The notes: generated by a model not told the origin, from the sequence alone. A DNA stretch of 64,000 bases from Acidimicrobiales bacterium (GCA_020630065.1 JAHDCC010000001.1:175566-239565); one strand, 5' to 3'; positions 1 to 64,000 are shown, counted from the first letter of the stretch. A program made the numbers and translations.

Positions 1-935
1 TGATTGGCCCGAGAAAATTCTAGTGGGCAAGAAAACGGCTCGCCGTCGGTGACGGTGCGTTGGAACGCTTCGACCATGAGCTGATATTGGTTAGCACGGA
101 CGAAGCGTTCGATTCGACGGTCTTGCCCAGAACGAATCTCAACCAACGCATCACCGTAGGTGCCGGCGTTGAACGGTGCCTCGAGCCGGATCCAACCATC
201 GGTACCGTGAAAAACCATGTCCTGACGGCCGGCCATTCTCATCGAGCAGTAAAAATCCAACGAAAAGTCGGCAAAATCTAGCTGCACCCTCGCTGTTGTG
301 TCGACACCGTTTTCGTAGCTGAGCTGTGCCCGAACGTCAACAGGCTCTGCCCTCGTCACAAAACGTGTGGCAACAACCGGATAAACCCCGATGTCGTAAA
401 GCGCGCCGCCGCCGTGTTCCGGTTTCTGACGGATATTAGACGGGTCAGAACTGTTGTTGTACGTGAACGACCCGGACACGTGTGTGAGGTTTCCGATACA
501 ACCCTCAGCTATCAGTTCCCGTACCCGTTCCCATTGCGGGTGATGAACAACCATAAACGCTTCGGCAGCTAGTCGTCCTGTCCGGTCACGTTCGGCGATG
601 AGCTGGTCGATTTGGGGTGCCTCTAACGAGATTGGCTTCTCACACAACACGTGTTTGCCTGCTTTGAGGGCTTTCAACGTCCACGGAACATGCATGTCGT
701 TAGGGAGAGGAATATATACCGCGTCGACGTTGTCGTCGGAAAGTAGGTCCTCATAGCTGCCATGGACAGTCAGGCCATGATACTGGCTAATGAAGCCTCG
801 CTTTTTCGATTCGTTGGTGGTCGCTAACGCTACGAGCTGATTGTCGATCGCAGAATGGATGGCAGGGGCGACACTGGTGCGGGCAATTTTTGCACCACCG
901 AGAATGCCCCATCGTAGGGGTGGGTTTAACGTCAT
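1..935 (-). CDS. Gfo/Idh/MocA family oxidoreductase (3' end outside window)
   Basis: Own minus-strand translation from ATG at 933-935: MTLNPPLRWGILGGAKIARTSVAPAIHS...VYIPLPNDMHVPWTLKALKAGKHVLCEKPISLEA...; Rossmann motif and EKP motif; SD-like caggaggcc upstream. Not in the ORF track because it is open-ended. Confidence 0.9.
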   Translation of the reverse strand, partial: MTLNPPLRWGILGGAKIARTSVAPAIHSAIDNQLVALATTNESKKRGFISQYHGLTVHGSYEDLLSDDNVDAVYIPLPNDMHVPWTLKALKAGKHVLCEKPISLEAPQIDQLIAERDRTGRLAAEAFMVVHHPQWERVRELIAEGCIGNLTHVSGSFTYNNSSDPSNIRQKPEHGGGALYDIGVYPVVATRFVTRAEPVDVRAQLSYENGVDTTARVQLDFADFSLDFYCSMRMAGRQDMVFHGTDGWIRLEAPFNAGTYGDALVEIRSGQDRRIERFVRANQYQLMVEAFQRTVTDGEPFSCPLEFSRAN

Positions 936-969
936 AGGTTTGGCCTCCTGATAGGAGAGTCTAGACGCG

Positions 970-1009
970 AGTGAGCGGCTGCGTCGTGTGTGCTCGGCAG
1001 CCGCTCACT
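970..1009 (-). terminator. Hairpin downstream of nrdB
   Basis: Perfect 13-bp arms AGTGAGCGGCTGC (970-982) / GCAGCCGCTCACT (997-1009), between the nrdB stop and the next gene. Confidence 0.65.
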
Positions 1010-1055
1010 TTCCTAGCAAGGTACCTTGGGGTGCCTTAGTTTTGGGTAGAGATAG

Positions 1056-2138
1056 TTAGAAATCTTCGTCGAAGCTGACGCTTCCTTCGACTCCTGTTTG
1101 GTATGCCGAAACAGTGCGCTCAAAGAAGTTGGTCAGTTCCTGAACATCTTGGAGTTCCATAAAGTCGAATGGGTTCTTCGAACCGTAGATCGTGGACATA
1201 CCCAGTTGTCGAAGTCGTTGATCAGCCACGTATTGCAAATATTCTCGGGTATCGGCCAGGCTCATACCTTGGACACCTTCGACTAGCACATCGGCGGCGA
1301 ACTGGTATTCACACTCGACGGCTTCGCGGATCATTTCTTCGATCTGGGCTGATAGGTCAGCGTCGAACAGGTCTGGTTCTTCTGCCCGAACAGTGTTCAC
1401 GACCTCTAACGCAAAGTTCATGTGGCACGACTCGTCCCGGAACACCCAGTTGGTTCCTGACGCTAGGCCGTTGAGCAGACCTTTTGAACGTAAGAAGTAG
1501 ACGTAGGCAAAGGCGGCGAAGAAAAACAGTCCTTCAATACAGGTGGCGAAACAAATAAGGTTGAGCAGAAACTTCTTACGAGACTCTTTCGAGTCTGTTT
1601 CTTCCAGAGAGTTGATCGAGTCGATCCATTTGAAACAGAATTCGGCTTTTTGGCGGATCGACGGAATGTTCTCTACAGCCGCGAACGCTTCTGCCCGCTC
1701 CTCGTGATCAGGAATATAGTTGTCGAGCAATGTGAGATAGAACTGGACGTGTAACGCTTCTTCGTAAAGCTGGCGTGACAGGTACATGCGAGCTTCGGGG
1801 GCGTTAATGTGCTGATACAGGTTGAGTACCAGGTTGTTGGCGACGATCGAGTCGCCGGTAGCGAAGAAGGCAACCAGTCGATTCACCAGATGCTGTTCAG
1901 CTGGCATGAGCTTAACCCGCAAGTCAACAAGGTCGTCGGAGAAATCGATCTCGTCGACTGTCCAAGTGTTCTTGATTGCGTCCTGGTACATCTCGTAGAA
2001 GACGGGGTAACGCATTGGTCTGAGCGTTAAATCGAAACCAGGATCCAAAATGTTCTTTGGTTTAGTGGAAGCTTGGGCGTCAGCGTCAGCGCCCTCTACA
2101 GATTCCAGGTTTTGAAACGGCTCGTCGACCAATGCCAT
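1056..2138 (-). CDS. nrdB: Ribonucleoside-diphosphate reductase beta subunit (class I)
   Basis: 360 aa; ferritin-like metal-ligand pattern (EALHVQFY, DESCHMNFA) and location directly downstream of nrdA. Confidence 0.93.
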   Translation of the reverse strand: MALVDEPFQNLESVEGADADAQASTKPKNILDPGFDLTLRPMRYPVFYEMYQDAIKNTWTVDEIDFSDDLVDLRVKLMPAEQHLVNRLVAFFATGDSIVANNLVLNLYQHINAPEARMYLSRQLYEEALHVQFYLTLLDNYIPDHEERAEAFAAVENIPSIRQKAEFCFKWIDSINSLEETDSKESRKKFLLNLICFATCIEGLFFFAAFAYVYFLRSKGLLNGLASGTNWVFRDESCHMNFALEVVNTVRAEEPDLFDADLSAQIEEMIREAVECEYQFAADVLVEGVQGMSLADTREYLQYVADQRLRQLGMSTIYGSKNPFDFMELQDVQELTNFFERTVSAYQTGVEGSVSFDEDF

Positions 2139-2260
2139 CGGCTTAAATTCCTTTACTTCGTCTTCTGTGGGTAGGCCGCACTAAATAGCGCTGCCAGGTT
2201 TGTACGGTGTGGTTGTTGTTGAGTAGTGGCCTAGTTGTATGCGACGGTTTAGACCGTCAA

Positions 2261-4696
2261 CTAGTCACAGGCTTCGCAAGTCTCAGGATTTTCTAGAGAG
2301 CATGCAATCACTTCAGCCTCGGTAAAGGTATTTGAGGTAGAAGTGTCGTTGGTAGTGGTTGTCTTATTGATGCGTGTCGCTGGGCGAGAGCGCAGGTAGT
2401 ACGTGGTTTTCAAACCAGACTTCCATGCGTGCATGTACATCGAAGACAGTTTACCAATTGTGGGCGATTCCAGGAAGAGATTCAACGACTGGCTCTGATC
2501 GATGTATGCGCCGCGGTCGGCGGCCATGTCGATAAGGGCTCGTTGGGGAACTTCCCATGCCGTGCGGTAGATCTCTTGTAGGTCTGCTGGGATTCGGTCA
2601 ATGCCTTGGACCGAACCTTCAGACGACTTCAAGTCGTTGATCATTTTGGCGTCCCACAAACCTCGTTCTTGTAGTTCGTTCACGAGGTAACGGTTGATTT
2701 GTAGAAACTCGCCGGACAACGTTTCACGCTTGAAAAGATTAGAGACCTGCGGTTCGATACATTCGTAGCAGCCAGTTATCGATGCGATAGTCGCGGTAGG
2801 AGCAATCGCAATGAGTAGCGAGTTTCGTAGACCGTGTTCGGCGATTCGGTCACGTACTTTCTGCCAACGACCAACATCGGTTGGTTCAACGTTCCAAAGA
2901 TCAAACTGTAGATCCCCGGCAGCTGCTCGGGTTCGTTGGAACGTCTCGTGTGGACCGCTTTCTTCAGCGAGTTCGGTCGACGCCCAAAGGGCGTTGTAGT
3001 AAATCTCTTCAGAGATTCGAGCCGACAATTTCCGAGCTTCAGCTGAATCGAAAGGTAAACCGAGTTTGAAGAAGACGTCTTGGAGACCCATCAAGCCAAG
3101 ACCGACCGGTCGCCACTTCGAATTCGAGTTGGCTGCCTCGTCGGTGGGGTAGAAGTTAATGTCTACTACTCGGTCGAGGAATGGGACTACGTGACGGACC
3201 GTTTCGGCCAGCCGTTCGAAGTCGAACTCGTTAGATTTTGCATCTACGAATGCCCCCAGGTTGACCGAGCCGAGATTACAGACAGCGGTTTCGTCTTGGT
3301 CTGTTACCTCAAGAATTTCGGTGCAAAGGTTGGAGAGGTGAACGACATGAGCGCCGGTGTTTTCACCGTCTGGTTTCCAGCCGGTCTGGTTGCATTTCTC
3401 GTTGGATGCGTCTTTGAACGTCATCCAACCGTTGCCGGTTTGGGCTAGTGAGCGCATCATGCGACTGTAGAGGTCGCGTGCGCTTACTTGGCGGTCATAG
3501 AGTTTCTTTGACTCGGCTTCTTCGTAGGCTTCGCGGAACTCTTCACCGAAAAGGTCGGTTAGGTGAGGCACTTTCTTCGGGTCGAAGAGCGACCATTGCC
3601 AGTCTTTGTCGACTCGCTCCATAAAGAGGTCAGGGACCCAGTTAGCGAGGTTGAGGTTATGGGTTCGTCGTTGATGATCACCGGTGTTTTCGCGCAGATC
3701 AAGAAATTCTTCGACGTCGGCGTGCCACGATTCGAGGTAGACACAAGCGGCACCTTTACGGCGACCGCCTTGGTTAACTGCAGCTACCGAGGAGTCTAAG
3801 GTCTTGAGCCATGGCACGATGCCCGATGACAAGCCATTGGTTCCGCGGATAAGGGAACCTTTGGCTCGGATGCGGTGCCAGGCCACGCCGATACCGCCGG
3901 CGAACTTTGAGAGGCGAGCAATGTCGGAGTATCGCTTGTAGATACCTTCAAGACTGTCCTCAGGAGAGTCCAGCAGGTAGCAGGACGACATTTGAGCGTG
4001 GGTGGTTCCCGAGTTGAACAGTGTTGGGCTCGACGGAAGGTAGGTGAGCGACGACATGAGATCATAGAATTTGATCGCTTCGTCAGCGTCTTTGGAAAGG
4101 CCACAAGCCACCCGCAGGAAGAAGTATTGGGGGGTCTCTAGAACCTGTCGAGTTTCTGGATGACGGAGTAGGTAGCGGTCATAGACCGTTCGAAGCCCGA
4201 AGAATTCGAAGTTGCGGTCACGGTCGGAGCTGATAGCGGCGTTTAACGACGGACCATGTTCGGTCACGAATGCGGCTACTTCGTCACTGATCAGGTCGGC
4301 GGCGTGGCCAGCTGCGATCGACTCAGAGAACCAGGGAATGTTCTGATTACGAACTTCTTTATCTATATAGGTGGAAAGAAGTCGTGCGGCGAGTTTTGAA
4401 TAATTTGGTTCTTCAACGATGAAACCGGCAGAGGTTCGTATAGAAAGTTCGTCGAGTTCCCGAGTGGTGGCTCCGTCTGACAGCGCCGAGATGGTGCGAG
4501 TGGCGACTCTCATTGGGTCTACGTTGAGCAGACCTTCGGAGCAGCGTGCAACTGCGTTGACGATTTTGTTGAGGTCGACGGGCTCGAGGGCGCCGTTTCG
4601 TTTTTTAACACGCATTTCCGTGCCAGTTGTCTCGCTCTGCGCATGATCGGGTGCGCTGAGTGAGGTCGAGGAAGTGCCTTCTTCAGTAATGGTCAT
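2261..4696 (-). CDS. nrdA: Ribonucleoside-diphosphate reductase alpha subunit (class I)
   Basis: 811 aa; N-terminal ATP-cone (RVKKRNGALEPVDLNKI), NLCTEI, PTATIASITGCYECIEP, C-terminal redox CEACD. Confidence 0.95.
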   Translation of the reverse strand: MTITEEGTSSTSLSAPDHAQSETTGTEMRVKKRNGALEPVDLNKIVNAVARCSEGLLNVDPMRVATRTISALSDGATTRELDELSIRTSAGFIVEEPNYSKLAARLLSTYIDKEVRNQNIPWFSESIAAGHAADLISDEVAAFVTEHGPSLNAAISSDRDRNFEFFGLRTVYDRYLLRHPETRQVLETPQYFFLRVACGLSKDADEAIKFYDLMSSLTYLPSSPTLFNSGTTHAQMSSCYLLDSPEDSLEGIYKRYSDIARLSKFAGGIGVAWHRIRAKGSLIRGTNGLSSGIVPWLKTLDSSVAAVNQGGRRKGAACVYLESWHADVEEFLDLRENTGDHQRRTHNLNLANWVPDLFMERVDKDWQWSLFDPKKVPHLTDLFGEEFREAYEEAESKKLYDRQVSARDLYSRMMRSLAQTGNGWMTFKDASNEKCNQTGWKPDGENTGAHVVHLSNLCTEILEVTDQDETAVCNLGSVNLGAFVDAKSNEFDFERLAETVRHVVPFLDRVVDINFYPTDEAANSNSKWRPVGLGLMGLQDVFFKLGLPFDSAEARKLSARISEEIYYNALWASTELAEESGPHETFQRTRAAAGDLQFDLWNVEPTDVGRWQKVRDRIAEHGLRNSLLIAIAPTATIASITGCYECIEPQVSNLFKRETLSGEFLQINRYLVNELQERGLWDAKMINDLKSSEGSVQGIDRIPADLQEIYRTAWEVPQRALIDMAADRGAYIDQSQSLNLFLESPTIGKLSSMYMHAWKSGLKTTYYLRSRPATRINKTTTTNDTSTSNTFTEAEVIACSLENPETCEACD

Positions 4697-4800
4697 AGGA
4701 AAGGTTCACCTAGAGTAAAGGTCGAGTAGAATCAGGTTAGTGTTGCCGCCGTTAGTGCATAAGCGAGCTGCCCACATGGACGCAAGCGCCGCAGGACTTC

Positions 4801-4820
4801 TAATTACAGCGCCGTAATTA
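4801..4820. promoter_or_regulatory. Candidate operator palindrome upstream of nrdA
   Basis: TAATTACAGCGCCGTAATTA: 7-bp perfect arms plus GCGC core, 9 of 10 pairs complementary; about 105 bp upstream of the nrdA start. Confidence 0.45.
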
Positions 4821-5123
4821 CAACAATGCAAGTGGAACATTAAGGGTATCCAGTTGTGACCGCGTAGCGTGATCGAAACCGCGGGATTCAACCTTCCGAA
4901 ATGACCCGCGAACACCGTGATACCTGGAATATACGAAGGGTCGCGCCACGCAACGTGAGCGCTTACAATTTTGTTACGGTGGTGACTTCGAATGACTTGA
5001 TGCGGGGCTTTTCGGCTTGTTTCTGGGAGAAACTACAACAAGAACCGCGGACCCTCTGCAATCTTTCCGTAACGTGTCCGGGGTTCTACGCGAAAGCGGG
5101 TCTCCACAATGCAAAGCTCAGGA

Positions 5124-5163
5124 GCGGGTATAGACCGAGCTCGACCAGCCGGCCTATACCCGC
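5124..5163. terminator. Candidate terminator/inverted repeat downstream of the ROCO gene
   Basis: GCGGGTATAG (5124-5133) / CTATACCCGC (5154-5163), perfect 10-bp arms, about 145 bp past the ROCO stop. Confidence 0.4.
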
Positions 5164-5307
5164 CATCTAGTTGGACGTAATCGCCTCCGATCAGTAACGT
5201 CTTCCACGGCCAAGAAATAGCTGGAATATCTGTTCCCCCGGTCACTGAGATAAACGCCCAACCGAAACCGGCAGCAACAATGAGCCCTATAACTATCACG
5301 TTAGTTT

Positions 5308-8300
5308 TTAGTACAAGTGGTAGTGGTCGGCGCAGATCCAACGAGGCATACCGTCACTGGTAACCGAGGACTTATTGGTGTCAAGCGACTGTGTAGTCGG
5401 CGAAATTTTTGTGCGGCGCAAACCACCCAACTCGGGGTACGCCCCAATGTCGTGGATTAGTTCCCGCAAAACTCGCAGCGATGGCGAGTTGTATTCCGCA
5501 CGAAGATCGAGATGATCTTCCAAGTTTGTTGACTGCCGCGTAGGGTCGAGAGTGGCGACTTTGGCGATTGCCTCTGTCGCCTGGATCGAGGCGCGAACCA
5601 TCTCTAGATCATTCTTGTCATACGGTAGTGGAGAGGCAACAGACTCGGCCAGCGTTAGAGCTTGACGAGCGATCGGAGTTAGCTTTAGGGCAGCGGAAAC
5701 GAACTTCAAGTACGGGCTGCACCGTTTGAACCAATCTCGGTCCTTTTTGAATTGGTAAGTCTGATCGCAGGGGTGTGGTTCGTCGACATGTTCACACCAG
5801 AACTGGAGTTTCCACGTTTCAGCGATCCAGCCTCTTGGGTCGAGAACAGTCTGATCTTCAGGGGTAATCGTGACCAATCGGGGAGTGTCGCGTATTTCGG
5901 TGTCGAGTACTTGTAGGACGGCAGAGAAAAACGTGTATTGGTCGGCCTGGATCTCCTGCATCGTCTGGAGCAGGTCAAGCTGGCCCCCTTTCAGATGGTG
6001 TATCCCTTCTGAGGTGTGTTTTACTTCGTCTACGATTCGGCGGATATCTTCGGCTACCGTCGAGGTCGGCACATCGATGAGAAGTTCACTAATGGTTGTT
6101 AGCTGCTTGCAGCTGGCGCAGAACTTTTCGACATCGCCACGGTGATGAAGCTCGACTGAAAGTTCGTCGTAGCTCCAATGGCCGCCACAAAGACCTCCCG
6201 GACCGGTAAATGTTGGGCACATGACCAAATATGTTGGGTCGATTCCAGCCCATTCATCCAACCTTGCTTCGAGACTCGACCGCAGAGCTGAGAAATAGTC
6301 CGATGGTCGTTGCGCCCAAACTGTTAGTTCAATGGTGGAGTTGTTGAGTCGTTCGAACAGCGCCCAAGCATCTTGGGCTGGGTTGTGCAGAACGAGACCG
6401 TCCCGCCACCAGGTGCCCGTCGTGTGAGAGTGGTTGCGGGCGGTTAAGCCAGGTATCAGCCCGAGCCGGCTAGCTTTGCTTCCCAGATCGCACTGCAAAC
6501 GCCGGGTGCGGTACGATCGATGGGAGTCGGGTACACCTAACTCTTCAGGTCGTTCGTGGGGCACCATTTGGGCAACTAACAAGGACTGATCATTAGGCGG
6601 TTCTGGTCGGAACGCGATGCCATAGAGTTGCATGAGTTCCACTAAGAACGGCACCTCAGCCCGTTCATAGATAAACGGTGGGGTTTGCTCTCCGCTCTGG
6701 ACAGGCGGGTTTGACCAAATCTCCCGCAACCGTTCGAGTGTTATCCGTCCATGGTTTACATTCGACGTCTCCGAGTCGTTAAGCACGTAACTGATAGCCG
6801 TCGTCAACCAATCCGGTTTGAGAATGACTTTGCCTTGAAGCTGGGGGTCTTTAAAATAGGTGAGGCGCCCGGCTGTTGAGAGTTTGATAGCGGTGCGTTC
6901 ACAGTCGTCTTCTTGCAATCCCTGTTCACGACCGAGTTCAACAAATTCGCTCCACGAGATCTGTGGCTTGTCTAGTTGATCGACAGAGTTGGACAGTTTT
7001 TGATACGCCAACGGCCACGGCTCATCAGCGGTTCCAAGATCAACGACCTGGTCGAGTATGGCTTTGCGAAGTTCATCGATACCTTCACCCGTCTGATTCT
7101 CGACCGGATAGAAACCAACAATTTTTACCCCGGTTGATCGTTCGAGGTGGGAGATATCGGGTGTCGGGTTGTGGTCGCCACAGTTCGTAGCGACCAACAG
7201 AATACGGGAGCGTCGACCAACTCGAAGTTTGATTCGTTCTAACCAGTCGGTAACGTCGCCCCGTTCTGTTCCTTCTCGACCATGCCAGGCAACGACATAG
7301 ACGGTGTCGGAGCTGAAGAAGAACGGATGGGTGATGCGGTATAGGGCTTGGCCTCCAAAGTCCCAGTAGCGTAACGTGTAATCTTTCTTCTGATAGTTCT
7401 CGATCTGAACACCCAGTTCGATGCCATGGGTGCTCGGTCGGGTCACAAACCCTTTGCGGCAGAGTTGGGCAACAAGACTTGTTTTGCCAACCGCACCCTC
7501 CCCGAGGACCAGAACTTTTGCTTGACCGAACCGGGTAGAGCCTTCTTTTTGGTTTTGTAGCCATCGCCCGAGTCCGTCTGTGCCCTGACGGTTTACTACC
7601 GCCTGGAAATCTGGAGACCAAGGGTTACCGGTGGCCGAAAACTTCTCCAAGTTATCCAAACTGGTGAGAGCTAATGGAAGCCGATTTAACTGGTTGCCAT
7701 CTATATGTAGGACCGCCAGGCCGTGAAGATTTCTGGCGATTGCCTCAGCCCCGGTGTTAGTGATGCCGTTGTTGTTGAGACGCAGATGGGTGAGGCCGCT
7801 TAGGTGGCGGGCGATGGCGTCCACCCCAGCGTTGGTGATCCCGTTGCCGGTCAGGTCGAGATGAGTTAAATGCGGCAAGTTTCTGGCGATAGCGCGAGCC
7901 CCGAGATTCGTGACGTTGTTGTCTCCGAGGTATAGCCTCTGAAGACCGCTGAGATTGTAGGCAATAGTTTCTGCCCCGACTTTGGTCAGCTGGTTTTCGC
8001 TGAGGTAGAGACGTTCCATATTGTGAAGCTTGTTTGCGATCGCTTTTGTTCCGGTGTCGCTCACATGGTTGTCGTTGAGGCCTAGATGGACCAGTTGAGT
8101 TAACCCGGACGCGATTGCCTCCGCTCCCGCATCGGTAATATCGTTCTCATCGAGATGAAGCTGCACCAGATCGGTGAGAGTGGCCGAGATAGCTTTGACC
8201 CCATCGTCGGTGATGTTGTTCTTGTTGAGTCCGAGATGTGTGAGATGGGGTAGGCCTTGGGCGATAGCTTGGGCACCGACATCGGAAATGTCATTGCCGC

Positions 8301-9075
8301 CCAGTCCGAGGTAGGTCAGGTCCGATAACCCGTCCGATAACGCGGCTGCTCCTGAGTCATCTATATCGTTTCTGCTTAGATGAAGATGTGTTAGGTGCGA
8401 CAGATTTTTAGCTATAGCTTCGGTTGTCAGCGACGTAACCGAATTTCCGCTCAGCCCAAGATGGGTTAGTTGCGAAAGGTGATAGGCGACGGCTTCTGCG
8501 CCTGCGTCGGTAATGTCGTTGTTGCCGAGATACAGCCTACGAAGATGCCGAAGGTTCTTCGCGATTGCTTCGGCCCCCATGTCGGTTAACCCGTTGCTGT
8601 AAATATCGAGCTCGGTCAACTTTGGTAGATGTTCGGCAATGGCGGTGGCGCCTATATCTGTGATGTTGTTATGAAGTAGCGTTAGCCGTGTAAGTTGTGG
8701 CAGATTCTGGGCGATGGTTTGTGCCCCAACATCGGTGATTGTATTGCGACCCAAATCGAGGTAGGTCAGATTGGGTTGGCTCAGGGCGAGCTGCTCGATC
8801 TCGTCGTCATTGATAGAGAACCCAACGATGGCGACATTAACCAAATTGTTGGCGGAGAGCTGTTCGATCGTCGACGCTAAGTCGTTGGTTTGGTTAGCCT
8901 TGACGAAATATAGGCATTCGAATTCTCTGGCGATGTTACGCAGATAGTGGCGACTCCAACTGGCTGCAGATCCCGTTGCAACGAAAATGGATGTAGCGGT
9001 TGGGTTGGGCTCGATGTCGTCAAGATTGTCTAACTGGATGGTTCTCGCGGCGTCGAGATCATTATTCATGCACAC
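5308..9075 (-). CDS. LRR-Roc-COR (ROCO family) GTPase
   Basis: 1255 aa; about 14 tandem 25-aa LRRs (LTHLGLSGNSxTDxGAEAIAxNL), Roc P-loop GEGAVGKTSLV, switch DFGGQ, COR-like region, Cys-rich insertion (CPTFTGPGGLCGGHW...FCASCK). Confidence 0.88.
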   Translation of the reverse strand: MCMNNDLDAARTIQLDNLDDIEPNPTATSIFVATGSAASWSRHYLRNIAREFECLYFVKANQTNDLASTIEQLSANNLVNVAIVGFSINDDEIEQLALSQPNLTYLDLGRNTITDVGAQTIAQNLPQLTRLTLLHNNITDIGATAIAEHLPKLTELDIYSNGLTDMGAEAIAKNLRHLRRLYLGNNDITDAGAEAVAYHLSQLTHLGLSGNSVTSLTTEAIAKNLSHLTHLHLSRNDIDDSGAAALSDGLSDLTYLGLGGNDISDVGAQAIAQGLPHLTHLGLNKNNITDDGVKAISATLTDLVQLHLDENDITDAGAEAIASGLTQLVHLGLNDNHVSDTGTKAIANKLHNMERLYLSENQLTKVGAETIAYNLSGLQRLYLGDNNVTNLGARAIARNLPHLTHLDLTGNGITNAGVDAIARHLSGLTHLRLNNNGITNTGAEAIARNLHGLAVLHIDGNQLNRLPLALTSLDNLEKFSATGNPWSPDFQAVVNRQGTDGLGRWLQNQKEGSTRFGQAKVLVLGEGAVGKTSLVAQLCRKGFVTRPSTHGIELGVQIENYQKKDYTLRYWDFGGQALYRITHPFFFSSDTVYVVAWHGREGTERGDVTDWLERIKLRVGRRSRILLVATNCGDHNPTPDISHLERSTGVKIVGFYPVENQTGEGIDELRKAILDQVVDLGTADEPWPLAYQKLSNSVDQLDKPQISWSEFVELGREQGLQEDDCERTAIKLSTAGRLTYFKDPQLQGKVILKPDWLTTAISYVLNDSETSNVNHGRITLERLREIWSNPPVQSGEQTPPFIYERAEVPFLVELMQLYGIAFRPEPPNDQSLLVAQMVPHERPEELGVPDSHRSYRTRRLQCDLGSKASRLGLIPGLTARNHSHTTGTWWRDGLVLHNPAQDAWALFERLNNSTIELTVWAQRPSDYFSALRSSLEARLDEWAGIDPTYLVMCPTFTGPGGLCGGHWSYDELSVELHHRGDVEKFCASCKQLTTISELLIDVPTSTVAEDIRRIVDEVKHTSEGIHHLKGGQLDLLQTMQEIQADQYTFFSAVLQVLDTEIRDTPRLVTITPEDQTVLDPRGWIAETWKLQFWCEHVDEPHPCDQTYQFKKDRDWFKRCSPYLKFVSAALKLTPIARQALTLAESVASPLPYDKNDLEMVRASIQATEAIAKVATLDPTRQSTNLEDHLDLRAEYNSPSLRVLRELIHDIGAYPELGGLRRTKISPTTQSLDTNKSSVTSDGMPRWICADHYHLY

Positions 9076-9346
9076 AAACTACACGAGGCCGATGACGTTT
9101 TGAGGCCGGTCTCCCGAATGTTAGGGATAAATAGGTCTGGTTATGCAACTTTAGGTGACCAGTCTTAACTAGACGAGAAGAATCCAGTCTTGGTCCTGGG
9201 CCGTCGCTGTTCTTGATTTCACCGCGATGGGTGATTCCGGCGAAACGAAGCTCGTCCCAGAACTTAAGAACCATGTCAATTAGCTACTACCGGATCGTTG
9301 TGACCGTTTACGTCTGTGGAGCGTATTCTGACACTGTTGTCTAAAT

Positions 9347-11434
9347 TCAACCTGGCATCGCTCTAATCAGAGTTTTCATCGCATATATATCGCTGAGCCG
9401 TCGTCGGATCACCGATTGAGACAGTTTCGGGGGTAATGCCTGAGCGAACTTTAAACCCTCGATGATCTGTTGATCTGGCTCAAATTTCTGAGCGTCGAAA
9501 GGGATCGAAGAAATAGCGTAGCGCACATCTTTAATAGTGGTGCCTGAGTCAATAGGAATCATGAAGTTGTCTATCATTCCGCCTTCAAGTCTATATCTGT
9601 GAAGACGGGCAGCGATTTCGAGATTCGCTCGAATCCCAGCGAAGGACCATAGTTGAGTGCCTCGATCAGTCTGTACAACAGAGATTGGACCACCCTGCTT
9701 GGCCGACGGACCAAATCCGATCCGCTGTTCATCAAGTTTCTTGTGTGCCCTGGCAGATAATGGCACGTCGACGGGATCCCCTGCCAGTACAGCTCGTATT
9801 GACTGACAGAGCTCATAGCCTAAAGGTTGGGAATCACCTAAGAATCGGATCTTTCCACCTTCCGTTATCGGTGTAACGAGAATGACCCGTCGGTTCCAAT
9901 CAATATCTTCGATCAACCAATGTCGACCGGCTAGCAGCAGCCTCCGTCCGTTAGTCTGCGCCGCCGCTAGTGCGGCGTCAGGTACTTGTCCGATATCGTT
10001 CCTACCTGAACGGACAGTGAATACCGGTTCGCTCGTGAATGCGCTCATGAGTTCCATGAAATGACGCCTCCCAAAAGCCGCTTCGCCTTGATCTCCGAAT
10101 CCAATTCGCCCTTGGTCAGAGAAGAGGACGTTTTCGGACAACATGAACTGCAGTATTCGTTCTGCTTCACTCTCAACGTGGTTCCCGAAGACATGTGGAT
10201 CGCCAAGCCACTGTTTCAAATCGGTTATGCCGAGCCCTGGTTCTTGGAGTGCTAAGGCCATCATCTGCTGCGCCAGTAGGTGAGCAGGAAATTCTGGCGC
10301 TTCGACTGGTTCCACAAATCCGTTGTTCCATAGCTTTAGAAGACCAAGTGTCTGACGAAACGCATCGTCTTTCGTGGCGAGAAAGAGTGCATTTCGTGTA
10401 CTGCCAGGTCTGCGTCCAGTCCGCCCTAGGCGTTGGAGAAACGAGGCGACTGTAGCTGGTGCATCGATTTGTATTACGCGGTCTAAGTCTCCAATGTCAA
10501 TTCCTAGTTCGAGTGTGCTCGTAGCTACGATTACACAGTTTTGTGTTTCTGAGAATGCCTGCTCGGTTCGTAGCCTTTCGGCCCTGCCCAGGGATCCGTG
10601 AGATACGAAAGTAGTAACGTCGCGTTCGGTTAGAAGTGCCGTTAGCTCTTCGGCCCTAGCTCGTGAATCGACGAACACTAATCGCTTCTCTCCAAGATGG
10701 AGTTTTGAAATCACCATGGCTGCGTTTATCAGCGAACCAACCCAATCGACTTCGACGTCAACCTCATCAGTTATTGTCTCAGCTGTTGGGGCGATTACAC
10801 CTCGTCTAGCTTTTGTTCCTCGGCACAACCATTCGAGTAGCTCGTCAGGGTTCCCAACGGTTGCGGACAATCCGAGACGTTGAATTTCTCTGCCCGCTAA
10901 TTTCGATATTCGTTCGAGGACAGCTAGTAGGTGCCAGCCTCGGTCGTCGCTAGCAAAGGCGTGAACCTCGTCGATCACGATGGTTTGGACGTTCCGAAAG
11001 AACCTATGTGAATCGACTCGTTTGGAGATCAGCATCGATTCTAATGATTCCGGTGTGGTCAGAAGAATATCTGGCGGATCGGTGAGGATATGTTTGCGCG
11101 CAGTTGGGCTTATATCGCCGTGCCACAAGGCAGATCGACACCCAACGAAACCTGTGTATTGTTCGAGTCTTGGAAGTAGGTTGTTCAGAAGTGCCTTTAG
11201 CGGGGCTATGTAAAGCACTGAGGGTGGCGCCAGTGACTTGGCTGCTATGAGGCTAACCACAGGAAAACTTGCGGCTTCGGTTTTACCTCCTGCTGTGGGT
11301 GCTAGAAGCAAGGCGTGTTCACCGTTAAGCACCGGTTCGATAGTTGCTTCTTGGAGCGGTCTCAACTTACGCCAGCCAAGTGTATTGACGATGTGATGCT
11401 GCAATGACGGGTGGAGCTGATCGAAGACCGCCAT
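9347..11434 (-). CDS. brxHI: BREX-2 associated DEAD/DEAH helicase BrxHI
   Basis: 695 aa; LLLAPTAGGKTEAA (Walker A), DEVHAF (motif II), SATVGNP, QRLGRTGRRPG (motif VI); last gene of the six-gene Pgl/BREX-2 order. Confidence 0.85.
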   Translation of the reverse strand: MAVFDQLHPSLQHHIVNTLGWRKLRPLQEATIEPVLNGEHALLLAPTAGGKTEAASFPVVSLIAAKSLAPPSVLYIAPLKALLNNLLPRLEQYTGFVGCRSALWHGDISPTARKHILTDPPDILLTTPESLESMLISKRVDSHRFFRNVQTIVIDEVHAFASDDRGWHLLAVLERISKLAGREIQRLGLSATVGNPDELLEWLCRGTKARRGVIAPTAETITDEVDVEVDWVGSLINAAMVISKLHLGEKRLVFVDSRARAEELTALLTERDVTTFVSHGSLGRAERLRTEQAFSETQNCVIVATSTLELGIDIGDLDRVIQIDAPATVASFLQRLGRTGRRPGSTRNALFLATKDDAFRQTLGLLKLWNNGFVEPVEAPEFPAHLLAQQMMALALQEPGLGITDLKQWLGDPHVFGNHVESEAERILQFMLSENVLFSDQGRIGFGDQGEAAFGRRHFMELMSAFTSEPVFTVRSGRNDIGQVPDAALAAAQTNGRRLLLAGRHWLIEDIDWNRRVILVTPITEGGKIRFLGDSQPLGYELCQSIRAVLAGDPVDVPLSARAHKKLDEQRIGFGPSAKQGGPISVVQTDRGTQLWSFAGIRANLEIAARLHRYRLEGGMIDNFMIPIDSGTTIKDVRYAISSIPFDAQKFEPDQQIIEGLKFAQALPPKLSQSVIRRRLSDIYAMKTLIRAMPG

Positions 11435-11438
11435 AGAG

Positions 11439-12755
11439 CTAGATGTCCAGTTCTATATCGTTCACCGATGACGGCAGCAGGGCAGCTTGTTCTTCGACTG
11501 TGAGCTCATTGCTGGAGACGGTCAACTTGTAGTCTCGCCGAGGATCGAAGTCTTCAAGCTGATCAACTCGGTCCAAAACGTCAGCCACAAGTTTCTTAAG
11601 AAATACTCTCGGCGCAACGCCAACTTTTCCGCCGAGACCCCCGGTCACTGCGTTCGCCAGTTCTGCTATGTACACGTCGTCGCACAAACTGCGAATTGGA
11701 TCTGGGTTGCTAGCGCCGTCGGCATAGATATCTCGTACTTTTATACCGACCTCGACAAGCGAGTCGACCGTGAAGCCTGGTAGTCGGATCTGGATAGCTC
11801 TCGGGTTATCGAATTTGGCTGGTGTGCTGAAGTCCGTGGCGAGACGGCTAGCTAGGGCTTCCGCTCGGTTGACTCCTTGCGGTCCGTCATAGAACGCTGG
11901 CGTTCCGGTAATGATGAGATACAGACCAGGGAATCGTCCCGAGTCGACCTCGTCGACGAGTTGCCGCAACGCGTTGAGGCCTTTGTCGCGCACGTCAGTC
12001 CGTACACGTTGGATCGTTTCAACCTCGTCAAGTACCACTAGTAGACCTGGGTGCCCTGCGTCTTTGAGAACAACGAGCAGCGCTTGGAGAAATGACAGCG
12101 CACCAAAATGGTCGAGGTCGCCTTTGATGCCAGCTTTTCGTTTGATGTCAGCGGCCACGTTTGGCTGTCCTCCGAGCCATGCGATGAGCCCATCAGCTGT
12201 CGCTCCGTCACCTGCGGTCACGGCGGTGCGGTATCCTCGCAGTACGGCTGCGAACATTGGTGCTTCTCTTGTGATGTTTCCGAGTCGGCTCTCGGCAAGT
12301 TCGTTCGCAGCAGCGTTCAAAGCTTCGGTATCGGATTCGTCGATATCGCCTTGAGCCAACACGTCTTCTTCGAGAGCGTAGAACCAAGCGTCGATAACCG
12401 TTCGGAGCCCTCCTTTAGCGACTGTCGAAGTCGAAAGTCGTTCAACTATTCGACGATAGACGGTTTCTAAACGGTGGAGCGGAGTTTCACTTTCGCTAAT
12501 CTGCACTTCGCTGGTAGCGAACCCTTGAGATTTGGCTTGTTCAGCTAACCATCGGGTCAGGAAAGTTTTGCCCGACCCGTATTCACCTCTGACGCATTTA
12601 AAAACACCTGACCCTGAGGCCGCACTTTTAAGTTCTTCGTCAAGCGCTCCTTCAAATCGGTCCAGTCCAACAGCGAGTGCGTCCAACCCTGCACGAGGTA
12701 CGGTGCCGTTACGTAAGGCGCGGATTGTCTCTTGTCGTCGGAGTTCGGAAAGCAT
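11439..12755 (-). CDS. brxD: BREX system ATP-binding protein BrxD
   Basis: 438 aa; GEYGSGKTFLTRWLAEQA and LLVVLDEVETIQR; position between pglZ and brxHI. Confidence 0.85.
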   Translation of the reverse strand: MLSELRRQETIRALRNGTVPRAGLDALAVGLDRFEGALDEELKSAASGSGVFKCVRGEYGSGKTFLTRWLAEQAKSQGFATSEVQISESETPLHRLETVYRRIVERLSTSTVAKGGLRTVIDAWFYALEEDVLAQGDIDESDTEALNAAANELAESRLGNITREAPMFAAVLRGYRTAVTAGDGATADGLIAWLGGQPNVAADIKRKAGIKGDLDHFGALSFLQALLVVLKDAGHPGLLVVLDEVETIQRVRTDVRDKGLNALRQLVDEVDSGRFPGLYLIITGTPAFYDGPQGVNRAEALASRLATDFSTPAKFDNPRAIQIRLPGFTVDSLVEVGIKVRDIYADGASNPDPIRSLCDDVYIAELANAVTGGLGGKVGVAPRVFLKKLVADVLDRVDQLEDFDPRRDYKLTVSSNELTVEEQAALLPSSVNDIELDI

Positions 12756-12783
12756 TAGGTGTCTTCCGTCTGATATGTTTCGT

Positions 12784-15447
12784 TCATAGATCTAGTCCGA
12801 ATTGTGTTATTGCTAAATCTGAGTCGAGCATAATGGTATGGCCGTCATCAGCGAGCACTCCATAGCCGTCGATGTTCAGAATTTTCATGGCCGATGCAAG
12901 AACGCCGCGGAGTCTCGCTAGCGGGATTCCTGTTGCCGCCGATAGTTCTTCGTGAGCTAGGCGATTTCCGTTTTTCTGAAGCGCGTCCAGCAGCTCGCCT
13001 AGGCGTTGGTCTTGAACCGCTCGGCTGCCTGCCGCTGCCCGTTGAAGTTTGAGCAGTTCGGATCCTAGCAGTTCTTCAATCCAGCCTTCTGTGGTTACCC
13101 CATTGGGTGTTTCAAACAGTGACCCCTGTGGCGCTGACTCTGCTACGTCACTGAGTCTCACAGCGATTTCGGGTGCCTCGTCTTGTTCGGTCTTTCGGGT
13201 GGCTGGATTAACCCCGAGCGACCACCATGTGGGTTCGTCGTGTGGCGTTGCGTCCCAACCTTTGGGTGTGTCTTTTGCTGTCGTGAGTATGTCGAGTGGA
13301 ACGAGCACTTCTTGGGGAGTCGCTCCTCCGTGGTACCCATTTCGGCGGCCGGACGAATAGCGCATTTGTTCGACCCAGGGCATAAGTACTGTTCCGTTGT
13401 TTGCTAGCGTTCGGGGGCCTGATACTCGAACTTCTTTTTCGCTAGGTTCGCCGACGTTCGGTCTCCATCGTTCCTTCGCTCCTCGTATTACGTGCGCTTC
13501 GGTATCGACATCTAGAACGTGTCCGTGGTCTGCGGTGATAACAACAGTTCTCCCGCTAGACACTGCTCTCTCAAGCAAGTGGCCGAGCGGTGATATCGTA
13601 TCGACGGCCCACGCAGGCCGAACTTGGTCGCCTTTGAGTAGATGGTCGTCGATTGCGTTGACTACACATCCCACGATTTTTTGTTCGGGGTCTTCGATCA
13701 CCTGTTGGACCTCGTCGGCGATTCCGCCTCCGTCTGACCGTGAAAGGTCGCCTTTATGGAATAGACGAGGTGGTTTTTTCTTGTTTGACTGACGAAGGAG
13801 ACTCTTGTTGTCTGTAAATTTTCGCTTCTCGGTTTTTTGGTCTCCAGCAGTCAATTCTCCTGCAAGCAGCGATGTTCGAGAGAGTTCGGTCACGGTCGGG
13901 AACGTCGTGTAACACGGCAGGTTGACTTGCCCGCCGCTATCAACGATTCGATACCAACCTCGTCGAGCTAGGTCGGCGCGAAGTTGATGCCAAACATCCC
14001 AACCCATCCCGTCCATCACGAGAACAAGAACGGGGCTGGTTGCAGCTACTGGGGCGACTACCTGTTCCAGTACCTCTTCGATACCGAGAATCGATTTGGT
14101 TTCTCCTTGGTCCCAGGCTTCTATCAGACGACCAAATTCTTTGTTTTCTTGGGATCGACGTTCGTCGCATCTTTTAATGAGTTGAGCGTATGCTTTAGCG
14201 ATTGTTGGTTCAGGGTCTTGCTCATTCTGGAGTACCCGTCTGGCGTAGTCAACCCAGCCGCTTGAGTTTCGGTAACCCAAACCGGCTTCGTTTAGGTTCA
14301 CATAGTTGGAAGGTTCGGTTTGTAGCCACTGTGCCAGACGTACTCCCATTTCGGCTTGTCTGGTTCGCCGGATTTCTGTGTTGGCGAGGCGGTGGTTTCG
14401 CACAGCGGCTAGTAGGGGCAATATGTCTTCTGGCTTAGCCTCAGTATTTAACAATGATAGCAGACCGCTTCCCAGGGAAGATAAAGTGGCTTTGAAACCT
14501 CCGGGTAGAAGATGGCTGGCTGCCGCTAGCTCTTTGCCGTCTAGGTCGCGCAGAAGCGTATCAGCTGCTGCGAGCGTCAGCGATGGGTCTTCGCCCCGTT
14601 GGGTCATTTCGTTGATAACGGTTTCTGATGCTTCTCCCCATTGAGTTCCAACTGCCGGAGCAAGTTTTCGCCCTCCGATATGTTGCTTGAACTCGGCGGC
14701 ACATGCTGCCGATTGGTTGTTTCCGTGTTGTGCCATAATTGCCCCTGCGACCACGCCAAGAGCAACTAGGTCGGTATTGGATCGTTGATCACCTCGTAAC
14801 GCGGCCAAGAGTTCCGGTGCGAATGAGACTGACATAACAAGTCGATCGTTGAAAAAGGAGTCGACGAGTTGGGTTGGGGCGCTCAACACTCTGGTTCGGT
14901 TATCTGGCTCGTTGAGCCAGGCTAGTAGCGAACTTTCGTCTAGGACGATCTTTGTGAGGCCTAGGTGGTGATCTATTAGTGTGCGATATGCGTGTTCTTC
15001 TAGCAGTACGCGCCCGGTTATCTTTGGGTAACCGCCTGATGGTGCGGCGTCGATCAGTTGGTTGATGACCATCTGATTTCCTGATAGTCGGGGGTCGAGC
15101 TGAACGGCTCCGAATAGTTGGAGTACTGCGTCTTTCCGGTCGGACGACCTTGGTCGGCCTGTCGCTAGTCGGGCGCATACATCGGTTCCGAGCGTTTCTT
15201 TTGTCTGCTCGGTCAATATGATCAGTGGATTTTCTTTTTTATGGGAGAGTTTATCTCTGACAGCTAGAACCGATTCGCAGGCAGCGATTTCGAATGTTTT
15301 GCCTTGTACCGACAGTTCGGGCGGTCCAGACCATTCGGGCCGGGCGAGTATCGCTATTGCATCTGGCGGGAAGTCGTGATCGAATTCGGACGCTAGCGAG
15401 GCTACTATCGTTTCAACTTCGCGGCGAGAAACTGGGGGGAAGCTCAC
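12784..15447 (-). CDS. pglZ: BREX-2 phosphatase-like PglZ
   Basis: 887 aa; PglZ alkaline-phosphatase-like signatures VLVMDGMGWDVW, YTTFPTVTELSRTSLLAG, VVITADHGHVLD; 4-bp overlap with pglY. Confidence 0.9.
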   Translation of the reverse strand: MSFPPVSRREVETIVASLASEFDHDFPPDAIAILARPEWSGPPELSVQGKTFEIAACESVLAVRDKLSHKKENPLIILTEQTKETLGTDVCARLATGRPRSSDRKDAVLQLFGAVQLDPRLSGNQMVINQLIDAAPSGGYPKITGRVLLEEHAYRTLIDHHLGLTKIVLDESSLLAWLNEPDNRTRVLSAPTQLVDSFFNDRLVMSVSFAPELLAALRGDQRSNTDLVALGVVAGAIMAQHGNNQSAACAAEFKQHIGGRKLAPAVGTQWGEASETVINEMTQRGEDPSLTLAAADTLLRDLDGKELAAASHLLPGGFKATLSSLGSGLLSLLNTEAKPEDILPLLAAVRNHRLANTEIRRTRQAEMGVRLAQWLQTEPSNYVNLNEAGLGYRNSSGWVDYARRVLQNEQDPEPTIAKAYAQLIKRCDERRSQENKEFGRLIEAWDQGETKSILGIEEVLEQVVAPVAATSPVLVLVMDGMGWDVWHQLRADLARRGWYRIVDSGGQVNLPCYTTFPTVTELSRTSLLAGELTAGDQKTEKRKFTDNKSLLRQSNKKKPPRLFHKGDLSRSDGGGIADEVQQVIEDPEQKIVGCVVNAIDDHLLKGDQVRPAWAVDTISPLGHLLERAVSSGRTVVITADHGHVLDVDTEAHVIRGAKERWRPNVGEPSEKEVRVSGPRTLANNGTVLMPWVEQMRYSSGRRNGYHGGATPQEVLVPLDILTTAKDTPKGWDATPHDEPTWWSLGVNPATRKTEQDEAPEIAVRLSDVAESAPQGSLFETPNGVTTEGWIEELLGSELLKLQRAAAGSRAVQDQRLGELLDALQKNGNRLAHEELSAATGIPLARLRGVLASAMKILNIDGYGVLADDGHTIMLDSDLAITQFGLDL

Positions 15448-18400
15448 GAGTTGTGAATCTCCCAGGTGATCGTCACCTGCTGGTCTGGTTGAAGGCTTGA
15501 CTTTAGGTCGGTGACGAATGCGTCAAGTTCTTCGCGTGCTAGTTTTTTCTGGCTAGATAGATGTTCGGTGGTTCCCGTGCGTGGCTGGTGATGGTCTGAG
15601 ACTATTTCGGCTGATGTTGAAGTAAGCGCAGGCTTCGATGAGACGGCGGCTAGCACTATTGCGCCTGCCCGGTTGCTGACCTCTGGGAGTTTACCTGCCA
15701 GCGACACTGAGAATTCGTCTCGTTCCGCTGTTTGAGTGATTGTTTGTGTTAGTTCAGAACCCTCTGTGCTGATTTCGGCAGATTTCTTGACGAAGTCCCA
15801 GTTGGTGTTTCGAATTGCTGATGTAACTGCTTTTGAGCTTTTTATTGATGTGCCTAACGCTTGCGTCGAAGTCGGAACATTGACTTCTTGGAGGCGTGTA
15901 ATAATTTCTATGGGCTCGACGTTTTCTGTGAGCTGGCCAATGAGGGCGGCTGATGCCTCGCTGGTTTGAACCCGGTCGGAGTTGTCGTCGATACCTAGGT
16001 TCTCTCGGTGCTGGTTGAGTGTTTCTCGAAGCGTTTTGACGTCCTCTTTATACGTCCGTGCGTGTGTCGCTGCGTCATTTGCGAGCTTGGCTACGTTTTC
16101 GGCGCTGCGGTATTCGGCTCCGTTCCAGCCGAAAATGCTCTGGGCGTTGATTATGGCTGCGGCCCAAACTTCGTTGCTCGGTAACGTTTGCTGTTCTAGC
16201 TGGTAGTCGTCTTCGAGCCGTTTTACGTCGACGAGTTGCGGTTCGCCTCCATAAGTAAATGAGTGATCGGTTTGAAGTGCGAAGGTGGCGATCACCAGGT
16301 TGGCGGATTCTTTTGTAAGGCCTCGTCGTGCTGGTTCGTCTAGTCTTTCTCGAAGCCAGCCGACAGTGGGGGTAAAGTCGCCGCTGTCTTCGAGTTCTTT
16401 GGCTATCGCTGCGGTCAACCTGTTTTTCCAGGTGTCGGCGAGGACAAAGTGGTTCGCTTCGGTTATCCCGAGTTCTAGTGGTGTGGCTATTCGTAGCATC
16501 AAGTCTCGGAGATGTTTTTCTGTTCCGAAGAATTCGAGTCTTCCGTTTGGTTCTTGTGCGGAGCGTTTTATTTGTTCCCAGACTTTGACGATGTCGGCGG
16601 GTTTGATTTCGGACGAAAATTTTGGGTGTGCGGGTAGCTGGAATGAGAGTAGTTGGTCGCTTAGTCGGTCGAGTGCGTCGGCTAAGGTGGCTGCTGCGGG
16701 TCGTTGTGGTGTTAGTCCGTGGTGGAGCGAAGCGAATTGTTCGTTGGCATCTAGTGGTTCGTCTATATGGCGGGTTGGCCCGGACACTACTTTGATTGCA
16801 TAGGCTTCTTCGAGAGCAGCTAGAAGTTCACCTTTGAGATTTTGGGCTTGTGACGCAAGGTTGCGTTTGGCTAGTGCCCGGTCGTCTTGTGGTAGGTGGC
16901 CAGCGTTGCGTTCGAAGTTGTCGCCTGCGTTGAGGTGGTCGAGCATGACTAGGCGACCGAGTTGTTCTAGTGTCGCTTCATTTAGGTGTGACGGTACCCA
17001 GCAGATCGTAGTTGTGTCTGGCCGTTCTGATTGAAGGTTGTTGACTCGGGCGATGTCGTCTTTGGCTACGTGTGAGACTTCTGGGTCAAACGGGAAGTCG
17101 ATAACAATTTTTGGGTGTTGGTCTGCATCGAACTGGTCGTCGGGTAAGTCTTCTTGCGACCGGATGTTTCCGAAGACGATTTCGATTTGGCGTTTGGTGC
17201 CTCGCCAGGTGACGTGGTGCCGGTTTGCCGTGAAGAGGTCGGCTTCTTCGATCGCTCCGGCTAGAAGATCTCGGACTTTGCGTCGTCTGGCGTTGATTGT
17301 GTCTTCACCTTTGACTCCTGCGACGATGGTTTCAATGTCTATGCCGTGTAGTCGTAAGCCGATGCGGGGGTTGGTGTTTTCGCCGGTTAGTTCGAATTCG
17401 CCAATGCCGTTTGATGCTAGCCATCTGAACAGGTCGATGACTTGGGATATTTCGTCGCCGGGGATGAACGATTGCACCGAGCCTGCGTTTAGCGCTTCGA
17501 GTTTTGAGGCGGTCAGGTTTTGCAGCGCTGGGGTTGCCGGTACGAGGGCGGCGAGGATGACGGTTTTGGTTAGACGGTCGTCTGCATGGAACGCATGGTT
17601 TGGTGGTAGTTGTTTGACTGCTGGTTCGCCGTCGAGGCTGTGTCGTGCTAGCAGTTTGGGTCGTATTTTGTTGTTGTACATCGCCTTGGCGTTGTCGAAC
17701 TGGAGTTGCATTGTCGGTGAGAAGGGCTGGTCTTCGGATGCGATGACGTCGTAGAGTTCGCCGACTGGTATGAGTTCACCTACGCTGAGTGTTTCTCGCT
17801 GGTTTACTAGCAGTGCCTGCATTACTTTGAGGGCGGTTCGGTTGCGTTGCAGTATTGAGCTGACGTCCACAAGCGTTGTTATCAGTGCGGGTGAGAATGG
17901 GTAGACGAGTTTGGCGTGTTGTCGGCGTTCGGTTTCGGCCCCGAGTAGTACGTCTGCTGCGGCGGCGTTTTGTTTGAAGGCGTCTTCGAACGCTTGTTGT
18001 ATGGTCTTCGCTGCGGTTTCGTTGACTGGTTGCAGCATTCGCCGGTTGGCGATTACCGGCAGGTTTTTGTCTTCGAGGGTTATGGTTTCGAAGCGGCCTT
18101 CCCACCATTCGAGGGCGGCGAAGAAGTCTGCTTGGTCTTGGCCGGTTGCCCCTCCGGCGAGTTCTCGGAGTATGCGTTGGCGGGCGATGAAACTGACGAT
18201 GGGTATCGGTCGGTCGGCGTCGCCTGATTCTACGAGTTTTGCTAGCTTTGATCCTTCTTCTCGGGCCCACGCAAGGTCAGCTTTAACTCGGCCTGCGAGC
18301 CACAGGATTAGTTCGTCGAGGAAGAGTACTAGTGCGTCGTATCCAAGGCTTCGGGCGTGTTTGGTGATGATGCTGAGGCCTTCGTCTATCGGTACGTAGC

Positions 18401-19118
18401 CGCCGTGCAGGCCTTGGAAAGCGGTGAGGACTGTTGAAACGACTCTTGAGATGAGGGCTAATCGTGTCTCGTCTTGTCCAGTCGCTGCGACTGCTGTGTC
18501 GAATCGTTCGGCGTTCCAGCCGGAACTCATTTTGCCCCATTTGGCTCCGCCATTTGGTTGGCTGCCTCCGTTGAGCTTGGCGAAGAACGCTTCGTCGCCC
18601 ATTGTTTGACGTAGTTGGATTGCGTTGTCGAGCACTAGGTCTGATTGGTGCACTGCAGGTAGTGGGGCTTCGGGGTGTTCTTTGCGGATCCAGTCGATGT
18701 ATCCGCCGAAGATAGCGGCTTCAAGGTTTTCGGCGCCTATTAGGTGGTAGGGAATTAGGAGGAATTTGTTTTGTTTTAGCCAGCTGTCGTTGGCGGCGAT
18801 TACGGGGCTGAGTTCGTGAATGCTTCGGGCGTGTGGGTCGCCTGCTAGTAGGAGGTCGAGTACTGCCATGAAGTGGCTTTTACCGGAACCGAAGCTGCCG
18901 TGCAGGTAGGCTGCTTTTGATCTGGGGATTCCGTCACTAACTCCTAGGGAGTCGCGAATCATTGTGAGTGCTTTGTTGAAACTGTCGACGAGTTGGTCGG
19001 TGACGACGTAGTCTTGTACCGTTTTTTCGGCTTGTTCGACTCCGGAGGTGAGTGCGAGTACGTAGTCGCCGCCAGATGTGTGGTCGGGGATGTTGATGAG
19101 GTCTTTGATGAGTGTCAT
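15444..19118 (-). CDS. pglY: BREX-2 ATPase PglY
   Basis: 1224 aa; YLHGSFGSGKSHFMAVLDLLL Walker A; position between pglX and pglZ. Confidence 0.9.
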   Translation of the reverse strand: MTLIKDLINIPDHTSGGDYVLALTSGVEQAEKTVQDYVVTDQLVDSFNKALTMIRDSLGVSDGIPRSKAAYLHGSFGSGKSHFMAVLDLLLAGDPHARSIHELSPVIAANDSWLKQNKFLLIPYHLIGAENLEAAIFGGYIDWIRKEHPEAPLPAVHQSDLVLDNAIQLRQTMGDEAFFAKLNGGSQPNGGAKWGKMSSGWNAERFDTAVAATGQDETRLALISRVVSTVLTAFQGLHGGYVPIDEGLSIITKHARSLGYDALVLFLDELILWLAGRVKADLAWAREEGSKLAKLVESGDADRPIPIVSFIARQRILRELAGGATGQDQADFFAALEWWEGRFETITLEDKNLPVIANRRMLQPVNETAAKTIQQAFEDAFKQNAAAADVLLGAETERRQHAKLVYPFSPALITTLVDVSSILQRNRTALKVMQALLVNQRETLSVGELIPVGELYDVIASEDQPFSPTMQLQFDNAKAMYNNKIRPKLLARHSLDGEPAVKQLPPNHAFHADDRLTKTVILAALVPATPALQNLTASKLEALNAGSVQSFIPGDEISQVIDLFRWLASNGIGEFELTGENTNPRIGLRLHGIDIETIVAGVKGEDTINARRRKVRDLLAGAIEEADLFTANRHHVTWRGTKRQIEIVFGNIRSQEDLPDDQFDADQHPKIVIDFPFDPEVSHVAKDDIARVNNLQSERPDTTTICWVPSHLNEATLEQLGRLVMLDHLNAGDNFERNAGHLPQDDRALAKRNLASQAQNLKGELLAALEEAYAIKVVSGPTRHIDEPLDANEQFASLHHGLTPQRPAAATLADALDRLSDQLLSFQLPAHPKFSSEIKPADIVKVWEQIKRSAQEPNGRLEFFGTEKHLRDLMLRIATPLELGITEANHFVLADTWKNRLTAAIAKELEDSGDFTPTVGWLRERLDEPARRGLTKESANLVIATFALQTDHSFTYGGEPQLVDVKRLEDDYQLEQQTLPSNEVWAAAIINAQSIFGWNGAEYRSAENVAKLANDAATHARTYKEDVKTLRETLNQHRENLGIDDNSDRVQTSEASAALIGQLTENVEPIEIITRLQEVNVPTSTQALGTSIKSSKAVTSAIRNTNWDFVKKSAEISTEGSELTQTITQTAERDEFSVSLAGKLPEVSNRAGAIVLAAVSSKPALTSTSAEIVSDHHQPRTGTTEHLSSQKKLAREELDAFVTDLKSSLQPDQQVTITWEIHNS

Positions 19119-19133
19119 GGGAAGTTTCCTGCG

Positions 19134-22100
19134 TTACTTCGACGTTGCCCGAGTCTTCGAGCTTTTTGTTTTCGGTGGTGGTGCCCATCCGGTTACGTTT
19201 TCGATGGTAAGTCCGAGTGTTGAAATTTCTCGTTGAACGAAGGATTCTAGTTGGTCTCCGTTGCGACGACCTTGCGGGTCGGGCTCATTATGCCATTGTT
19301 TGACCCATGGGACTAGTTCCCAGATGCCTGCTAGCAGGGCAGTTAGTGTCTCTTGGTTGGTATCGGGTTTTCGTTGGACGTAGATTTCGGCTAGTGCTCG
19401 GCCTTGTTCGGCGTGGTTCCATCCGGCCCATCCAAATAGTGGTGATGTGTCTCCGTCGGTTGCTTGAGCGTCGGGATAGAAGATGAATCGTTCTTTGGGC
19501 ACGTCGAGCTTTCCTCGGTGTTTCCAGGCGGTGGGCACCATGTCTGCTGATGAGTAGACGGGGGGTTTGTCGATTGTGCCGATCTGTTCGGCTTTGAGTT
19601 CTGCTGCTTCTGTTTCGGTCAGGTAGTTCGGGTCGTCTGATTCTAGTTTGCTGCGGGAGTCTATGCGGTCTTCGTGCCGTTGCAGTTCCCACGTTTTTTC
19701 CCAGACCGCTCTTTTGCGCATGCCTGATGGTTTGAGTCGTAGTCCTGCTACGTATGGGGCGGCTTCTGAAGCTAGGAGTTCGCCTACGAGTTTGGGTACG
19801 CTGACGTCGGCACCTGCGTAGAGTTCTGCGACGTCACCAAACCCTTCGACGTTTGTTAGCGCTGTTTGGGTTATTCGGGATACCGAAACGATTGAACCGT
19901 TGCGCCATACCGGCAGGTTTTCGATGGCGTCGATAAGCCATTCACGCAGAGCGTTGGCTTGGAGGTCGTGCCACGATTCCCAGTTCCATCGCCGTTTGAA
20001 TTCCGGTTTCTCTATGAATCCGACGCCGGCCGGGTCGGCTTCGATGGCGGCGATGCGTTGTTCTACTAGGTTTCGGTACTCGTCCGACCAGTGGTCGGGC
20101 AGTTCTGTTACCGGCGTGGACCCGTGTCGTTTAAACCAAGTTGTTTCTTCTAGCCCAGCGGCGACTCGGCGAGCCAGCACAATTTCGAATGCTCGTTCAC
20201 CTAACTGGATCGGCGTGAGTGAATCGACATTTTCGGACAAGTCTGTTTCAATCAAACCGTAGTCGTGCATTGTTCGCCAGTCCAATGACTCCTGCGCCGC
20301 AACCAAAAGTCGGCGAGTTTCTTGAGCTTTTTGGGTGGCTTCTGCGAGAGCTTTTGCGTTCGGTGATTCGTTTGTGCCGTACTTTTGCGGCAGAAGTGAT
20401 TTCACCTCCTCTGACTGTCGATCTAGGTACTCAGCTAGCCGAGTATTACCTGCATCGACGAGTGGGAATTCTTTGAGTTGAGTCCCTGTAAACTCGAAAA
20501 AGTTCTCGAAATCTACGGTGGTCTGGCGGGCGCCAAATTTGTCTACGGTACTTCCCTTATTGTGGCTTACTTGTTTCAACCAGAAACAGCCAACAGATGA
20601 GTTAAGCGGGCCGAGGAGTTTAAGGTGGTCGTCCTCAGTTGCCCCCTGCGGCAACTTTATTACCGGCGCAGATTGTTTGAAAACCTTGCCGCCACGATCC
20701 AACACAAAATGATTGTGCGTAGCCACAAACGCAAAGGCAATCGATAAACGGGCCTTTAGTCGGTCCACTGTAACCTGGTGCCACCCCCACCAAGGGCGTC
20801 CTTCCTCAAAGTATGATTTCTTACTGAACGTTCGCCGCTCACCCAGAACTGTTCTTTGTGGCCAGATCCAATTCATTTCCTGGCCAACTGAATCAACTGA
20901 AAGCCATCCACTCTCGTCGTATGGAAACCAAGCCAATTCTTGACTCGAAAGCGCCCAATCTCTCACCTCAGTCCCCGAAACGGAAACGCGTACTTGTTCG
21001 GCAGGCAAACTAAAGTCTGGAAACTTTGACCAACCCAAGAAAACAGGGTCACACCCGGGTATGGCATTGATCCCGACTGAGTCAGACAAGTCAGAAACTC
21101 GAATTGCAGAGGCGGCATCGACTCGAAACCATAGGTCGGCTCCGCCGCCGAAAACTACGGGGTGGGTTTGAAGGCGTTTCCGGGGCCAATCTACCGAGCG
21201 AACGTATTCGGTTGTTGAGTCTGCTTCGTCTACCTGTTTCTCGATTGCGGTCCATACCAAACCTTCGGCCGGGACAGTTGGTGTTGAGGGCTCGCCACGC
21301 AAACCCATAACGGCTCGGACTGTCTTAGTAACCGGTACCCGGTTGCGGGCGAACATGATAATCGTCGGTGTGCCGTGACCAGGAATATACGCACCAGACA
21401 TGTCGATTATTCCCGTCAAGTCCCACGTCGGTAGAAATTCTTCGACCAGTTTCGAACCAAACTCTCGTTTCATAAACGAGTTAGCCGTTATCTGACCAAC
21501 AAACCCAGCCTGAGCGTCTTCAGCCCCAGGCTGGGCCAATCCAAATAATCGTTCCGTAAACGGAACCCCCAACGAATACTTACCCTTGCACGAGTTGTAC
21601 CGGCGGCGATACGAAGCATTCGCCGCCTTATCCTTGACCGTTATATATGGGGGGTTGGCGACCACTGCCTTATACGTTTTTGACAGAACCTCATCCAACA
21701 GCTCAGGGTCCTCGGTTTCGTAAAGGTGTTTCGTTTCCTGCATCGTAGAATCAACGTTTAGCCTCTGTTGAGTAGACGTAGGCCCGTGAAGTAACGAATC
21801 GCCAACCGCTACTCGAAGGCTGAAGTCGTGAACGTTAACCAACCGTTTGATGCCGCAAACATTCATCGCAGCAATCAACAACCGGAACCGGGCAATCGCC
21901 ACCGCATAAGGGTTCAGATCGACCCCAGCGATCGCAGCCAACGCCCGCTCGGCGTGCGCCACCTTGTTCGCTGTAGGTTCGGCTCTGCGCCACGCCTTGA
22001 ACAACCGGTCGAACGCACCCAATAAAAAGTGGCCCGACCCGCACGCAGGGTCAATCAAATCAGTGTCGGCCAAACCAAACTCGTCGATCGCCGGGTCCAA

Positions 22101-22742
22101 CGTCCGATCCAAAATAAACGATTCAACAAAGTCGGGGGTCTGAAGCAATGCGTACTTCGCTCGAACATCAGCCGAAATGTCCTGATACAAATCACCCAAA
22201 AACCGGGTATCCAACGCACTATCGGCAAAGTTGAGTCGCAGCTCACCCGACGTTTCGTCAAGACGCCACCAAAACTCCAGCAGCTCCTTACAACCAAACG
22301 CCGACGGAGCAACCTCCCACACCGGGTTGTGTTCACCGAACAGACGCTCCGTCGCCGAAAAACCCTTCATCTCTTCAAAGACTTCAAGCAAATACGACTG
22401 CTGATTCTTCTGAGGGCTTTTAGTTACAAACTCTGTATACCGATCTTTCGCTATTTGCAGCCGATCTCCCGGGCCGGCGATTTGAATATCGATGAGCTCG
22501 TTGTCTTCACAAAACCGAATAAACACACACGAAAGAACCCACGCCACCGCAATTTGAGTAAGTCGATCTTCACGCCAAACCTTAAACGCAATACCAGTCC
22601 GGCCAGCATGCTGAGCCGTCAACCACTCGACGTGCAACAACTGCTCAGCCAAACCGCCTTCGTCGTAACGCTCTCGAAGATCTTCCAGCAGGGTGTTCAC
22701 CATCGACACCGAATCGGCCAACAACACTTTCGAATCGATCAT
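19134..22742 (-). CDS. pglX: BREX-2 adenine-specific DNA methyltransferase PglX
   Basis: 1202 aa; motif I DPACGSGHFLLGAFD and motif IV VVANPPYITVKD; overlaps pglW by 4 bp. Confidence 0.92.
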   Translation of the reverse strand: MIDSKVLLADSVSMVNTLLEDLRERYDEGGLAEQLLHVEWLTAQHAGRTGIAFKVWREDRLTQIAVAWVLSCVFIRFCEDNELIDIQIAGPGDRLQIAKDRYTEFVTKSPQKNQQSYLLEVFEEMKGFSATERLFGEHNPVWEVAPSAFGCKELLEFWWRLDETSGELRLNFADSALDTRFLGDLYQDISADVRAKYALLQTPDFVESFILDRTLDPAIDEFGLADTDLIDPACGSGHFLLGAFDRLFKAWRRAEPTANKVAHAERALAAIAGVDLNPYAVAIARFRLLIAAMNVCGIKRLVNVHDFSLRVAVGDSLLHGPTSTQQRLNVDSTMQETKHLYETEDPELLDEVLSKTYKAVVANPPYITVKDKAANASYRRRYNSCKGKYSLGVPFTERLFGLAQPGAEDAQAGFVGQITANSFMKREFGSKLVEEFLPTWDLTGIIDMSGAYIPGHGTPTIIMFARNRVPVTKTVRAVMGLRGEPSTPTVPAEGLVWTAIEKQVDEADSTTEYVRSVDWPRKRLQTHPVVFGGGADLWFRVDAASAIRVSDLSDSVGINAIPGCDPVFLGWSKFPDFSLPAEQVRVSVSGTEVRDWALSSQELAWFPYDESGWLSVDSVGQEMNWIWPQRTVLGERRTFSKKSYFEEGRPWWGWHQVTVDRLKARLSIAFAFVATHNHFVLDRGGKVFKQSAPVIKLPQGATEDDHLKLLGPLNSSVGCFWLKQVSHNKGSTVDKFGARQTTVDFENFFEFTGTQLKEFPLVDAGNTRLAEYLDRQSEEVKSLLPQKYGTNESPNAKALAEATQKAQETRRLLVAAQESLDWRTMHDYGLIETDLSENVDSLTPIQLGERAFEIVLARRVAAGLEETTWFKRHGSTPVTELPDHWSDEYRNLVEQRIAAIEADPAGVGFIEKPEFKRRWNWESWHDLQANALREWLIDAIENLPVWRNGSIVSVSRITQTALTNVEGFGDVAELYAGADVSVPKLVGELLASEAAPYVAGLRLKPSGMRKRAVWEKTWELQRHEDRIDSRSKLESDDPNYLTETEAAELKAEQIGTIDKPPVYSSADMVPTAWKHRGKLDVPKERFIFYPDAQATDGDTSPLFGWAGWNHAEQGRALAEIYVQRKPDTNQETLTALLAGIWELVPWVKQWHNEPDPQGRRNGDQLESFVQREISTLGLTIENVTGWAPPPKTKSSKTRATSK

Positions 22743-25700
22743 GCCGCCGCACCCTGCGACTCGACCCAGCTGAACGGAACCCGAACAAACTCGTTTGGCG
22801 AAACAATACCGATCGGCTTACCGTCGACCACCGGCCCGTTAACGCCACCCTCGGTCGGGATCAACACCCAAACCGACCTCGTCGAACCAGGCTCAGACTG
22901 AACATGTACCCGAAGCCGTTCAATCATCGTCAACTTCTCATACCGAGCCAACAAACCAAGATTGTGAAGAAGAACCGTACCTTTGACGTCGCGTATTTCG
23001 CGCTCCACTAGCTTTACCGCCTCACCCACCAGACTGCGAAGATTAGTAGCATCTTCAGTACCCAGCGAAGCAGAATCGGAATCGAGCACAACCTGCCAAT
23101 CGACCTCCCACGCCTCAGCTTGAGCTTTCAACTGGTTCAACACCAGCCGATCAACGTCAATCAACGTAACCCCAGCCTTATCGAACGCATCAATAGCCTG
23201 CCGGTAGCGATTTTTCCTCATCGTTGTCGACATCACCAAAAGACGGCCGTTACCCCTAGCCGCGGCCAGCCGCTCATCGAAAGAGTCGTCCTCGCCTAGG
23301 GTTGTCAACACCGTGGAAGAAGCCGTGACAGAAGAAAACGCGGTCGAACGGTTCTTAGTGCGCCAAACCATGTCGGTCGGTACCCACTCATAACCAAGGC
23401 CCAACTCGGCCAAAACGTCGGACACCTGATCTGGGGTTGGAAACTCAGCCACCATCTGCGGGAACCGGGCACGTACCCTATCTTCCAGCACTTTCGGCTT
23501 CAGTTCATCCATTCCGAGAAGTGAACCGACACTTCGTTTAATGGCACTCTCAACGCTTATCTCAACCGTATACAGCTCACCCCGAGAAGAAACAGCAGCC
23601 GACTCACTCATCGACGCTGCGAGCGCAACAAGATGCAGCTCGCTCATAGGAGCGAAGCCATCAGGCGCAGAAACTCGCCTCAACCCTTTGATAACCCCGT
23701 CGGCAGTCAACGCAGGATCTTTCTCGGCGATACTGCTCGCCCGTTCGCCAAGCTTTAACGCATACGCAATAACCGCGTCCGGGTCGGCCGTAGAACGCGA
23801 CTCAAAATTCAACGGATCAAGCGCAGCAATGAAAACATCGCCACGACGCCGAACAACCCAACGGGTGCCCGGCTGACTACCCTCAACATCGAAGACGGCA
23901 CGAACAGCAGCACGGCCTTTCGCTGTTCGTTCCGGTTCCGAAGTAGTAGAACCACAGCGGGCCAAAAGATCCTTAGCTAGCTGATCGAGCGTTGCAACCC
24001 CACCACGGTTCTCCAACAACGACGCAACCAACGCCCTAACAGCTTCCAACGAATCGATCTCGGCCCAGGCAACCCGCATCGGGCCAAGCACCTGGCTAAC
24101 AGCAGCCTGATTAGTGCCAACCGACCTGGCGACAGCGGTCTGGTTAGGCAACGTTCCGTCCGATTTCTCAGCTAAACCTAGATGCAGCTCAATAACTTCC
24201 TGCTGCTGGTCGGTTTCGACCTTACTCATCAGCTCGGAGACCAACCGGTCGACGTTAGGTAAAACCATCTCGCCATTCGTGGAATCATCACCTCCAGGGC
24301 CATCGAATTTCTTCTTTAGCTGCTTGATTGTTTCACGAATCTCACCAACCGTCTTCTTGCCAACCCCACGCATCCGGTTGAGAGCCACCGGATTCACCTC
24401 AAGCAAATCATCCACCGTGCTCAAACCAGCCCGACTAAGAGCACTGAGCGCCCGTTTCGACAATTCAAGTTCGTGTAACAACGTCAGGCGGGTAACTAGA
24501 ATTTCTGGTTCCAGAACAGGCTTAGCGGCAGACTTCGGCTTGACGCTCTCGGCAAAACACTTAGCCCAAGCAACCAGCATTTCTTCGGCACTATCAAAAC
24601 GGTCGGCGACATCACGAGCGAAGGCTTTTCGGAAGAAACCCATTAAAGACTCGGCGTACCCAGCGTCGAAACGGGCTACGTCGAGATTCACTTCAGAGTC
24701 AACCATCATCGGATCAGCATGATCAACGCCCCACGTCGGAAGCTCATTCGTAGCCATCTGATAAAGAACCACAGCAGCCGAATACCGCTCGGCGTGAGAA
24801 TCCCACCGATTACGACCATCAACTCTAAGAAACGGGTCGATGAACCCAGTCGTACCTACGGTAATCTCCGAAACTGGGGCCTTCGTTAACGAGAAGTCAA
24901 AGATTACGAGATGGCGTTCCTTATTTTTCCCTTGAACAGCAACACCAATATTCGCTGGCTTCAAGTCTCGGTGAGCGATACCCATACTTTCCAAATAGGC
25001 GACAGCATTCAGAAGATCCGTTCCCCAGCGTTCCAAAAAATCACCAACAGGACCATCAGCATTAAGGCGCTGAATGAGCGTTTCTTTCCCAGCCCTCGCT
25101 AGCAACAAAGCCTGACGACCACCTATAACCAACGGATCAGAAATAAGACGAACGATTTGGTTATGGTGGAGATTTCCCAACGAATCAGCTTCGTCACGAA
25201 GCTGCGAATCATGCGACTCCGAAAGTGAAATTTTGAGAACACGTTCCGCTCCGTTCGCCTCCTCATCGGCCACCAACAGCGCAACGGCAGACGCACCTTT
25301 ACCCAGTCGTGCCCGCACCTCAAACCGTTCAGCCAAGTAGTCGCCTTTACGAGCGTCGAGCGGCTCGACCTCAACTATTTCCGGCTGCAGAGAGACCGTC
25401 TCAGCTTTCAACTCGCGCTCTGCCTCATCAAGCTCACCTAACAGCTCTTCAATAGCCAGATACCTGTCAGAAGGGTCTTTCTGCGTAGCCCTCCAAACTA
25501 ACATTCGTAACGTCTCAGGGACACCGTCGACGACACCGTCCAAAGACAAACCATCGAAGCTTAAAAGATGCTCATCAAGTTCACCAGGAGACGACGCTGC
25601 ATGATGACCAGAAAAAATTAGGTACCCCAAGGCACCAAGTGAAAAGACATCTCCAGGACGCGGCGACGGTCTCACCGTGTTACGCATCTCTGGAGCGCGG

Positions 25701-26902
25701 TAGCAGTCTGTCTTGTCCCCGTTGGCACTAACCGCCGAGGCCAAGGACGACATCGTAGTTGGCAACTTCGTCTCGCCGTTGTCAAGCTGAGCTCGAACGC
25801 CTTCGTGCCAATCGCGCACCTTAACCGACGGGTTATCAACATCACCCGAAACAAACACTGACTGCGGCCCGAGAGAACGATGAAAGATGCGGTTGTTATG
25901 TGCATATGCCAACGCCTCGGCCACATCGCGGAACAGACGCAGCCGAATATCCATCGTCAGACGGTCAACGTTTTGGGATAACCATTGACTTAGATTTACA
26001 GCAGAATCCTCGTACGGGAAAATTAAGGCTGGGCCTAGGTCATGGTCCGCGAAGTTCTCGGGACACTCAATTCCAGGATGAACTTCTCCTTGGAAAAGAG
26101 TGAACTCTCGTTCCGCTGCCCGAGCAGCGCTTCGACGTTGATCCTCTGTGGATGCTTGACCGTGTGGGAACAGGCGAACCCTGCGTTTGCGCTCCTCATA
26201 ACGACGATGCTTCGCCTCGTAATCTTGATAAATATCGCCGTAGTCAAGCTTCTTACCCAAAACGAAGTCATGAACCGTTCGAAGCCCAATCGATGGTTTG
26301 ATTCCAAGTTTCTCAAACGCTCGACGCCCCGAAGCCAACGACTCAGGCGAGTACTGCCGCGGACGACTCCCATCAGTATTGACTTCCAAACTGGTTAGAG
26401 CTTGTTTGATAGAAGGTAGCTTCTTTTTGCCAACCCAGTCTGCCCCCGCAGGTCCGACTACACCCATGGCGAAATTGTCGCGCAGCTGAACATCTTGATC
26501 TGCATTAGTCAAGAAGACTAACGCAGATATAAATGGCAGTTTCGCTTTGCTGCCGACTTGTCTTTTCATCACCGCCTGAAGCATCTTGGCTTTGTGGTTC
26601 GTCAGTAACAGCGGATTGCGCTCTTCCCACGAACGGCCACTGACCTCTCGATACCACGAACTCGTATTTCCTTCGAGTCGTCCGTGGAAATGTTTCAGCT
26701 CAACCAGGAAAAAACCCTTCGGAGCCAGGACTAGGCAGTCCACCTCGAAGATCTGACCCGAAGTGGCAATAAACTCAAAATTGGGCCACGCAAGATAGGG
26801 GTTTTGGTCTGGGAGGGACTCCCGGAGCAGATCGAGCCCGAATTGTTCATGATCGTACGGCGTAGCGTTGATAACATTCCAACGCTTCGATTCAGGTTTC
26901 AG
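22739..26902 (-). CDS. pglW: BREX-2 serine/threonine kinase PglW (NERD + pseudokinase + kinase + alpha-CTD-like HhH + HTH)
   Basis: Track ORF ends at GTG 26743. Own reading extends 53 codons in frame to CTG 26902 (LKPESKRWNVINATPYDHEQFGLDLLRESLPDQNPYLAWPNFEFIATSGQIFE-VDCLVLAPKGFFLVELK), completing a NERD-like domain; kinase motif HRDLKPANIG. The exact start is uncertain. Confidence 0.85.
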   Translation of the reverse strand: MKPESKRWNVINATPYDHEQFGLDLLRESLPDQNPYLAWPNFEFIATSGQIFEVDCLVLAPKGFFLVELKHFHGRLEGNTSSWYREVSGRSWEERNPLLLTNHKAKMLQAVMKRQVGSKAKLPFISALVFLTNADQDVQLRDNFAMGVVGPAGADWVGKKKLPSIKQALTSLEVNTDGSRPRQYSPESLASGRRAFEKLGIKPSIGLRTVHDFVLGKKLDYGDIYQDYEAKHRRYEERKRRVRLFPHGQASTEDQRRSAARAAEREFTLFQGEVHPGIECPENFADHDLGPALIFPYEDSAVNLSQWLSQNVDRLTMDIRLRLFRDVAEALAYAHNNRIFHRSLGPQSVFVSGDVDNPSVKVRDWHEGVRAQLDNGETKLPTTMSSLASAVSANGDKTDCYRAPEMRNTVRPSPRPGDVFSLGALGYLIFSGHHAASSPGELDEHLLSFDGLSLDGVVDGVPETLRMLVWRATQKDPSDRYLAIEELLGELDEAERELKAETVSLQPEIVEVEPLDARKGDYLAERFEVRARLGKGASAVALLVADEEANGAERVLKISLSESHDSQLRDEADSLGNLHHNQIVRLISDPLVIGGRQALLLARAGKETLIQRLNADGPVGDFLERWGTDLLNAVAYLESMGIAHRDLKPANIGVAVQGKNKERHLVIFDFSLTKAPVSEITVGTTGFIDPFLRVDGRNRWDSHAERYSAAVVLYQMATNELPTWGVDHADPMMVDSEVNLDVARFDAGYAESLMGFFRKAFARDVADRFDSAEEMLVAWAKCFAESVKPKSAAKPVLEPEILVTRLTLLHELELSKRALSALSRAGLSTVDDLLEVNPVALNRMRGVGKKTVGEIRETIKQLKKKFDGPGGDDSTNGEMVLPNVDRLVSELMSKVETDQQQEVIELHLGLAEKSDGTLPNQTAVARSVGTNQAAVSQVLGPMRVAWAEIDSLEAVRALVASLLENRGGVATLDQLAKDLLARCGSTTSEPERTAKGRAAVRAVFDVEGSQPGTRWVVRRRGDVFIAALDPLNFESRSTADPDAVIAYALKLGERASSIAEKDPALTADGVIKGLRRVSAPDGFAPMSELHLVALAASMSESAAVSSRGELYTVEISVESAIKRSVGSLLGMDELKPKVLEDRVRARFPQMVAEFPTPDQVSDVLAELGLGYEWVPTDMVWRTKNRSTAFSSVTASSTVLTTLGEDDSFDERLAAARGNGRLLVMSTTMRKNRYRQAIDAFDKAGVTLIDVDRLVLNQLKAQAEAWEVDWQVVLDSDSASLGTEDATNLRSLVGEAVKLVEREIRDVKGTVLLHNLGLLARYEKLTMIERLRVHVQSEPGSTRSVWVLIPTEGGVNGPVVDGKPIGIVSPNEFVRVPFSWVESQGAAA

Positions 26903-27076
26903 CTTTAATTCCTCTCAAATTGACATAGCGGTACACGCAAAATCGTTTTGGCTTTATCGTCGAGGCCACAAAGGAGTTTAGTCTTTTTTCTTGATGAGAC
27001 TCCAAAAACTTACCCGAGATAAATAGTTGCCGGAGGAAACGGAAGCCTAAGTGAGACGCTATGAGCGAGCCCCATA

Positions 27077-27094
27077 TTGCATAATTATTAATTA
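27077..27094 (+). promoter_or_regulatory. Candidate ArgR-binding ARG box upstream of argC
   Basis: TTGCATAATTATTAATTA resembles the ARG-box core (nTGnATAATTATnnAnn); directly precedes argC in a cluster that encodes argR. Confidence 0.55.
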
Positions 27095-27111
27095 GGATGT
27101 ATGGTGATTCA

Positions 27112-28173
27112 ATGTCTTTGGGTTCTTCAACATCACAACACTACAAGGTCGGAATTGTCGGCGCTTCCGGTTACACCGGTGTTGAACTTCTCCGCCTGCT
27201 AGCCGGGCACCCCTATCTTGATCTAGTCGTCGCAACCGGAGACTCCAAAGCGGGAACCGCAATCGCCGACCTTTATCCAAGTCTGGCCGGTCACTACAAA
27301 GACCAAAAGTTTCAGGCCTTTGAGCCCGAAGACTTTGATGGCCTAGACCTCGCATTCATTGGATTGCCTCACGGTCTGAGTATGGATGTTGTGCCTCGGC
27401 TACGAGGAAAAGTCGGGAAGATCATCGACCTCGGGTCGGATTTCCGGCTCACCGATCCGGAACTCTACCCACAGTGGTACGGGGCGAACCATACCCACCC
27501 CGAACTATTGGGTGAGTTTGTTTACGGTCTCCCAGAACTGTTCCGAGACCAACTCATAGGGGCCGAACTTATAGCGGCAACCGGGTGCAACGCCGCAACC
27601 TCAACACTGGCACTCACACCGTTTGTCGACGGAGGTTACGTCAAACCAGAAGGATTGATCGTCGACCTCAAAACCGGCGTGTCGGGTGCAGGTCGGCCAC
27701 CAAAAGAAACTACAACCTATTGCACAGTGAGCGACAATGTCGCCCCATACGCAGTTTTGACTCACCGGCACACCCCAGAAATAGAACAAGCCATTACCGC
27801 TCGAACTGGTACGGAAGTTTCTGTACTGTTTACCCCGCATCTGGTGCCCGCCAACCGGGGAATCTTGGCTACCTGCTATGCCGAACCCAAAGAACCAATG
27901 ACGTCAGAGCAAGCCATCGAAATATTGGCTGATTTTTATCACGGAGAGCCGTTTGTGGTAGTAAACGAACGGGTGCCGACCACCAAAGTCACAGTCGGTT
28001 CTAACACCGTCCACATGTCGGCACGCGTCGACCCTCGGACCGGGCGGCTCATAACTATGGCCTCACTCGACAACCTGATGAAAGGCGCATCAGGAATGGC
28101 AATACAGAACGCAAACCTGGCGCTTCAACTACCTGAAGATTCAGGTCTAACGACGATAGGGGTCTACCCATGA
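27112..28173 (+). CDS. argC: N-acetyl-gamma-glutamyl-phosphate reductase
   Basis: GIVGASGYTGVELLRLL, ATGCNAATSTLAL; alternative upstream ATG at 27097. Confidence 0.95.
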   Translation: MSLGSSTSQHYKVGIVGASGYTGVELLRLLAGHPYLDLVVATGDSKAGTAIADLYPSLAGHYKDQKFQAFEPEDFDGLDLAFIGLPHGLSMDVVPRLRGKVGKIIDLGSDFRLTDPELYPQWYGANHTHPELLGEFVYGLPELFRDQLIGAELIAATGCNAATSTLALTPFVDGGYVKPEGLIVDLKTGVSGAGRPPKETTTYCTVSDNVAPYAVLTHRHTPEIEQAITARTGTEVSVLFTPHLVPANRGILATCYAEPKEPMTSEQAIEILADFYHGEPFVVVNERVPTTKVTVGSNTVHMSARVDPRTGRLITMASLDNLMKGASGMAIQNANLALQLPEDSGLTTIGVYP

Positions 28174-29348
28174 GTGTCACATCCGTCCCGGGGTTTGTTG
28201 CGTCTGGAGTCGCATCCGGAATAAAAAGCTCAGGCGACCAAGATCTCGCGATAATCGCCACCGAAGACAACCAGCCGGTCACAACAGCGGGAATCTTCAC
28301 ACAAAACAGTCTGATCGCAGCGCCCGTTGTGGTCTCAAAAACCCATCTATTAGCAACCAAGGGGCAAGCGGTTGCCGTCGTGGTCAACAGCGGAAATGCA
28401 AACGCAGCGACCGGAAACCAAGGTCTGGCCGACGCCGAAAAGATGTGCGCCGAGACCGCCTCGAAACTAGGGGTCACAACCGAACAGGTGTTGGTGTGTT
28501 CAACCGGCACCATTGGGTTCAACCTGCCGATGGTCAACATCACCGACGGCATCGCAGACGCCGCTGCCAGCCTTTCAGCCGATGGCGGAGAACAGGCCGC
28601 CACCGCAATGATGACCACCGACACCGTTGCTAAGTTCACCAGCGTTACCCACGTCGACTCGGCAGGCGTCAGCTTTACTGTGGGTGGAATCGCTAAGGGA
28701 GCCGCCATGTTAGAGCCCAATATGGCGACCATGCTGGCGGTTATAACAACCGACGCTCAACTCGGACCAGCCGAGGCGACACTAATGCTTCAACACGGAG
28801 CGGGGCCAGCATTCAACAGCCTCACCGTCGACGGGGCCCAATCCACCAACGACACCGTCCTAATGATGGCAAACGGACGTGCAGGGCGAGTTGAACCAGA
28901 CAGCCTGCAGGCGGCGATCGATGAAGTCCTGATGACGCTGGCCGTCAAAATGGCAGACGACGCAGAAGGCTCAACCAAAACCGTATTCGTCGATGTGGTT
29001 AACGCTGCCGACCAGCGAGACGCCGACGCTGTTGCCCGCGGTATCGCTAACTCTCAGCTCATCAAATGCTCGTGGTACGGGCAAGACGCGTACTGGGGTC
29101 GTATCGCCAGCGAAACAGGTGTTCAAGCTGCGCAGTTCAACGCCGAGACCGTCACAATCAAATACGGTGACCAAACTGTTTCATCCGGATGCCTGCCCGC
29201 AGAGCCTGATCCTGCCCGAATCAAGGAGATCATGGCACAACGGCGTATTGTGCTCACCGTCGACCTGGGGCAAGGGAACGCTCATACCCGGGTAATAACA
29301 ACCGACTTAGCTCCCGGCTACATAGAAGAAAACAAAGGCACAAGCTAG
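28170..29348 (+). CDS. argJ: Bifunctional glutamate N-acetyltransferase/N-acetylglutamate synthase
   Basis: KGAAMLEPNMATMLAVITTDA contains the ArgJ self-cleavage site region; overlaps argC and argB. Confidence 0.95.
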   Translation: MSVTSVPGFVASGVASGIKSSGDQDLAIIATEDNQPVTTAGIFTQNSLIAAPVVVSKTHLLATKGQAVAVVVNSGNANAATGNQGLADAEKMCAETASKLGVTTEQVLVCSTGTIGFNLPMVNITDGIADAAASLSADGGEQAATAMMTTDTVAKFTSVTHVDSAGVSFTVGGIAKGAAMLEPNMATMLAVITTDAQLGPAEATLMLQHGAGPAFNSLTVDGAQSTNDTVLMMANGRAGRVEPDSLQAAIDEVLMTLAVKMADDAEGSTKTVFVDVVNAADQRDADAVARGIANSQLIKCSWYGQDAYWGRIASETGVQAAQFNAETVTIKYGDQTVSSGCLPAEPDPARIKEIMAQRRIVLTVDLGQGNAHTRVITTDLAPGYIEENKGTS

Positions 29349-30223
29349 TGGTAACTCGAGGGTATTCACCCGAAAAACGCACCGAAGCTCTAATCGAAGC
29401 ACTTCCCTATATTCAACGATTTTCCGAAGCGATCGTCGTTGTCAAATTCGGGGGCAATGCAATGGTCGACCCTGACCTTAGCCGAACCTTCGCCGAAGAT
29501 ATTGTGCTGCTGCGATCGGTAGGCCTCCGCCCGGTAGTCGTCCACGGAGGCGGACCGCAAATTGGGGAGCAACTATCCAAAGTTGGAAAAACCACCGAGT
29601 TTCGAAACGGACTCCGCGTCACTGACCACGAAACCCTCGACGTCGCTCGAATGGTGCTCGTCGGCAAAGTAGGTCGCGAGATCGTAGGTCAAATCAACAC
29701 CCACGGTGCCTACGCCGTTGGTATTTCAGGAGAAGATGGCGGTCTAATCACCGCAGAAGCTCTTGACCCTGATCTCGGTTTCGTCGGACGAATTACCGAT
29801 GTAAACCCGAACATCGTCGAACGGCTACTAGCCGAGGACCTAACTCCAGTCATCTCCTCTATAGGCGCCGACGGAAAAGGTCAGTCATACAACATCAACG
29901 CCGACACGATAGCGGGGGCGATCGCCGGTGCGCTCGGCGCAGAAAAAGTGATATATCTGACCGACACCTCTGGGTTGTTGGATGACGTCGACGACGTTGA
30001 ATCCCTCATAGCCCGAACCAGCGTCGAAGAACTAAAACAAAAACTCGACGCCGGCGAAATCGGTGGAGGCATGTTGCCCAAACTGACCTCGTGCGTAGAT
30101 GCGTTAGAGACCGGGGCTTCCTCAGCCCACCTCCTAGATGGGCGGATACCACATGTTCTGCTCCTCGAACTTTTCACCGACGCCGGTATCGGAACCATGA
30201 TCACGAAAGAACCCCAACAATGA
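29348..30223 (+). CDS. argB: Acetylglutamate kinase
   Basis: VVKFGGNAMVD, PVVVHGGGPQI, GGGMLPKL; GTG start. Confidence 0.95.
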   Translation: MVTRGYSPEKRTEALIEALPYIQRFSEAIVVVKFGGNAMVDPDLSRTFAEDIVLLRSVGLRPVVVHGGGPQIGEQLSKVGKTTEFRNGLRVTDHETLDVARMVLVGKVGREIVGQINTHGAYAVGISGEDGGLITAEALDPDLGFVGRITDVNPNIVERLLAEDLTPVISSIGADGKGQSYNINADTIAGAIAGALGAEKVIYLTDTSGLLDDVDDVESLIARTSVEELKQKLDAGEIGGGMLPKLTSCVDALETGASSAHLLDGRIPHVLLLELFTDAGIGTMITKEPQQ

Positions 30224-31443
30224 CGGCCGCCCATCGTTCTGCAGTGCAACCGAACCCCGAACTCGGCCGGTGTCCACTAATGCCGACGTACGGTCCGCCA
30301 AGCGTCCAATTCGTTCGCGGCGAAGGTATCCATCTCTGGGATTCGAACGACAAGCAGTATCTAGATTTCTTGTCAGGACTTGCGGTAACAAGCTTAGGGC
30401 ATTCACATCCCGCAGTAGCTGAAGCGATCTCGCTCCAGGCTGTCCGGCTCCAACACGTCTCGAACCTATTCGCAACCGAACACAACGCAACGGTTGCTAC
30501 CAAATTGGACCGACTAATCGGCGATGGTGCTCCAGCTGGAGGTCAGAGCTTCTTTTGTAATTCCGGAGCTGAAGCCAACGAAGCGGCGATCAAACTAGCT
30601 CGACGATACGGGGGCCACGGTCGACACACCGTTATTAGCGCCTACGCCAGCTTTCACGGTCGGACATTGGCGACGTTAGCGGCAACCGGTCAACCCGCCA
30701 AATGGGAAGGGTTCGCGCCGCTTCCCGAAGGATTCAAACACGTAGTTTGGGGCGATCTTGACGAACTGGCGAATACCATTGACCCGACAACTGCCGCCAT
30801 TTTCGTAGAAGCAGTCCAAGGAGAAGGTGGAGTCAATCCGGCGACCAAAGAATACTTCTCAGGGATTCGCCAGCTCTGTGACGACCATGGAATTCTCTTT
30901 ATGGTCGATGAGGTACAAACCGGGTTAGCGAGAACAGGGCGATGGTTTGGGTTCCAGCATTTTGATGTGATGCCGGACGTAGTTACGATGGCTAAGGCGC
31001 TTGGGAACGGCATGCCGATCGGCTGTTGCTGGGCCAAAGCAGACGTCGCAGCAGTATTTAAACCAGGCGATCATGCCACAACATTTGGAGGCCAACCATT
31101 AGCGACAGCGGCTGCGTTGGCTGTATTGGAGACCATGGAAGAGATCGATGCCCCGACACTGGCCGCTCAGGCCGGTAACCACCTAGCAGAAGAGTTAGCT
31201 AAGATTGACTCCGTCGCCGAAGTCAGAGGTTTCGGGCTGCTTCTAGCAGCCGAACTCAATGACCCCATAGCTAAGGACGTGGCGGCAAAGTGTCTACACG
31301 CCGGACTCATCGTCAACGCTGTTTCGCCTACTGCTTTACGGTTCGCGCCGCCCCTCATCGTAACCCGAAGCGATATCGACAATGCGATCGCGATCGTGTC
31401 TAGCGCTATTGAGAGTGCCGTAGCGGAGTACGAAGCAGAATGA
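30220..31443 (+). CDS. argD: Acetylornithine aminotransferase
   Basis: Start ATG 30220 overlaps the argB stop (ATGA); FCNSGAEANEAAIKLAR, MVDEVQTGLARTG, TFGGQPLA. Track start 30091 lies inside argB. Confidence 0.93.
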   Translation: MTAAHRSAVQPNPELGRCPLMPTYGPPSVQFVRGEGIHLWDSNDKQYLDFLSGLAVTSLGHSHPAVAEAISLQAVRLQHVSNLFATEHNATVATKLDRLIGDGAPAGGQSFFCNSGAEANEAAIKLARRYGGHGRHTVISAYASFHGRTLATLAATGQPAKWEGFAPLPEGFKHVVWGDLDELANTIDPTTAAIFVEAVQGEGGVNPATKEYFSGIRQLCDDHGILFMVDEVQTGLARTGRWFGFQHFDVMPDVVTMAKALGNGMPIGCCWAKADVAAVFKPGDHATTFGGQPLATAAALAVLETMEEIDAPTLAAQAGNHLAEELAKIDSVAEVRGFGLLLAAELNDPIAKDVAAKCLHAGLIVNAVSPTALRFAPPLIVTRSDIDNAIAIVSSAIESAVAEYEAE

Positions 31444-32342
31444 GACACGTCCTCGATATCGATGACCTCACAAAACAAGACCTCGAACGGATCTTAGACC
31501 TTGGGTTAGCTGCGAGCTATAACAAGACGTTAGCCGGCAAAGGGGTTGCATGTATCTTTGAGAAACCCTCGACTCGAACACGCAACTCTACAGAGATGGC
31601 GGTCAAACAACTCGGTGGTCACCCGGTCTACATCACTGGTGTTGAGATAGGCATCGACGTGAGAGAGTCGGCATCAGATATCGCCAACACCCTGGCCTGC
31701 TATCACGAAGTTATTTGCGCTCGCGTCTATGACCATCAAGTTCTTGAGAGAATGGCCAAATCCAATGTGGTGCCGGTCGTCAACCTGCTATCAGATCGCG
31801 CTCACCCGCTTCAGGCAATCGCAGATGTAATGACAATCAAAGCAGAGTTAGGTTCAGTCGCCAACAAGACGGTTACCTATGTCGGTGACACAAACAATGT
31901 GGCGGTCTCGTTAGCTTTTGCCGTGGGCGCACTAGGCGGCGAGATCCGACTCGCTTCGCCTTCCGGCTACTCGTTAGTTGAAGATGACCGGCAGCGACTC
32001 GAGGCAGCTGGCGTAGTCCCCAAAATCGTTGAAGATGTTTCGGAAGCAGTTGAAGGAGCTGACGTCGTCTATACCGACACGTGGGTGTCGATGGGGCAAG
32101 AGGACGAAAAAGAAAAACGGCTCTCGGATTTCGACGGGTACATGGTCGACGATGACCTGATGGCTAGAGCACCTGAAGCAATCTTCATGCACTGTCTGCC
32201 CGCTCACCGTAATGAAGAAGTGGCGGCTAGTGTCATCGACGGGCCGCAAAGCAGGGTTTGGGTGCAAGCCAAGCATCGACAAAACGCCGCGGTCGGGGTT
32301 CTGGCGTGGTTGCAGGAAGGCGCTGATCTTGGCTCTGAGTAA
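31440..32342 (+). CDS. argF: Ornithine carbamoyltransferase
   Basis: FEKPSTRTRNSTEMA, MHCLPAHRNEEV; overlaps argD. Confidence 0.95.
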   Translation: MRHVLDIDDLTKQDLERILDLGLAASYNKTLAGKGVACIFEKPSTRTRNSTEMAVKQLGGHPVYITGVEIGIDVRESASDIANTLACYHEVICARVYDHQVLERMAKSNVVPVVNLLSDRAHPLQAIADVMTIKAELGSVANKTVTYVGDTNNVAVSLAFAVGALGGEIRLASPSGYSLVEDDRQRLEAAGVVPKIVEDVSEAVEGADVVYTDTWVSMGQEDEKEKRLSDFDGYMVDDDLMARAPEAIFMHCLPAHRNEEVAASVIDGPQSRVWVQAKHRQNAAVGVLAWLQEGADLGSE

Positions 32343-32793
32343 ATCACAGCGACAACATCGAATCTCCAAGGCGCTAGCGGAGCATCCGGTTTCGAATCAG
32401 GGCGAGCTCGTCGAACTCCTAGCTAAGGAGGACGTCGTAGTGACCCAGGCGACGGTATCCAGAGACTTAGAAGAGATGGGCGCAGTCAAAGTTCGGGTCG
32501 CAGGCGGCACTACTGTGTACGCCATTCCTGAGCTTCCCACCGATCAAGTAGCGCCAGAAGATCACCTCCGACGAGTCCTCGGCGAGTGGCTGGTCGACGT
32601 CGAGCGTTCCGGTGACTTGGTTGTCTTACGAACCCCGCCAGGGTCGGCTCATGTCGTTGCCTCCGCGTTGGACCGTTCAGGGTTTCCTAACGTATTGGGG
32701 ACCGTCGCCGGTGATGACACGTTGTTAGCGATAGCGATCGAAGGCAAAGGAATGCAAGTATCCAAGGAGTTATCGGCGGCCGCTGGGTTATAG
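32329..32793 (+). CDS. argR: Arginine repressor
   Basis: ALSKSQRQHRISKAL...VTQATVSRDLEEMGAVKV winged HTH plus C-terminal domain. TTG at 32329 with SD-like GGAAGG is the likely start; the track start lies inside argF. Confidence 0.9.
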   Translation: MALSKSQRQHRISKALAEHPVSNQGELVELLAKEDVVVTQATVSRDLEEMGAVKVRVAGGTTVYAIPELPTDQVAPEDHLRRVLGEWLVDVERSGDLVVLRTPPGSAHVVASALDRSGFPNVLGTVAGDDTLLAIAIEGKGMQVSKELSAAAGL

Positions 32794-32798
32794 CCCAC

Positions 32799-32814
32799 TA
32801 AACCATTTGGTTTA
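32799..32814. promoter_or_regulatory. Inverted repeat between argR and argG
   Basis: TAAACCA-TT-TGGTTTA, perfect 7-bp arms. Confidence 0.35.
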
Positions 32815-32947
32815 TGCGTTGCGTGACGACCCCTTGTAACAACAATCGATGTGGAAAGTTTAGTAGTCCCTACCCGATATACAGATAGAACAACGGGACC
32901 GCTAGGTTCTTTCGGCCCGTCGCTTAAGAGAAAGAAATCGAGAAATC

Positions 32948-34165
32948 GTGGATGTAAACAAAGTTGTATTGGCGTATTCAGGTGGGCTTGACACGTCGGT
33001 CATCCTCCAATGGTTACGAGACACCTACGACTGTGAGGTAGTGACCTTCACCGCCGATATTGGCCAAGGAGAAGAACTTGAGCCAGCTCGGGCTAAAGCA
33101 CTCCAAATGGGCATCCCGGAAGAGTCCATTTACATTGACGACCTGCGGGACGAGTTCGTCTCTGATTTCGTCTTCCCTATGTTTAGGGCCAACACCATTT
33201 ATGAGGGTGAGTACCTGCTTGGAACGTCAATTGCTCGACCACTCATCGCCAAGCGACTAATAGAGATAGCGGCTGAAACCAATGCCGACGCCATCTCACA
33301 TGGCGCCACCGGAAAAGGTAACGACCAGGTTCGGTTTGAGCTTGGAGCGTATGCGCTGGCTCCTGAGGTGAAGGTAATCGCTCCTTGGCGAGAGTGGGAC
33401 CTGCTCAGTCGTGAGAAACTTTTGGCCTACGCGGCGGAGAGAAATATTCCGATCGAGATGAGTCAAGGCTCCAAGTCTCCATTTTCGATGGACGCGAACC
33501 TGCTGCACATCTCATATGAGGGTGGACCTCTCGAAAACCCATGGACCGAACCGCCAGAAGAAATGTGGCGATGGACGACGAGCCCAGAGAAAGCTCTGGA
33601 CAAACCTACCTATATTGAACTCACCTACGCCGCCGGAGACATCGTAGCTATTGACGGGCAAACGATGACGCCTGTCCAAGTTCTCTCATACCTCAACCAA
33701 GTTGCCGGATCGAACGGTATTGGACGCTTAGACATCGTCGAGAACCGGTACGTCGGGATGAAAAGCCGTGGCGCCTACGAGACACCAGGTGGCACCGTGA
33801 TGTTACGTGGGCATCGGGCAATCGAATCCTTAACCCTTGACCGTGAAGTAGCACATCTCAAAGATGAACTGATGCCTCGCTACGCGAAACTGATCTATAA
33901 CGGTTATTGGTGGAGCCCCGAACGAGAAATGTTGCAAAACGCAATCGACTGGACCCAGACCGCGGTCAACGGTACTGTCCGGCTGAAACTCTATAAAGGT
34001 AACGTCACGGTGGTCGGTCGCCAGTCAGATGATTCACTGTTCGACGAAGCGATCGCCACGTTCGAAGACGACGGCGGAGCCTACGACCAAGCCGACGCCG
34101 AAGGCTTTATAAAACTGAATGCTCTGCGGTTGCGAACACTGGCGGCAAAACGGGCTGGGAAATGA
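32948..34165 (+). CDS. argG: Argininosuccinate synthase
   Basis: [32 protein letters not shown] start. Confidence 0.96.
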
Positions 34166-35580
34166 GCGACGCTGAAACCTCAGCGACGTCGGATTCGTCT
34201 GAGTCAAATACGTTATGGCACGGCCGATTTGAAGGCGGCCCGGCAGAAGCCCTGATGGCGTACACAGTCAGTTTGCCCTACGATCAGCGACTAGCCAGCC
34301 ACGATATTTTAGGTTCGAAAGCACATGCACGTGGTTTGGAACGAGCTGGTATTCTTTCCGGCGATGAAGTTGGCTCGGTGTTGTTGGCGTTAGACGAAGC
34401 CGGGGCCGAGTTAGCCAACGGAACGTTTTCATTTGTCGACTCCGATGAAGATATACATACCGCCATCGAACGTCGCGTCACCGAGATCGCAGGTGATGCC
34501 GGCGCTAAACTCCACACCGGACGAAGTCGTAACGATCAGGTAGCGACAGCGTTTCGTCTTTGGACCAAAGACGCGGTTTCGATGATTGCCTCCAAGGCTG
34601 CGGATCTACAGCAAGTGTTTGCCGAACAGGCCAGAAACGCAGGCGACGCCTACTTACCTGGGTATACCCATCTACAGCGGGCACAACCAGTTCTGCTCGC
34701 TCATCACTTTGCGGCTCACGCATGGGCGTTAGGTCGAGATATTGAACGTCTTATCGATGCAAGGTCCCGTATGGATGTTTCTCCTCTGGGCGCAGGAGCG
34801 CTAGCCGGAACGTCGTTGCCGCTACAGCCTTCAGAGGTTGCCAAAGATCTTGGATTTGCTGAGGTGTTTACCAATTCCTTAGACGTAACCAGTGATCGAG
34901 ATTTTGTTGCCGAGTCTCTCTTCGGGTTGGCGCTACTTGGCGTACATCTCAGCCGAATCGGTGAGGAGTTTGTTCTCTGGTCGTCTGAAGAGTTTGGTTT
35001 TGTTTCGCTCGATGACCAATACGCTACCGGTTCTTCGATGCTTCCTCAGAAAAAGAACCCAGATATCGCTGAGCTGGCGCGGGGCAAATCCGGCCGGCTC
35101 ATCGGTAACCTGACCGGTCTATTAGCAACGCTAAAAGGTTTGCCTCTGGCCTATAACCGTGATCTACAGGAAGATAAAGAACCGCTTTTTGATTCGGTAG
35201 ATCAGATCGCTTTAGCGTTGGTGGCGATCTCAGGCATGGTTGACACCGCAACCTACAACACCACGAATATGGCTGAGGCCGCTGATTCACCGACTTCGGT
35301 GGCCACCGATTTGGCTGAAACTTTGGTCTCTAACGGCATTCCGTTTCGTCAGGCGCACGCCATCGTAGGTGAGATGGTTCGTTCTTCTCTCGCCGGTAAC
35401 TCAACGTTGGTTGAATTGGCGGTTGCCCACCCCGACTTGGGACCCGAAACCGCAGCCCTGTTCGAACCTGGAGCAGCCGCTAGGCGACGGACTAGTCCTG
35501 GGGGAGCTGGACCGGCTCCGGTACAGGCACAACTTGAACAACTCGAGGTCTATATGAAGAAGTTACGGTCGCTCATATAG
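34162..35580 (+). CDS. argH: Argininosuccinate lyase
   Basis: [12 protein letters not shown] signature; [12 protein letters not shown]. Confidence 0.96.
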
Positions 35581-35785
35581 GTGATATTCTTCTGAATTGG
35601 CCAAACGCCTGTTTACCCGGTGTGGGAAAGTCCTCAAAGTGAACGTCGGTGAATGCGATAGGGTACGTTCTGTACTCCTTTGGCATTGGGCGGACTTCAC
35701 GTATGAGGACTTGGTGTCAGAGTAGTAAACTGGGCATCTTTGCGGGAGCTGAGATTAGCGGCTTAACTGGCTGTAGGTAGCGAAA

Positions 35786-36928
35786 ATGACAACAACTGAC
35801 GACCTCAAAACATTGAATCCAGCGGCAACGTTTGGACCGTGGCAAGAGTTCATGGCCAACAATTTCTTTGGATCACTCAATGGAATTCGCGCCATCGCCA
35901 TTTTGGCGGTTCTCTGGCACCACGTCGATCGTGGTTCTCCGTCGACGGTTCTGCTTATGCTTAACCACGGGCACCTGGGTGTTGACATGTTCTTTATCAT
36001 GTCAGGCTTTCTTATCGTCACACTTCTGGTACGAGAGCGCGATCGTAGTGGAGATATATCTCTTCCGAAGTTCTACTCACGCCGCTCGTTGCGGATCTTC
36101 CCTCTCTATTACGCGATATTGGGATTATTGACCGTCGCATTTTTGGTCAAATCGGGCGCCAATAAGGCTGATGACTTCTTCGAGTCACTACCGTTTTTGG
36201 CTACCTATACCGGTAACTGGGTAGAGCTCTCATTCTTCAGCGTTGCGTGGTCACTGGCGGCAGAAGAACAGTTTTATCTCATTTGGCCGGTTGTCGAAAA
36301 GTTCCTCGCAAAAACTTGGGGTGTGATTGCCGGTGTTGTTATTGGTCTCGGGTTTGTACTCAGCATGGAGCCGGTTCGAAATATCATCGAAGATTCGTGG
36401 TTTAGTCCAGTTTCGTATATGTGGCAGATAGCGGCAATGCCTATCGTTATAGGTGCCGTGGTGGCCCACCTGTTAAATAACGAAAAAGCGTTCCGGGCGA
36501 TTCATCGATACGTTACGCATCGTTGGTCACCCGTTATAGGTCTAGTTGCCGTGCTAGCGGCTGCGTCGCTCCCGTCGGATGAACCGTCGGTGATGGTCGG
36601 ATTTCCTCGCCTTGCCGTTTACGTCGCAATGACGTATTTCTTGCTGAGCTGTGTGGTGGTTGAGGATCATTCGATGAAGGGGATCTTGGCGTCGAAACCG
36701 ATGGCTAGAATTGGTATTGTCAGCTACGGCATATACCTCATCCACATTCTGGTCGTCCCATATATCGGAAACTTATTGAGCCCTATTGGTCAAGAAGCGT
36801 TGGCTGAAATTCCAGTCGTTAGCTTGGTCGGAACGCTGATTGTCAGCTGGGCATTGGCTGAAGTTTCGTTCCGACTGTTCGAGCAACCTATCCTTTCATT
36901 CCGAAAGTATTTCTCCGTCACCCGATAG
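35786..36928 (+). CDS. Acyltransferase 3 family membrane protein
   Basis: LNGIRAIAILAVLWHH, GVDMFFIMSGFLI, RRSLRIFPLYY, many TM segments. Confidence 0.85.
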   Translation: MTTTDDLKTLNPAATFGPWQEFMANNFFGSLNGIRAIAILAVLWHHVDRGSPSTVLLMLNHGHLGVDMFFIMSGFLIVTLLVRERDRSGDISLPKFYSRRSLRIFPLYYAILGLLTVAFLVKSGANKADDFFESLPFLATYTGNWVELSFFSVAWSLAAEEQFYLIWPVVEKFLAKTWGVIAGVVIGLGFVLSMEPVRNIIEDSWFSPVSYMWQIAAMPIVIGAVVAHLLNNEKAFRAIHRYVTHRWSPVIGLVAVLAAASLPSDEPSVMVGFPRLAVYVAMTYFLLSCVVVEDHSMKGILASKPMARIGIVSYGIYLIHILVVPYIGNLLSPIGQEALAEIPVVSLVGTLIVSWALAEVSFRLFEQPILSFRKYFSVTR

Positions 36929-36945
36929 TCCACAGCAGAGCGAAG

Positions 36946-37722
36946 CTATTGGCCATCGGTCGTCAAGCCTTCGAAGAACATCCGTGTTGCGTCGTTGGCT
37001 GGGTAAAACAATTCGATCTTTAGATCAGCAAGAGCGAAATCGTCGGCGGCTCCGAACGCAGCGATAGAGCTGAGCATTGAAAGGCGAAGCGGACCGATCG
37101 AGAGTTCGATTGCCACCATTGGGTTAGACGGCCGGTCTGTGGTCGATAGCTTGTCGCCTTGGATATCGCGTAGTTGCTGTATCGAGGATTCGAAAATGGG
37201 ATCGCCTCCCAAGTGCTCATTTTCGGTCTTGAGTCGCGCTAGCAAATATGTGCTGACTTCGTCCCAGTTGGCGACGCAGTCTCGGAGACCGGTATCACCC
37301 AACAACAGATCAAGCATGCTGAGATCGTTGGGTTGCCCCATCAGTTCGAGCATTCTTAGTGCAGTGTCGTTTGATTCGATGATGTTCCAATGGCGATCCA
37401 GGGCAAATCCCGGGTAGGGGTTGTGTCGTTCGAGTGTCCAGGAAAGAGCGGAACGGATCGGTTTCATGGCTTCGCTTGTCAGGTCGTTGGCCACGTACTT
37501 TGACGCAAATCCAGCGGCATGTAGTAGCCGGTTTCGTTCGGATTTTGGGACGTCGAGGGTTTCGGCCAGATGGATCACCATCTCTTTACTTGGTTTAGAT
37601 CGTCCCGATTCTAGAAAAGAAATGTGTTTGGACGACACGTCAGCTTCGAGGCTTAGGTCAAGTTGGCTGAGCCGTCGGGCTGATCGCCATCGTTTTAGTT
37701 CAGGCCCAAAAGTTGTGGTCAT
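36946..37722 (-). CDS. XRE-family regulator with MmyB-like ligand-binding domain
   Basis: ELKRWRSARRLSQLDLSLEADVSSKHISFLESGRSKPS HTH; start chosen as MTTTFGPELKRW (37722), not the track start 37800. Confidence 0.85.
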   Translation of the reverse strand: MTTTFGPELKRWRSARRLSQLDLSLEADVSSKHISFLESGRSKPSKEMVIHLAETLDVPKSERNRLLHAAGFASKYVANDLTSEAMKPIRSALSWTLERHNPYPGFALDRHWNIIESNDTALRMLELMGQPNDLSMLDLLLGDTGLRDCVANWDEVSTYLLARLKTENEHLGGDPIFESSIQQLRDIQGDKLSTTDRPSNPMVAIELSIGPLRLSMLSSIAAFGAADDFALADLKIELFYPANDATRMFFEGLTTDGQ

Positions 37723-37758
37723 AGGTATCGAGGTTAACCGAGCTTTGGTGGCTCTTCG

Positions 37759-37775
37759 ATTACCTCGGAGGTAAT
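37759..37775. promoter_or_regulatory. Candidate operator palindrome in the divergent intergenic region
   Basis: ATTACCTC-G-GAGGTAAT, perfect 8-bp arms, between the XRE gene and the divergent 37.8-kb membrane protein gene. Confidence 0.55.
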
Positions 37776-37794
37776 TGAGGGTTGAACGTCTCGA

Positions 37795-38226
37795 GTGCAA
37801 ACTGATGATATGGAATCAACGAAACGACAACTCAAATTTGCGTCAGCTTTTGTGATGGCGTCAGGACTTTTTGTATTGACGGGGGCTTGGGAACCAACGT
37901 CAGAACTAGTGCGGCTCTACGGTGTCGTGATGTTTTGGCCGGGAAGCGACGAAGTCGAAATTTCGAAGGAAGCAAATTTGCTAAGCGCAATTCTTGGGGG
38001 TGTCATGTTTAGCTGGGGCTTTGTTTATTGGCAGTTGACTAACCTGCTCGAGTTGGACCCTGGCCGGATTAAACAGATCTTCACGCTTTCTATCTGGGCG
38101 TGGTTCGTGACCGACAGCCTTGGGTCAATGGCTGCAGGTGGGTGGATTAATCTCATTTGTAATGTGGGGTATCTGCTGATTTTCGTCGTCCCTCTGCGTA
38201 ATGTCGCTACCTCGTCGTCGCGGTAG
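37795..38226 (+). CDS. Small multi-TM membrane protein of unknown function
   Basis: About 143 aa with hydrophobic stretches; divergent from the XRE gene; true start may be the ATG at about 37810. Confidence 0.65.
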   Translation: MQTDDMESTKRQLKFASAFVMASGLFVLTGAWEPTSELVRLYGVVMFWPGSDEVEISKEANLLSAILGGVMFSWGFVYWQLTNLLELDPGRIKQIFTLSIWAWFVTDSLGSMAAGGWINLICNVGYLLIFVVPLRNVATSSSR

Positions 38227-38262
38227 GCTTGTGAGGAAGTTCACCGAGATTGGCCGAGTTTT

Positions 38263-38547
38263 ATGGTTGCCGAGACCCACAGCACATTTGAAGACCTCAA
38301 CCGGTCGGACATTCTTGATTTCGTACTTGGTGAGCTGCTTGATGTTCCTCAATCAGAACCTGAGGCGGGTCGTCGCTTACTGAGTTCGTTTGGGCTTGAC
38401 GATCTCTTAGAGGTCGCTAAGTTGGCTGAGCTGATAGGCGAGGAGTACGGCGAGCGTACGTTGGTTGGGGCGGTGTTGGACGAAGTCGATGAAACGTGGA
38501 GCGTGGCCGACTTGGTCACCGCTTTGTATCCAGATTTAGCCGACTGA
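38263..38547 (+). CDS. Small acyl-carrier-protein-like hypothetical protein
   Basis: 94 aa; FGLDDLLEVAKLAELIGEEYGE...WSVADLVTAL resembles the ACP helix II-IV pattern. Confidence 0.5.
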   Translation: MVAETHSTFEDLNRSDILDFVLGELLDVPQSEPEAGRRLLSSFGLDDLLEVAKLAELIGEEYGERTLVGAVLDEVDETWSVADLVTALYPDLAD

Positions 38548-39408
38548 AGTAGTCTCCGGTCGGCGTCGCCAAGCTGTGGGGGAGAGCCCGACGATCTTGG
38601 TGAACGATCGGCTAAACGCGGACTGGCTCGAAAAGCCGACCTGTTGGGCAACGGCGGAGACGGTTGTATTGGATTCGAGTTTTTGCATTGCGAGTTCGAC
38701 CCGCAACCTTGACAGGTACGTCATTGGTGGAACGCCGACGATTCGGCCAAACTCGGTGGAGAAACTAGTTCGTGACATCAGAGCGAGTCCGGCTAGGTCT
38801 TTGACCGTCCAGTGTTTGGTCGGGCTTTCGTGCATTGCGAATAGAGCAGCTCCTATCTTATTGTCGGCCAATCCAGCCAGGACTCCCGTCAGGTTGTCGC
38901 CTTCTTCGAGTCGTTCCCGTAGAAGTTGGATGATCAGTACTTCTGATAGGCGGTTTAGGCTGGCAGATGCGGCTTCTCCGGCTGATTCGAGTTCTGTGAA
39001 CATTACGTCGACTGTTCCAGCTAAGGAACGGTGGTGGTCGAGCTCAAGCGAAATGACGTCAGGCAATGACGCAGCAAACGGGCTTTTATCCCCACCTCGG
39101 AATGTGATCCGGACACAAATTACTTCTGTTGGGTCGTCGGCCATTGGACGGTACCCGTGATCGTACGGGCGTGGATAGAACAGGAGGCTGGTTGGTTCAT
39201 GTGTTTGTTCATGGCCGTCGTGATTGGTGACGACACGCCCGCCCCGGGCTATGTGTAGTAGCGCTCCCGGCTTGTCGGAAGAGAACTCGTATGCGTGGCA
39301 TAACTCGCCCGCGTAGAAGGTGGATGCCTCGAGGCTGAAATGTTTGAGTAGGCATCCAAGCCTGCTGCCTCTCTCAAGCCTTTGAAAATCGTCTGAACGA
39401 TTGGTCAT
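38536..39408 (-). CDS. AraC-family transcriptional regulator
   Basis: C-terminal HTH: SRTSFSTEFGRIVGVPPMTYLSRLRVELA...VAQQVGFSSQSAFSRSFTKIVGLSPTAWRR. Confidence 0.9.
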   Translation of the reverse strand: MTNRSDDFQRLERGSRLGCLLKHFSLEASTFYAGELCHAYEFSSDKPGALLHIARGGRVVTNHDGHEQTHEPTSLLFYPRPYDHGYRPMADDPTEVICVRITFRGGDKSPFAASLPDVISLELDHHRSLAGTVDVMFTELESAGEAASASLNRLSEVLIIQLLRERLEEGDNLTGVLAGLADNKIGAALFAMHESPTKHWTVKDLAGLALMSRTSFSTEFGRIVGVPPMTYLSRLRVELAMQKLESNTTVSAVAQQVGFSSQSAFSRSFTKIVGLSPTAWRRRPETTSVG

Positions 39409-39486
39409 AGATAGTGTATCTTAGGTGACTTATCGTTCGATGGTGGGTTGTAGCGTAGAAATTCTTACGAAAGAAAGGACCCCCCC

Positions 39487-40053
39487 ATGAGCGACTATTA
39501 TCAAATGCAAAGCCTCGAACTAGTAGGTGATGAACAGGCCTCAGCCGAAGTCGAAGAGTTGTTTGCACCGTCACGCTCTTCGCTTGGGTTTGTACCAAAC
39601 ATGTACCGAGCGATGGCCCAGCAACCGAGTCTGTTGAAACAATACCTGGACGGATACGCCCGATTCAGAAAAACAACGGCATTCAACCCAGCAGAACAAG
39701 AAGTTGTTCTTCTCGCTATTAGCTACGACAACGAATGCCACTACTGCACTGCGGCTCACAGTATGGTGGCCGACAAAGTCTCAGACGTTCCAGAACCGGT
39801 GTTGACCGCTATCCGTTCCGGATCTTCAATCCCGGACGAGAAACTTTCACGGCTCTATAAGGCAGCAAGATCGATGAGCGCAACCCGCGGACGCCCAAAC
39901 CCGACCGTTATTTCAGACTTTCTAGCTGCGGGATATACCGAGCAAGATCTACTGTCCATTTTGTTGGCCTTATCGGTCAAAGCGATCAGTAACTATACGA
40001 ATCACTTATTTGAAACGCCGGTAGACGACGCCTTCTCGGATTACACACAATAG
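39487..40053 (+). CDS. Carboxymuconolactone decarboxylase/AhpD-like protein
   Basis: Motif NECHYCTAAHSMVA (E-x-C-x-x-C-x-x-x-H). Confidence 0.85.
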   Translation: MSDYYQMQSLELVGDEQASAEVEELFAPSRSSLGFVPNMYRAMAQQPSLLKQYLDGYARFRKTTAFNPAEQEVVLLAISYDNECHYCTAAHSMVADKVSDVPEPVLTAIRSGSSIPDEKLSRLYKAARSMSATRGRPNPTVISDFLAAGYTEQDLLSILLALSVKAISNYTNHLFETPVDDAFSDYTQ

Positions 40054-40082
40054 TCCAAGCACTGCTGGCCTAGATGACGATC

Positions 40083-40118
40083 AACCCCCGAACGCCTGTA
40101 TGGCGGCTCGGGGGTTTG
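40083..40118 (+). terminator. Rho-independent-like terminator
   Basis: AACCCCCGAaCGCCtgtatGGCGgcTCGGGGGTTT, followed by a T-containing tract. Confidence 0.7.
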
Positions 40119-40238
40119 TTCGTTTTGGTCCTGGCGGCGAGATAGGTTGTAGTGGGCGCTGGTCAGCCGTCGTGGTCTAGTCGTTTTCTTTTTTTAAGAA
40201 TCGTGCAAGAAATTGTCGTCTTTCGACTGGGTATAGGT

Positions 40239-40724
40239 ATGAGATCAACGACTCAACTGGCGCCAACAGTGTATTCAGAGCGAACGTTCGACGATTTTTA
40301 CTTGGCTGAATATCCTCAGCAGGTCAGACGGTCCTATCTGATGCTGAACTGCGCCGACTTAGCCCAAGATGTCGTCGCAGATGCATTTGCTGAAGTGTTC
40401 AGACGCTGGTCGGATTTACAAGATCCCGGCCCATATCTAAATAAGTGCGTGGTGAATGGCTGTCGTAAAGCGGGAGCAAAGCGGACAAAACAACGAAGCG
40501 AGGCGTTGTCTATTGAAACTCCGGATAAACCAACCAACTTTGAAACCGCCGAGTTCGCTGAGTTACTGATGGGCCTTAGCCATCGGCAACGGGCGTCAAT
40601 CGTTTGTCGGTACTACGGCCGCATGACCGAACAGGAGATCGCAGAAATCCTCGTCTGTCAGCCGGGAACCGTCGGGTCGTTGATTCATAGAGGTCTTGCC
40701 CAACTACGAAAGGAACTAACATGA
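40239..40724 (+). CDS. ECF sigma factor (sigma-70 region 2/4)
   Basis: LAQDVVADAFAEVFRRW (region 2), MTEQEIAEILVCQPGTVGSLIHRGLAQLRK (region 4); start ATG 40239. Confidence 0.85.
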   Translation: MRSTTQLAPTVYSERTFDDFYLAEYPQQVRRSYLMLNCADLAQDVVADAFAEVFRRWSDLQDPGPYLNKCVVNGCRKAGAKRTKQRSEALSIETPDKPTNFETAEFAELLMGLSHRQRASIVCRYYGRMTEQEIAEILVCQPGTVGSLIHRGLAQLRKELT

Positions 40725-41581
40725 GTGATTCGAATTTCACCCCTCGCGAAGACGAATTCGTGACCCGCATCGAACGGCTCTTGGAAACTCGAGCATCTGA
40801 AATTGATGTGATGAATAGGCAAGAATCAGACCGTCCGCGGTCCGAACCGAATCTGCTTCGTTTAGCCCCGACGAAACCCAATCCTCGACGGCAGCGTTAC
40901 CACTATGTGGCTGCATGTGCAGCGTCAGTCGCTCTGCTAGTTGCTGGCGTGACGATATACAGAGTCAGCCAGCCCGGAACGGAAGAATCGTCCTCGGTCA
41001 GTCATGCTCGATTGGTCGAAGATGCAACTGGGGAACCTGCCGACGCAGTCGACCGGGCCGACGAAACCGTCGTGTTACCTTCACCTACAACGACGATTCT
41101 GCCGCCACCGCAGCCGCCGTCAACGGTGGCCCCACCGTTGCCTGATGATGAGCCACTGCCAGAGTCTTCTGATCTCGTTGGAGTGCCAAAAGCTGATTTG
41201 AGGACGGTCGGCGGTATCACAGTCCATGCAGATGTGGCACCGGATCTCGAACGGATGCTCGCAGCAGCCAACGACGACGGAATCGTGTTCGAAGGCGGTG
41301 GCTATCGTAGCCCGGACATACAAATCGCTGTCAGACGCCAAAATTGCGGCACCACCGACTACGACATTTACGAAAAACCTGCCTCAGAATGCCGACCGCC
41401 TACCGCCCGACCTGGAGTATCCGCCCATGAGAAAGGAACCGCCGTGGACCTTCTCGTCGACGGAAGCCACATCAAGCGTGATACAGACGAGTTCGAATGG
41501 CTCTCAGCACATGCCGAAAACTACGGATTTATAAACACTCACGAAGGTGAGCCTTGGCATTGGGAATGGGAATCAGACTAG
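40721..41581 (+). CDS. Single-pass membrane protein with extracytoplasmic VanY/M15B D-Ala-D-Ala carboxypeptidase domain
   Basis: ATGA overlap with the sigma gene; TM YVAACAASVALLVAGVTIY; GYRS...Q, SAHEKGTAVDL, EPWHWEWE metallopeptidase motifs. Confidence 0.85.
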   Translation: MSDSNFTPREDEFVTRIERLLETRASEIDVMNRQESDRPRSEPNLLRLAPTKPNPRRQRYHYVAACAASVALLVAGVTIYRVSQPGTEESSSVSHARLVEDATGEPADAVDRADETVVLPSPTTTILPPPQPPSTVAPPLPDDEPLPESSDLVGVPKADLRTVGGITVHADVAPDLERMLAAANDDGIVFEGGGYRSPDIQIAVRRQNCGTTDYDIYEKPASECRPPTARPGVSAHEKGTAVDLLVDGSHIKRDTDEFEWLSAHAENYGFINTHEGEPWHWEWESD

Positions 41582-41599
41582 GCCGCTCACCCAAGAATG

Positions 41600-41642
41600 C
41601 TAGAGGCTCTGACTAGGCTTCCCTGCTAGTCAGAGCCTCTAG
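41600..41642. terminator. Perfect 17-bp hairpin, intergenic
   Basis: CTAGAGGCTCTGACTAG (41600-41616), 9-nt loop, CTAGTCAGAGCCTCTAG (41626-41642). Confidence 0.7.
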
Positions 41643-41748
41643 TAAATTCAACAGCTAGCGTGATTGAGGATCGTAAGCTGGGCAGCAAACGCCTATACTT
41701 TATCGACCCCAATGTGGCGTCGTCTGGTATAAGGTAAAGAGGTTTGTC

Positions 41749-42510
41749 TTGGGTTCGAATAATTGGCGGAATACAAAACGTAAGTGTCTAGTAGCGTCGG
41801 TCGCTTTGACACTGGTCCTCGTGGGCTGTAGCCGAGGAGCAAACCCCAATGCAGCCGATGATGCTGACGAACAGCCCGCTGAAACGTCCGACGAAGGTGG
41901 GTCACCGGCGGAAACAACAGTAGCTCCGACTACCACAGAGCCACCTCCCCCCGAACTAAGCGATCTACGGACCGATCCGGTGTTCGCCGGTAGTAATTCA
42001 GAAGCCGATATCAACGCTGCTATCGATGTCATGACCGAAAACTCGTTCGACTACAACGCAGATGGTCTATCAACGGGGATTGGCGACTGCTCACAACTAA
42101 ACGGCGGCTTTTTAAGTCAATTTCTAGGGGTTGAGCTTGTTGTTCTACCCGACGGTTCTCAACTCACCCAAAGGCCGTACCTGACGTGTAAGTTGGTTGC
42201 CGCTAACGACCCAGAAAAACTACTCGGCCAGATTCACTTTTCGCCCGATGAGGACGGGTTCGGCCCGGGCTGGCGAAGCATGAACAACAGCGGAGAGAAT
42301 TTAACGCCTGTCGCTGGTTTAGGTGACTCTGCTGGATGGTCTGAGGGGGCCGAAAACCAGCAGTTCTTCTCCATTCTCGTCGTGGTTCAAGCTGGCACTC
42401 AAAGCGCTATCGAGTTCAGAAACCCTGATGGGACGCTCTTCGCTCCAGGAAAAATTCCAGGAATGATCGGAGCGTTAAGCCAAGCGACTGCCGATATCTC
42501 TTCCCCATAG
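41749..42510 (+). CDS. Secreted lipoprotein, DUF3558-like
   Basis: Lipobox LVLVGC, T/P/E-rich linker, globular domain with paired cysteines (GDCSQL...LTCKLV). Confidence 0.7.
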   Translation: MGSNNWRNTKRKCLVASVALTLVLVGCSRGANPNAADDADEQPAETSDEGGSPAETTVAPTTTEPPPPELSDLRTDPVFAGSNSEADINAAIDVMTENSFDYNADGLSTGIGDCSQLNGGFLSQFLGVELVVLPDGSQLTQRPYLTCKLVAANDPEKLLGQIHFSPDEDGFGPGWRSMNNSGENLTPVAGLGDSAGWSEGAENQQFFSILVVVQAGTQSAIEFRNPDGTLFAPGKIPGMIGALSQATADISSP

Positions 42511-42610
42511 GCAACCCGTGTAGTTAGCAACACGTCCGAGCCGATGACAGAGTTTTGGTCTAGCAGAATTCTGAAACCCCACCCAGAAGCTTTGTACACC
42601 GGTTTCAGAG

Positions 42611-42940
42611 CTAGCCAGGATCTGTGAAGGGTTGTGGTTGTGCTGTCGTAAGTTGGAAGAAGCGTTTTACTGCTAGAGCCGCTCGCCGCTCAATTTCTTT
42701 ATTCGACGGCGCTTCCTCGCCAAGGAGGACCCGGATTTGAGTGTCTTCGACTGTTAGCCCGTACAGTAACCGGAACGCTAGATCACTATCTGGTTCCTGA
42801 ATCTCACCGCGCTCATGTAGCTCAGCAAGGTACGTCTCGACGATCGGGCCTACACGGTGTCGTCCGCCTTCTAGCAGCAGCTTGGCTAGCGGCGGCGACG
42901 AAATCGCGGCCCGGTTTAGTGCGATCGCCGCTAGGAAAGT
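42611..42940 (-). pseudogene. TetR-family regulator C-terminal remnant (HTH half missing)
   Basis: Own minus-strand translation: TFLAAIALNRAAISSPPLAKLLLEGGRHRVGPIVETYLAELHERGEIQEPDSDLAFRLLYGLTVEDTQIRVLLGEEAPSNKEIERRAALAVKRFFQLTTAQPQPFTDPG*, like a TetR ligand-binding domain; no start codon or HTH upstream because the DUF1772 gene begins there. Confidence 0.65.
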
Positions 42941-43412
42941 CGGGGCGATCGTCGACAGTATTGGACTACTTCTCGCCGGACTTTTTGCTGGCTTCTTCTA
43001 CACGTTTTCTATCTCGGTGGTCAGAGGTTTCGGGATCGTCGACAACGCCACCTATGTCGAATCGTTCCAGGCCATCAATGCTACGATCCGTAACGTTGCC
43101 TTTGGTACCGTCTTCTTCGGCCTGCTCCCAGTTCTTATACTCGCCGCAGTTATACACAGAAAAGAGGCTCGTAAGAACGTAGCTATTAGACTGCTCGCTA
43201 TTTCTTTAGTCGTTGCGACTGTCGCCATTACCTTCCTCGGTAACGTGCCCCTGAACGAAACGCTAGCGACGGTCGATAGCACGAATAGCGTCGAGGCTGA
43301 AGCCGCTAGAGCAGACTTCGAGGACGTGTGGAACCAGCTCAACCTCTGGCGTAGCATATTGTCCTTTGGGGCATTGGCGTGTTTGGCCTTCAAAGGTAAA
43401 CCCAGCATCTGA
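42882..43412 (+). CDS. DUF1772 (anthrone oxygenase-like) membrane protein
   Basis: IGLLLAGLFAGFFYTFS..., WNQLNLWRSILSFGALACLAF; the N-terminal codons appear to be antisense TetR sequence. Confidence 0.65.
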   Translation: MASGGDEIAARFSAIAARKVGAIVDSIGLLLAGLFAGFFYTFSISVVRGFGIVDNATYVESFQAINATIRNVAFGTVFFGLLPVLILAAVIHRKEARKNVAIRLLAISLVVATVAITFLGNVPLNETLATVDSTNSVEAEAARADFEDVWNQLNLWRSILSFGALACLAFKGKPSI

Positions 43413-43577
43413 ATCAAGTCTGACGTTGCGTCAGCCCAAGCAACGAAATGGCATGACTAAACCGGTTCATCAAGAAAAAACAAAATTATTAACCAGCTAT
43501 GTCGAATATCTCCGTCTAGGTTCGACGTAGGGGTGTACGGCAACCGCCTGCGACACAATCCATGAGGAGAAATAGTT

Positions 43578-43937
43578 ATGAAATTTGCTGCGTTGATCTA
43601 TTCCGATGAGACCAATCCGGAAATAAACCCAGATCCCGCCAGCCCCGAATTTGCCCCAATGATGGAGGGGTATATGGGTTTTGGGGCGACGTATAGTGAC
43701 AAGATCGCTGCAGGAGAAGCCCTCCAACCGACCACAACTGCGACCTCGGTGCAGGTTCGTAATGGCGAGACGATTACAACTGACGGACCGTTTGCCGAGA
43801 CAAAAGAGCAGCTGGGAGGATTCTACATTTTGGAATGCGCCGATTTGGATGAAGCGATCGCTATCGCAGCAGACATTCCACACGCAGCCACCGGCACGGT
43901 CGAGGTTCGACCCGTACCGGACTTTGGTGGCGAATAA
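43578..43937 (+). CDS. YCII-related DGPF-motif protein
   Basis: TDGPFAETKEQLGGFYILECADLDEAIAIAADIP; adjacent to an ECF42-type sigma gene. Confidence 0.88.
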   Translation: MKFAALIYSDETNPEINPDPASPEFAPMMEGYMGFGATYSDKIAAGEALQPTTTATSVQVRNGETITTDGPFAETKEQLGGFYILECADLDEAIAIAADIPHAATGTVEVRPVPDFGGE

Positions 43938-43955
43938 CCATACACAAGGCATCGA

Positions 43956-45203
43956 ATGAACGTTCCAAGCGCGTCCGATAGTGAAGGTGATCATATCGCG
44001 CACGTAGCGTCTGAGGAATGGACGAAGGTCGTGGCGGTGTTAACCAGTGAGCTTCGCGATATTGCGTTGGCGGAAGAGGTCACCCAAGATGCGTTCGCTG
44101 CCGCTTTGGAACAATGGCCGTCCTCTGGGGTGCCCCAGCGCCCCGGAGCTTGGCTGCTAACGGTTGCACGTCGGCGGGCCATCGACCGTATTCGTCGAGA
44201 AGCAACCGGACGCTCTAAAGTCGAAACGATAGGTCGGCTTGAGGCCAGACTCAGCCCAGCGGCAGTAGCTATTGATTCGTCACTTGTTCGCGACGAACAG
44301 CTCCAGCTTTTATTTGCCTGTAGCCATCCCGCTCTGTCGGTCGAGGTGCAGCTGGCATTGGTCCTTCGATGCGTTGCCGGTGTGTCCACCCCTGATTTAG
44401 CTGCCGCTTTCCTCATCTCAGAATCAGCAATGGCGCAACGTCTCGTTCGTGGTAAACGAAAGATTAGGGATTCCGCCATTCCACTATCGATGCCAGCTGA
44501 TAGTGAGATTCTGTCTCGAATCAGCGTGGTTCACCAGACAATTTATTTGATCTACAACAATGGCTACGTGCATCCTAGCGGCGAGCTTTTGATCGAAAAC
44601 GACTTGACCGAGGAAGCGATCCGGCTGGCTCGACTAGTAGTACGCCTCATTCCGAGTGATCCCGAAAGCAAAGGACTGTTAGCGCTCTTTTTGCTTTCCG
44701 AATCCCGAAGACCAGCTCGGACCGACTGCGATAACAATCTAGTTCTGCTAGCCGATCAAGACCGGTCGAAATGGGACCAGTCGATGATCTCCGAAGGTAA
44801 CGAACTGATCGCAGCCGCCATACGAAGAGAGCAACCCGGTCCGTATCAGATCCAGGCCGCCATCAACGCATTGCATTGTGACGCAAAAACTGCGGAAGAC
44901 ACTGACTGGCCACAGATAGAGCTGCTTTACCACTCGCTTGTTCAACACACTCCGACTCCGATCGTGAAGCTAAATCTGGCGGTAGCCATATCGATGAGCA
45001 GAGGGCCAGCTGAGGCGCTGCCGTTACTAGATCGTTTGATGCCCGAGTTGGAGAAGTTTCACTACGCTCATGCTGCTCGAGCAGAGATCCTGGTGCGGCT
45101 TGAGCGCTATGAGGAAGCCCGTGCAGCATACAGGGAGGCACTAGAGCTAGTCCGCAACGAGTCGGAACGAACCTTTCTGAACAACGCACTCGCCGAACTA
45201 TGA
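43956..45203 (+). CDS. ECF42-type sigma factor with long C-terminal TPR-like extension
   Basis: LAEEVTQDAFAAALEQWP, PGAWLLTVARRRAIDRIRRE; C-terminal HYAHAARAEILVRLERYEEARAAYREALELVRNESERTFL. Confidence 0.88.
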   Translation: MNVPSASDSEGDHIAHVASEEWTKVVAVLTSELRDIALAEEVTQDAFAAALEQWPSSGVPQRPGAWLLTVARRRAIDRIRREATGRSKVETIGRLEARLSPAAVAIDSSLVRDEQLQLLFACSHPALSVEVQLALVLRCVAGVSTPDLAAAFLISESAMAQRLVRGKRKIRDSAIPLSMPADSEILSRISVVHQTIYLIYNNGYVHPSGELLIENDLTEEAIRLARLVVRLIPSDPESKGLLALFLLSESRRPARTDCDNNLVLLADQDRSKWDQSMISEGNELIAAAIRREQPGPYQIQAAINALHCDAKTAEDTDWPQIELLYHSLVQHTPTPIVKLNLAVAISMSRGPAEALPLLDRLMPELEKFHYAHAARAEILVRLERYEEARAAYREALELVRNESERTFLNNALAEL

Positions 45204-45282
45204 GGTCTCGAAGCGTTGGTGCAGTTCAGTGTCACATTGCCGATTACTACGGGATTATTTAGCTTCCAGATAGTGTTTAGAT

Positions 45283-46221
45283 ATGGCAAGTAAACCAGAG
45301 CGTCCCAGCCGTCGGACCGGCTCATCTTCATCGGACGGCTCACGTAGACCGTCATCGTCCAAGCCCGGCAGTCGTAGAGGCGGGCCGCGTAGACCTTCTG
45401 AGGATACAAAGATAAACCATCGGCCTCAGCATGCCAGAGGCTCAGGCGAAGCTAAGCCCCGTCGACGCCCTGCTAGCCCAAAGAAGGCAAAGGGTTCCAA
45501 GGGCAAGATTCCTCCTCCACCCGTGCTACGAGACGAAGTAAGTTTTGAACGGGTTGACGACCCTAAACAGCCTGAACGCCGTCGACGTCGCGATACGAAC
45601 TCGATCGACGTGTCTGGTGTGAAGTTTCCTGGAGTGGCTGCGTCAACGGCCACGAAACTCGCTAACCGGTTGGAAGACGCAGCTGTAGCGTTCGAAAAAG
45701 AACGATTCAAAGACGCCGATTCACTGTTGCGTAGTATCCAACAGCTTGCCCCCAGCATTCCCGAGGTGCACGAACTGAGAGGTCTCGTTCACTACCGGAT
45801 GGGCCGATGGGACAAAGCCATCAAAGAACTCGAACAGTTCGCCAACATGACGGGGTCGGTTGATCAACACCCCGTTTGGGCCGACTGTTGTCGGGCCCGC
45901 AAACGTTGGGATGATGTCGACGACCTGTGGTACGCATTGGGTCAAGCGTCCCCGTCGCCTGAACTTATTGAAGAAGGGCGTATCGTCTACGCCGGGTCGC
46001 TAGCAGATCAACAGCGGCTCGACGATGCCATACGCGTTTTAGAAAAAGCGCCGAACCCTCGCCGTAATCCGAAACTCCACCATCTGCGGAGATGGTATGT
46101 GTTGGCTGACCTCTACGAGAGAAGTGGTGATTTGCCTCGGTCTCGTCGGTTGTTTGCACGTATTGTCGAGAACGAACCCGACTTTGGTGACGCGTTTGAG
46201 CGTCGGGAAGCGCTGAGCTAG
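45283..46221 (+). CDS. TPR protein with basic Ser/Arg/Pro-rich N-terminus
   Basis: Low-complexity N-terminus; helical repeats (FEKERFKDADSLLRSIQQLAPSIPEVHELRGLVHYRMGRWDKAIKELEQF). Confidence 0.75.
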   Translation: MASKPERPSRRTGSSSSDGSRRPSSSKPGSRRGGPRRPSEDTKINHRPQHARGSGEAKPRRRPASPKKAKGSKGKIPPPPVLRDEVSFERVDDPKQPERRRRRDTNSIDVSGVKFPGVAASTATKLANRLEDAAVAFEKERFKDADSLLRSIQQLAPSIPEVHELRGLVHYRMGRWDKAIKELEQFANMTGSVDQHPVWADCCRARKRWDDVDDLWYALGQASPSPELIEEGRIVYAGSLADQQRLDDAIRVLEKAPNPRRNPKLHHLRRWYVLADLYERSGDLPRSRRLFARIVENEPDFGDAFERREALS

Positions 46222-46247
46222 CTATCCGCCGCAGACTTGATGCCGAG

Positions 46248-47033
46248 ATGCTTCGACGTTCGATGGTGTCGAGCCGAGAGATGGCTCGTAAAGAAATCGT
46301 CGAGGGTCGGGTAACCGTCGATGGTGCTCCAGCGCTGAAACCGGCTCGGATGGTAAGCCCATCGGAAAATATCGAACTTCTTGGCCCTCCACCAAAGTTT
46401 GTGAGCCGTGCAGGTCACAAATTGGAGGGTGCTCTCGACAAATTTGGGATAGATCCGTCCGGTATGGTTTGTGTCGATGCCGGCTCGTCAACCGGCGGAT
46501 TCACCGACTGCCTGTTGCAGCATGGAGCGACGAAAGTCTACGCCGTCGACGTTGGTACTAACCAGTTACACGAGAAAATACGTGCTCATCCATCGGTAGT
46601 CGTGCATGAGAAAACCGACATTCGCAAGGTCGACCGTTCGACGTTTGACGAAAAAATAGAACTCATAGTCGGAGATCTTTCGTTTATTTCTCTGCGGCTT
46701 GTACTCCCAAATTTGGTTTCTCTGATCGAACCAGGAACTCCGTTGGTGTTGCTCGTAAAACCCCAGTTTGAGGCGGGTCGGGAAGAAGCAGCGAAGAGTA
46801 AAGGCGTGATCACCGATCCCGATATTTGGCTTCGGACGTTCACAGAAGTAGTGGAAACGGCGGCCGGTCTCGGCGCTGAATTAGTCGATGCGGCCGTTTC
46901 TTCGATCCGAGGCAGAACAGGTAATGTCGAATTTGTTATGCACTGTCGTCTTACCGCTGTCACTAATATTGGCTATAGTCAACAGCATCTTGCAGATGTA
47001 GTAGCTGAAGCACAAATCAATTCGGGTGAGTGA
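46248..47033 (+). CDS. tlyA: TlyA family rRNA (cytidine-2'-O)-methyltransferase/hemolysin
   Basis: S4 domain SSREMARKEIVEGRVTVDG; FVSRAGHKLEGALDKF, VCVDAGSSTGGFTDCLLQHGA; translation may start further upstream. Confidence 0.92.
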   Translation: MLRRSMVSSREMARKEIVEGRVTVDGAPALKPARMVSPSENIELLGPPPKFVSRAGHKLEGALDKFGIDPSGMVCVDAGSSTGGFTDCLLQHGATKVYAVDVGTNQLHEKIRAHPSVVVHEKTDIRKVDRSTFDEKIELIVGDLSFISLRLVLPNLVSLIEPGTPLVLLVKPQFEAGREEAAKSKGVITDPDIWLRTFTEVVETAAGLGAELVDAAVSSIRGRTGNVEFVMHCRLTAVTNIGYSQQHLADVVAEAQINSGE

Positions 47034-47882
47034 ATGACGAAACGACTTGGTGTCGTAATCCACCAACATCGACCGGAAGTCCTATCATTGGCGGCGAAAG
47101 CTATTGCTTGGTGCGGCTCTACTATTCAGCCTGTTGTGGTCGAAAGCGACGCGATTCTGTTGAATCGGCCCGATTTAGCACAGCCTGACGATCAGTTTGG
47201 CAGCGATCTAGATATTTGTCTTAGCCTCGGAGGAGACGGAACGATGTTACGTTCAGTCTCTATGGTCGCCGAGCATGGCGTTCCCATCCTAGGGGTGAAC
47301 GCTGGCCAACTGGGCTATCTAGCCGAGGCGGACCCGGCGGAACTCGAAACGTATCTTGAGCTTTGGCTTGCTGGCAAACTTCAAGTGGAACAACGCATGA
47401 TGCTCGAGGTGTCTTCTCCGGAACATCCAGGCTGGAATGGCTATGCCCTGAACGAAGCGGTTGTATATCGTTCTGAAAGTGGGCGCACGTTGGATGTGTC
47501 GGCTTCGATCGACGGCAGCTACTTCACCGATTATTTAGCTGACGGGCTTATGGTGTCGACTCCGACCGGTTCCACAGCGTATTCGTTATCTGCGGGAGGC
47601 CCGATTGTGCAGCCCGATATAGCTGCCCTGCTCCTGACCCCGGTGGCCGCACATATGGTGTTCAACCGTACGATGGTTTTATCTCCGTCAAGCGAGGTGA
47701 CTATCACCGTGAAAGGCTACAAGCCAGCCGTGGTGGCGTTAGATGGTAGAACATCGACCGAACTTCAACCGGGCGACTCGCTGCAGTGCCGGGCAGCTGA
47801 AATCTCTGCCCAGCTATTGGTAGCCGGAACTCGTGATTTCCATACCGTGTTGAAAGACAAATTTGGTTTAGAGGATCGATAA
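47034..47882 (+). CDS. nadK: NAD kinase
   Basis: LGGDGTMLRSV, GVNAGQLGYLAEAD, TPTGSTAYSLSAGGPI. Confidence 0.95.
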   Translation: MTKRLGVVIHQHRPEVLSLAAKAIAWCGSTIQPVVVESDAILLNRPDLAQPDDQFGSDLDICLSLGGDGTMLRSVSMVAEHGVPILGVNAGQLGYLAEADPAELETYLELWLAGKLQVEQRMMLEVSSPEHPGWNGYALNEAVVYRSESGRTLDVSASIDGSYFTDYLADGLMVSTPTGSTAYSLSAGGPIVQPDIAALLLTPVAAHMVFNRTMVLSPSSEVTITVKGYKPAVVALDGRTSTELQPGDSLQCRAAEISAQLLVAGTRDFHTVLKDKFGLEDR

Positions 47883-49468
47883 TGCTCCTAGAAATTTCTG
47901 TTCAGAACCTTGGTGTCATTGACCAGATGACGTTGCAGGTCCCCGCTGGGATGATTGCGTTAACCGGTGAGACCGGGGCAGGTAAAACACTTTTGGTCGA
48001 CGCCATCAACCTTTTGATGGGTGGTCGGTCCGATCCTGGGTTGGTGCGGACCGGGGCAGCTGAAGCAATCGTAGATGGTCGGTTTGACATAGATGGCCAA
48101 GAGGTTGTTCTCACCCGAGTTATCCCGTCAGAAGGTAGATCTCGAGCCTATGTCGACGGTCGCCCGTCGACGGCGTCTGCGTTAGCCGAACTCGGGTCGA
48201 CTCTGGTTGACCTTCATGGTCAACATGCTCATCAGTCCTTACTGGCGGTCGATAGTCAACGAGACGCCCTCGACACGTTCGGGTCAGTCGATTTGTCGGC
48301 CCTGAACGATGCTAAGGCACATCTGGCTTCGATCGAACAAGACCTCGCAAGTCTGGGTGGTAACGAACGTGACCGAGCGCGTGAACTCGATCTGATCAGA
48401 TATCAGGTTGATGAGTTGGTTTCCGCCGGTTTGTCAGATCCGGACGAGGACGAAAAACTTGAACGAGACGAAGAGCTGCTTGCTAACGCTCAAGAGCATT
48501 CAGAGGCGGCAAGCGAAGTTCTCGAATTGTTTGCCGGTGAAGAAGGAGTGCGCGACAATCTTGGATCTGCCGTCTCTAAATTAGAGGACCGCTCACCGTT
48601 CGCCCCGATCTTTGCTCGCTTGAGCGATGTGATCGCTGAGTTTGATGATCTCATCGACGAGGTTCGCACCGCCAACGATGGTATTGAGGAAAACCCGGCA
48701 AAACTTGACGAAATCCAAGCACGTCGTAGGGTCCTGTCGGACCTTCGTCGAAAGTATGGCGACACAGTCGCAGCGGTAATGTCGGAACGAGATCGACTAT
48801 CGGAACGCCTGACCGAGCTGGAACAGCACGATGAACGCGCGGCTGAACTCGATTTACAACTCCTGCAAGCCCAAAAGTCTCTTGCTACGGCCAGCGCTGA
48901 AGTCAAGAAGCAACGAAGCGCCGCCGCTCCCGGTTTGGCCGATGCAATAGAGCAGCAGTTGCCCGATTTAGCGATGCCTAAAGCAAAGATTGGAATTAGT
49001 GTCGAAGGGGATGACGGGGGAGAGGTCTCGTTCCAATTGTCGGCCAACCCTGGATCTGATCTGCAACCGTTGTCCAAAGTTGCTTCTGGAGGTGAGCTAG
49101 CGAGAACAATGTTGGCTCTTCGCAGCGTTTTATCCGAAGCCCCGCCTGTACTGGTTTTTGACGAGGTCGACGCCGGAATTGGAGGGCAGGCAGGTTTTGC
49201 TGTCGGGCGTTCGTTAAGTAATTTAGGTGATCGCCATCAGGTGTTGGTTGTCACTCACCTGGCTCAGGTCGCCGCGTTCGCTGACGCTCATTTGGCCGTC
49301 GAGAAAAATCAGAGCGAAGACAACACCGTTTCGGAAATACGGCTCCTGCAGGAAGACGAACGCCTCGTTGAGGTTGCCAGGATGCTTTCTGGACAGCCTG
49401 ATTCCATTACAGCCCGCCAACACGCACGTGAGCTGGTAGTTGAGGCCGAATCGAGCAAACTCCGCTAA
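47882..49468 (+). CDS. recN: DNA repair protein RecN
   Basis: ALTGETGAGKTLLVDAINLLMGGR, VDLHGQHAHQSLL, VASGGELARTMLALR, LVFDEVDAGIGG. Confidence 0.95.
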   Translation: MLLEISVQNLGVIDQMTLQVPAGMIALTGETGAGKTLLVDAINLLMGGRSDPGLVRTGAAEAIVDGRFDIDGQEVVLTRVIPSEGRSRAYVDGRPSTASALAELGSTLVDLHGQHAHQSLLAVDSQRDALDTFGSVDLSALNDAKAHLASIEQDLASLGGNERDRARELDLIRYQVDELVSAGLSDPDEDEKLERDEELLANAQEHSEAASEVLELFAGEEGVRDNLGSAVSKLEDRSPFAPIFARLSDVIAEFDDLIDEVRTANDGIEENPAKLDEIQARRRVLSDLRRKYGDTVAAVMSERDRLSERLTELEQHDERAAELDLQLLQAQKSLATASAEVKKQRSAAAPGLADAIEQQLPDLAMPKAKIGISVEGDDGGEVSFQLSANPGSDLQPLSKVASGGELARTMLALRSVLSEAPPVLVFDEVDAGIGGQAGFAVGRSLSNLGDRHQVLVVTHLAQVAAFADAHLAVEKNQSEDNTVSEIRLLQEDERLVEVARMLSGQPDSITARQHARELVVEAESSKLR

Positions 49469-49588
49469 TCTGGCCGCACATTCTGCGAGAAACGTCTACT
49501 TGCGTAACCTCTGCACTACCAACTAGATACAAGACTGGTCGAATGTCCTATCTGTAAAATTCCCGCTGTACTCTAATCTGGTCTGTGA

Positions 49589-51352
<1,764 letters not shown>

Positions 51353-51354
51353 TC

Positions 51355-51894
51355 ATGAAACCATTTTCGGTCGTGAACGATGAGCTGATTCATCAAGGTG
51401 CAGTCGTCGGGTTCTACCGGAGACAAATCAGCGGTCCAGACGGTGAGATGTACGATCGTGATGTGGTAAAACATCCTGGTGCGGTCGCGATCGTTCCGTT
51501 CGAGGACGGCGATATTTATTTGGTTAAGCAGTATCGTGCCCCGCTGGATGCGGACTTGATTGAAATTCCCGCGGGCAAGCTCGATGTTGACGGTGAACCG
51601 TTCGAAATTACAGCAAACCGTGAGTTGGAGGAAGAAGTAGGCCGTTCAGCCGGGAAACTCGAGCCTTTGGTCGACCTTTATCATTCGGCCGGGTTTTGTG
51701 ACGAGTTAGGCCATATCTTCTTGGCCACCGATCTGGTTGAGGTCCCACAGCGGCTTGAAGGTCCTGAGGAAGCTCATCTTGAGGTTCTGAAGGTGTCCAT
51801 GGCCGATGCAGTTGCGATGGTTATGGACGGTCGGATCACCGACGGCAAATCTATGGTTGGCATTTTGGCGGCGGCTCGTTACCTAGGTTATTGA
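51355..51894 (+). CDS. NUDIX hydrolase (ADP-ribose pyrophosphatase-like)
   Basis: AGKLDVDGEPFEITANRELEEEVGRSAG Nudix box. Confidence 0.9.
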   Translation: MKPFSVVNDELIHQGAVVGFYRRQISGPDGEMYDRDVVKHPGAVAIVPFEDGDIYLVKQYRAPLDADLIEIPAGKLDVDGEPFEITANRELEEEVGRSAGKLEPLVDLYHSAGFCDELGHIFLATDLVEVPQRLEGPEEAHLEVLKVSMADAVAMVMDGRITDGKSMVGILAAARYLGY

Positions 51895-52424
51895 TGGCTG
51901 GCCGTGCTATCCACGGGTTGCATCTGGTTAAACGCTTCTTTGGTGCCATTCGTCCCGGTAGTCCCAGTGTTCGAGATGAGGATTGGGTTGAGTCAGTACT
52001 GCTAAGCGGTGAGTTGACTGTCTGGGCGCGTATGAATAACCCCGATCGTCGGCATGCGATTGGTGTTGCTAAGGCGGTAGAGAGCGAATTAGATGTCGAA
52101 GCTACTCGCGATGTTTTGGCCGCGGCGTTGTTACACGACTCGGGCAAGGTGGTTAGCGGTTTTCGGACGCCTGCTCGAGTGTTCGCAACGCTCTTTTGGA
52201 CAGTCATCGACTCGTCTCGGGCGGAATCCTGGAGTGAGGGTTCGTCGATGCGTGCCCGGTTGGCGCAGTATCGGCTGCATCCAGAATTGGGTGCTCGACT
52301 GTTGACTGAGGCCGGGTCGGAGCAGTTGACGATTAGTTGGGCAGCTGAACATCACCAGCCGATCGAGGCGTGGACTGTGCCTCGACATATCGGGCGTGTC
52401 TTGAAGGACTGCGACGACGACTAA
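51891..52424 (+). CDS. HD-domain protein
   Basis: RRHAIGVAKAVESE...AALLHDSGKV. Confidence 0.8.
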   Translation: MMAGRAIHGLHLVKRFFGAIRPGSPSVRDEDWVESVLLSGELTVWARMNNPDRRHAIGVAKAVESELDVEATRDVLAAALLHDSGKVVSGFRTPARVFATLFWTVIDSSRAESWSEGSSMRARLAQYRLHPELGARLLTEAGSEQLTISWAAEHHQPIEAWTVPRHIGRVLKDCDDD

Positions 52425-52509
52425 CGTTGCTTTTTGTCACACTTTTTGCCTAATTCATGTGTTTTTAAGCGTAGTGAACGGTAGGTTGGTGTCGGCTTAC
52501 GAAGGTGGA

Positions 52510-52800
52510 ATGTTGGTGACTAAAGTATCGTACGATTCCGATCTTGGCGGACCGGCAATCGAAAGTGTTGCAGCTGATTCGAAAGATGCCAACGCTAAGA
52601 GTAGGCCGATGAAACCAGTGTTTTTCTCTGGAGACGCGGCCCGAGATGCGGTCCAAACCCCATACAGCCAGTTTGTTACGAGCATCCACGCCCAGTTAGA
52701 TGAAGACGCAAAAATCGTTGACGTGTTGGAGTTGATGATGAAAGCAGTTGATAAACGGATTGTCGGGACTGACACACAATCTGTGGCGCGAGGGAAGTAG
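52510..52800 (+). CDS. Small hypothetical protein, first gene of the WXG-like cluster
   Basis: ATG 52510 with SD-like GAAGGTGG; immediately precedes the 52808 gene. Confidence 0.6.
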   Translation: MLVTKVSYDSDLGGPAIESVAADSKDANAKSRPMKPVFFSGDAARDAVQTPYSQFVTSIHAQLDEDAKIVDVLELMMKAVDKRIVGTDTQSVARGK

Positions 52801-52807
52801 ACCAACT

Positions 52808-55519
52808 ATGTCGGGTGGTTTAGAGTTACCTGTCGGTGCGGCGTTACGGTCTAACCCGATGCAGTTTAAGAACTTGGCTGACGACTTTGAGGAGCGCTGG
52901 GGTGGCGCTACGTCGGCTGCTTCCAAGCTTCGAGAGACTGGGCTATCTTATGCGCGGGATCATTCCGGCCCGGATGTTGATGTAATTTCTTCCGGTTTAG
53001 CTCAGATCGCTGACGCCTACGACAACCGGGTTTCGGGTTATTCAACGTTAGCAGACGCATTTGAAACAACCTACAAGGCGTTGATACGTCTCGAGGAGCG
53101 TTCTGACGCGTTGGACCGTGATCGCTCCAACCTTCGGAGTTCGGACACCTACGGTGAATTGTCAGCTGATCTTTTGAACGCTTCGAATGGTTTAGAAGTG
53201 GAGTTTGATGCTATTCGGGAAGCGGAACGAACGGCGTTGGTTGCGCTGGGGAAGGTGATTGGGTCGGTCACCTTTGGTGAAGATATTTCTTACGATTCAG
53301 CGGCGTGGAACGATGTTATTGGTCGGGCTATCCAAAACACTGACGATCCTGATCTTCAATTAGAACTTCGAACGAGCTGGGTAGCCATCGCCGATCATGC
53401 CGATAACGGGACCATCGATGACGATGGAATTTCGGATGAGTTAACAGAGAAAGTTGTCGAAGCGCGGCTTAATGGGCAAACCTCGGAAGAGGCAGGGCTG
53501 CCCGCAGTGCTGTTTCCTCCGGACTATGACAAAGATATCGAACGCTTACGAGAAGCCGAACATGATGATCACGGCAATGTTCCGTGGCTAGGAAATCCGA
53601 GCGATGAGGAACGTGCCGAGGCCTCCAAGATCCGAGAGAAACTCGGGTTAGATGGGGATCGTGACGTCAGAAAGATACAGATCATTTCTGAGACGGCGGA
53701 TCTTCACGGTGCTGAAGAATGGAAAGGCCAGGAGCTGGGTGAAGTCTATGAAGAGAACCTAATCGGCAGGCTTGACAGGCCGTCTGCCACTGGATTGTCT
53801 GACGAAGCGATTGAGTTGCTAGGTGAAGAAATTTCAGATAGCCCGAAGGTGTCGGTTTCGTTTTTCAACGAGATTGGAGTAGATAATACTGCCGAGATTC
53901 CGACGGCGTTGGAAGGTAAATCTGCGCTAATCGCTCCGTTCAGTGAATCACTGGCGGAGGCTTCTCACCGGCGTGGGAACCCACGTCTTTCGTTTTCGGG
54001 AACTGAGCTGATTGAGGCTGTGAAACCTCATGAGATTGCCTGGCCACCAGAAATTCTGTTCGCTGAAGGCGACTTCGAATCCGAGTTCTTGGCTGAGGCG
54101 ACCCAGGCATCGATCGAGCGGCGGTCCGGAGATGAGCTGCCGGTTTGGCGGCGTCATTTTGAAGGCGACCCAACAAACATAATGTTGGCTCGTTCTGCGC
54201 AGGACCCCGAGGCTGCTCAAAAGGCTGTTCAAGGTTTAGAGGATAAAGAGTTGACACATATTTTGATCGATCCAGAGGTCGGTTACGACTCTGCGGTGGA
54301 CGGTTCAGAACCGATAGCTGACTTTCTTGGTGCCGCCGGGGCCGATAAAGACACGGCCGAAATTTTGTTGGGTGGCGCTACCGAAGTTGAAGAGTTCTCG
54401 GATCCGGGTGTGGCTGCTGGTTTCGATCGGGTCATAGGTCAGCACGCAACGGTTATGTACGACGAGACGTATTTGGAGAGTCACGGTATTGACCCTCAAA
54501 AGAGTGGGACTCTTTCGCAGGAGGAATGGTTGGAGCTGGGTTTCACCCAACGTGATTGGGAGAAGCTTCAAGAAAAGGCACTTGAACATGGGCAAGGGAT
54601 GGCGTTGGTTTCCGGCAACGATGAGCTGATCCGACAGGCGATAGCGTATGACCTTCAACCAGATAACAGCGGTAGCGGTGAAGGGGAAATCAACAACGAT
54701 TACGCTCGTTTCGGTTTGACGGGAGGGGTTCTGGAACGTAACTATGTTGAGGGCGTGATCGATTTCGAAGCCCGAATCGACGCTGATTCTGAAGAATATA
54801 ATCGGTGGTTGTCAACGGGTCGGAGTACCGGTCTGTTCCTTACTGGTTTTGTACCTGGAGGCCGCCCAGTGGCTGACGGTGTGATTGGTGTGGTTGATAT
54901 TGTTGCTAGTCACTTTGCGGTAGAAGGTGAGCTTGGGTTTACCAAAGATGCTGATCGTGAGAAAAAGAAGTTGGGCGAGCTGTTAGATGAATATTTGGAA
55001 ACCTCTGCTAAAACCCGGTACGGGGTGATAGCTCAGATTGAGGCGATTCGTGCTGCTGAGATGCGTGCGGATCAGGCGAGAGCTGACGGGTTGTCTGCGC
55101 AGCCTGTCGTAGATAAGAGCGGTAACCCGGTGCGGCTAGTTGAGACAGATGCTGGCACAATCATTGAGGTTCAAGATAGAGACGGAAACTGGAAGTTAGC
55201 GGAGCCTGATTGGGACTACGATCAGTTCCCGGACGGGACTGGTGTTGGTCAGGCTGATGCCGTGATCGAACAAGAAGTTGGCACTGAACACGAACAAGCG
55301 GCTAAAGTAGCCGACCCAACACCTGAACCAGCCGAGGGTGGAAACAGCACACCTGGAGAAGGCGACGAACAGAAAAAGCTCGATGATGGAACCGACCCTA
55401 TCAAGACCACCGATATTTGGGTACCGATTCTGCGGGATGAACCTGAGCCAAAGGATTTGCCGGTGTTTACGGCCCCTGAGATTGCTGAGATTGTGGAGGG
55501 AACTGATGAAACTATCTAG
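52808..55519 (+). CDS. Large protein with WXG100-like N-terminal helical domain and acidic C-terminus
   Basis: MSGGLELPVGAALRSNPMQFKNLADDFEERWGGATSAASKLRETG...; helical N-terminus; central region with hydrophobic GRSTGLFLTGFVPGGRPVADGVIGVVDIVASHF; P/E/D-rich C-terminus. Confidence 0.75.
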   Translation: MSGGLELPVGAALRSNPMQFKNLADDFEERWGGATSAASKLRETGLSYARDHSGPDVDVISSGLAQIADAYDNRVSGYSTLADAFETTYKALIRLEERSDALDRDRSNLRSSDTYGELSADLLNASNGLEVEFDAIREAERTALVALGKVIGSVTFGEDISYDSAAWNDVIGRAIQNTDDPDLQLELRTSWVAIADHADNGTIDDDGISDELTEKVVEARLNGQTSEEAGLPAVLFPPDYDKDIERLREAEHDDHGNVPWLGNPSDEERAEASKIREKLGLDGDRDVRKIQIISETADLHGAEEWKGQELGEVYEENLIGRLDRPSATGLSDEAIELLGEEISDSPKVSVSFFNEIGVDNTAEIPTALEGKSALIAPFSESLAEASHRRGNPRLSFSGTELIEAVKPHEIAWPPEILFAEGDFESEFLAEATQASIERRSGDELPVWRRHFEGDPTNIMLARSAQDPEAAQKAVQGLEDKELTHILIDPEVGYDSAVDGSEPIADFLGAAGADKDTAEILLGGATEVEEFSDPGVAAGFDRVIGQHATVMYDETYLESHGIDPQKSGTLSQEEWLELGFTQRDWEKLQEKALEHGQGMALVSGNDELIRQAIAYDLQPDNSGSGEGEINNDYARFGLTGGVLERNYVEGVIDFEARIDADSEEYNRWLSTGRSTGLFLTGFVPGGRPVADGVIGVVDIVASHFAVEGELGFTKDADREKKKLGELLDEYLETSAKTRYGVIAQIEAIRAAEMRADQARADGLSAQPVVDKSGNPVRLVETDAGTIIEVQDRDGNWKLAEPDWDYDQFPDGTGVGQADAVIEQEVGTEHEQAAKVADPTPEPAEGGNSTPGEGDEQKKLDDGTDPIKTTDIWVPILRDEPEPKDLPVFTAPEIAEIVEGTDETI

Positions 55520-56564
55520 TTTGGGTGAACAACGAAGTAGAAGAACACGGATAGTCATTTTGATTACGGCTGTTGGTTGTTTGGCGCTGTTAGCTGGCAC
55601 TTTGTTGATTATTGGCCCTTCGGGAGGTCAGGATCGTGTGGCCGTTTTTGGTGATGATGACACGTTTCTGCCGTGGGCGTTGGTGACCGACGGTGAGTTT
55701 GTGTGGAAATCGGTTGATAGTTCAAGCGGATTCGGTGGTGTAGCTGAAGTTGTCAAGATTGATTCTTCAAGTGGTGAGGTTGAATGGCGTAACGAGTACG
55801 GAGTCGGTAGTTACAGCGATTTGGTTTTGTCCGGGGCTACGATCCTGGCCACCTATAAACAGCCATTGCAACCGAAAGTAGTCGCTTCGGGTGATGAGGT
55901 GTTAATTCTGGTTGATGCCGAGACTGGTGATGTGGTTAGGCAAGTCGAGATTCCTCGTATCTCTACTAGCCCGATTGTGGTTGGAGATACAGTTTGGCTA
56001 CTCGGACAGGATCCGGGAGTTTACATTCGTGACGTAGAAACGTTGGACCTAGTTGAGACTATCGAGTTCTCGTCGATTACTAATCCTGATGGTCGGCCTG
56101 TTACGGGCCTTACGCAAATGACCTTGTTTGGTGACACTATGTGGATTACTGATGGTCGTGTTTTTGCTGGTGTTGATACGACAAGTCACGAGATGGTTGA
56201 TTTTGTTGATTTAGACGAGTTCGGTTTGAACGTTTTGGAGGGTCATGATGGTGTGTTGTGGTCGGGTGACCGTGGGGACCCTGACGAGGGTGCTGTTGGT
56301 TATGATCCTGAGTCTGGTGAGATAATTCGGTCAGGGTTCTATGAGTCGCCTATCGGGAACGTGTATCACGGCGGTTATACCTATGACATGGTTAGTGAGT
56401 CGACGATGATTCAGGTTGATAACGAAACTGGTGAGCGGGTCGCTACGTTTACTGAACTGGATCCGTTCTCGGTTGTCGTAACAGATGGTTTCCTGTGGGC
56501 CAAGGATGACACGCCTCGGGACGAACCTGGTCGAAAGATCTTTCGATACGAAACCGAACCCTAA
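55506..56564 (+). CDS. Single-pass membrane protein with PQQ-like beta-propeller ectodomain
   Basis: TM VILITAVGCLALLAGTLLII, then repeated DxxSGEVxW/DAETGDVVRQV/DNETGERVATF propeller-like motifs; 14-bp overlap with the preceding gene. Confidence 0.75.
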   Translation: MKLSSLGEQRSRRTRIVILITAVGCLALLAGTLLIIGPSGGQDRVAVFGDDDTFLPWALVTDGEFVWKSVDSSSGFGGVAEVVKIDSSSGEVEWRNEYGVGSYSDLVLSGATILATYKQPLQPKVVASGDEVLILVDAETGDVVRQVEIPRISTSPIVVGDTVWLLGQDPGVYIRDVETLDLVETIEFSSITNPDGRPVTGLTQMTLFGDTMWITDGRVFAGVDTTSHEMVDFVDLDEFGLNVLEGHDGVLWSGDRGDPDEGAVGYDPESGEIIRSGFYESPIGNVYHGGYTYDMVSESTMIQVDNETGERVATFTELDPFSVVVTDGFLWAKDDTPRDEPGRKIFRYETEP

Positions 56565-56688
56565 TCGTCTTGATTGTTGGCACGCGTGAGGCGCTAAACG
56601 GTCGAGGTGTCATAGGTGGAACCAAGAGATATTTGTAGTAAATAGCTAAATTTTACAGGATCGTGATCTTGTGGGAGGATAGACAAAT

Positions 56689-57348
56689 ATGAACAGAGTG
56701 AGTGCATTTCTAGTGGCCGGGATGTTGGTGTTGGCTGGTTGTGGCGGATCGAGCGATGCGTCAGATACGACGTCGTCGCAATTGGATCAGTACAAAGAGG
56801 CTGTTGCCGAAGACGAAGCAACTAGCAGTGATAGTGAAGCCGAGTCGACCGAAACAACTACACGTCCAGAGGTCACGACCCCTGACGAGTTCGACCAACC
56901 CGAAGACGAAATCCTAGCCACCTATGCCGCATACCATGAAGCTTGGTTGATAGCTTCGGGAAGACCTGAAGCAGACCCTGACTATGCGCCGTTGTTCGAG
57001 CTTATGGTCGACCCAGAAGCAAGTAAGGTTCGAGAGGGCTTAGAGAAAAAGAAAGCGGCAGGCGAAATTGTTGTCGATCCTGGATTCACCGAGTTAAGCC
57101 ATTCCGTTCGGTTTGTCGGGGCGTTCAGTCCAGAGAAGACTGAAGGTAACACGGTTGTCTTGCTCGACTGTTTTGTTGACGCCACTGAAATCAGAACGCT
57201 CGACGAAGAAGTTCTAGAGTCTGACCCGGTCACGTTTGTGCTGGCGATCGAGATGAAAGTTGTCGATGGTGAATGGAAAGTCGCTGCCAGAGATGTCAAA
57301 GATCGGTATGAGGGGGTAAGCGAATGCGAAGAATACGCAAACGTCTAG
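56689..57348 (+). CDS. Secreted lipoprotein, possible NTF2-like fold
   Basis: Signal peptide and lipobox MNRVSAFLVAGMLVLAGCGG; LATYAAYHEAWLIASGRPEADPDYAPLFELMVDPE. Confidence 0.75.
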   Translation: MNRVSAFLVAGMLVLAGCGGSSDASDTTSSQLDQYKEAVAEDEATSSDSEAESTETTTRPEVTTPDEFDQPEDEILATYAAYHEAWLIASGRPEADPDYAPLFELMVDPEASKVREGLEKKKAAGEIVVDPGFTELSHSVRFVGAFSPEKTEGNTVVLLDCFVDATEIRTLDEEVLESDPVTFVLAIEMKVVDGEWKVAARDVKDRYEGVSECEEYANV

Positions 57349-58274
57349 TCACAGCAATGGGCATTGTTCTAGCAGCCACGGTCCTTGTAGGAATGCCTGC
57401 AAGTGCTATGAGTTCGACCGGAAGAAATGTTGATGATGGTGGTGGCAGTAGTCGGGTTGGTGTTCCGGATCCGAAGGATGTGGTGACGAATGAGGCCGCG
57501 TCTGTGCGTCCGGGGTTTGTTCCGCCTGCGTCGGGTTCTGGTGAGTCACCATGCACGTGGGAGTTAGTGGTCGCTGATGATTCACAAGAAGTAGTGAAAT
57601 TGAATGCTTCGGGCGGGTTTAACGGTTTAGATGGCTTTCTTGCTGGTCGGCGTGCGTCATTGAACGGTGCTGCTCGGACCTATTCTGCGACAGGGCGTTG
57701 GTGGAGCCGGTATTGTCCTGCTGAGGGTTTGGAAGGTGATGGTGTTGCTGGTGGTACTGCCGCTCTTATTCCTGAGGGTGAAGCGGTTTCGGTTGAGGAA
57801 CTGATTTTACGGTCGGTCGATACGTTAGATCCTCCGGATCCGGTTGTTACTGTTTTGCCGGAAGGTAAACAGCTTGTTCAGTTCCCGTCGTTGTTTTGGG
57901 TGGACCCTGTGTATTGGAACACGGTTCGGACCGACACTCAAACCGCTGGTCGGGTTTCGTCGACCGTTGAGCTAGTCCCGAAGTTCTCGATATGGGACCC
58001 AGGTGACGGTAACGAACCCGTTGAATGTGACGGGCCAGGCGAAGTTTGGGAACCGGGCGATGATGACGACTATTTTGATTGTAAGTACACGTATCGGACG
58101 GTCGAAGGCCAGCCGTTTCCGTTCACTGCAACCGTACAGTTCGATATTGAGGTTACAGCCACCGTAGGTGGTGCCCCAGCCCCGGGTAACCTTGGGCCGT
58201 ACGAGTTCTTGGAACGCACAACCGAGCTAGAGCTAGGTGTCCGAGAAATCCAAGTGGTCGAATCAAATGGATAA
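57324..58274 (+). CDS. Secreted hypothetical protein
   Basis: Signal peptide MRRIRKRLVTAMGIVLAATVLVGMPASAMS; overlaps the preceding lipoprotein gene by 25 bp. Confidence 0.75.
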   Translation: MRRIRKRLVTAMGIVLAATVLVGMPASAMSSTGRNVDDGGGSSRVGVPDPKDVVTNEAASVRPGFVPPASGSGESPCTWELVVADDSQEVVKLNASGGFNGLDGFLAGRRASLNGAARTYSATGRWWSRYCPAEGLEGDGVAGGTAALIPEGEAVSVEELILRSVDTLDPPDPVVTVLPEGKQLVQFPSLFWVDPVYWNTVRTDTQTAGRVSSTVELVPKFSIWDPGDGNEPVECDGPGEVWEPGDDDDYFDCKYTYRTVEGQPFPFTATVQFDIEVTATVGGAPAPGNLGPYEFLERTTELELGVREIQVVESNG

Positions 58275-58352
58275 CTCTAGTAAGCCTTAATATCATTTAG
58301 TCGAACCCGTCGAAGTAGCCGCTCACTTTAGAGCAGAAATAGACGTAAGATT

Positions 58353-59345
58353 CTACCGGTGAAGTTGGACGGCGTCACGAACACGTTCCATAACGGGTTC
58401 AGCAACGGCACGCGCTTTATCGGCTCCCACTCGCAGGATCTCAGCTGTCGTCTGGTCGTCGAGTTGGGCTCGGCGCTCCCAAATCGGCTCCAGAACAGCT
58501 ATAAGAGCGGCAGCGGTGTCGGTCTTTAACGGTCCGTACTGGGTGTACTGTTCAGCCAACACAGCTGGGTCGGCGTCGGTGCAAGTGGCCAAAATAGTGA
58601 GAAGGTTCGAGACACCTGGCTTGTTTTCTGGATCGAAGCGAACCTCACCATCGTTGTCGGTCACCGCCCGCTTCATCTTCTTTTCAATCTGGGCCGGGGT
58701 GTCCGACAGGAAAATCACACCTTGGGGTGACTCCGCCGATTTCGACATCTTCTTCTCGGGGTTTTGCAGATCCCGAATACGGGCTCCGGCGGTAGGAATC
58801 CGATGTTGTGGAACTACGAGCGTGTCGCCGAAGCGTTTGTTGAATCGTTCAACAATGTCGCGGGTAAATTCGATGTGTTGCCGCTGGTCATCTCCGACTG
58901 GAACAATGTCGCTGTCATAGAGCACGATGTCGGCGGCTTGAAGAGCCGGGTACGTGAATAGGGCAGTGGAGATAAACGACTGATCTTCGCTCTTGTCTTT
59001 GAACTGCGTCATGCGACGCAGCTCACCGAATGCGGCAACACATTGGAGGTGCCACGCCAGTTCTGTATGTTCTCTGACATTAGACTGTACGAACAATGTC
59101 GACTTTTCCGGGTCGATTCCGATCGCCAGCAGGTCGGCGGCCAACGACAGGGTGTTGCGTCCAATTTCGCCTGGTTCACGGGGAACCGATAAGGCGTGCA
59201 GGTCGACGATGCAGTAGATCGAGTCGGCGGTTTCTTGTGTGGAAACCCAGTTCCGAAGGGCTCCGAGATAATTACCCAAATGAACTTCTCCGGAAGGTTG
59301 GATGCCGGAAAATGCTCGGGGAAGGTCGTTTGTTGCCATAGTCAC
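58353..59345 (-). CDS. trpS: Tryptophanyl-tRNA synthetase
   Basis: FSGIQPSGEVHLGNYLGALRNW, KKMSKSAESPQG. Confidence 0.96.
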   Translation of the reverse strand: MTMATNDLPRAFSGIQPSGEVHLGNYLGALRNWVSTQETADSIYCIVDLHALSVPREPGEIGRNTLSLAADLLAIGIDPEKSTLFVQSNVREHTELAWHLQCVAAFGELRRMTQFKDKSEDQSFISTALFTYPALQAADIVLYDSDIVPVGDDQRQHIEFTRDIVERFNKRFGDTLVVPQHRIPTAGARIRDLQNPEKKMSKSAESPQGVIFLSDTPAQIEKKMKRAVTDNDGEVRFDPENKPGVSNLLTILATCTDADPAVLAEQYTQYGPLKTDTAAALIAVLEPIWERRAQLDDQTTAEILRVGADKARAVAEPVMERVRDAVQLHR

Positions 59346-59428
59346 TTACTTTAACTTGCCAGCTCAGACCGTGTTCGGAATATGTACAGCTTCATACAGT
59401 CGCCAAACTCGCTTTAGGATCGACTAGA

Positions 59429-60241
59429 ATGACACAGATGTCATTTAAGGTGCAGACCGAGACTTTCGAAGGCCCATTTGACCTTCTGCTTCATCTGATT
59501 CTCAAAGACGATGTTGATTTGTATGAGATACAACTCAACGAGATCGTGGTTGAGTACTTGGAAGAAGTGTCCAAGATGAAAAACTGTGACCTTAACGTTG
59601 CCACCGAATTTCTTTTGATTGCGGCGACCTTGGTCGAACTCAAATGCCGACGGCTTCTACCACAAGACGACGACCTTGACTTGGACGAAGAGTTAGCGCT
59701 TTGGGAGCAACGAGATTTGCTGCTGGCCAAACTTCTCGAATGTAAGACGTTTAAGGACGCCGCCGCCGTACTGCAATTGGTGATGGATTCGGCGTCTCGT
59801 TCGTTTCCTAGACAGTCGGGTCTGGAAGACCATTTCCTTCATTTGACGCCGGACCCGCTTGCGGCCATGACGGCCCCTAAACTCAGAGCGGCATTTATTC
59901 GAACCACATCTGAGAAGCCAAAACCAGTTGTGACGTTGCACCATATACGGCCTATCACTGCGACGGTTACCGAAGCGATATCGACGTTTGCGAAGCGCCT
60001 GCCTGGGGCTGGCCAGATGACATTTCGTGAACTGACGGCGGGTTTGACTGAACGGATCGAAGTCGTTGTGCGCTTTTTGGCTTTGCTTGAACTGTTCAAA
60101 CAAGGATCGGTTCAACTGGACCAAGGCGTGTGTTTTGGTGACCTTACCGTCGAGTGGACGGCGGATGCTGAAGACGTCGACCTGACCGAGGCTGCGTTGA
60201 CCGACGAGCTATTGGCTTCCATAGATAGCTACGAAGGCTAA
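59429..60241 (+). CDS. scpA: Segregation and condensation protein A
   Basis: FEGPFDLLLHLILKDDVDLYEIQLNEIVVEYLEEV. Confidence 0.95.
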   Translation: MTQMSFKVQTETFEGPFDLLLHLILKDDVDLYEIQLNEIVVEYLEEVSKMKNCDLNVATEFLLIAATLVELKCRRLLPQDDDLDLDEELALWEQRDLLLAKLLECKTFKDAAAVLQLVMDSASRSFPRQSGLEDHFLHLTPDPLAAMTAPKLRAAFIRTTSEKPKPVVTLHHIRPITATVTEAISTFAKRLPGAGQMTFRELTAGLTERIEVVVRFLALLELFKQGSVQLDQGVCFGDLTVEWTADAEDVDLTEAALTDELLASIDSYEG

Positions 60242-60243
60242 CG

Positions 60244-61224
60244 ATGACTGAACCTACCGCAGAGCCAACCGGGGAACCGGTCGAAGTTGCTGAAGAATCA
60301 TCAAAAAATGGGGCCAGCGAACCGGTCGAAGTGGCTGAAGAATCAACGTCTTCGGCAACATCAGATCAAGTCGAAATAGCGGCTGACGATATCACAATTG
60401 TCGCAGATGGCTCTGCCGATGCCACACACAGCGAAGACCTCGAACAACAAGACGATTCCTCACCGCCACTCGATAGCGTAACGAACGAAGTTGAGCCTTC
60501 TGACAGCGCCTCGACTGACAGCGATTCGACTGACAGCGCTGCATCTGACGGCGACTCGACTGACGGTGAGCTGTCCGATCGTGCAGGGGCCGAGCCTTCA
60601 GAAGCGATGTTACTTGAGGCGAAACGTGCGATCGAAGCCATCATTCTCGTCACCACAGACCCGATTTCTAGTCAGCTGCTAGCCCAGCTACTTGAGCTGC
60701 CAACAACGGTTATAAACAATCTGGTAGCCGAATTGGCTGGGGAGTACGACGCCGACCATCGTGGATTCGAACTCGTTGGTGTGGCTGGGGGCTGGAGGTT
60801 CCAAACCCGATCAGACCTCTACCAATACGTCGAACGTTTCGCCTTAGAAGGTTTCAGCAACAAATTGTCAAAAGCGGCATTGGAGACACTGTCGATCGTG
60901 GCGTACAAGCAGCCAATTTCAAGAAGCCAGATTACGGCTATTCGTGGTGTCAACGCAGACGGCGTACTCAAAACGCTCGAACAACGGGGATATGTCGAAG
61001 AGACCGGCCGAGACGACGGTCCAGGTCAAGCAATGCTATTCGGGACCACAACATTTTTCTTGGAACGACTAGGCATCAATGACCTTGAAGACTTACCGCC
61101 CTTGGGCGATTTCGTACCGTCAGCGGAAGTTCTAGAGATCCTCGAAGAGTCGTTACGAATCGATTCTGAACCTGAAGCTAGCGACACCGAAGACGAATCA
61201 ACCGATTCGTCCGAAGAAGAATGA
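60244..61224 (+). CDS. scpB: Segregation and condensation protein B with long acidic N-terminal extension
   Basis: AKRAIEAIILVTTDPISSQLLAQLL, ALETLSIVAYKQPISRSQITAIRGVN. Confidence 0.94.
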   Translation: MTEPTAEPTGEPVEVAEESSKNGASEPVEVAEESTSSATSDQVEIAADDITIVADGSADATHSEDLEQQDDSSPPLDSVTNEVEPSDSASTDSDSTDSAASDGDSTDGELSDRAGAEPSEAMLLEAKRAIEAIILVTTDPISSQLLAQLLELPTTVINNLVAELAGEYDADHRGFELVGVAGGWRFQTRSDLYQYVERFALEGFSNKLSKAALETLSIVAYKQPISRSQITAIRGVNADGVLKTLEQRGYVEETGRDDGPGQAMLFGTTTFFLERLGINDLEDLPPLGDFVPSAEVLEILEESLRIDSEPEASDTEDESTDSSEEE

Positions 61225-62000
61225 CTGGGACCGACCGCTCCGAACCAAACTCAGCGAACGATGAAATAGAAGCCGAGTCCCCAAAACCCGAGCGGCTCCA
61301 AAAAATAATGGCTCGTGTCGGGATCGGGAGTCGACGGGTTTCAGAAGGCTACATCGAAGAAGGCCGCGTTTTTGTCAACGGTAAAGTAGCGACTCTTGGC
61401 GACCGGGTCACCGAATCCGACGAGATTGCTTTTGACGGAGCGCTCATCTCAACCATGCCTGACTCCGTTACCTATCTACTCAACAAACCGGTAGGCGTCG
61501 TCACAACTGCTAGCGATCCCCAAGGTCGCCGAGTTGTTGTCGATCTTGTGCCGGATGATCCTCGGGTGTTCCCCGTAGGTCGACTTGATATGGACACCGA
61601 AGGTTTGCTTCTTTTGACCAACGACGGACAGCTTGCACACCGGTTAACCCATCCCTCATTTGGTGTCGAAAAAGAGTATTTAGCTCACGTCGACGGTGAC
61701 CCTTCAAGAGCAGCGCTGCGACGCTTGAGGGAAGGCGTAGAGCTAGATGACGGTCCAACTCATCCAGCGAAAGCTAGCCGAGTGTCGGCCGGCGTAGTGA
61801 AACTCACGATCCACGAGGGACGGAACCGGCAGGTCAGAAGAATGCTCGAAGTTGTTGGACACCCGGTTCTACGGTTGGCAAGGACACGGATCGGTCCCAT
61901 TGCTGACCCGCAACTCCGGCCCGGAGCGTCACGTAAACTCGTTCAGTCCGAGCTTATTGATCTCCAAAAGGCGGTCCTGGAGACCGACTCAAACAGTTAA
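61221..62000 (+). CDS. rluB: Pseudouridine synthase, RluB/RsuA type
   Basis: S4 domain, VGRLDMDTEGLLLLTNDG, HEGRNRQVRRMLEVVGHPVLRL. Confidence 0.93.
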   Translation: MTGTDRSEPNSANDEIEAESPKPERLQKIMARVGIGSRRVSEGYIEEGRVFVNGKVATLGDRVTESDEIAFDGALISTMPDSVTYLLNKPVGVVTTASDPQGRRVVVDLVPDDPRVFPVGRLDMDTEGLLLLTNDGQLAHRLTHPSFGVEKEYLAHVDGDPSRAALRRLREGVELDDGPTHPAKASRVSAGVVKLTIHEGRNRQVRRMLEVVGHPVLRLARTRIGPIADPQLRPGASRKLVQSELIDLQKAVLETDSNS

Positions 62001-62096
62001 CGACCAGTAATTGGCAACTAGTAGCTAATCTTCCAGTTCAGTTTCGTGGACTCACTGGTCGGTCAAGGTTGGGTGGCACCCGGTAACCTGTTTCCC

Positions 62097-62477
62097 ATGT
62101 CTGTATTCGCACTTCGTGGTGCCATTACCGTAGATTCTGATACTCCGGAAGAGATTCGGGAACGAACGATTCAGTTACTCGAGCAAATGTTCGAGCGCAA
62201 CAATATAAGTCGAGCCGATATTATCAGCGTGTTTTTTACGAGCACCGTCGACCTTCTCAGCCTTCCACCAGCGGCAGCCGCCAGGGCATTTGGGTTGACC
62301 GATGTCGCGTTATTGTGTGCTCAAGAAGCACAAGTCCAGGGTGGTTTAGAAAAATGTGTCCGCGTGATGCTTCACCTCAACACGACTAAAGAACCATCTG
62401 AGTTTCGGCACGTATTCCTACGACGGGCCACCGAAGTTCGTCCCGATTTGGCCGAACCCGGAGACGAGAATTTTTAA
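62097..62477 (+). CDS. aroH: Chorismate mutase, AroH type
   Basis: MSVFALRGAITVDSDTPEEIRERTIQLLEQMFERNNI...VFFTSTVDL; start chosen at 62097 instead of the track start. Confidence 0.93.
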   Translation: MSVFALRGAITVDSDTPEEIRERTIQLLEQMFERNNISRADIISVFFTSTVDLLSLPPAAAARAFGLTDVALLCAQEAQVQGGLEKCVRVMLHLNTTKEPSEFRHVFLRRATEVRPDLAEPGDENF

Positions 62478-63538
62478 TGAAACAAAGGCGGGCTAACATC
62501 GTCGGCGCCGGACTGATCGGAGGGTCGATCAGCCTTGGACTGAAGAAAGCTGGTTGGAAAACCTACATTTCCGACATCGACGCCGCATCGTGTGCTCAAG
62601 CAATCGAACAGAACATCGCCGACGAAATAGGGGTGGAACCTAAAGCTGACGTGACCGTCGTTGCCACACCTGTAGGACAGGTGGTGGATGTCGTCCGAGA
62701 ACTCCTCCCACACGTCACCGGTGCTATCACCGACGTAGGTTCTACAAAAGCCGATATATGTTCAGCGATCGCCGATCCGAGATTCGTCGGAGGCCACCCA
62801 ATGGCCGGGTCTGAACAAGACGGACTAGACGGCGCTCGTCTTGACATGTTCGCCGGCGCAACGTGGGTCTTGACCCCATCGGAGGTAACAGACGAAGCGG
62901 CGGTGATGGCTGTCCGCTCCATGGTCACCGTGCTCGATGCCGACATGATGATGTTGCCGCCATTAATTCACGACCGGCTGGTCGCCAAAGTGAGCCACGT
63001 TCCCCATCTAGCTTCGGCCGCGTTGATGAACCTGGCCGATAACTCGTCGGTCGATCACCACGTTCTTCTCCAGCTCGCAGCCGGAGGCTTCCGAGATATG
63101 ACTCGAATCGCAGCCGGTCGGCCCACCATTTGGCCCGATATTTGCTTTTCGAACCGTACCGCTATCGTAGCCAGCCTTAACCAGCTCATCGAATCACTGA
63201 CCGACGTGCGAGAAAGCGTTCAACAAGGAGACCGAGATGGTCTCATGACTCTGCTGGAACAGGCTCGAAAGGCTCGCCTTAACCTGCCTATAGGCTTCGA
63301 TACAGCCAACTCGCTGGTCGAAATTTCGATTCTCATCTCTGACAAGCCAGGTCAGATTGCCATCGTTTCAAACCTGGCCGCAGAAAACAACATCAACATC
63401 TACGACCTAGAAATTTCGCATTCCTCAGAAGGTCAACGGGGCGTCATGGTCCTTCTTGTTGACGACGCCGACGGCGCACAGTTCGAAGAGCTGCTAGCAG
63501 CTGATGGGTATTCTTGCCGAATCCGCTCCTTGGACTAG
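62477..63538 (+). CDS. tyrA: Prephenate dehydrogenase with C-terminal ACT domain
   Basis: IVGAGLIGGSISLGLKKAG, GGHPMAGSEQDG; C-terminal SILISDKPGQIAIVSNLAAENNINIYDLEI. Confidence 0.93.
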   Translation: MKQRRANIVGAGLIGGSISLGLKKAGWKTYISDIDAASCAQAIEQNIADEIGVEPKADVTVVATPVGQVVDVVRELLPHVTGAITDVGSTKADICSAIADPRFVGGHPMAGSEQDGLDGARLDMFAGATWVLTPSEVTDEAAVMAVRSMVTVLDADMMMLPPLIHDRLVAKVSHVPHLASAALMNLADNSSVDHHVLLQLAAGGFRDMTRIAAGRPTIWPDICFSNRTAIVASLNQLIESLTDVRESVQQGDRDGLMTLLEQARKARLNLPIGFDTANSLVEISILISDKPGQIAIVSNLAAENNINIYDLEISHSSEGQRGVMVLLVDDADGAQFEELLAADGYSCRIRSLD

Positions 63539-63583
63539 GTTTCACGTACTCTATAGTACGAGGTTTAGTCCGCTAGGAGCAAA

Positions 63584-64000
63584 ATGAACTCATCTTCAGA
63601 CCGTTCGTCGAGAGACGATAGTGTACGGCATCGAGTAGTAGCCATCGACGGACCTGCCGGTTCTGGAAAATCTACGGTGGCCAAACGACTGGCAAACGTG
63701 GCCGGTCTCGAATATTTAGATACTGGCGCAATGTATCGAGCCGTCACCTTCGCAGTCATCCTCCGAAACGTTGACCCAGAAGACTCTGTAGCGGTAACTC
63801 AAGTAGCCGAGGACTGCACGATTGTTCAACACGAAGATGGAACCGTAACCGTCGATGGGGTAGACGCCACAGTTGAGATCCGCGGTTCGCTGGTTTCGTC
63901 TGTAGTTTCGCTTGTCTCATCACATGAGGGTGTCAGACGAGAATTAGTAAGCCGACAACGGCAATGGGTTCGCACCCGAGGGGGAGGAGTGCTCGACGGT
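63584..64000 (+). CDS. cmk: Cytidylate kinase (3' end outside window)
   Basis: Own translation from ATG 63584: VVAIDGPAGSGKSTVAKRLANVAGLEYLDTGAMYRAVT; SD-like AGGAG upstream. Confidence 0.94.
   Translation, partial: MNSSSDRSSRDDSVRHRVVAIDGPAGSGKSTVAKRLANVAGLEYLDTGAMYRAVTFAVILRNVDPEDSVAVTQVAEDCTIVQHEDGTVTVDGVDATVEIRGSLVSSVVSLVSSHEGVRRELVSRQRQWVRTRGGGVLDG

What the first reader, a model, noticed from the sequence alone, without database searches (positions are those of the whole stretch)
5308..11434. LRR-ROCO GTPase directly downstream of BREX-2 on the same strand
The 1255-aa LRR-Roc-COR protein starts about 270 bp after brxHI with no other convincing gene between. It combines a repeat sensor-like domain, a GTPase and a Cys-rich insertion, an architecture suggestive of NLR-like immune sensors. 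ROCO is not a canonical BREX-2 component, so this could be an accessory defence gene or a separate system in the same island.
Basis: inference. Interest (0 to 1): 0.72.

Follow-up and report, generated by a model that had tools for sequence, protein, structure and literature searches.

The report
LRR-Roco immune-type switch beside BREX-2
A bacterial relative of the Parkinson's-disease protein LRRK2 sits right behind a complete BREX-2 anti-phage system; it looks like a self-contained, NLR-like infection sensor built from swappable parts rather than a piece of BREX, and it is a good candidate for testing the predicted but, as far as I found, untested idea that bacterial Roco proteins defend against phages.

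Summary
An intact 1255-aa gene (5308-9075, minus strand) encodes N-cap, ~14 leucine-rich repeats, Roc GTPase, COR-A/COR-B, a Cys-rich zinc-ribbon-like segment and a conserved C-terminal domain. It starts 271 bp after brxHI, the last gene of a complete BREX-2 operon, and is followed by nrdAB.

BREX-2 linkage as such is not conserved: no BREX-2 locus was found at 91 other Roco loci, and no Roco at about a dozen other BREX loci. The closest subfamily (25-31% identity, several phyla) mostly sits among ordinary genes.

But of 298 genomes of the same order only two carry a COR protein, and the other one (G682) is the third gene of a type III restriction-modification operon, overlapping mod by 8 nt. 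The two share a ribonuclease-inhibitor-type LRR (42% identity) seen in none of 89 other Rocos, yet differ in Roc-COR (25%) and C-terminus (putative metal-binding domain versus two putative membrane helices). LRR genes without Roc-COR occur in both genomes.

Best reading: a modular NLR-like conflict switch of the already predicted LRR/AP-GTPase/COR class (Kaur et al. 2021), carried as independent accessory defence behind DNA-modification systems. Function is inferred; no experiment supports it.

The parts
5308..9075 (-). LRR-Roc-COR (Roco) gene, 1255 aa
   Evidence: only COR protein in the genome
8776..9075 (-). pre-LRR N-cap (residues 1-100), shared with LRR proteins elsewhere in the same genome
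   Evidence: profile of four N-caps from contigs C11, C41, C9 finds it at E=6.6e-7, next best 0.038; alignment
7606..8775 (-). ~14 ribonuclease-inhibitor-type LRRs (residues 101-490; LxxLxLxxNxITDxGAxAIA); 12 fit a strict pattern
   Evidence: 12 RI-type repeats here, 15 in G682, 0 in 89 other Rocos
7180..7518 (-). Roc GTPase (residues 520-632; P-loop GEGAVGKTS begins just upstream, switch II DFGGQ inside)
   Evidence: Pfam PF08477 1.5e-18; PDB 4wnr, 3dpu
6565..7014 (-). COR-A (residues 688-837)
   Evidence: PF16095 3.1e-23
6076..6462 (-). COR-B (residues 872-1000)
   Evidence: PF25497 2.6e-10
6109..6219 (-). Cys-rich zinc-ribbon-like segment (C953, C963, C986, C989)
   Evidence: mostly conserved in subfamily alignment A3; metal binding is inference
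5311..5898 (-). conserved C-terminal domain without a Pfam name (residues ~1060-1255); invariant C1094, H1101, C1248, H1251
   Evidence: no PDB sequence or fold match
9076..9346 (.). 271-bp gap between brxHI and the Roco gene; no promoter- or terminator-like site on the minus strand
9347..11434 (-). brxHI
   Evidence: PDLC02503 4e-271
11439..12755 (-). brxD
   Evidence: PDLC02494 1.5e-199
12784..15447 (-). pglZ
   Evidence: PDLC02565 3.1e-229
15444..19118 (-). brxC/pglY
   Evidence: PDLC02488, E=0
19134..22742 (-). pglX
   Evidence: PDLC02529, E=0
22739..26743 (-). pglW
   Evidence: PDLC02512, E=0
1056..4696 (-). nrdA and nrdB (class I ribonucleotide reductase): housekeeping border
27097..35580 (+). 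arginine biosynthesis genes argC-argH: housekeeping border on the other side

Best explanation
The gene encodes a single-protein, NLR-like conflict switch of the LRR / AP-GTPase (Roc) / COR class, carried as an independent accessory defence gene in the variable slot behind the last BREX-2 gene. Proposed mechanism: the LRR solenoid, taken from a lineage-specific pool of LRR modules, binds an invader-associated or damage-associated ligand; this changes the GTP state and oligomerisation of the Roc-COR switch (for a bacterial Roco GTP-driven monomerisation is published); the switch then releases or assembles the C-terminal domain, which signals or acts as effector, probably to stop growth of the infected cell. 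Shown here: architecture, intact GTPase motifs, Roc-COR homology, a sensor unlike that of other Rocos, C-termini that differ, location behind DNA-modification defence systems in 2 of 2 Rocos found in the order. Inferred: ligand, activation, zinc binding, effector activity, abortive outcome.
For: Domains. Roc-COR model aligns to C. tepidum Roco and LRRK1/2 (E 3.5e-25, whole-query TM ~0.5). COR proteins are rare: 2 of 298 genomes of the order, none of 295 other phylum genomes sampled. The second one (G682, L217) is gene 3 of a type III R-M operon: ResIII helicase, Mod (PDB type III Mod 6k0w, EcoP15I), Roco overlapping mod by 8 nt. Its LRR is 42% identical over 363 aa, its Roc-COR 25%, and it lacks our C-terminal domain. 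RI-type LRRs occur in these two only, of 91 Rocos. Related LRR proteins without Roc-COR lie in both genomes. Other Rocos carry other C-termini, e.g. a CHAT-like one in Nostoc L019 (by eye), and one lies inside a type I-F CRISPR transposon. Prior prediction: prokaryotic LRR-AP-GTPase-COR proteins as counter-invader systems with at least 24 different C-terminal domains (PMC8195603). The slot after brxHI holds other candidate defence genes elsewhere (helicase-REase in L183, AbiEi in L180).
Against: The closest subfamily shows no defence enrichment: among 2 x 117 neighbour ORFs few PADLOC matches, mainly generic kinases and enzymes, and a housekeeping mix in Pfam. The order-level association rests on two loci. 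The C-terminal domain has no recognised catalytic motif and a low-confidence model (pLDDT 62.7), so no effector activity is shown. I found no paper showing phage defence by any Roco (open-access library only).
Confidence: 0.58

Rival explanations
1. A Roco signalling protein with a non-defence role (growth, development, stress) that lies beside BREX-2 by chance.
For: The subfamily with the same C-terminal domain is mostly solitary among housekeeping genes in Cyanobacteria, Streptomyces, Pseudonocardiaceae and others; a neighbourhood is partly shared by L043 and L072; codon usage is host-like.
Against: Single rare gene, not conserved in relatives; the only other Roco of the order is inside an R-M operon; exchanged LRR sensor and varied C-termini fit conflict systems better.
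Confidence: 0.27
2. A dedicated BREX-2 accessory subunit: it senses BREX failure or BREX products and is co-expressed with the operon.
For: Same strand, 271 bp after brxHI, no terminator- or promoter-like site on that strand between them.
Against: BREX genes are spaced by 28 bp or less or overlap, the Roco by 271 bp. No BREX-2 locus at 91 other Roco loci, no Roco at other BREX loci. A survey with 1309 BREX-2 taxa does not mention GTPase, LRR or Roco in its main text (PMC12839542).
Confidence: 0.1
3. A decaying, fast-drifting relic of a Roco gene with no present function.
For: Very long branch (3.18 changes per column) in the tree.
Against: 1255 codons open; P-loop, switch II, Cys-rich segment and all invariant C-terminal Cys/His kept.
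Confidence: 0.05

Closest known systems
Prokaryotic LRR-AP-GTPase-COR counter-invader proteins (Kaur et al. 2021, eLife, PMC8195603)
   Same: N-terminal LRR, Roc, COR, variable C-terminal domain; predicted conflict function
   Different: RI-type LRR module seen in only two of 91 Rocos examined; unnamed Cys/His C-terminal domain (whether it is one of their 24 types could not be checked)
Chlorobium tepidum Roco / Methanosarcina barkeri Roco2 (PDB 6hlu, 3dpu, 4wnr)
   Same: LRR-Roc-COR core, matched by sequence and fold
   Different: about 18-20% identity in the fold alignment; different C-terminus; genomic context not compared
LRRK1/LRRK2 and DAPK (eukaryotic Roco)
   Same: Roc-COR switch (LRRK1/2 tested; DAPK from literature)
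   Different: no kinase domain; different C-terminus
BREX type 2
   Same: adjacent, same strand
   Different: not a core or recurrent component
bNACHT / STAND NLR-like antiphage proteins (e.g. PMC12169576)
   Same: NTPase switch coupled to sensor and effector parts
   Different: Ras-like GTPase with COR, not a STAND ATPase

Membership tests
Roco (LRR-Roc-COR) | Roc GTPase domain with intact P-loop | tested here: met
   PF08477 1.5e-18; GEGAVGKTS
Roco (LRR-Roc-COR) | COR domain directly C-terminal of Roc | tested here: met
   PF16095 3.1e-23 and PF25497 2.6e-10; fold match 6hlu/3dpu
Roco (LRR-Roc-COR) | GTP-driven monomer-dimer switching | not testable with these tools
   needs purified protein
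LRR-AP-GTPase-COR counter-invader system (Kaur 2021) | N-terminal LRR fused to Roc-COR with a C-terminal domain that varies among members | tested here: met
   ours: Cys/His domain; G682: two putative TM helices; L019: CHAT-like (the last two by eye)
LRR-AP-GTPase-COR counter-invader system (Kaur 2021) | rapidly evolving or exchanged LRR sensor | tested here: met
   RI-type LRR in 2 of 91 Rocos; LRR genes without Roc-COR in the same genomes
LRR-AP-GTPase-COR counter-invader system (Kaur 2021) | association with conflict or defence loci | tested here: inconclusive
   2 of 2 in the order; not in the wider subfamily
LRR-AP-GTPase-COR counter-invader system (Kaur 2021) | recognised effector activity at the C-terminus | tested here: inconclusive
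   no Pfam, PDB or fold match
BREX-2 accessory component | recurrent co-location with BREX-2 across genomes | tested here: not met
   no BREX-2 locus at 91 Roco loci; no Roco at other BREX loci
BREX-2 accessory component | co-transcription with brxHI | not testable with these tools
   271-bp gap, no clear signals
NLR (STAND NTPase) | NACHT, NB-ARC or other STAND NTPase domain | tested here: not met
   the NTPase is Roc; no STAND family hit; works-like comparison only

The most novel reading that the evidence does not exclude
In this bacterial order an RI-type LRR sensor cassette is traded between Roco-type switches with different C-terminal effectors, and these receptors are placed behind DNA-modification defence operons (BREX-2, type III R-M) as guards or second-line sensors, triggered when the first-line system is breached.
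Probability: 0.18. Interest if true: 0.82.

Novelty: new variant of a known kind. Interest (0 to 1): 0.5.

Why it matters
Bacterial Roco proteins are structural models for LRRK2, but I found no paper assigning one a phage-defence role. Two Rocos that share a lineage-specific sensor, lie behind different DNA-modification defence systems and end in different C-termini give a concrete, testable case that the Roc-COR switch works as an NLR-like immune receptor in bacteria. The conserved C-terminal domain with four invariant Cys/His, found across several phyla, appears to be unnamed in Pfam.

Tried and rejected
Single-protein scans of genome contigs and viral contigs: no relatives; solved with an alignment of plasmid Rocos. 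Search of relatives with the full protein: apart from the query's own gene, mostly LRR noise. Synteny with relatives to date the insertion: no arg genes in the stretch fetched upstream of nrdA (up to 20 kb) in eight relatives, so no empty site to compare. Codon usage: the Roco is host-like and not closer to BREX than to housekeeping genes. Flanking repeats: the gap regions were searched one by one and show nothing of interest; a repeat shared between the two ends of the island was not tested. DNA tandem repeats in the LRR region: none. Rfam over 1-30000: none. Phage collection: no match. Fold search with the C-terminal domain: nothing at E<=0.001, and the model is poor. C-terminal domain elsewhere in the phylum: only our gene in 346 genomes. 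ORF calling in high-GC loci was unreliable in the first neighbour test, so it was repeated with a GC3-based choice, with the same outcome. My first regular expression for RI-type repeats was wrong and was corrected.

Full report
Observation. The window holds an intact 1255-codon ORF at 5308-9075 on the minus strand. Pfam gives leucine-rich repeats, Roc, COR-A and COR-B, all above curated cut-offs. It starts 271 bp after the stop of brxHI on the same strand; only a 70-aa ORF without family match lies between. The BREX-2 operon is complete and in order: pglW, pglX, brxC/pglY, pglZ, brxD, brxHI. Borders are housekeeping: nrdA/nrdB after the Roco and argC-argH before pglW. So the segment between them consists of BREX-2 plus this one gene.

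Anatomy. Residues 1-100 form a cap before the repeats; 101-490 are about 14 repeats of the ribonuclease-inhibitor type (LxxLxLxxNxITDxGAxAIAxxL); Roc is at about 520-632 with P-loop GEGAVGKTS and DFGGQ; COR-A at 688-837 and COR-B at 872-1000; a Cys-rich segment (C953, C963, C986, C989) sits at the end of COR-B; residues ~1060-1255 are a further domain with invariant C1094, H1101, C1248, H1251 in the subfamily. That these bind zinc is inference. The Roc-COR part of the AlphaFold model matches C. tepidum Roco (6hlu, 3dpu) and LRRK1/2. The C-terminal domain has no Pfam match, no PDB sequence relative and no fold match, but its model is weak (pLDDT 62.7, pTM 0.51).

Relatives. No close Roco relative was found in 98 near genomes (the hits are LRR proteins plus one weak hit over the GTPase region) or in 395 other phylum genomes. 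COR-A is present once in the own genome, in none of 295 other phylum genomes sampled, and in 2 of 298 genomes of the order, ours included. A scan of 84,980 species with an alignment gave 80 Roco loci; 37 of them form the closest subfamily, in which homology runs into or through the C-terminal domain (four were included although contig or ORF end earlier), and most of these proteins end within about ten residues of the same point. They come from Actinomycetota, Cyanobacteriota, Myxococcota, Calditrichota, Chloroflexota, Pseudomonadota and an archaeal bin. In the tree our protein groups with one from Geodermatophilus and one from an actinomycetote bin (100/100), but on a very long branch (3.18), so its exact place is unsure.

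Is it linked to BREX-2? tblastn of all six BREX-2 proteins against 91 Roco loci found only weak generic helicase or kinase matches in four of them and no BREX-2 locus. In the phylum sample I fetched nine loci with brxHI matches, none with a Roco; annotated plasmid BREX loci give the same. What follows brxHI varies: an SF1 helicase with a REase domain on the same strand in another genome of the order (L183), AbiEi in L180, apparently ordinary genes elsewhere. A recent survey with 1309 BREX-2 taxa does not use the words GTPase, LRR or Roco in its main text (PMC12839542; supplements not read). A dedicated BREX-2 partner is therefore unlikely.

Is it linked to defence in general? For the wider subfamily, no: 117 neighbour ORFs from 30 loci, and 117 from nine high-GC loci called by GC3, show few PADLOC matches, mostly generic, and a housekeeping mix in Pfam. 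No matched control set was scored, so this is a description, not an enrichment statistic. One close relative (L026) is beside a divergent TIR-nSTAND1-beta-propeller gene. For the nearest lineage the picture differs. The second Roco of the order, in G682, is the third gene of a type III restriction-modification operon: a ResIII helicase ORF (helicase motifs and a possible nuclease motif read by eye), Mod (PDB matches to type III Mod 6k0w and EcoP15I), then the Roco, overlapping mod by 8 nt. Further on lie a transposase-like ORF, ORFs with PLD-like and SF2-helicase features, and an LRR gene with the same cap as the G682 Roco (product names partly by eye). Two of two is suggestive, not proof.

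Modular sensor. Our LRR is 42% identical to that of the G682 Roco over 363 aa, but Roc-COR is only 25% identical and the C-terminal domain is missing there; instead two putative transmembrane helices end the protein (by eye). A pattern count finds 12 RI-type repeats in ours, 15 in G682 and none in 89 other Rocos, which have 503 of the classic LxxLP type (the pattern was written after seeing our repeats, so it is descriptive). A profile built from caps of other LRR proteins in the same genome finds our cap, with the repeats cut off, at E=6.6e-7, next best 0.038. So the sensor seems to come from a lineage-specific LRR pool, and the switch and tail from elsewhere.

Mechanism. Together with the published prediction that prokaryotic LRR-AP-GTPase-COR proteins are counter-invader systems with at least 24 kinds of C-terminal domain (PMC8195603), the best-supported explanation is an NLR-like one-protein conflict switch. 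The LRR senses, Roc-COR switches (GTP-driven monomerisation of a bacterial LRRK2 homologue is the title result of PMC11052575), and the C-terminal domain signals or acts. Ligand, metal binding, effector activity and outcome are inferences.

Verdict. Observation right; interpretation half right: an independent accessory defence gene is more likely than a BREX partner. Known kind, new variant.

Noticed in passing
L024 (Photobacterium toruni plasmid NZ_CP101696.1) 5284-8022: A Roco gene lies inside a type I-F CRISPR-associated transposon, between a helix-turn-helix gene after tniB and tniQ/csy2.
   Followed up: no
L019 (Nostoc plasmid NZ_CP046713.1) 5955-10562: LRR-Roc-COR protein of 1535 aa whose C-terminus looks like a CHAT caspase-like domain (by eye); an EAD1 gene lies nearby.
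   Followed up: partly
L217 17725-18195 and beyond: LRR gene with the same N-cap as the Roco a few kb away in the same genome: a possible spare sensor cassette.
   Followed up: partly
L105-L108 (IMG/VR contigs): Rocos on predicted viral contigs; the L105 match has the same values as L095 from Halomonas, suggesting a prophage or a mis-called element.
   Followed up: no
L026 3-3017 (-): TIR-nSTAND1-beta-propeller protein divergently beside a close Roco relative.
   Followed up: no
L183 7085-10081 (+): SF1 helicase with REase domain follows brxHI in another genome of the same order: the slot behind brxHI may be a general place for accessory genes.
   Followed up: partly
window 5124-5163: Imperfect inverted repeat GCGGGTATAGACCG/CGGCCTATACCCGC between the Roco and nrdA; no T-run after it.
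   Followed up: no
G000 contigs C11, C41, C9: Family of LRR proteins of the same RI type and N-cap, without Roc-COR, in the window's genome.
   Followed up: partly
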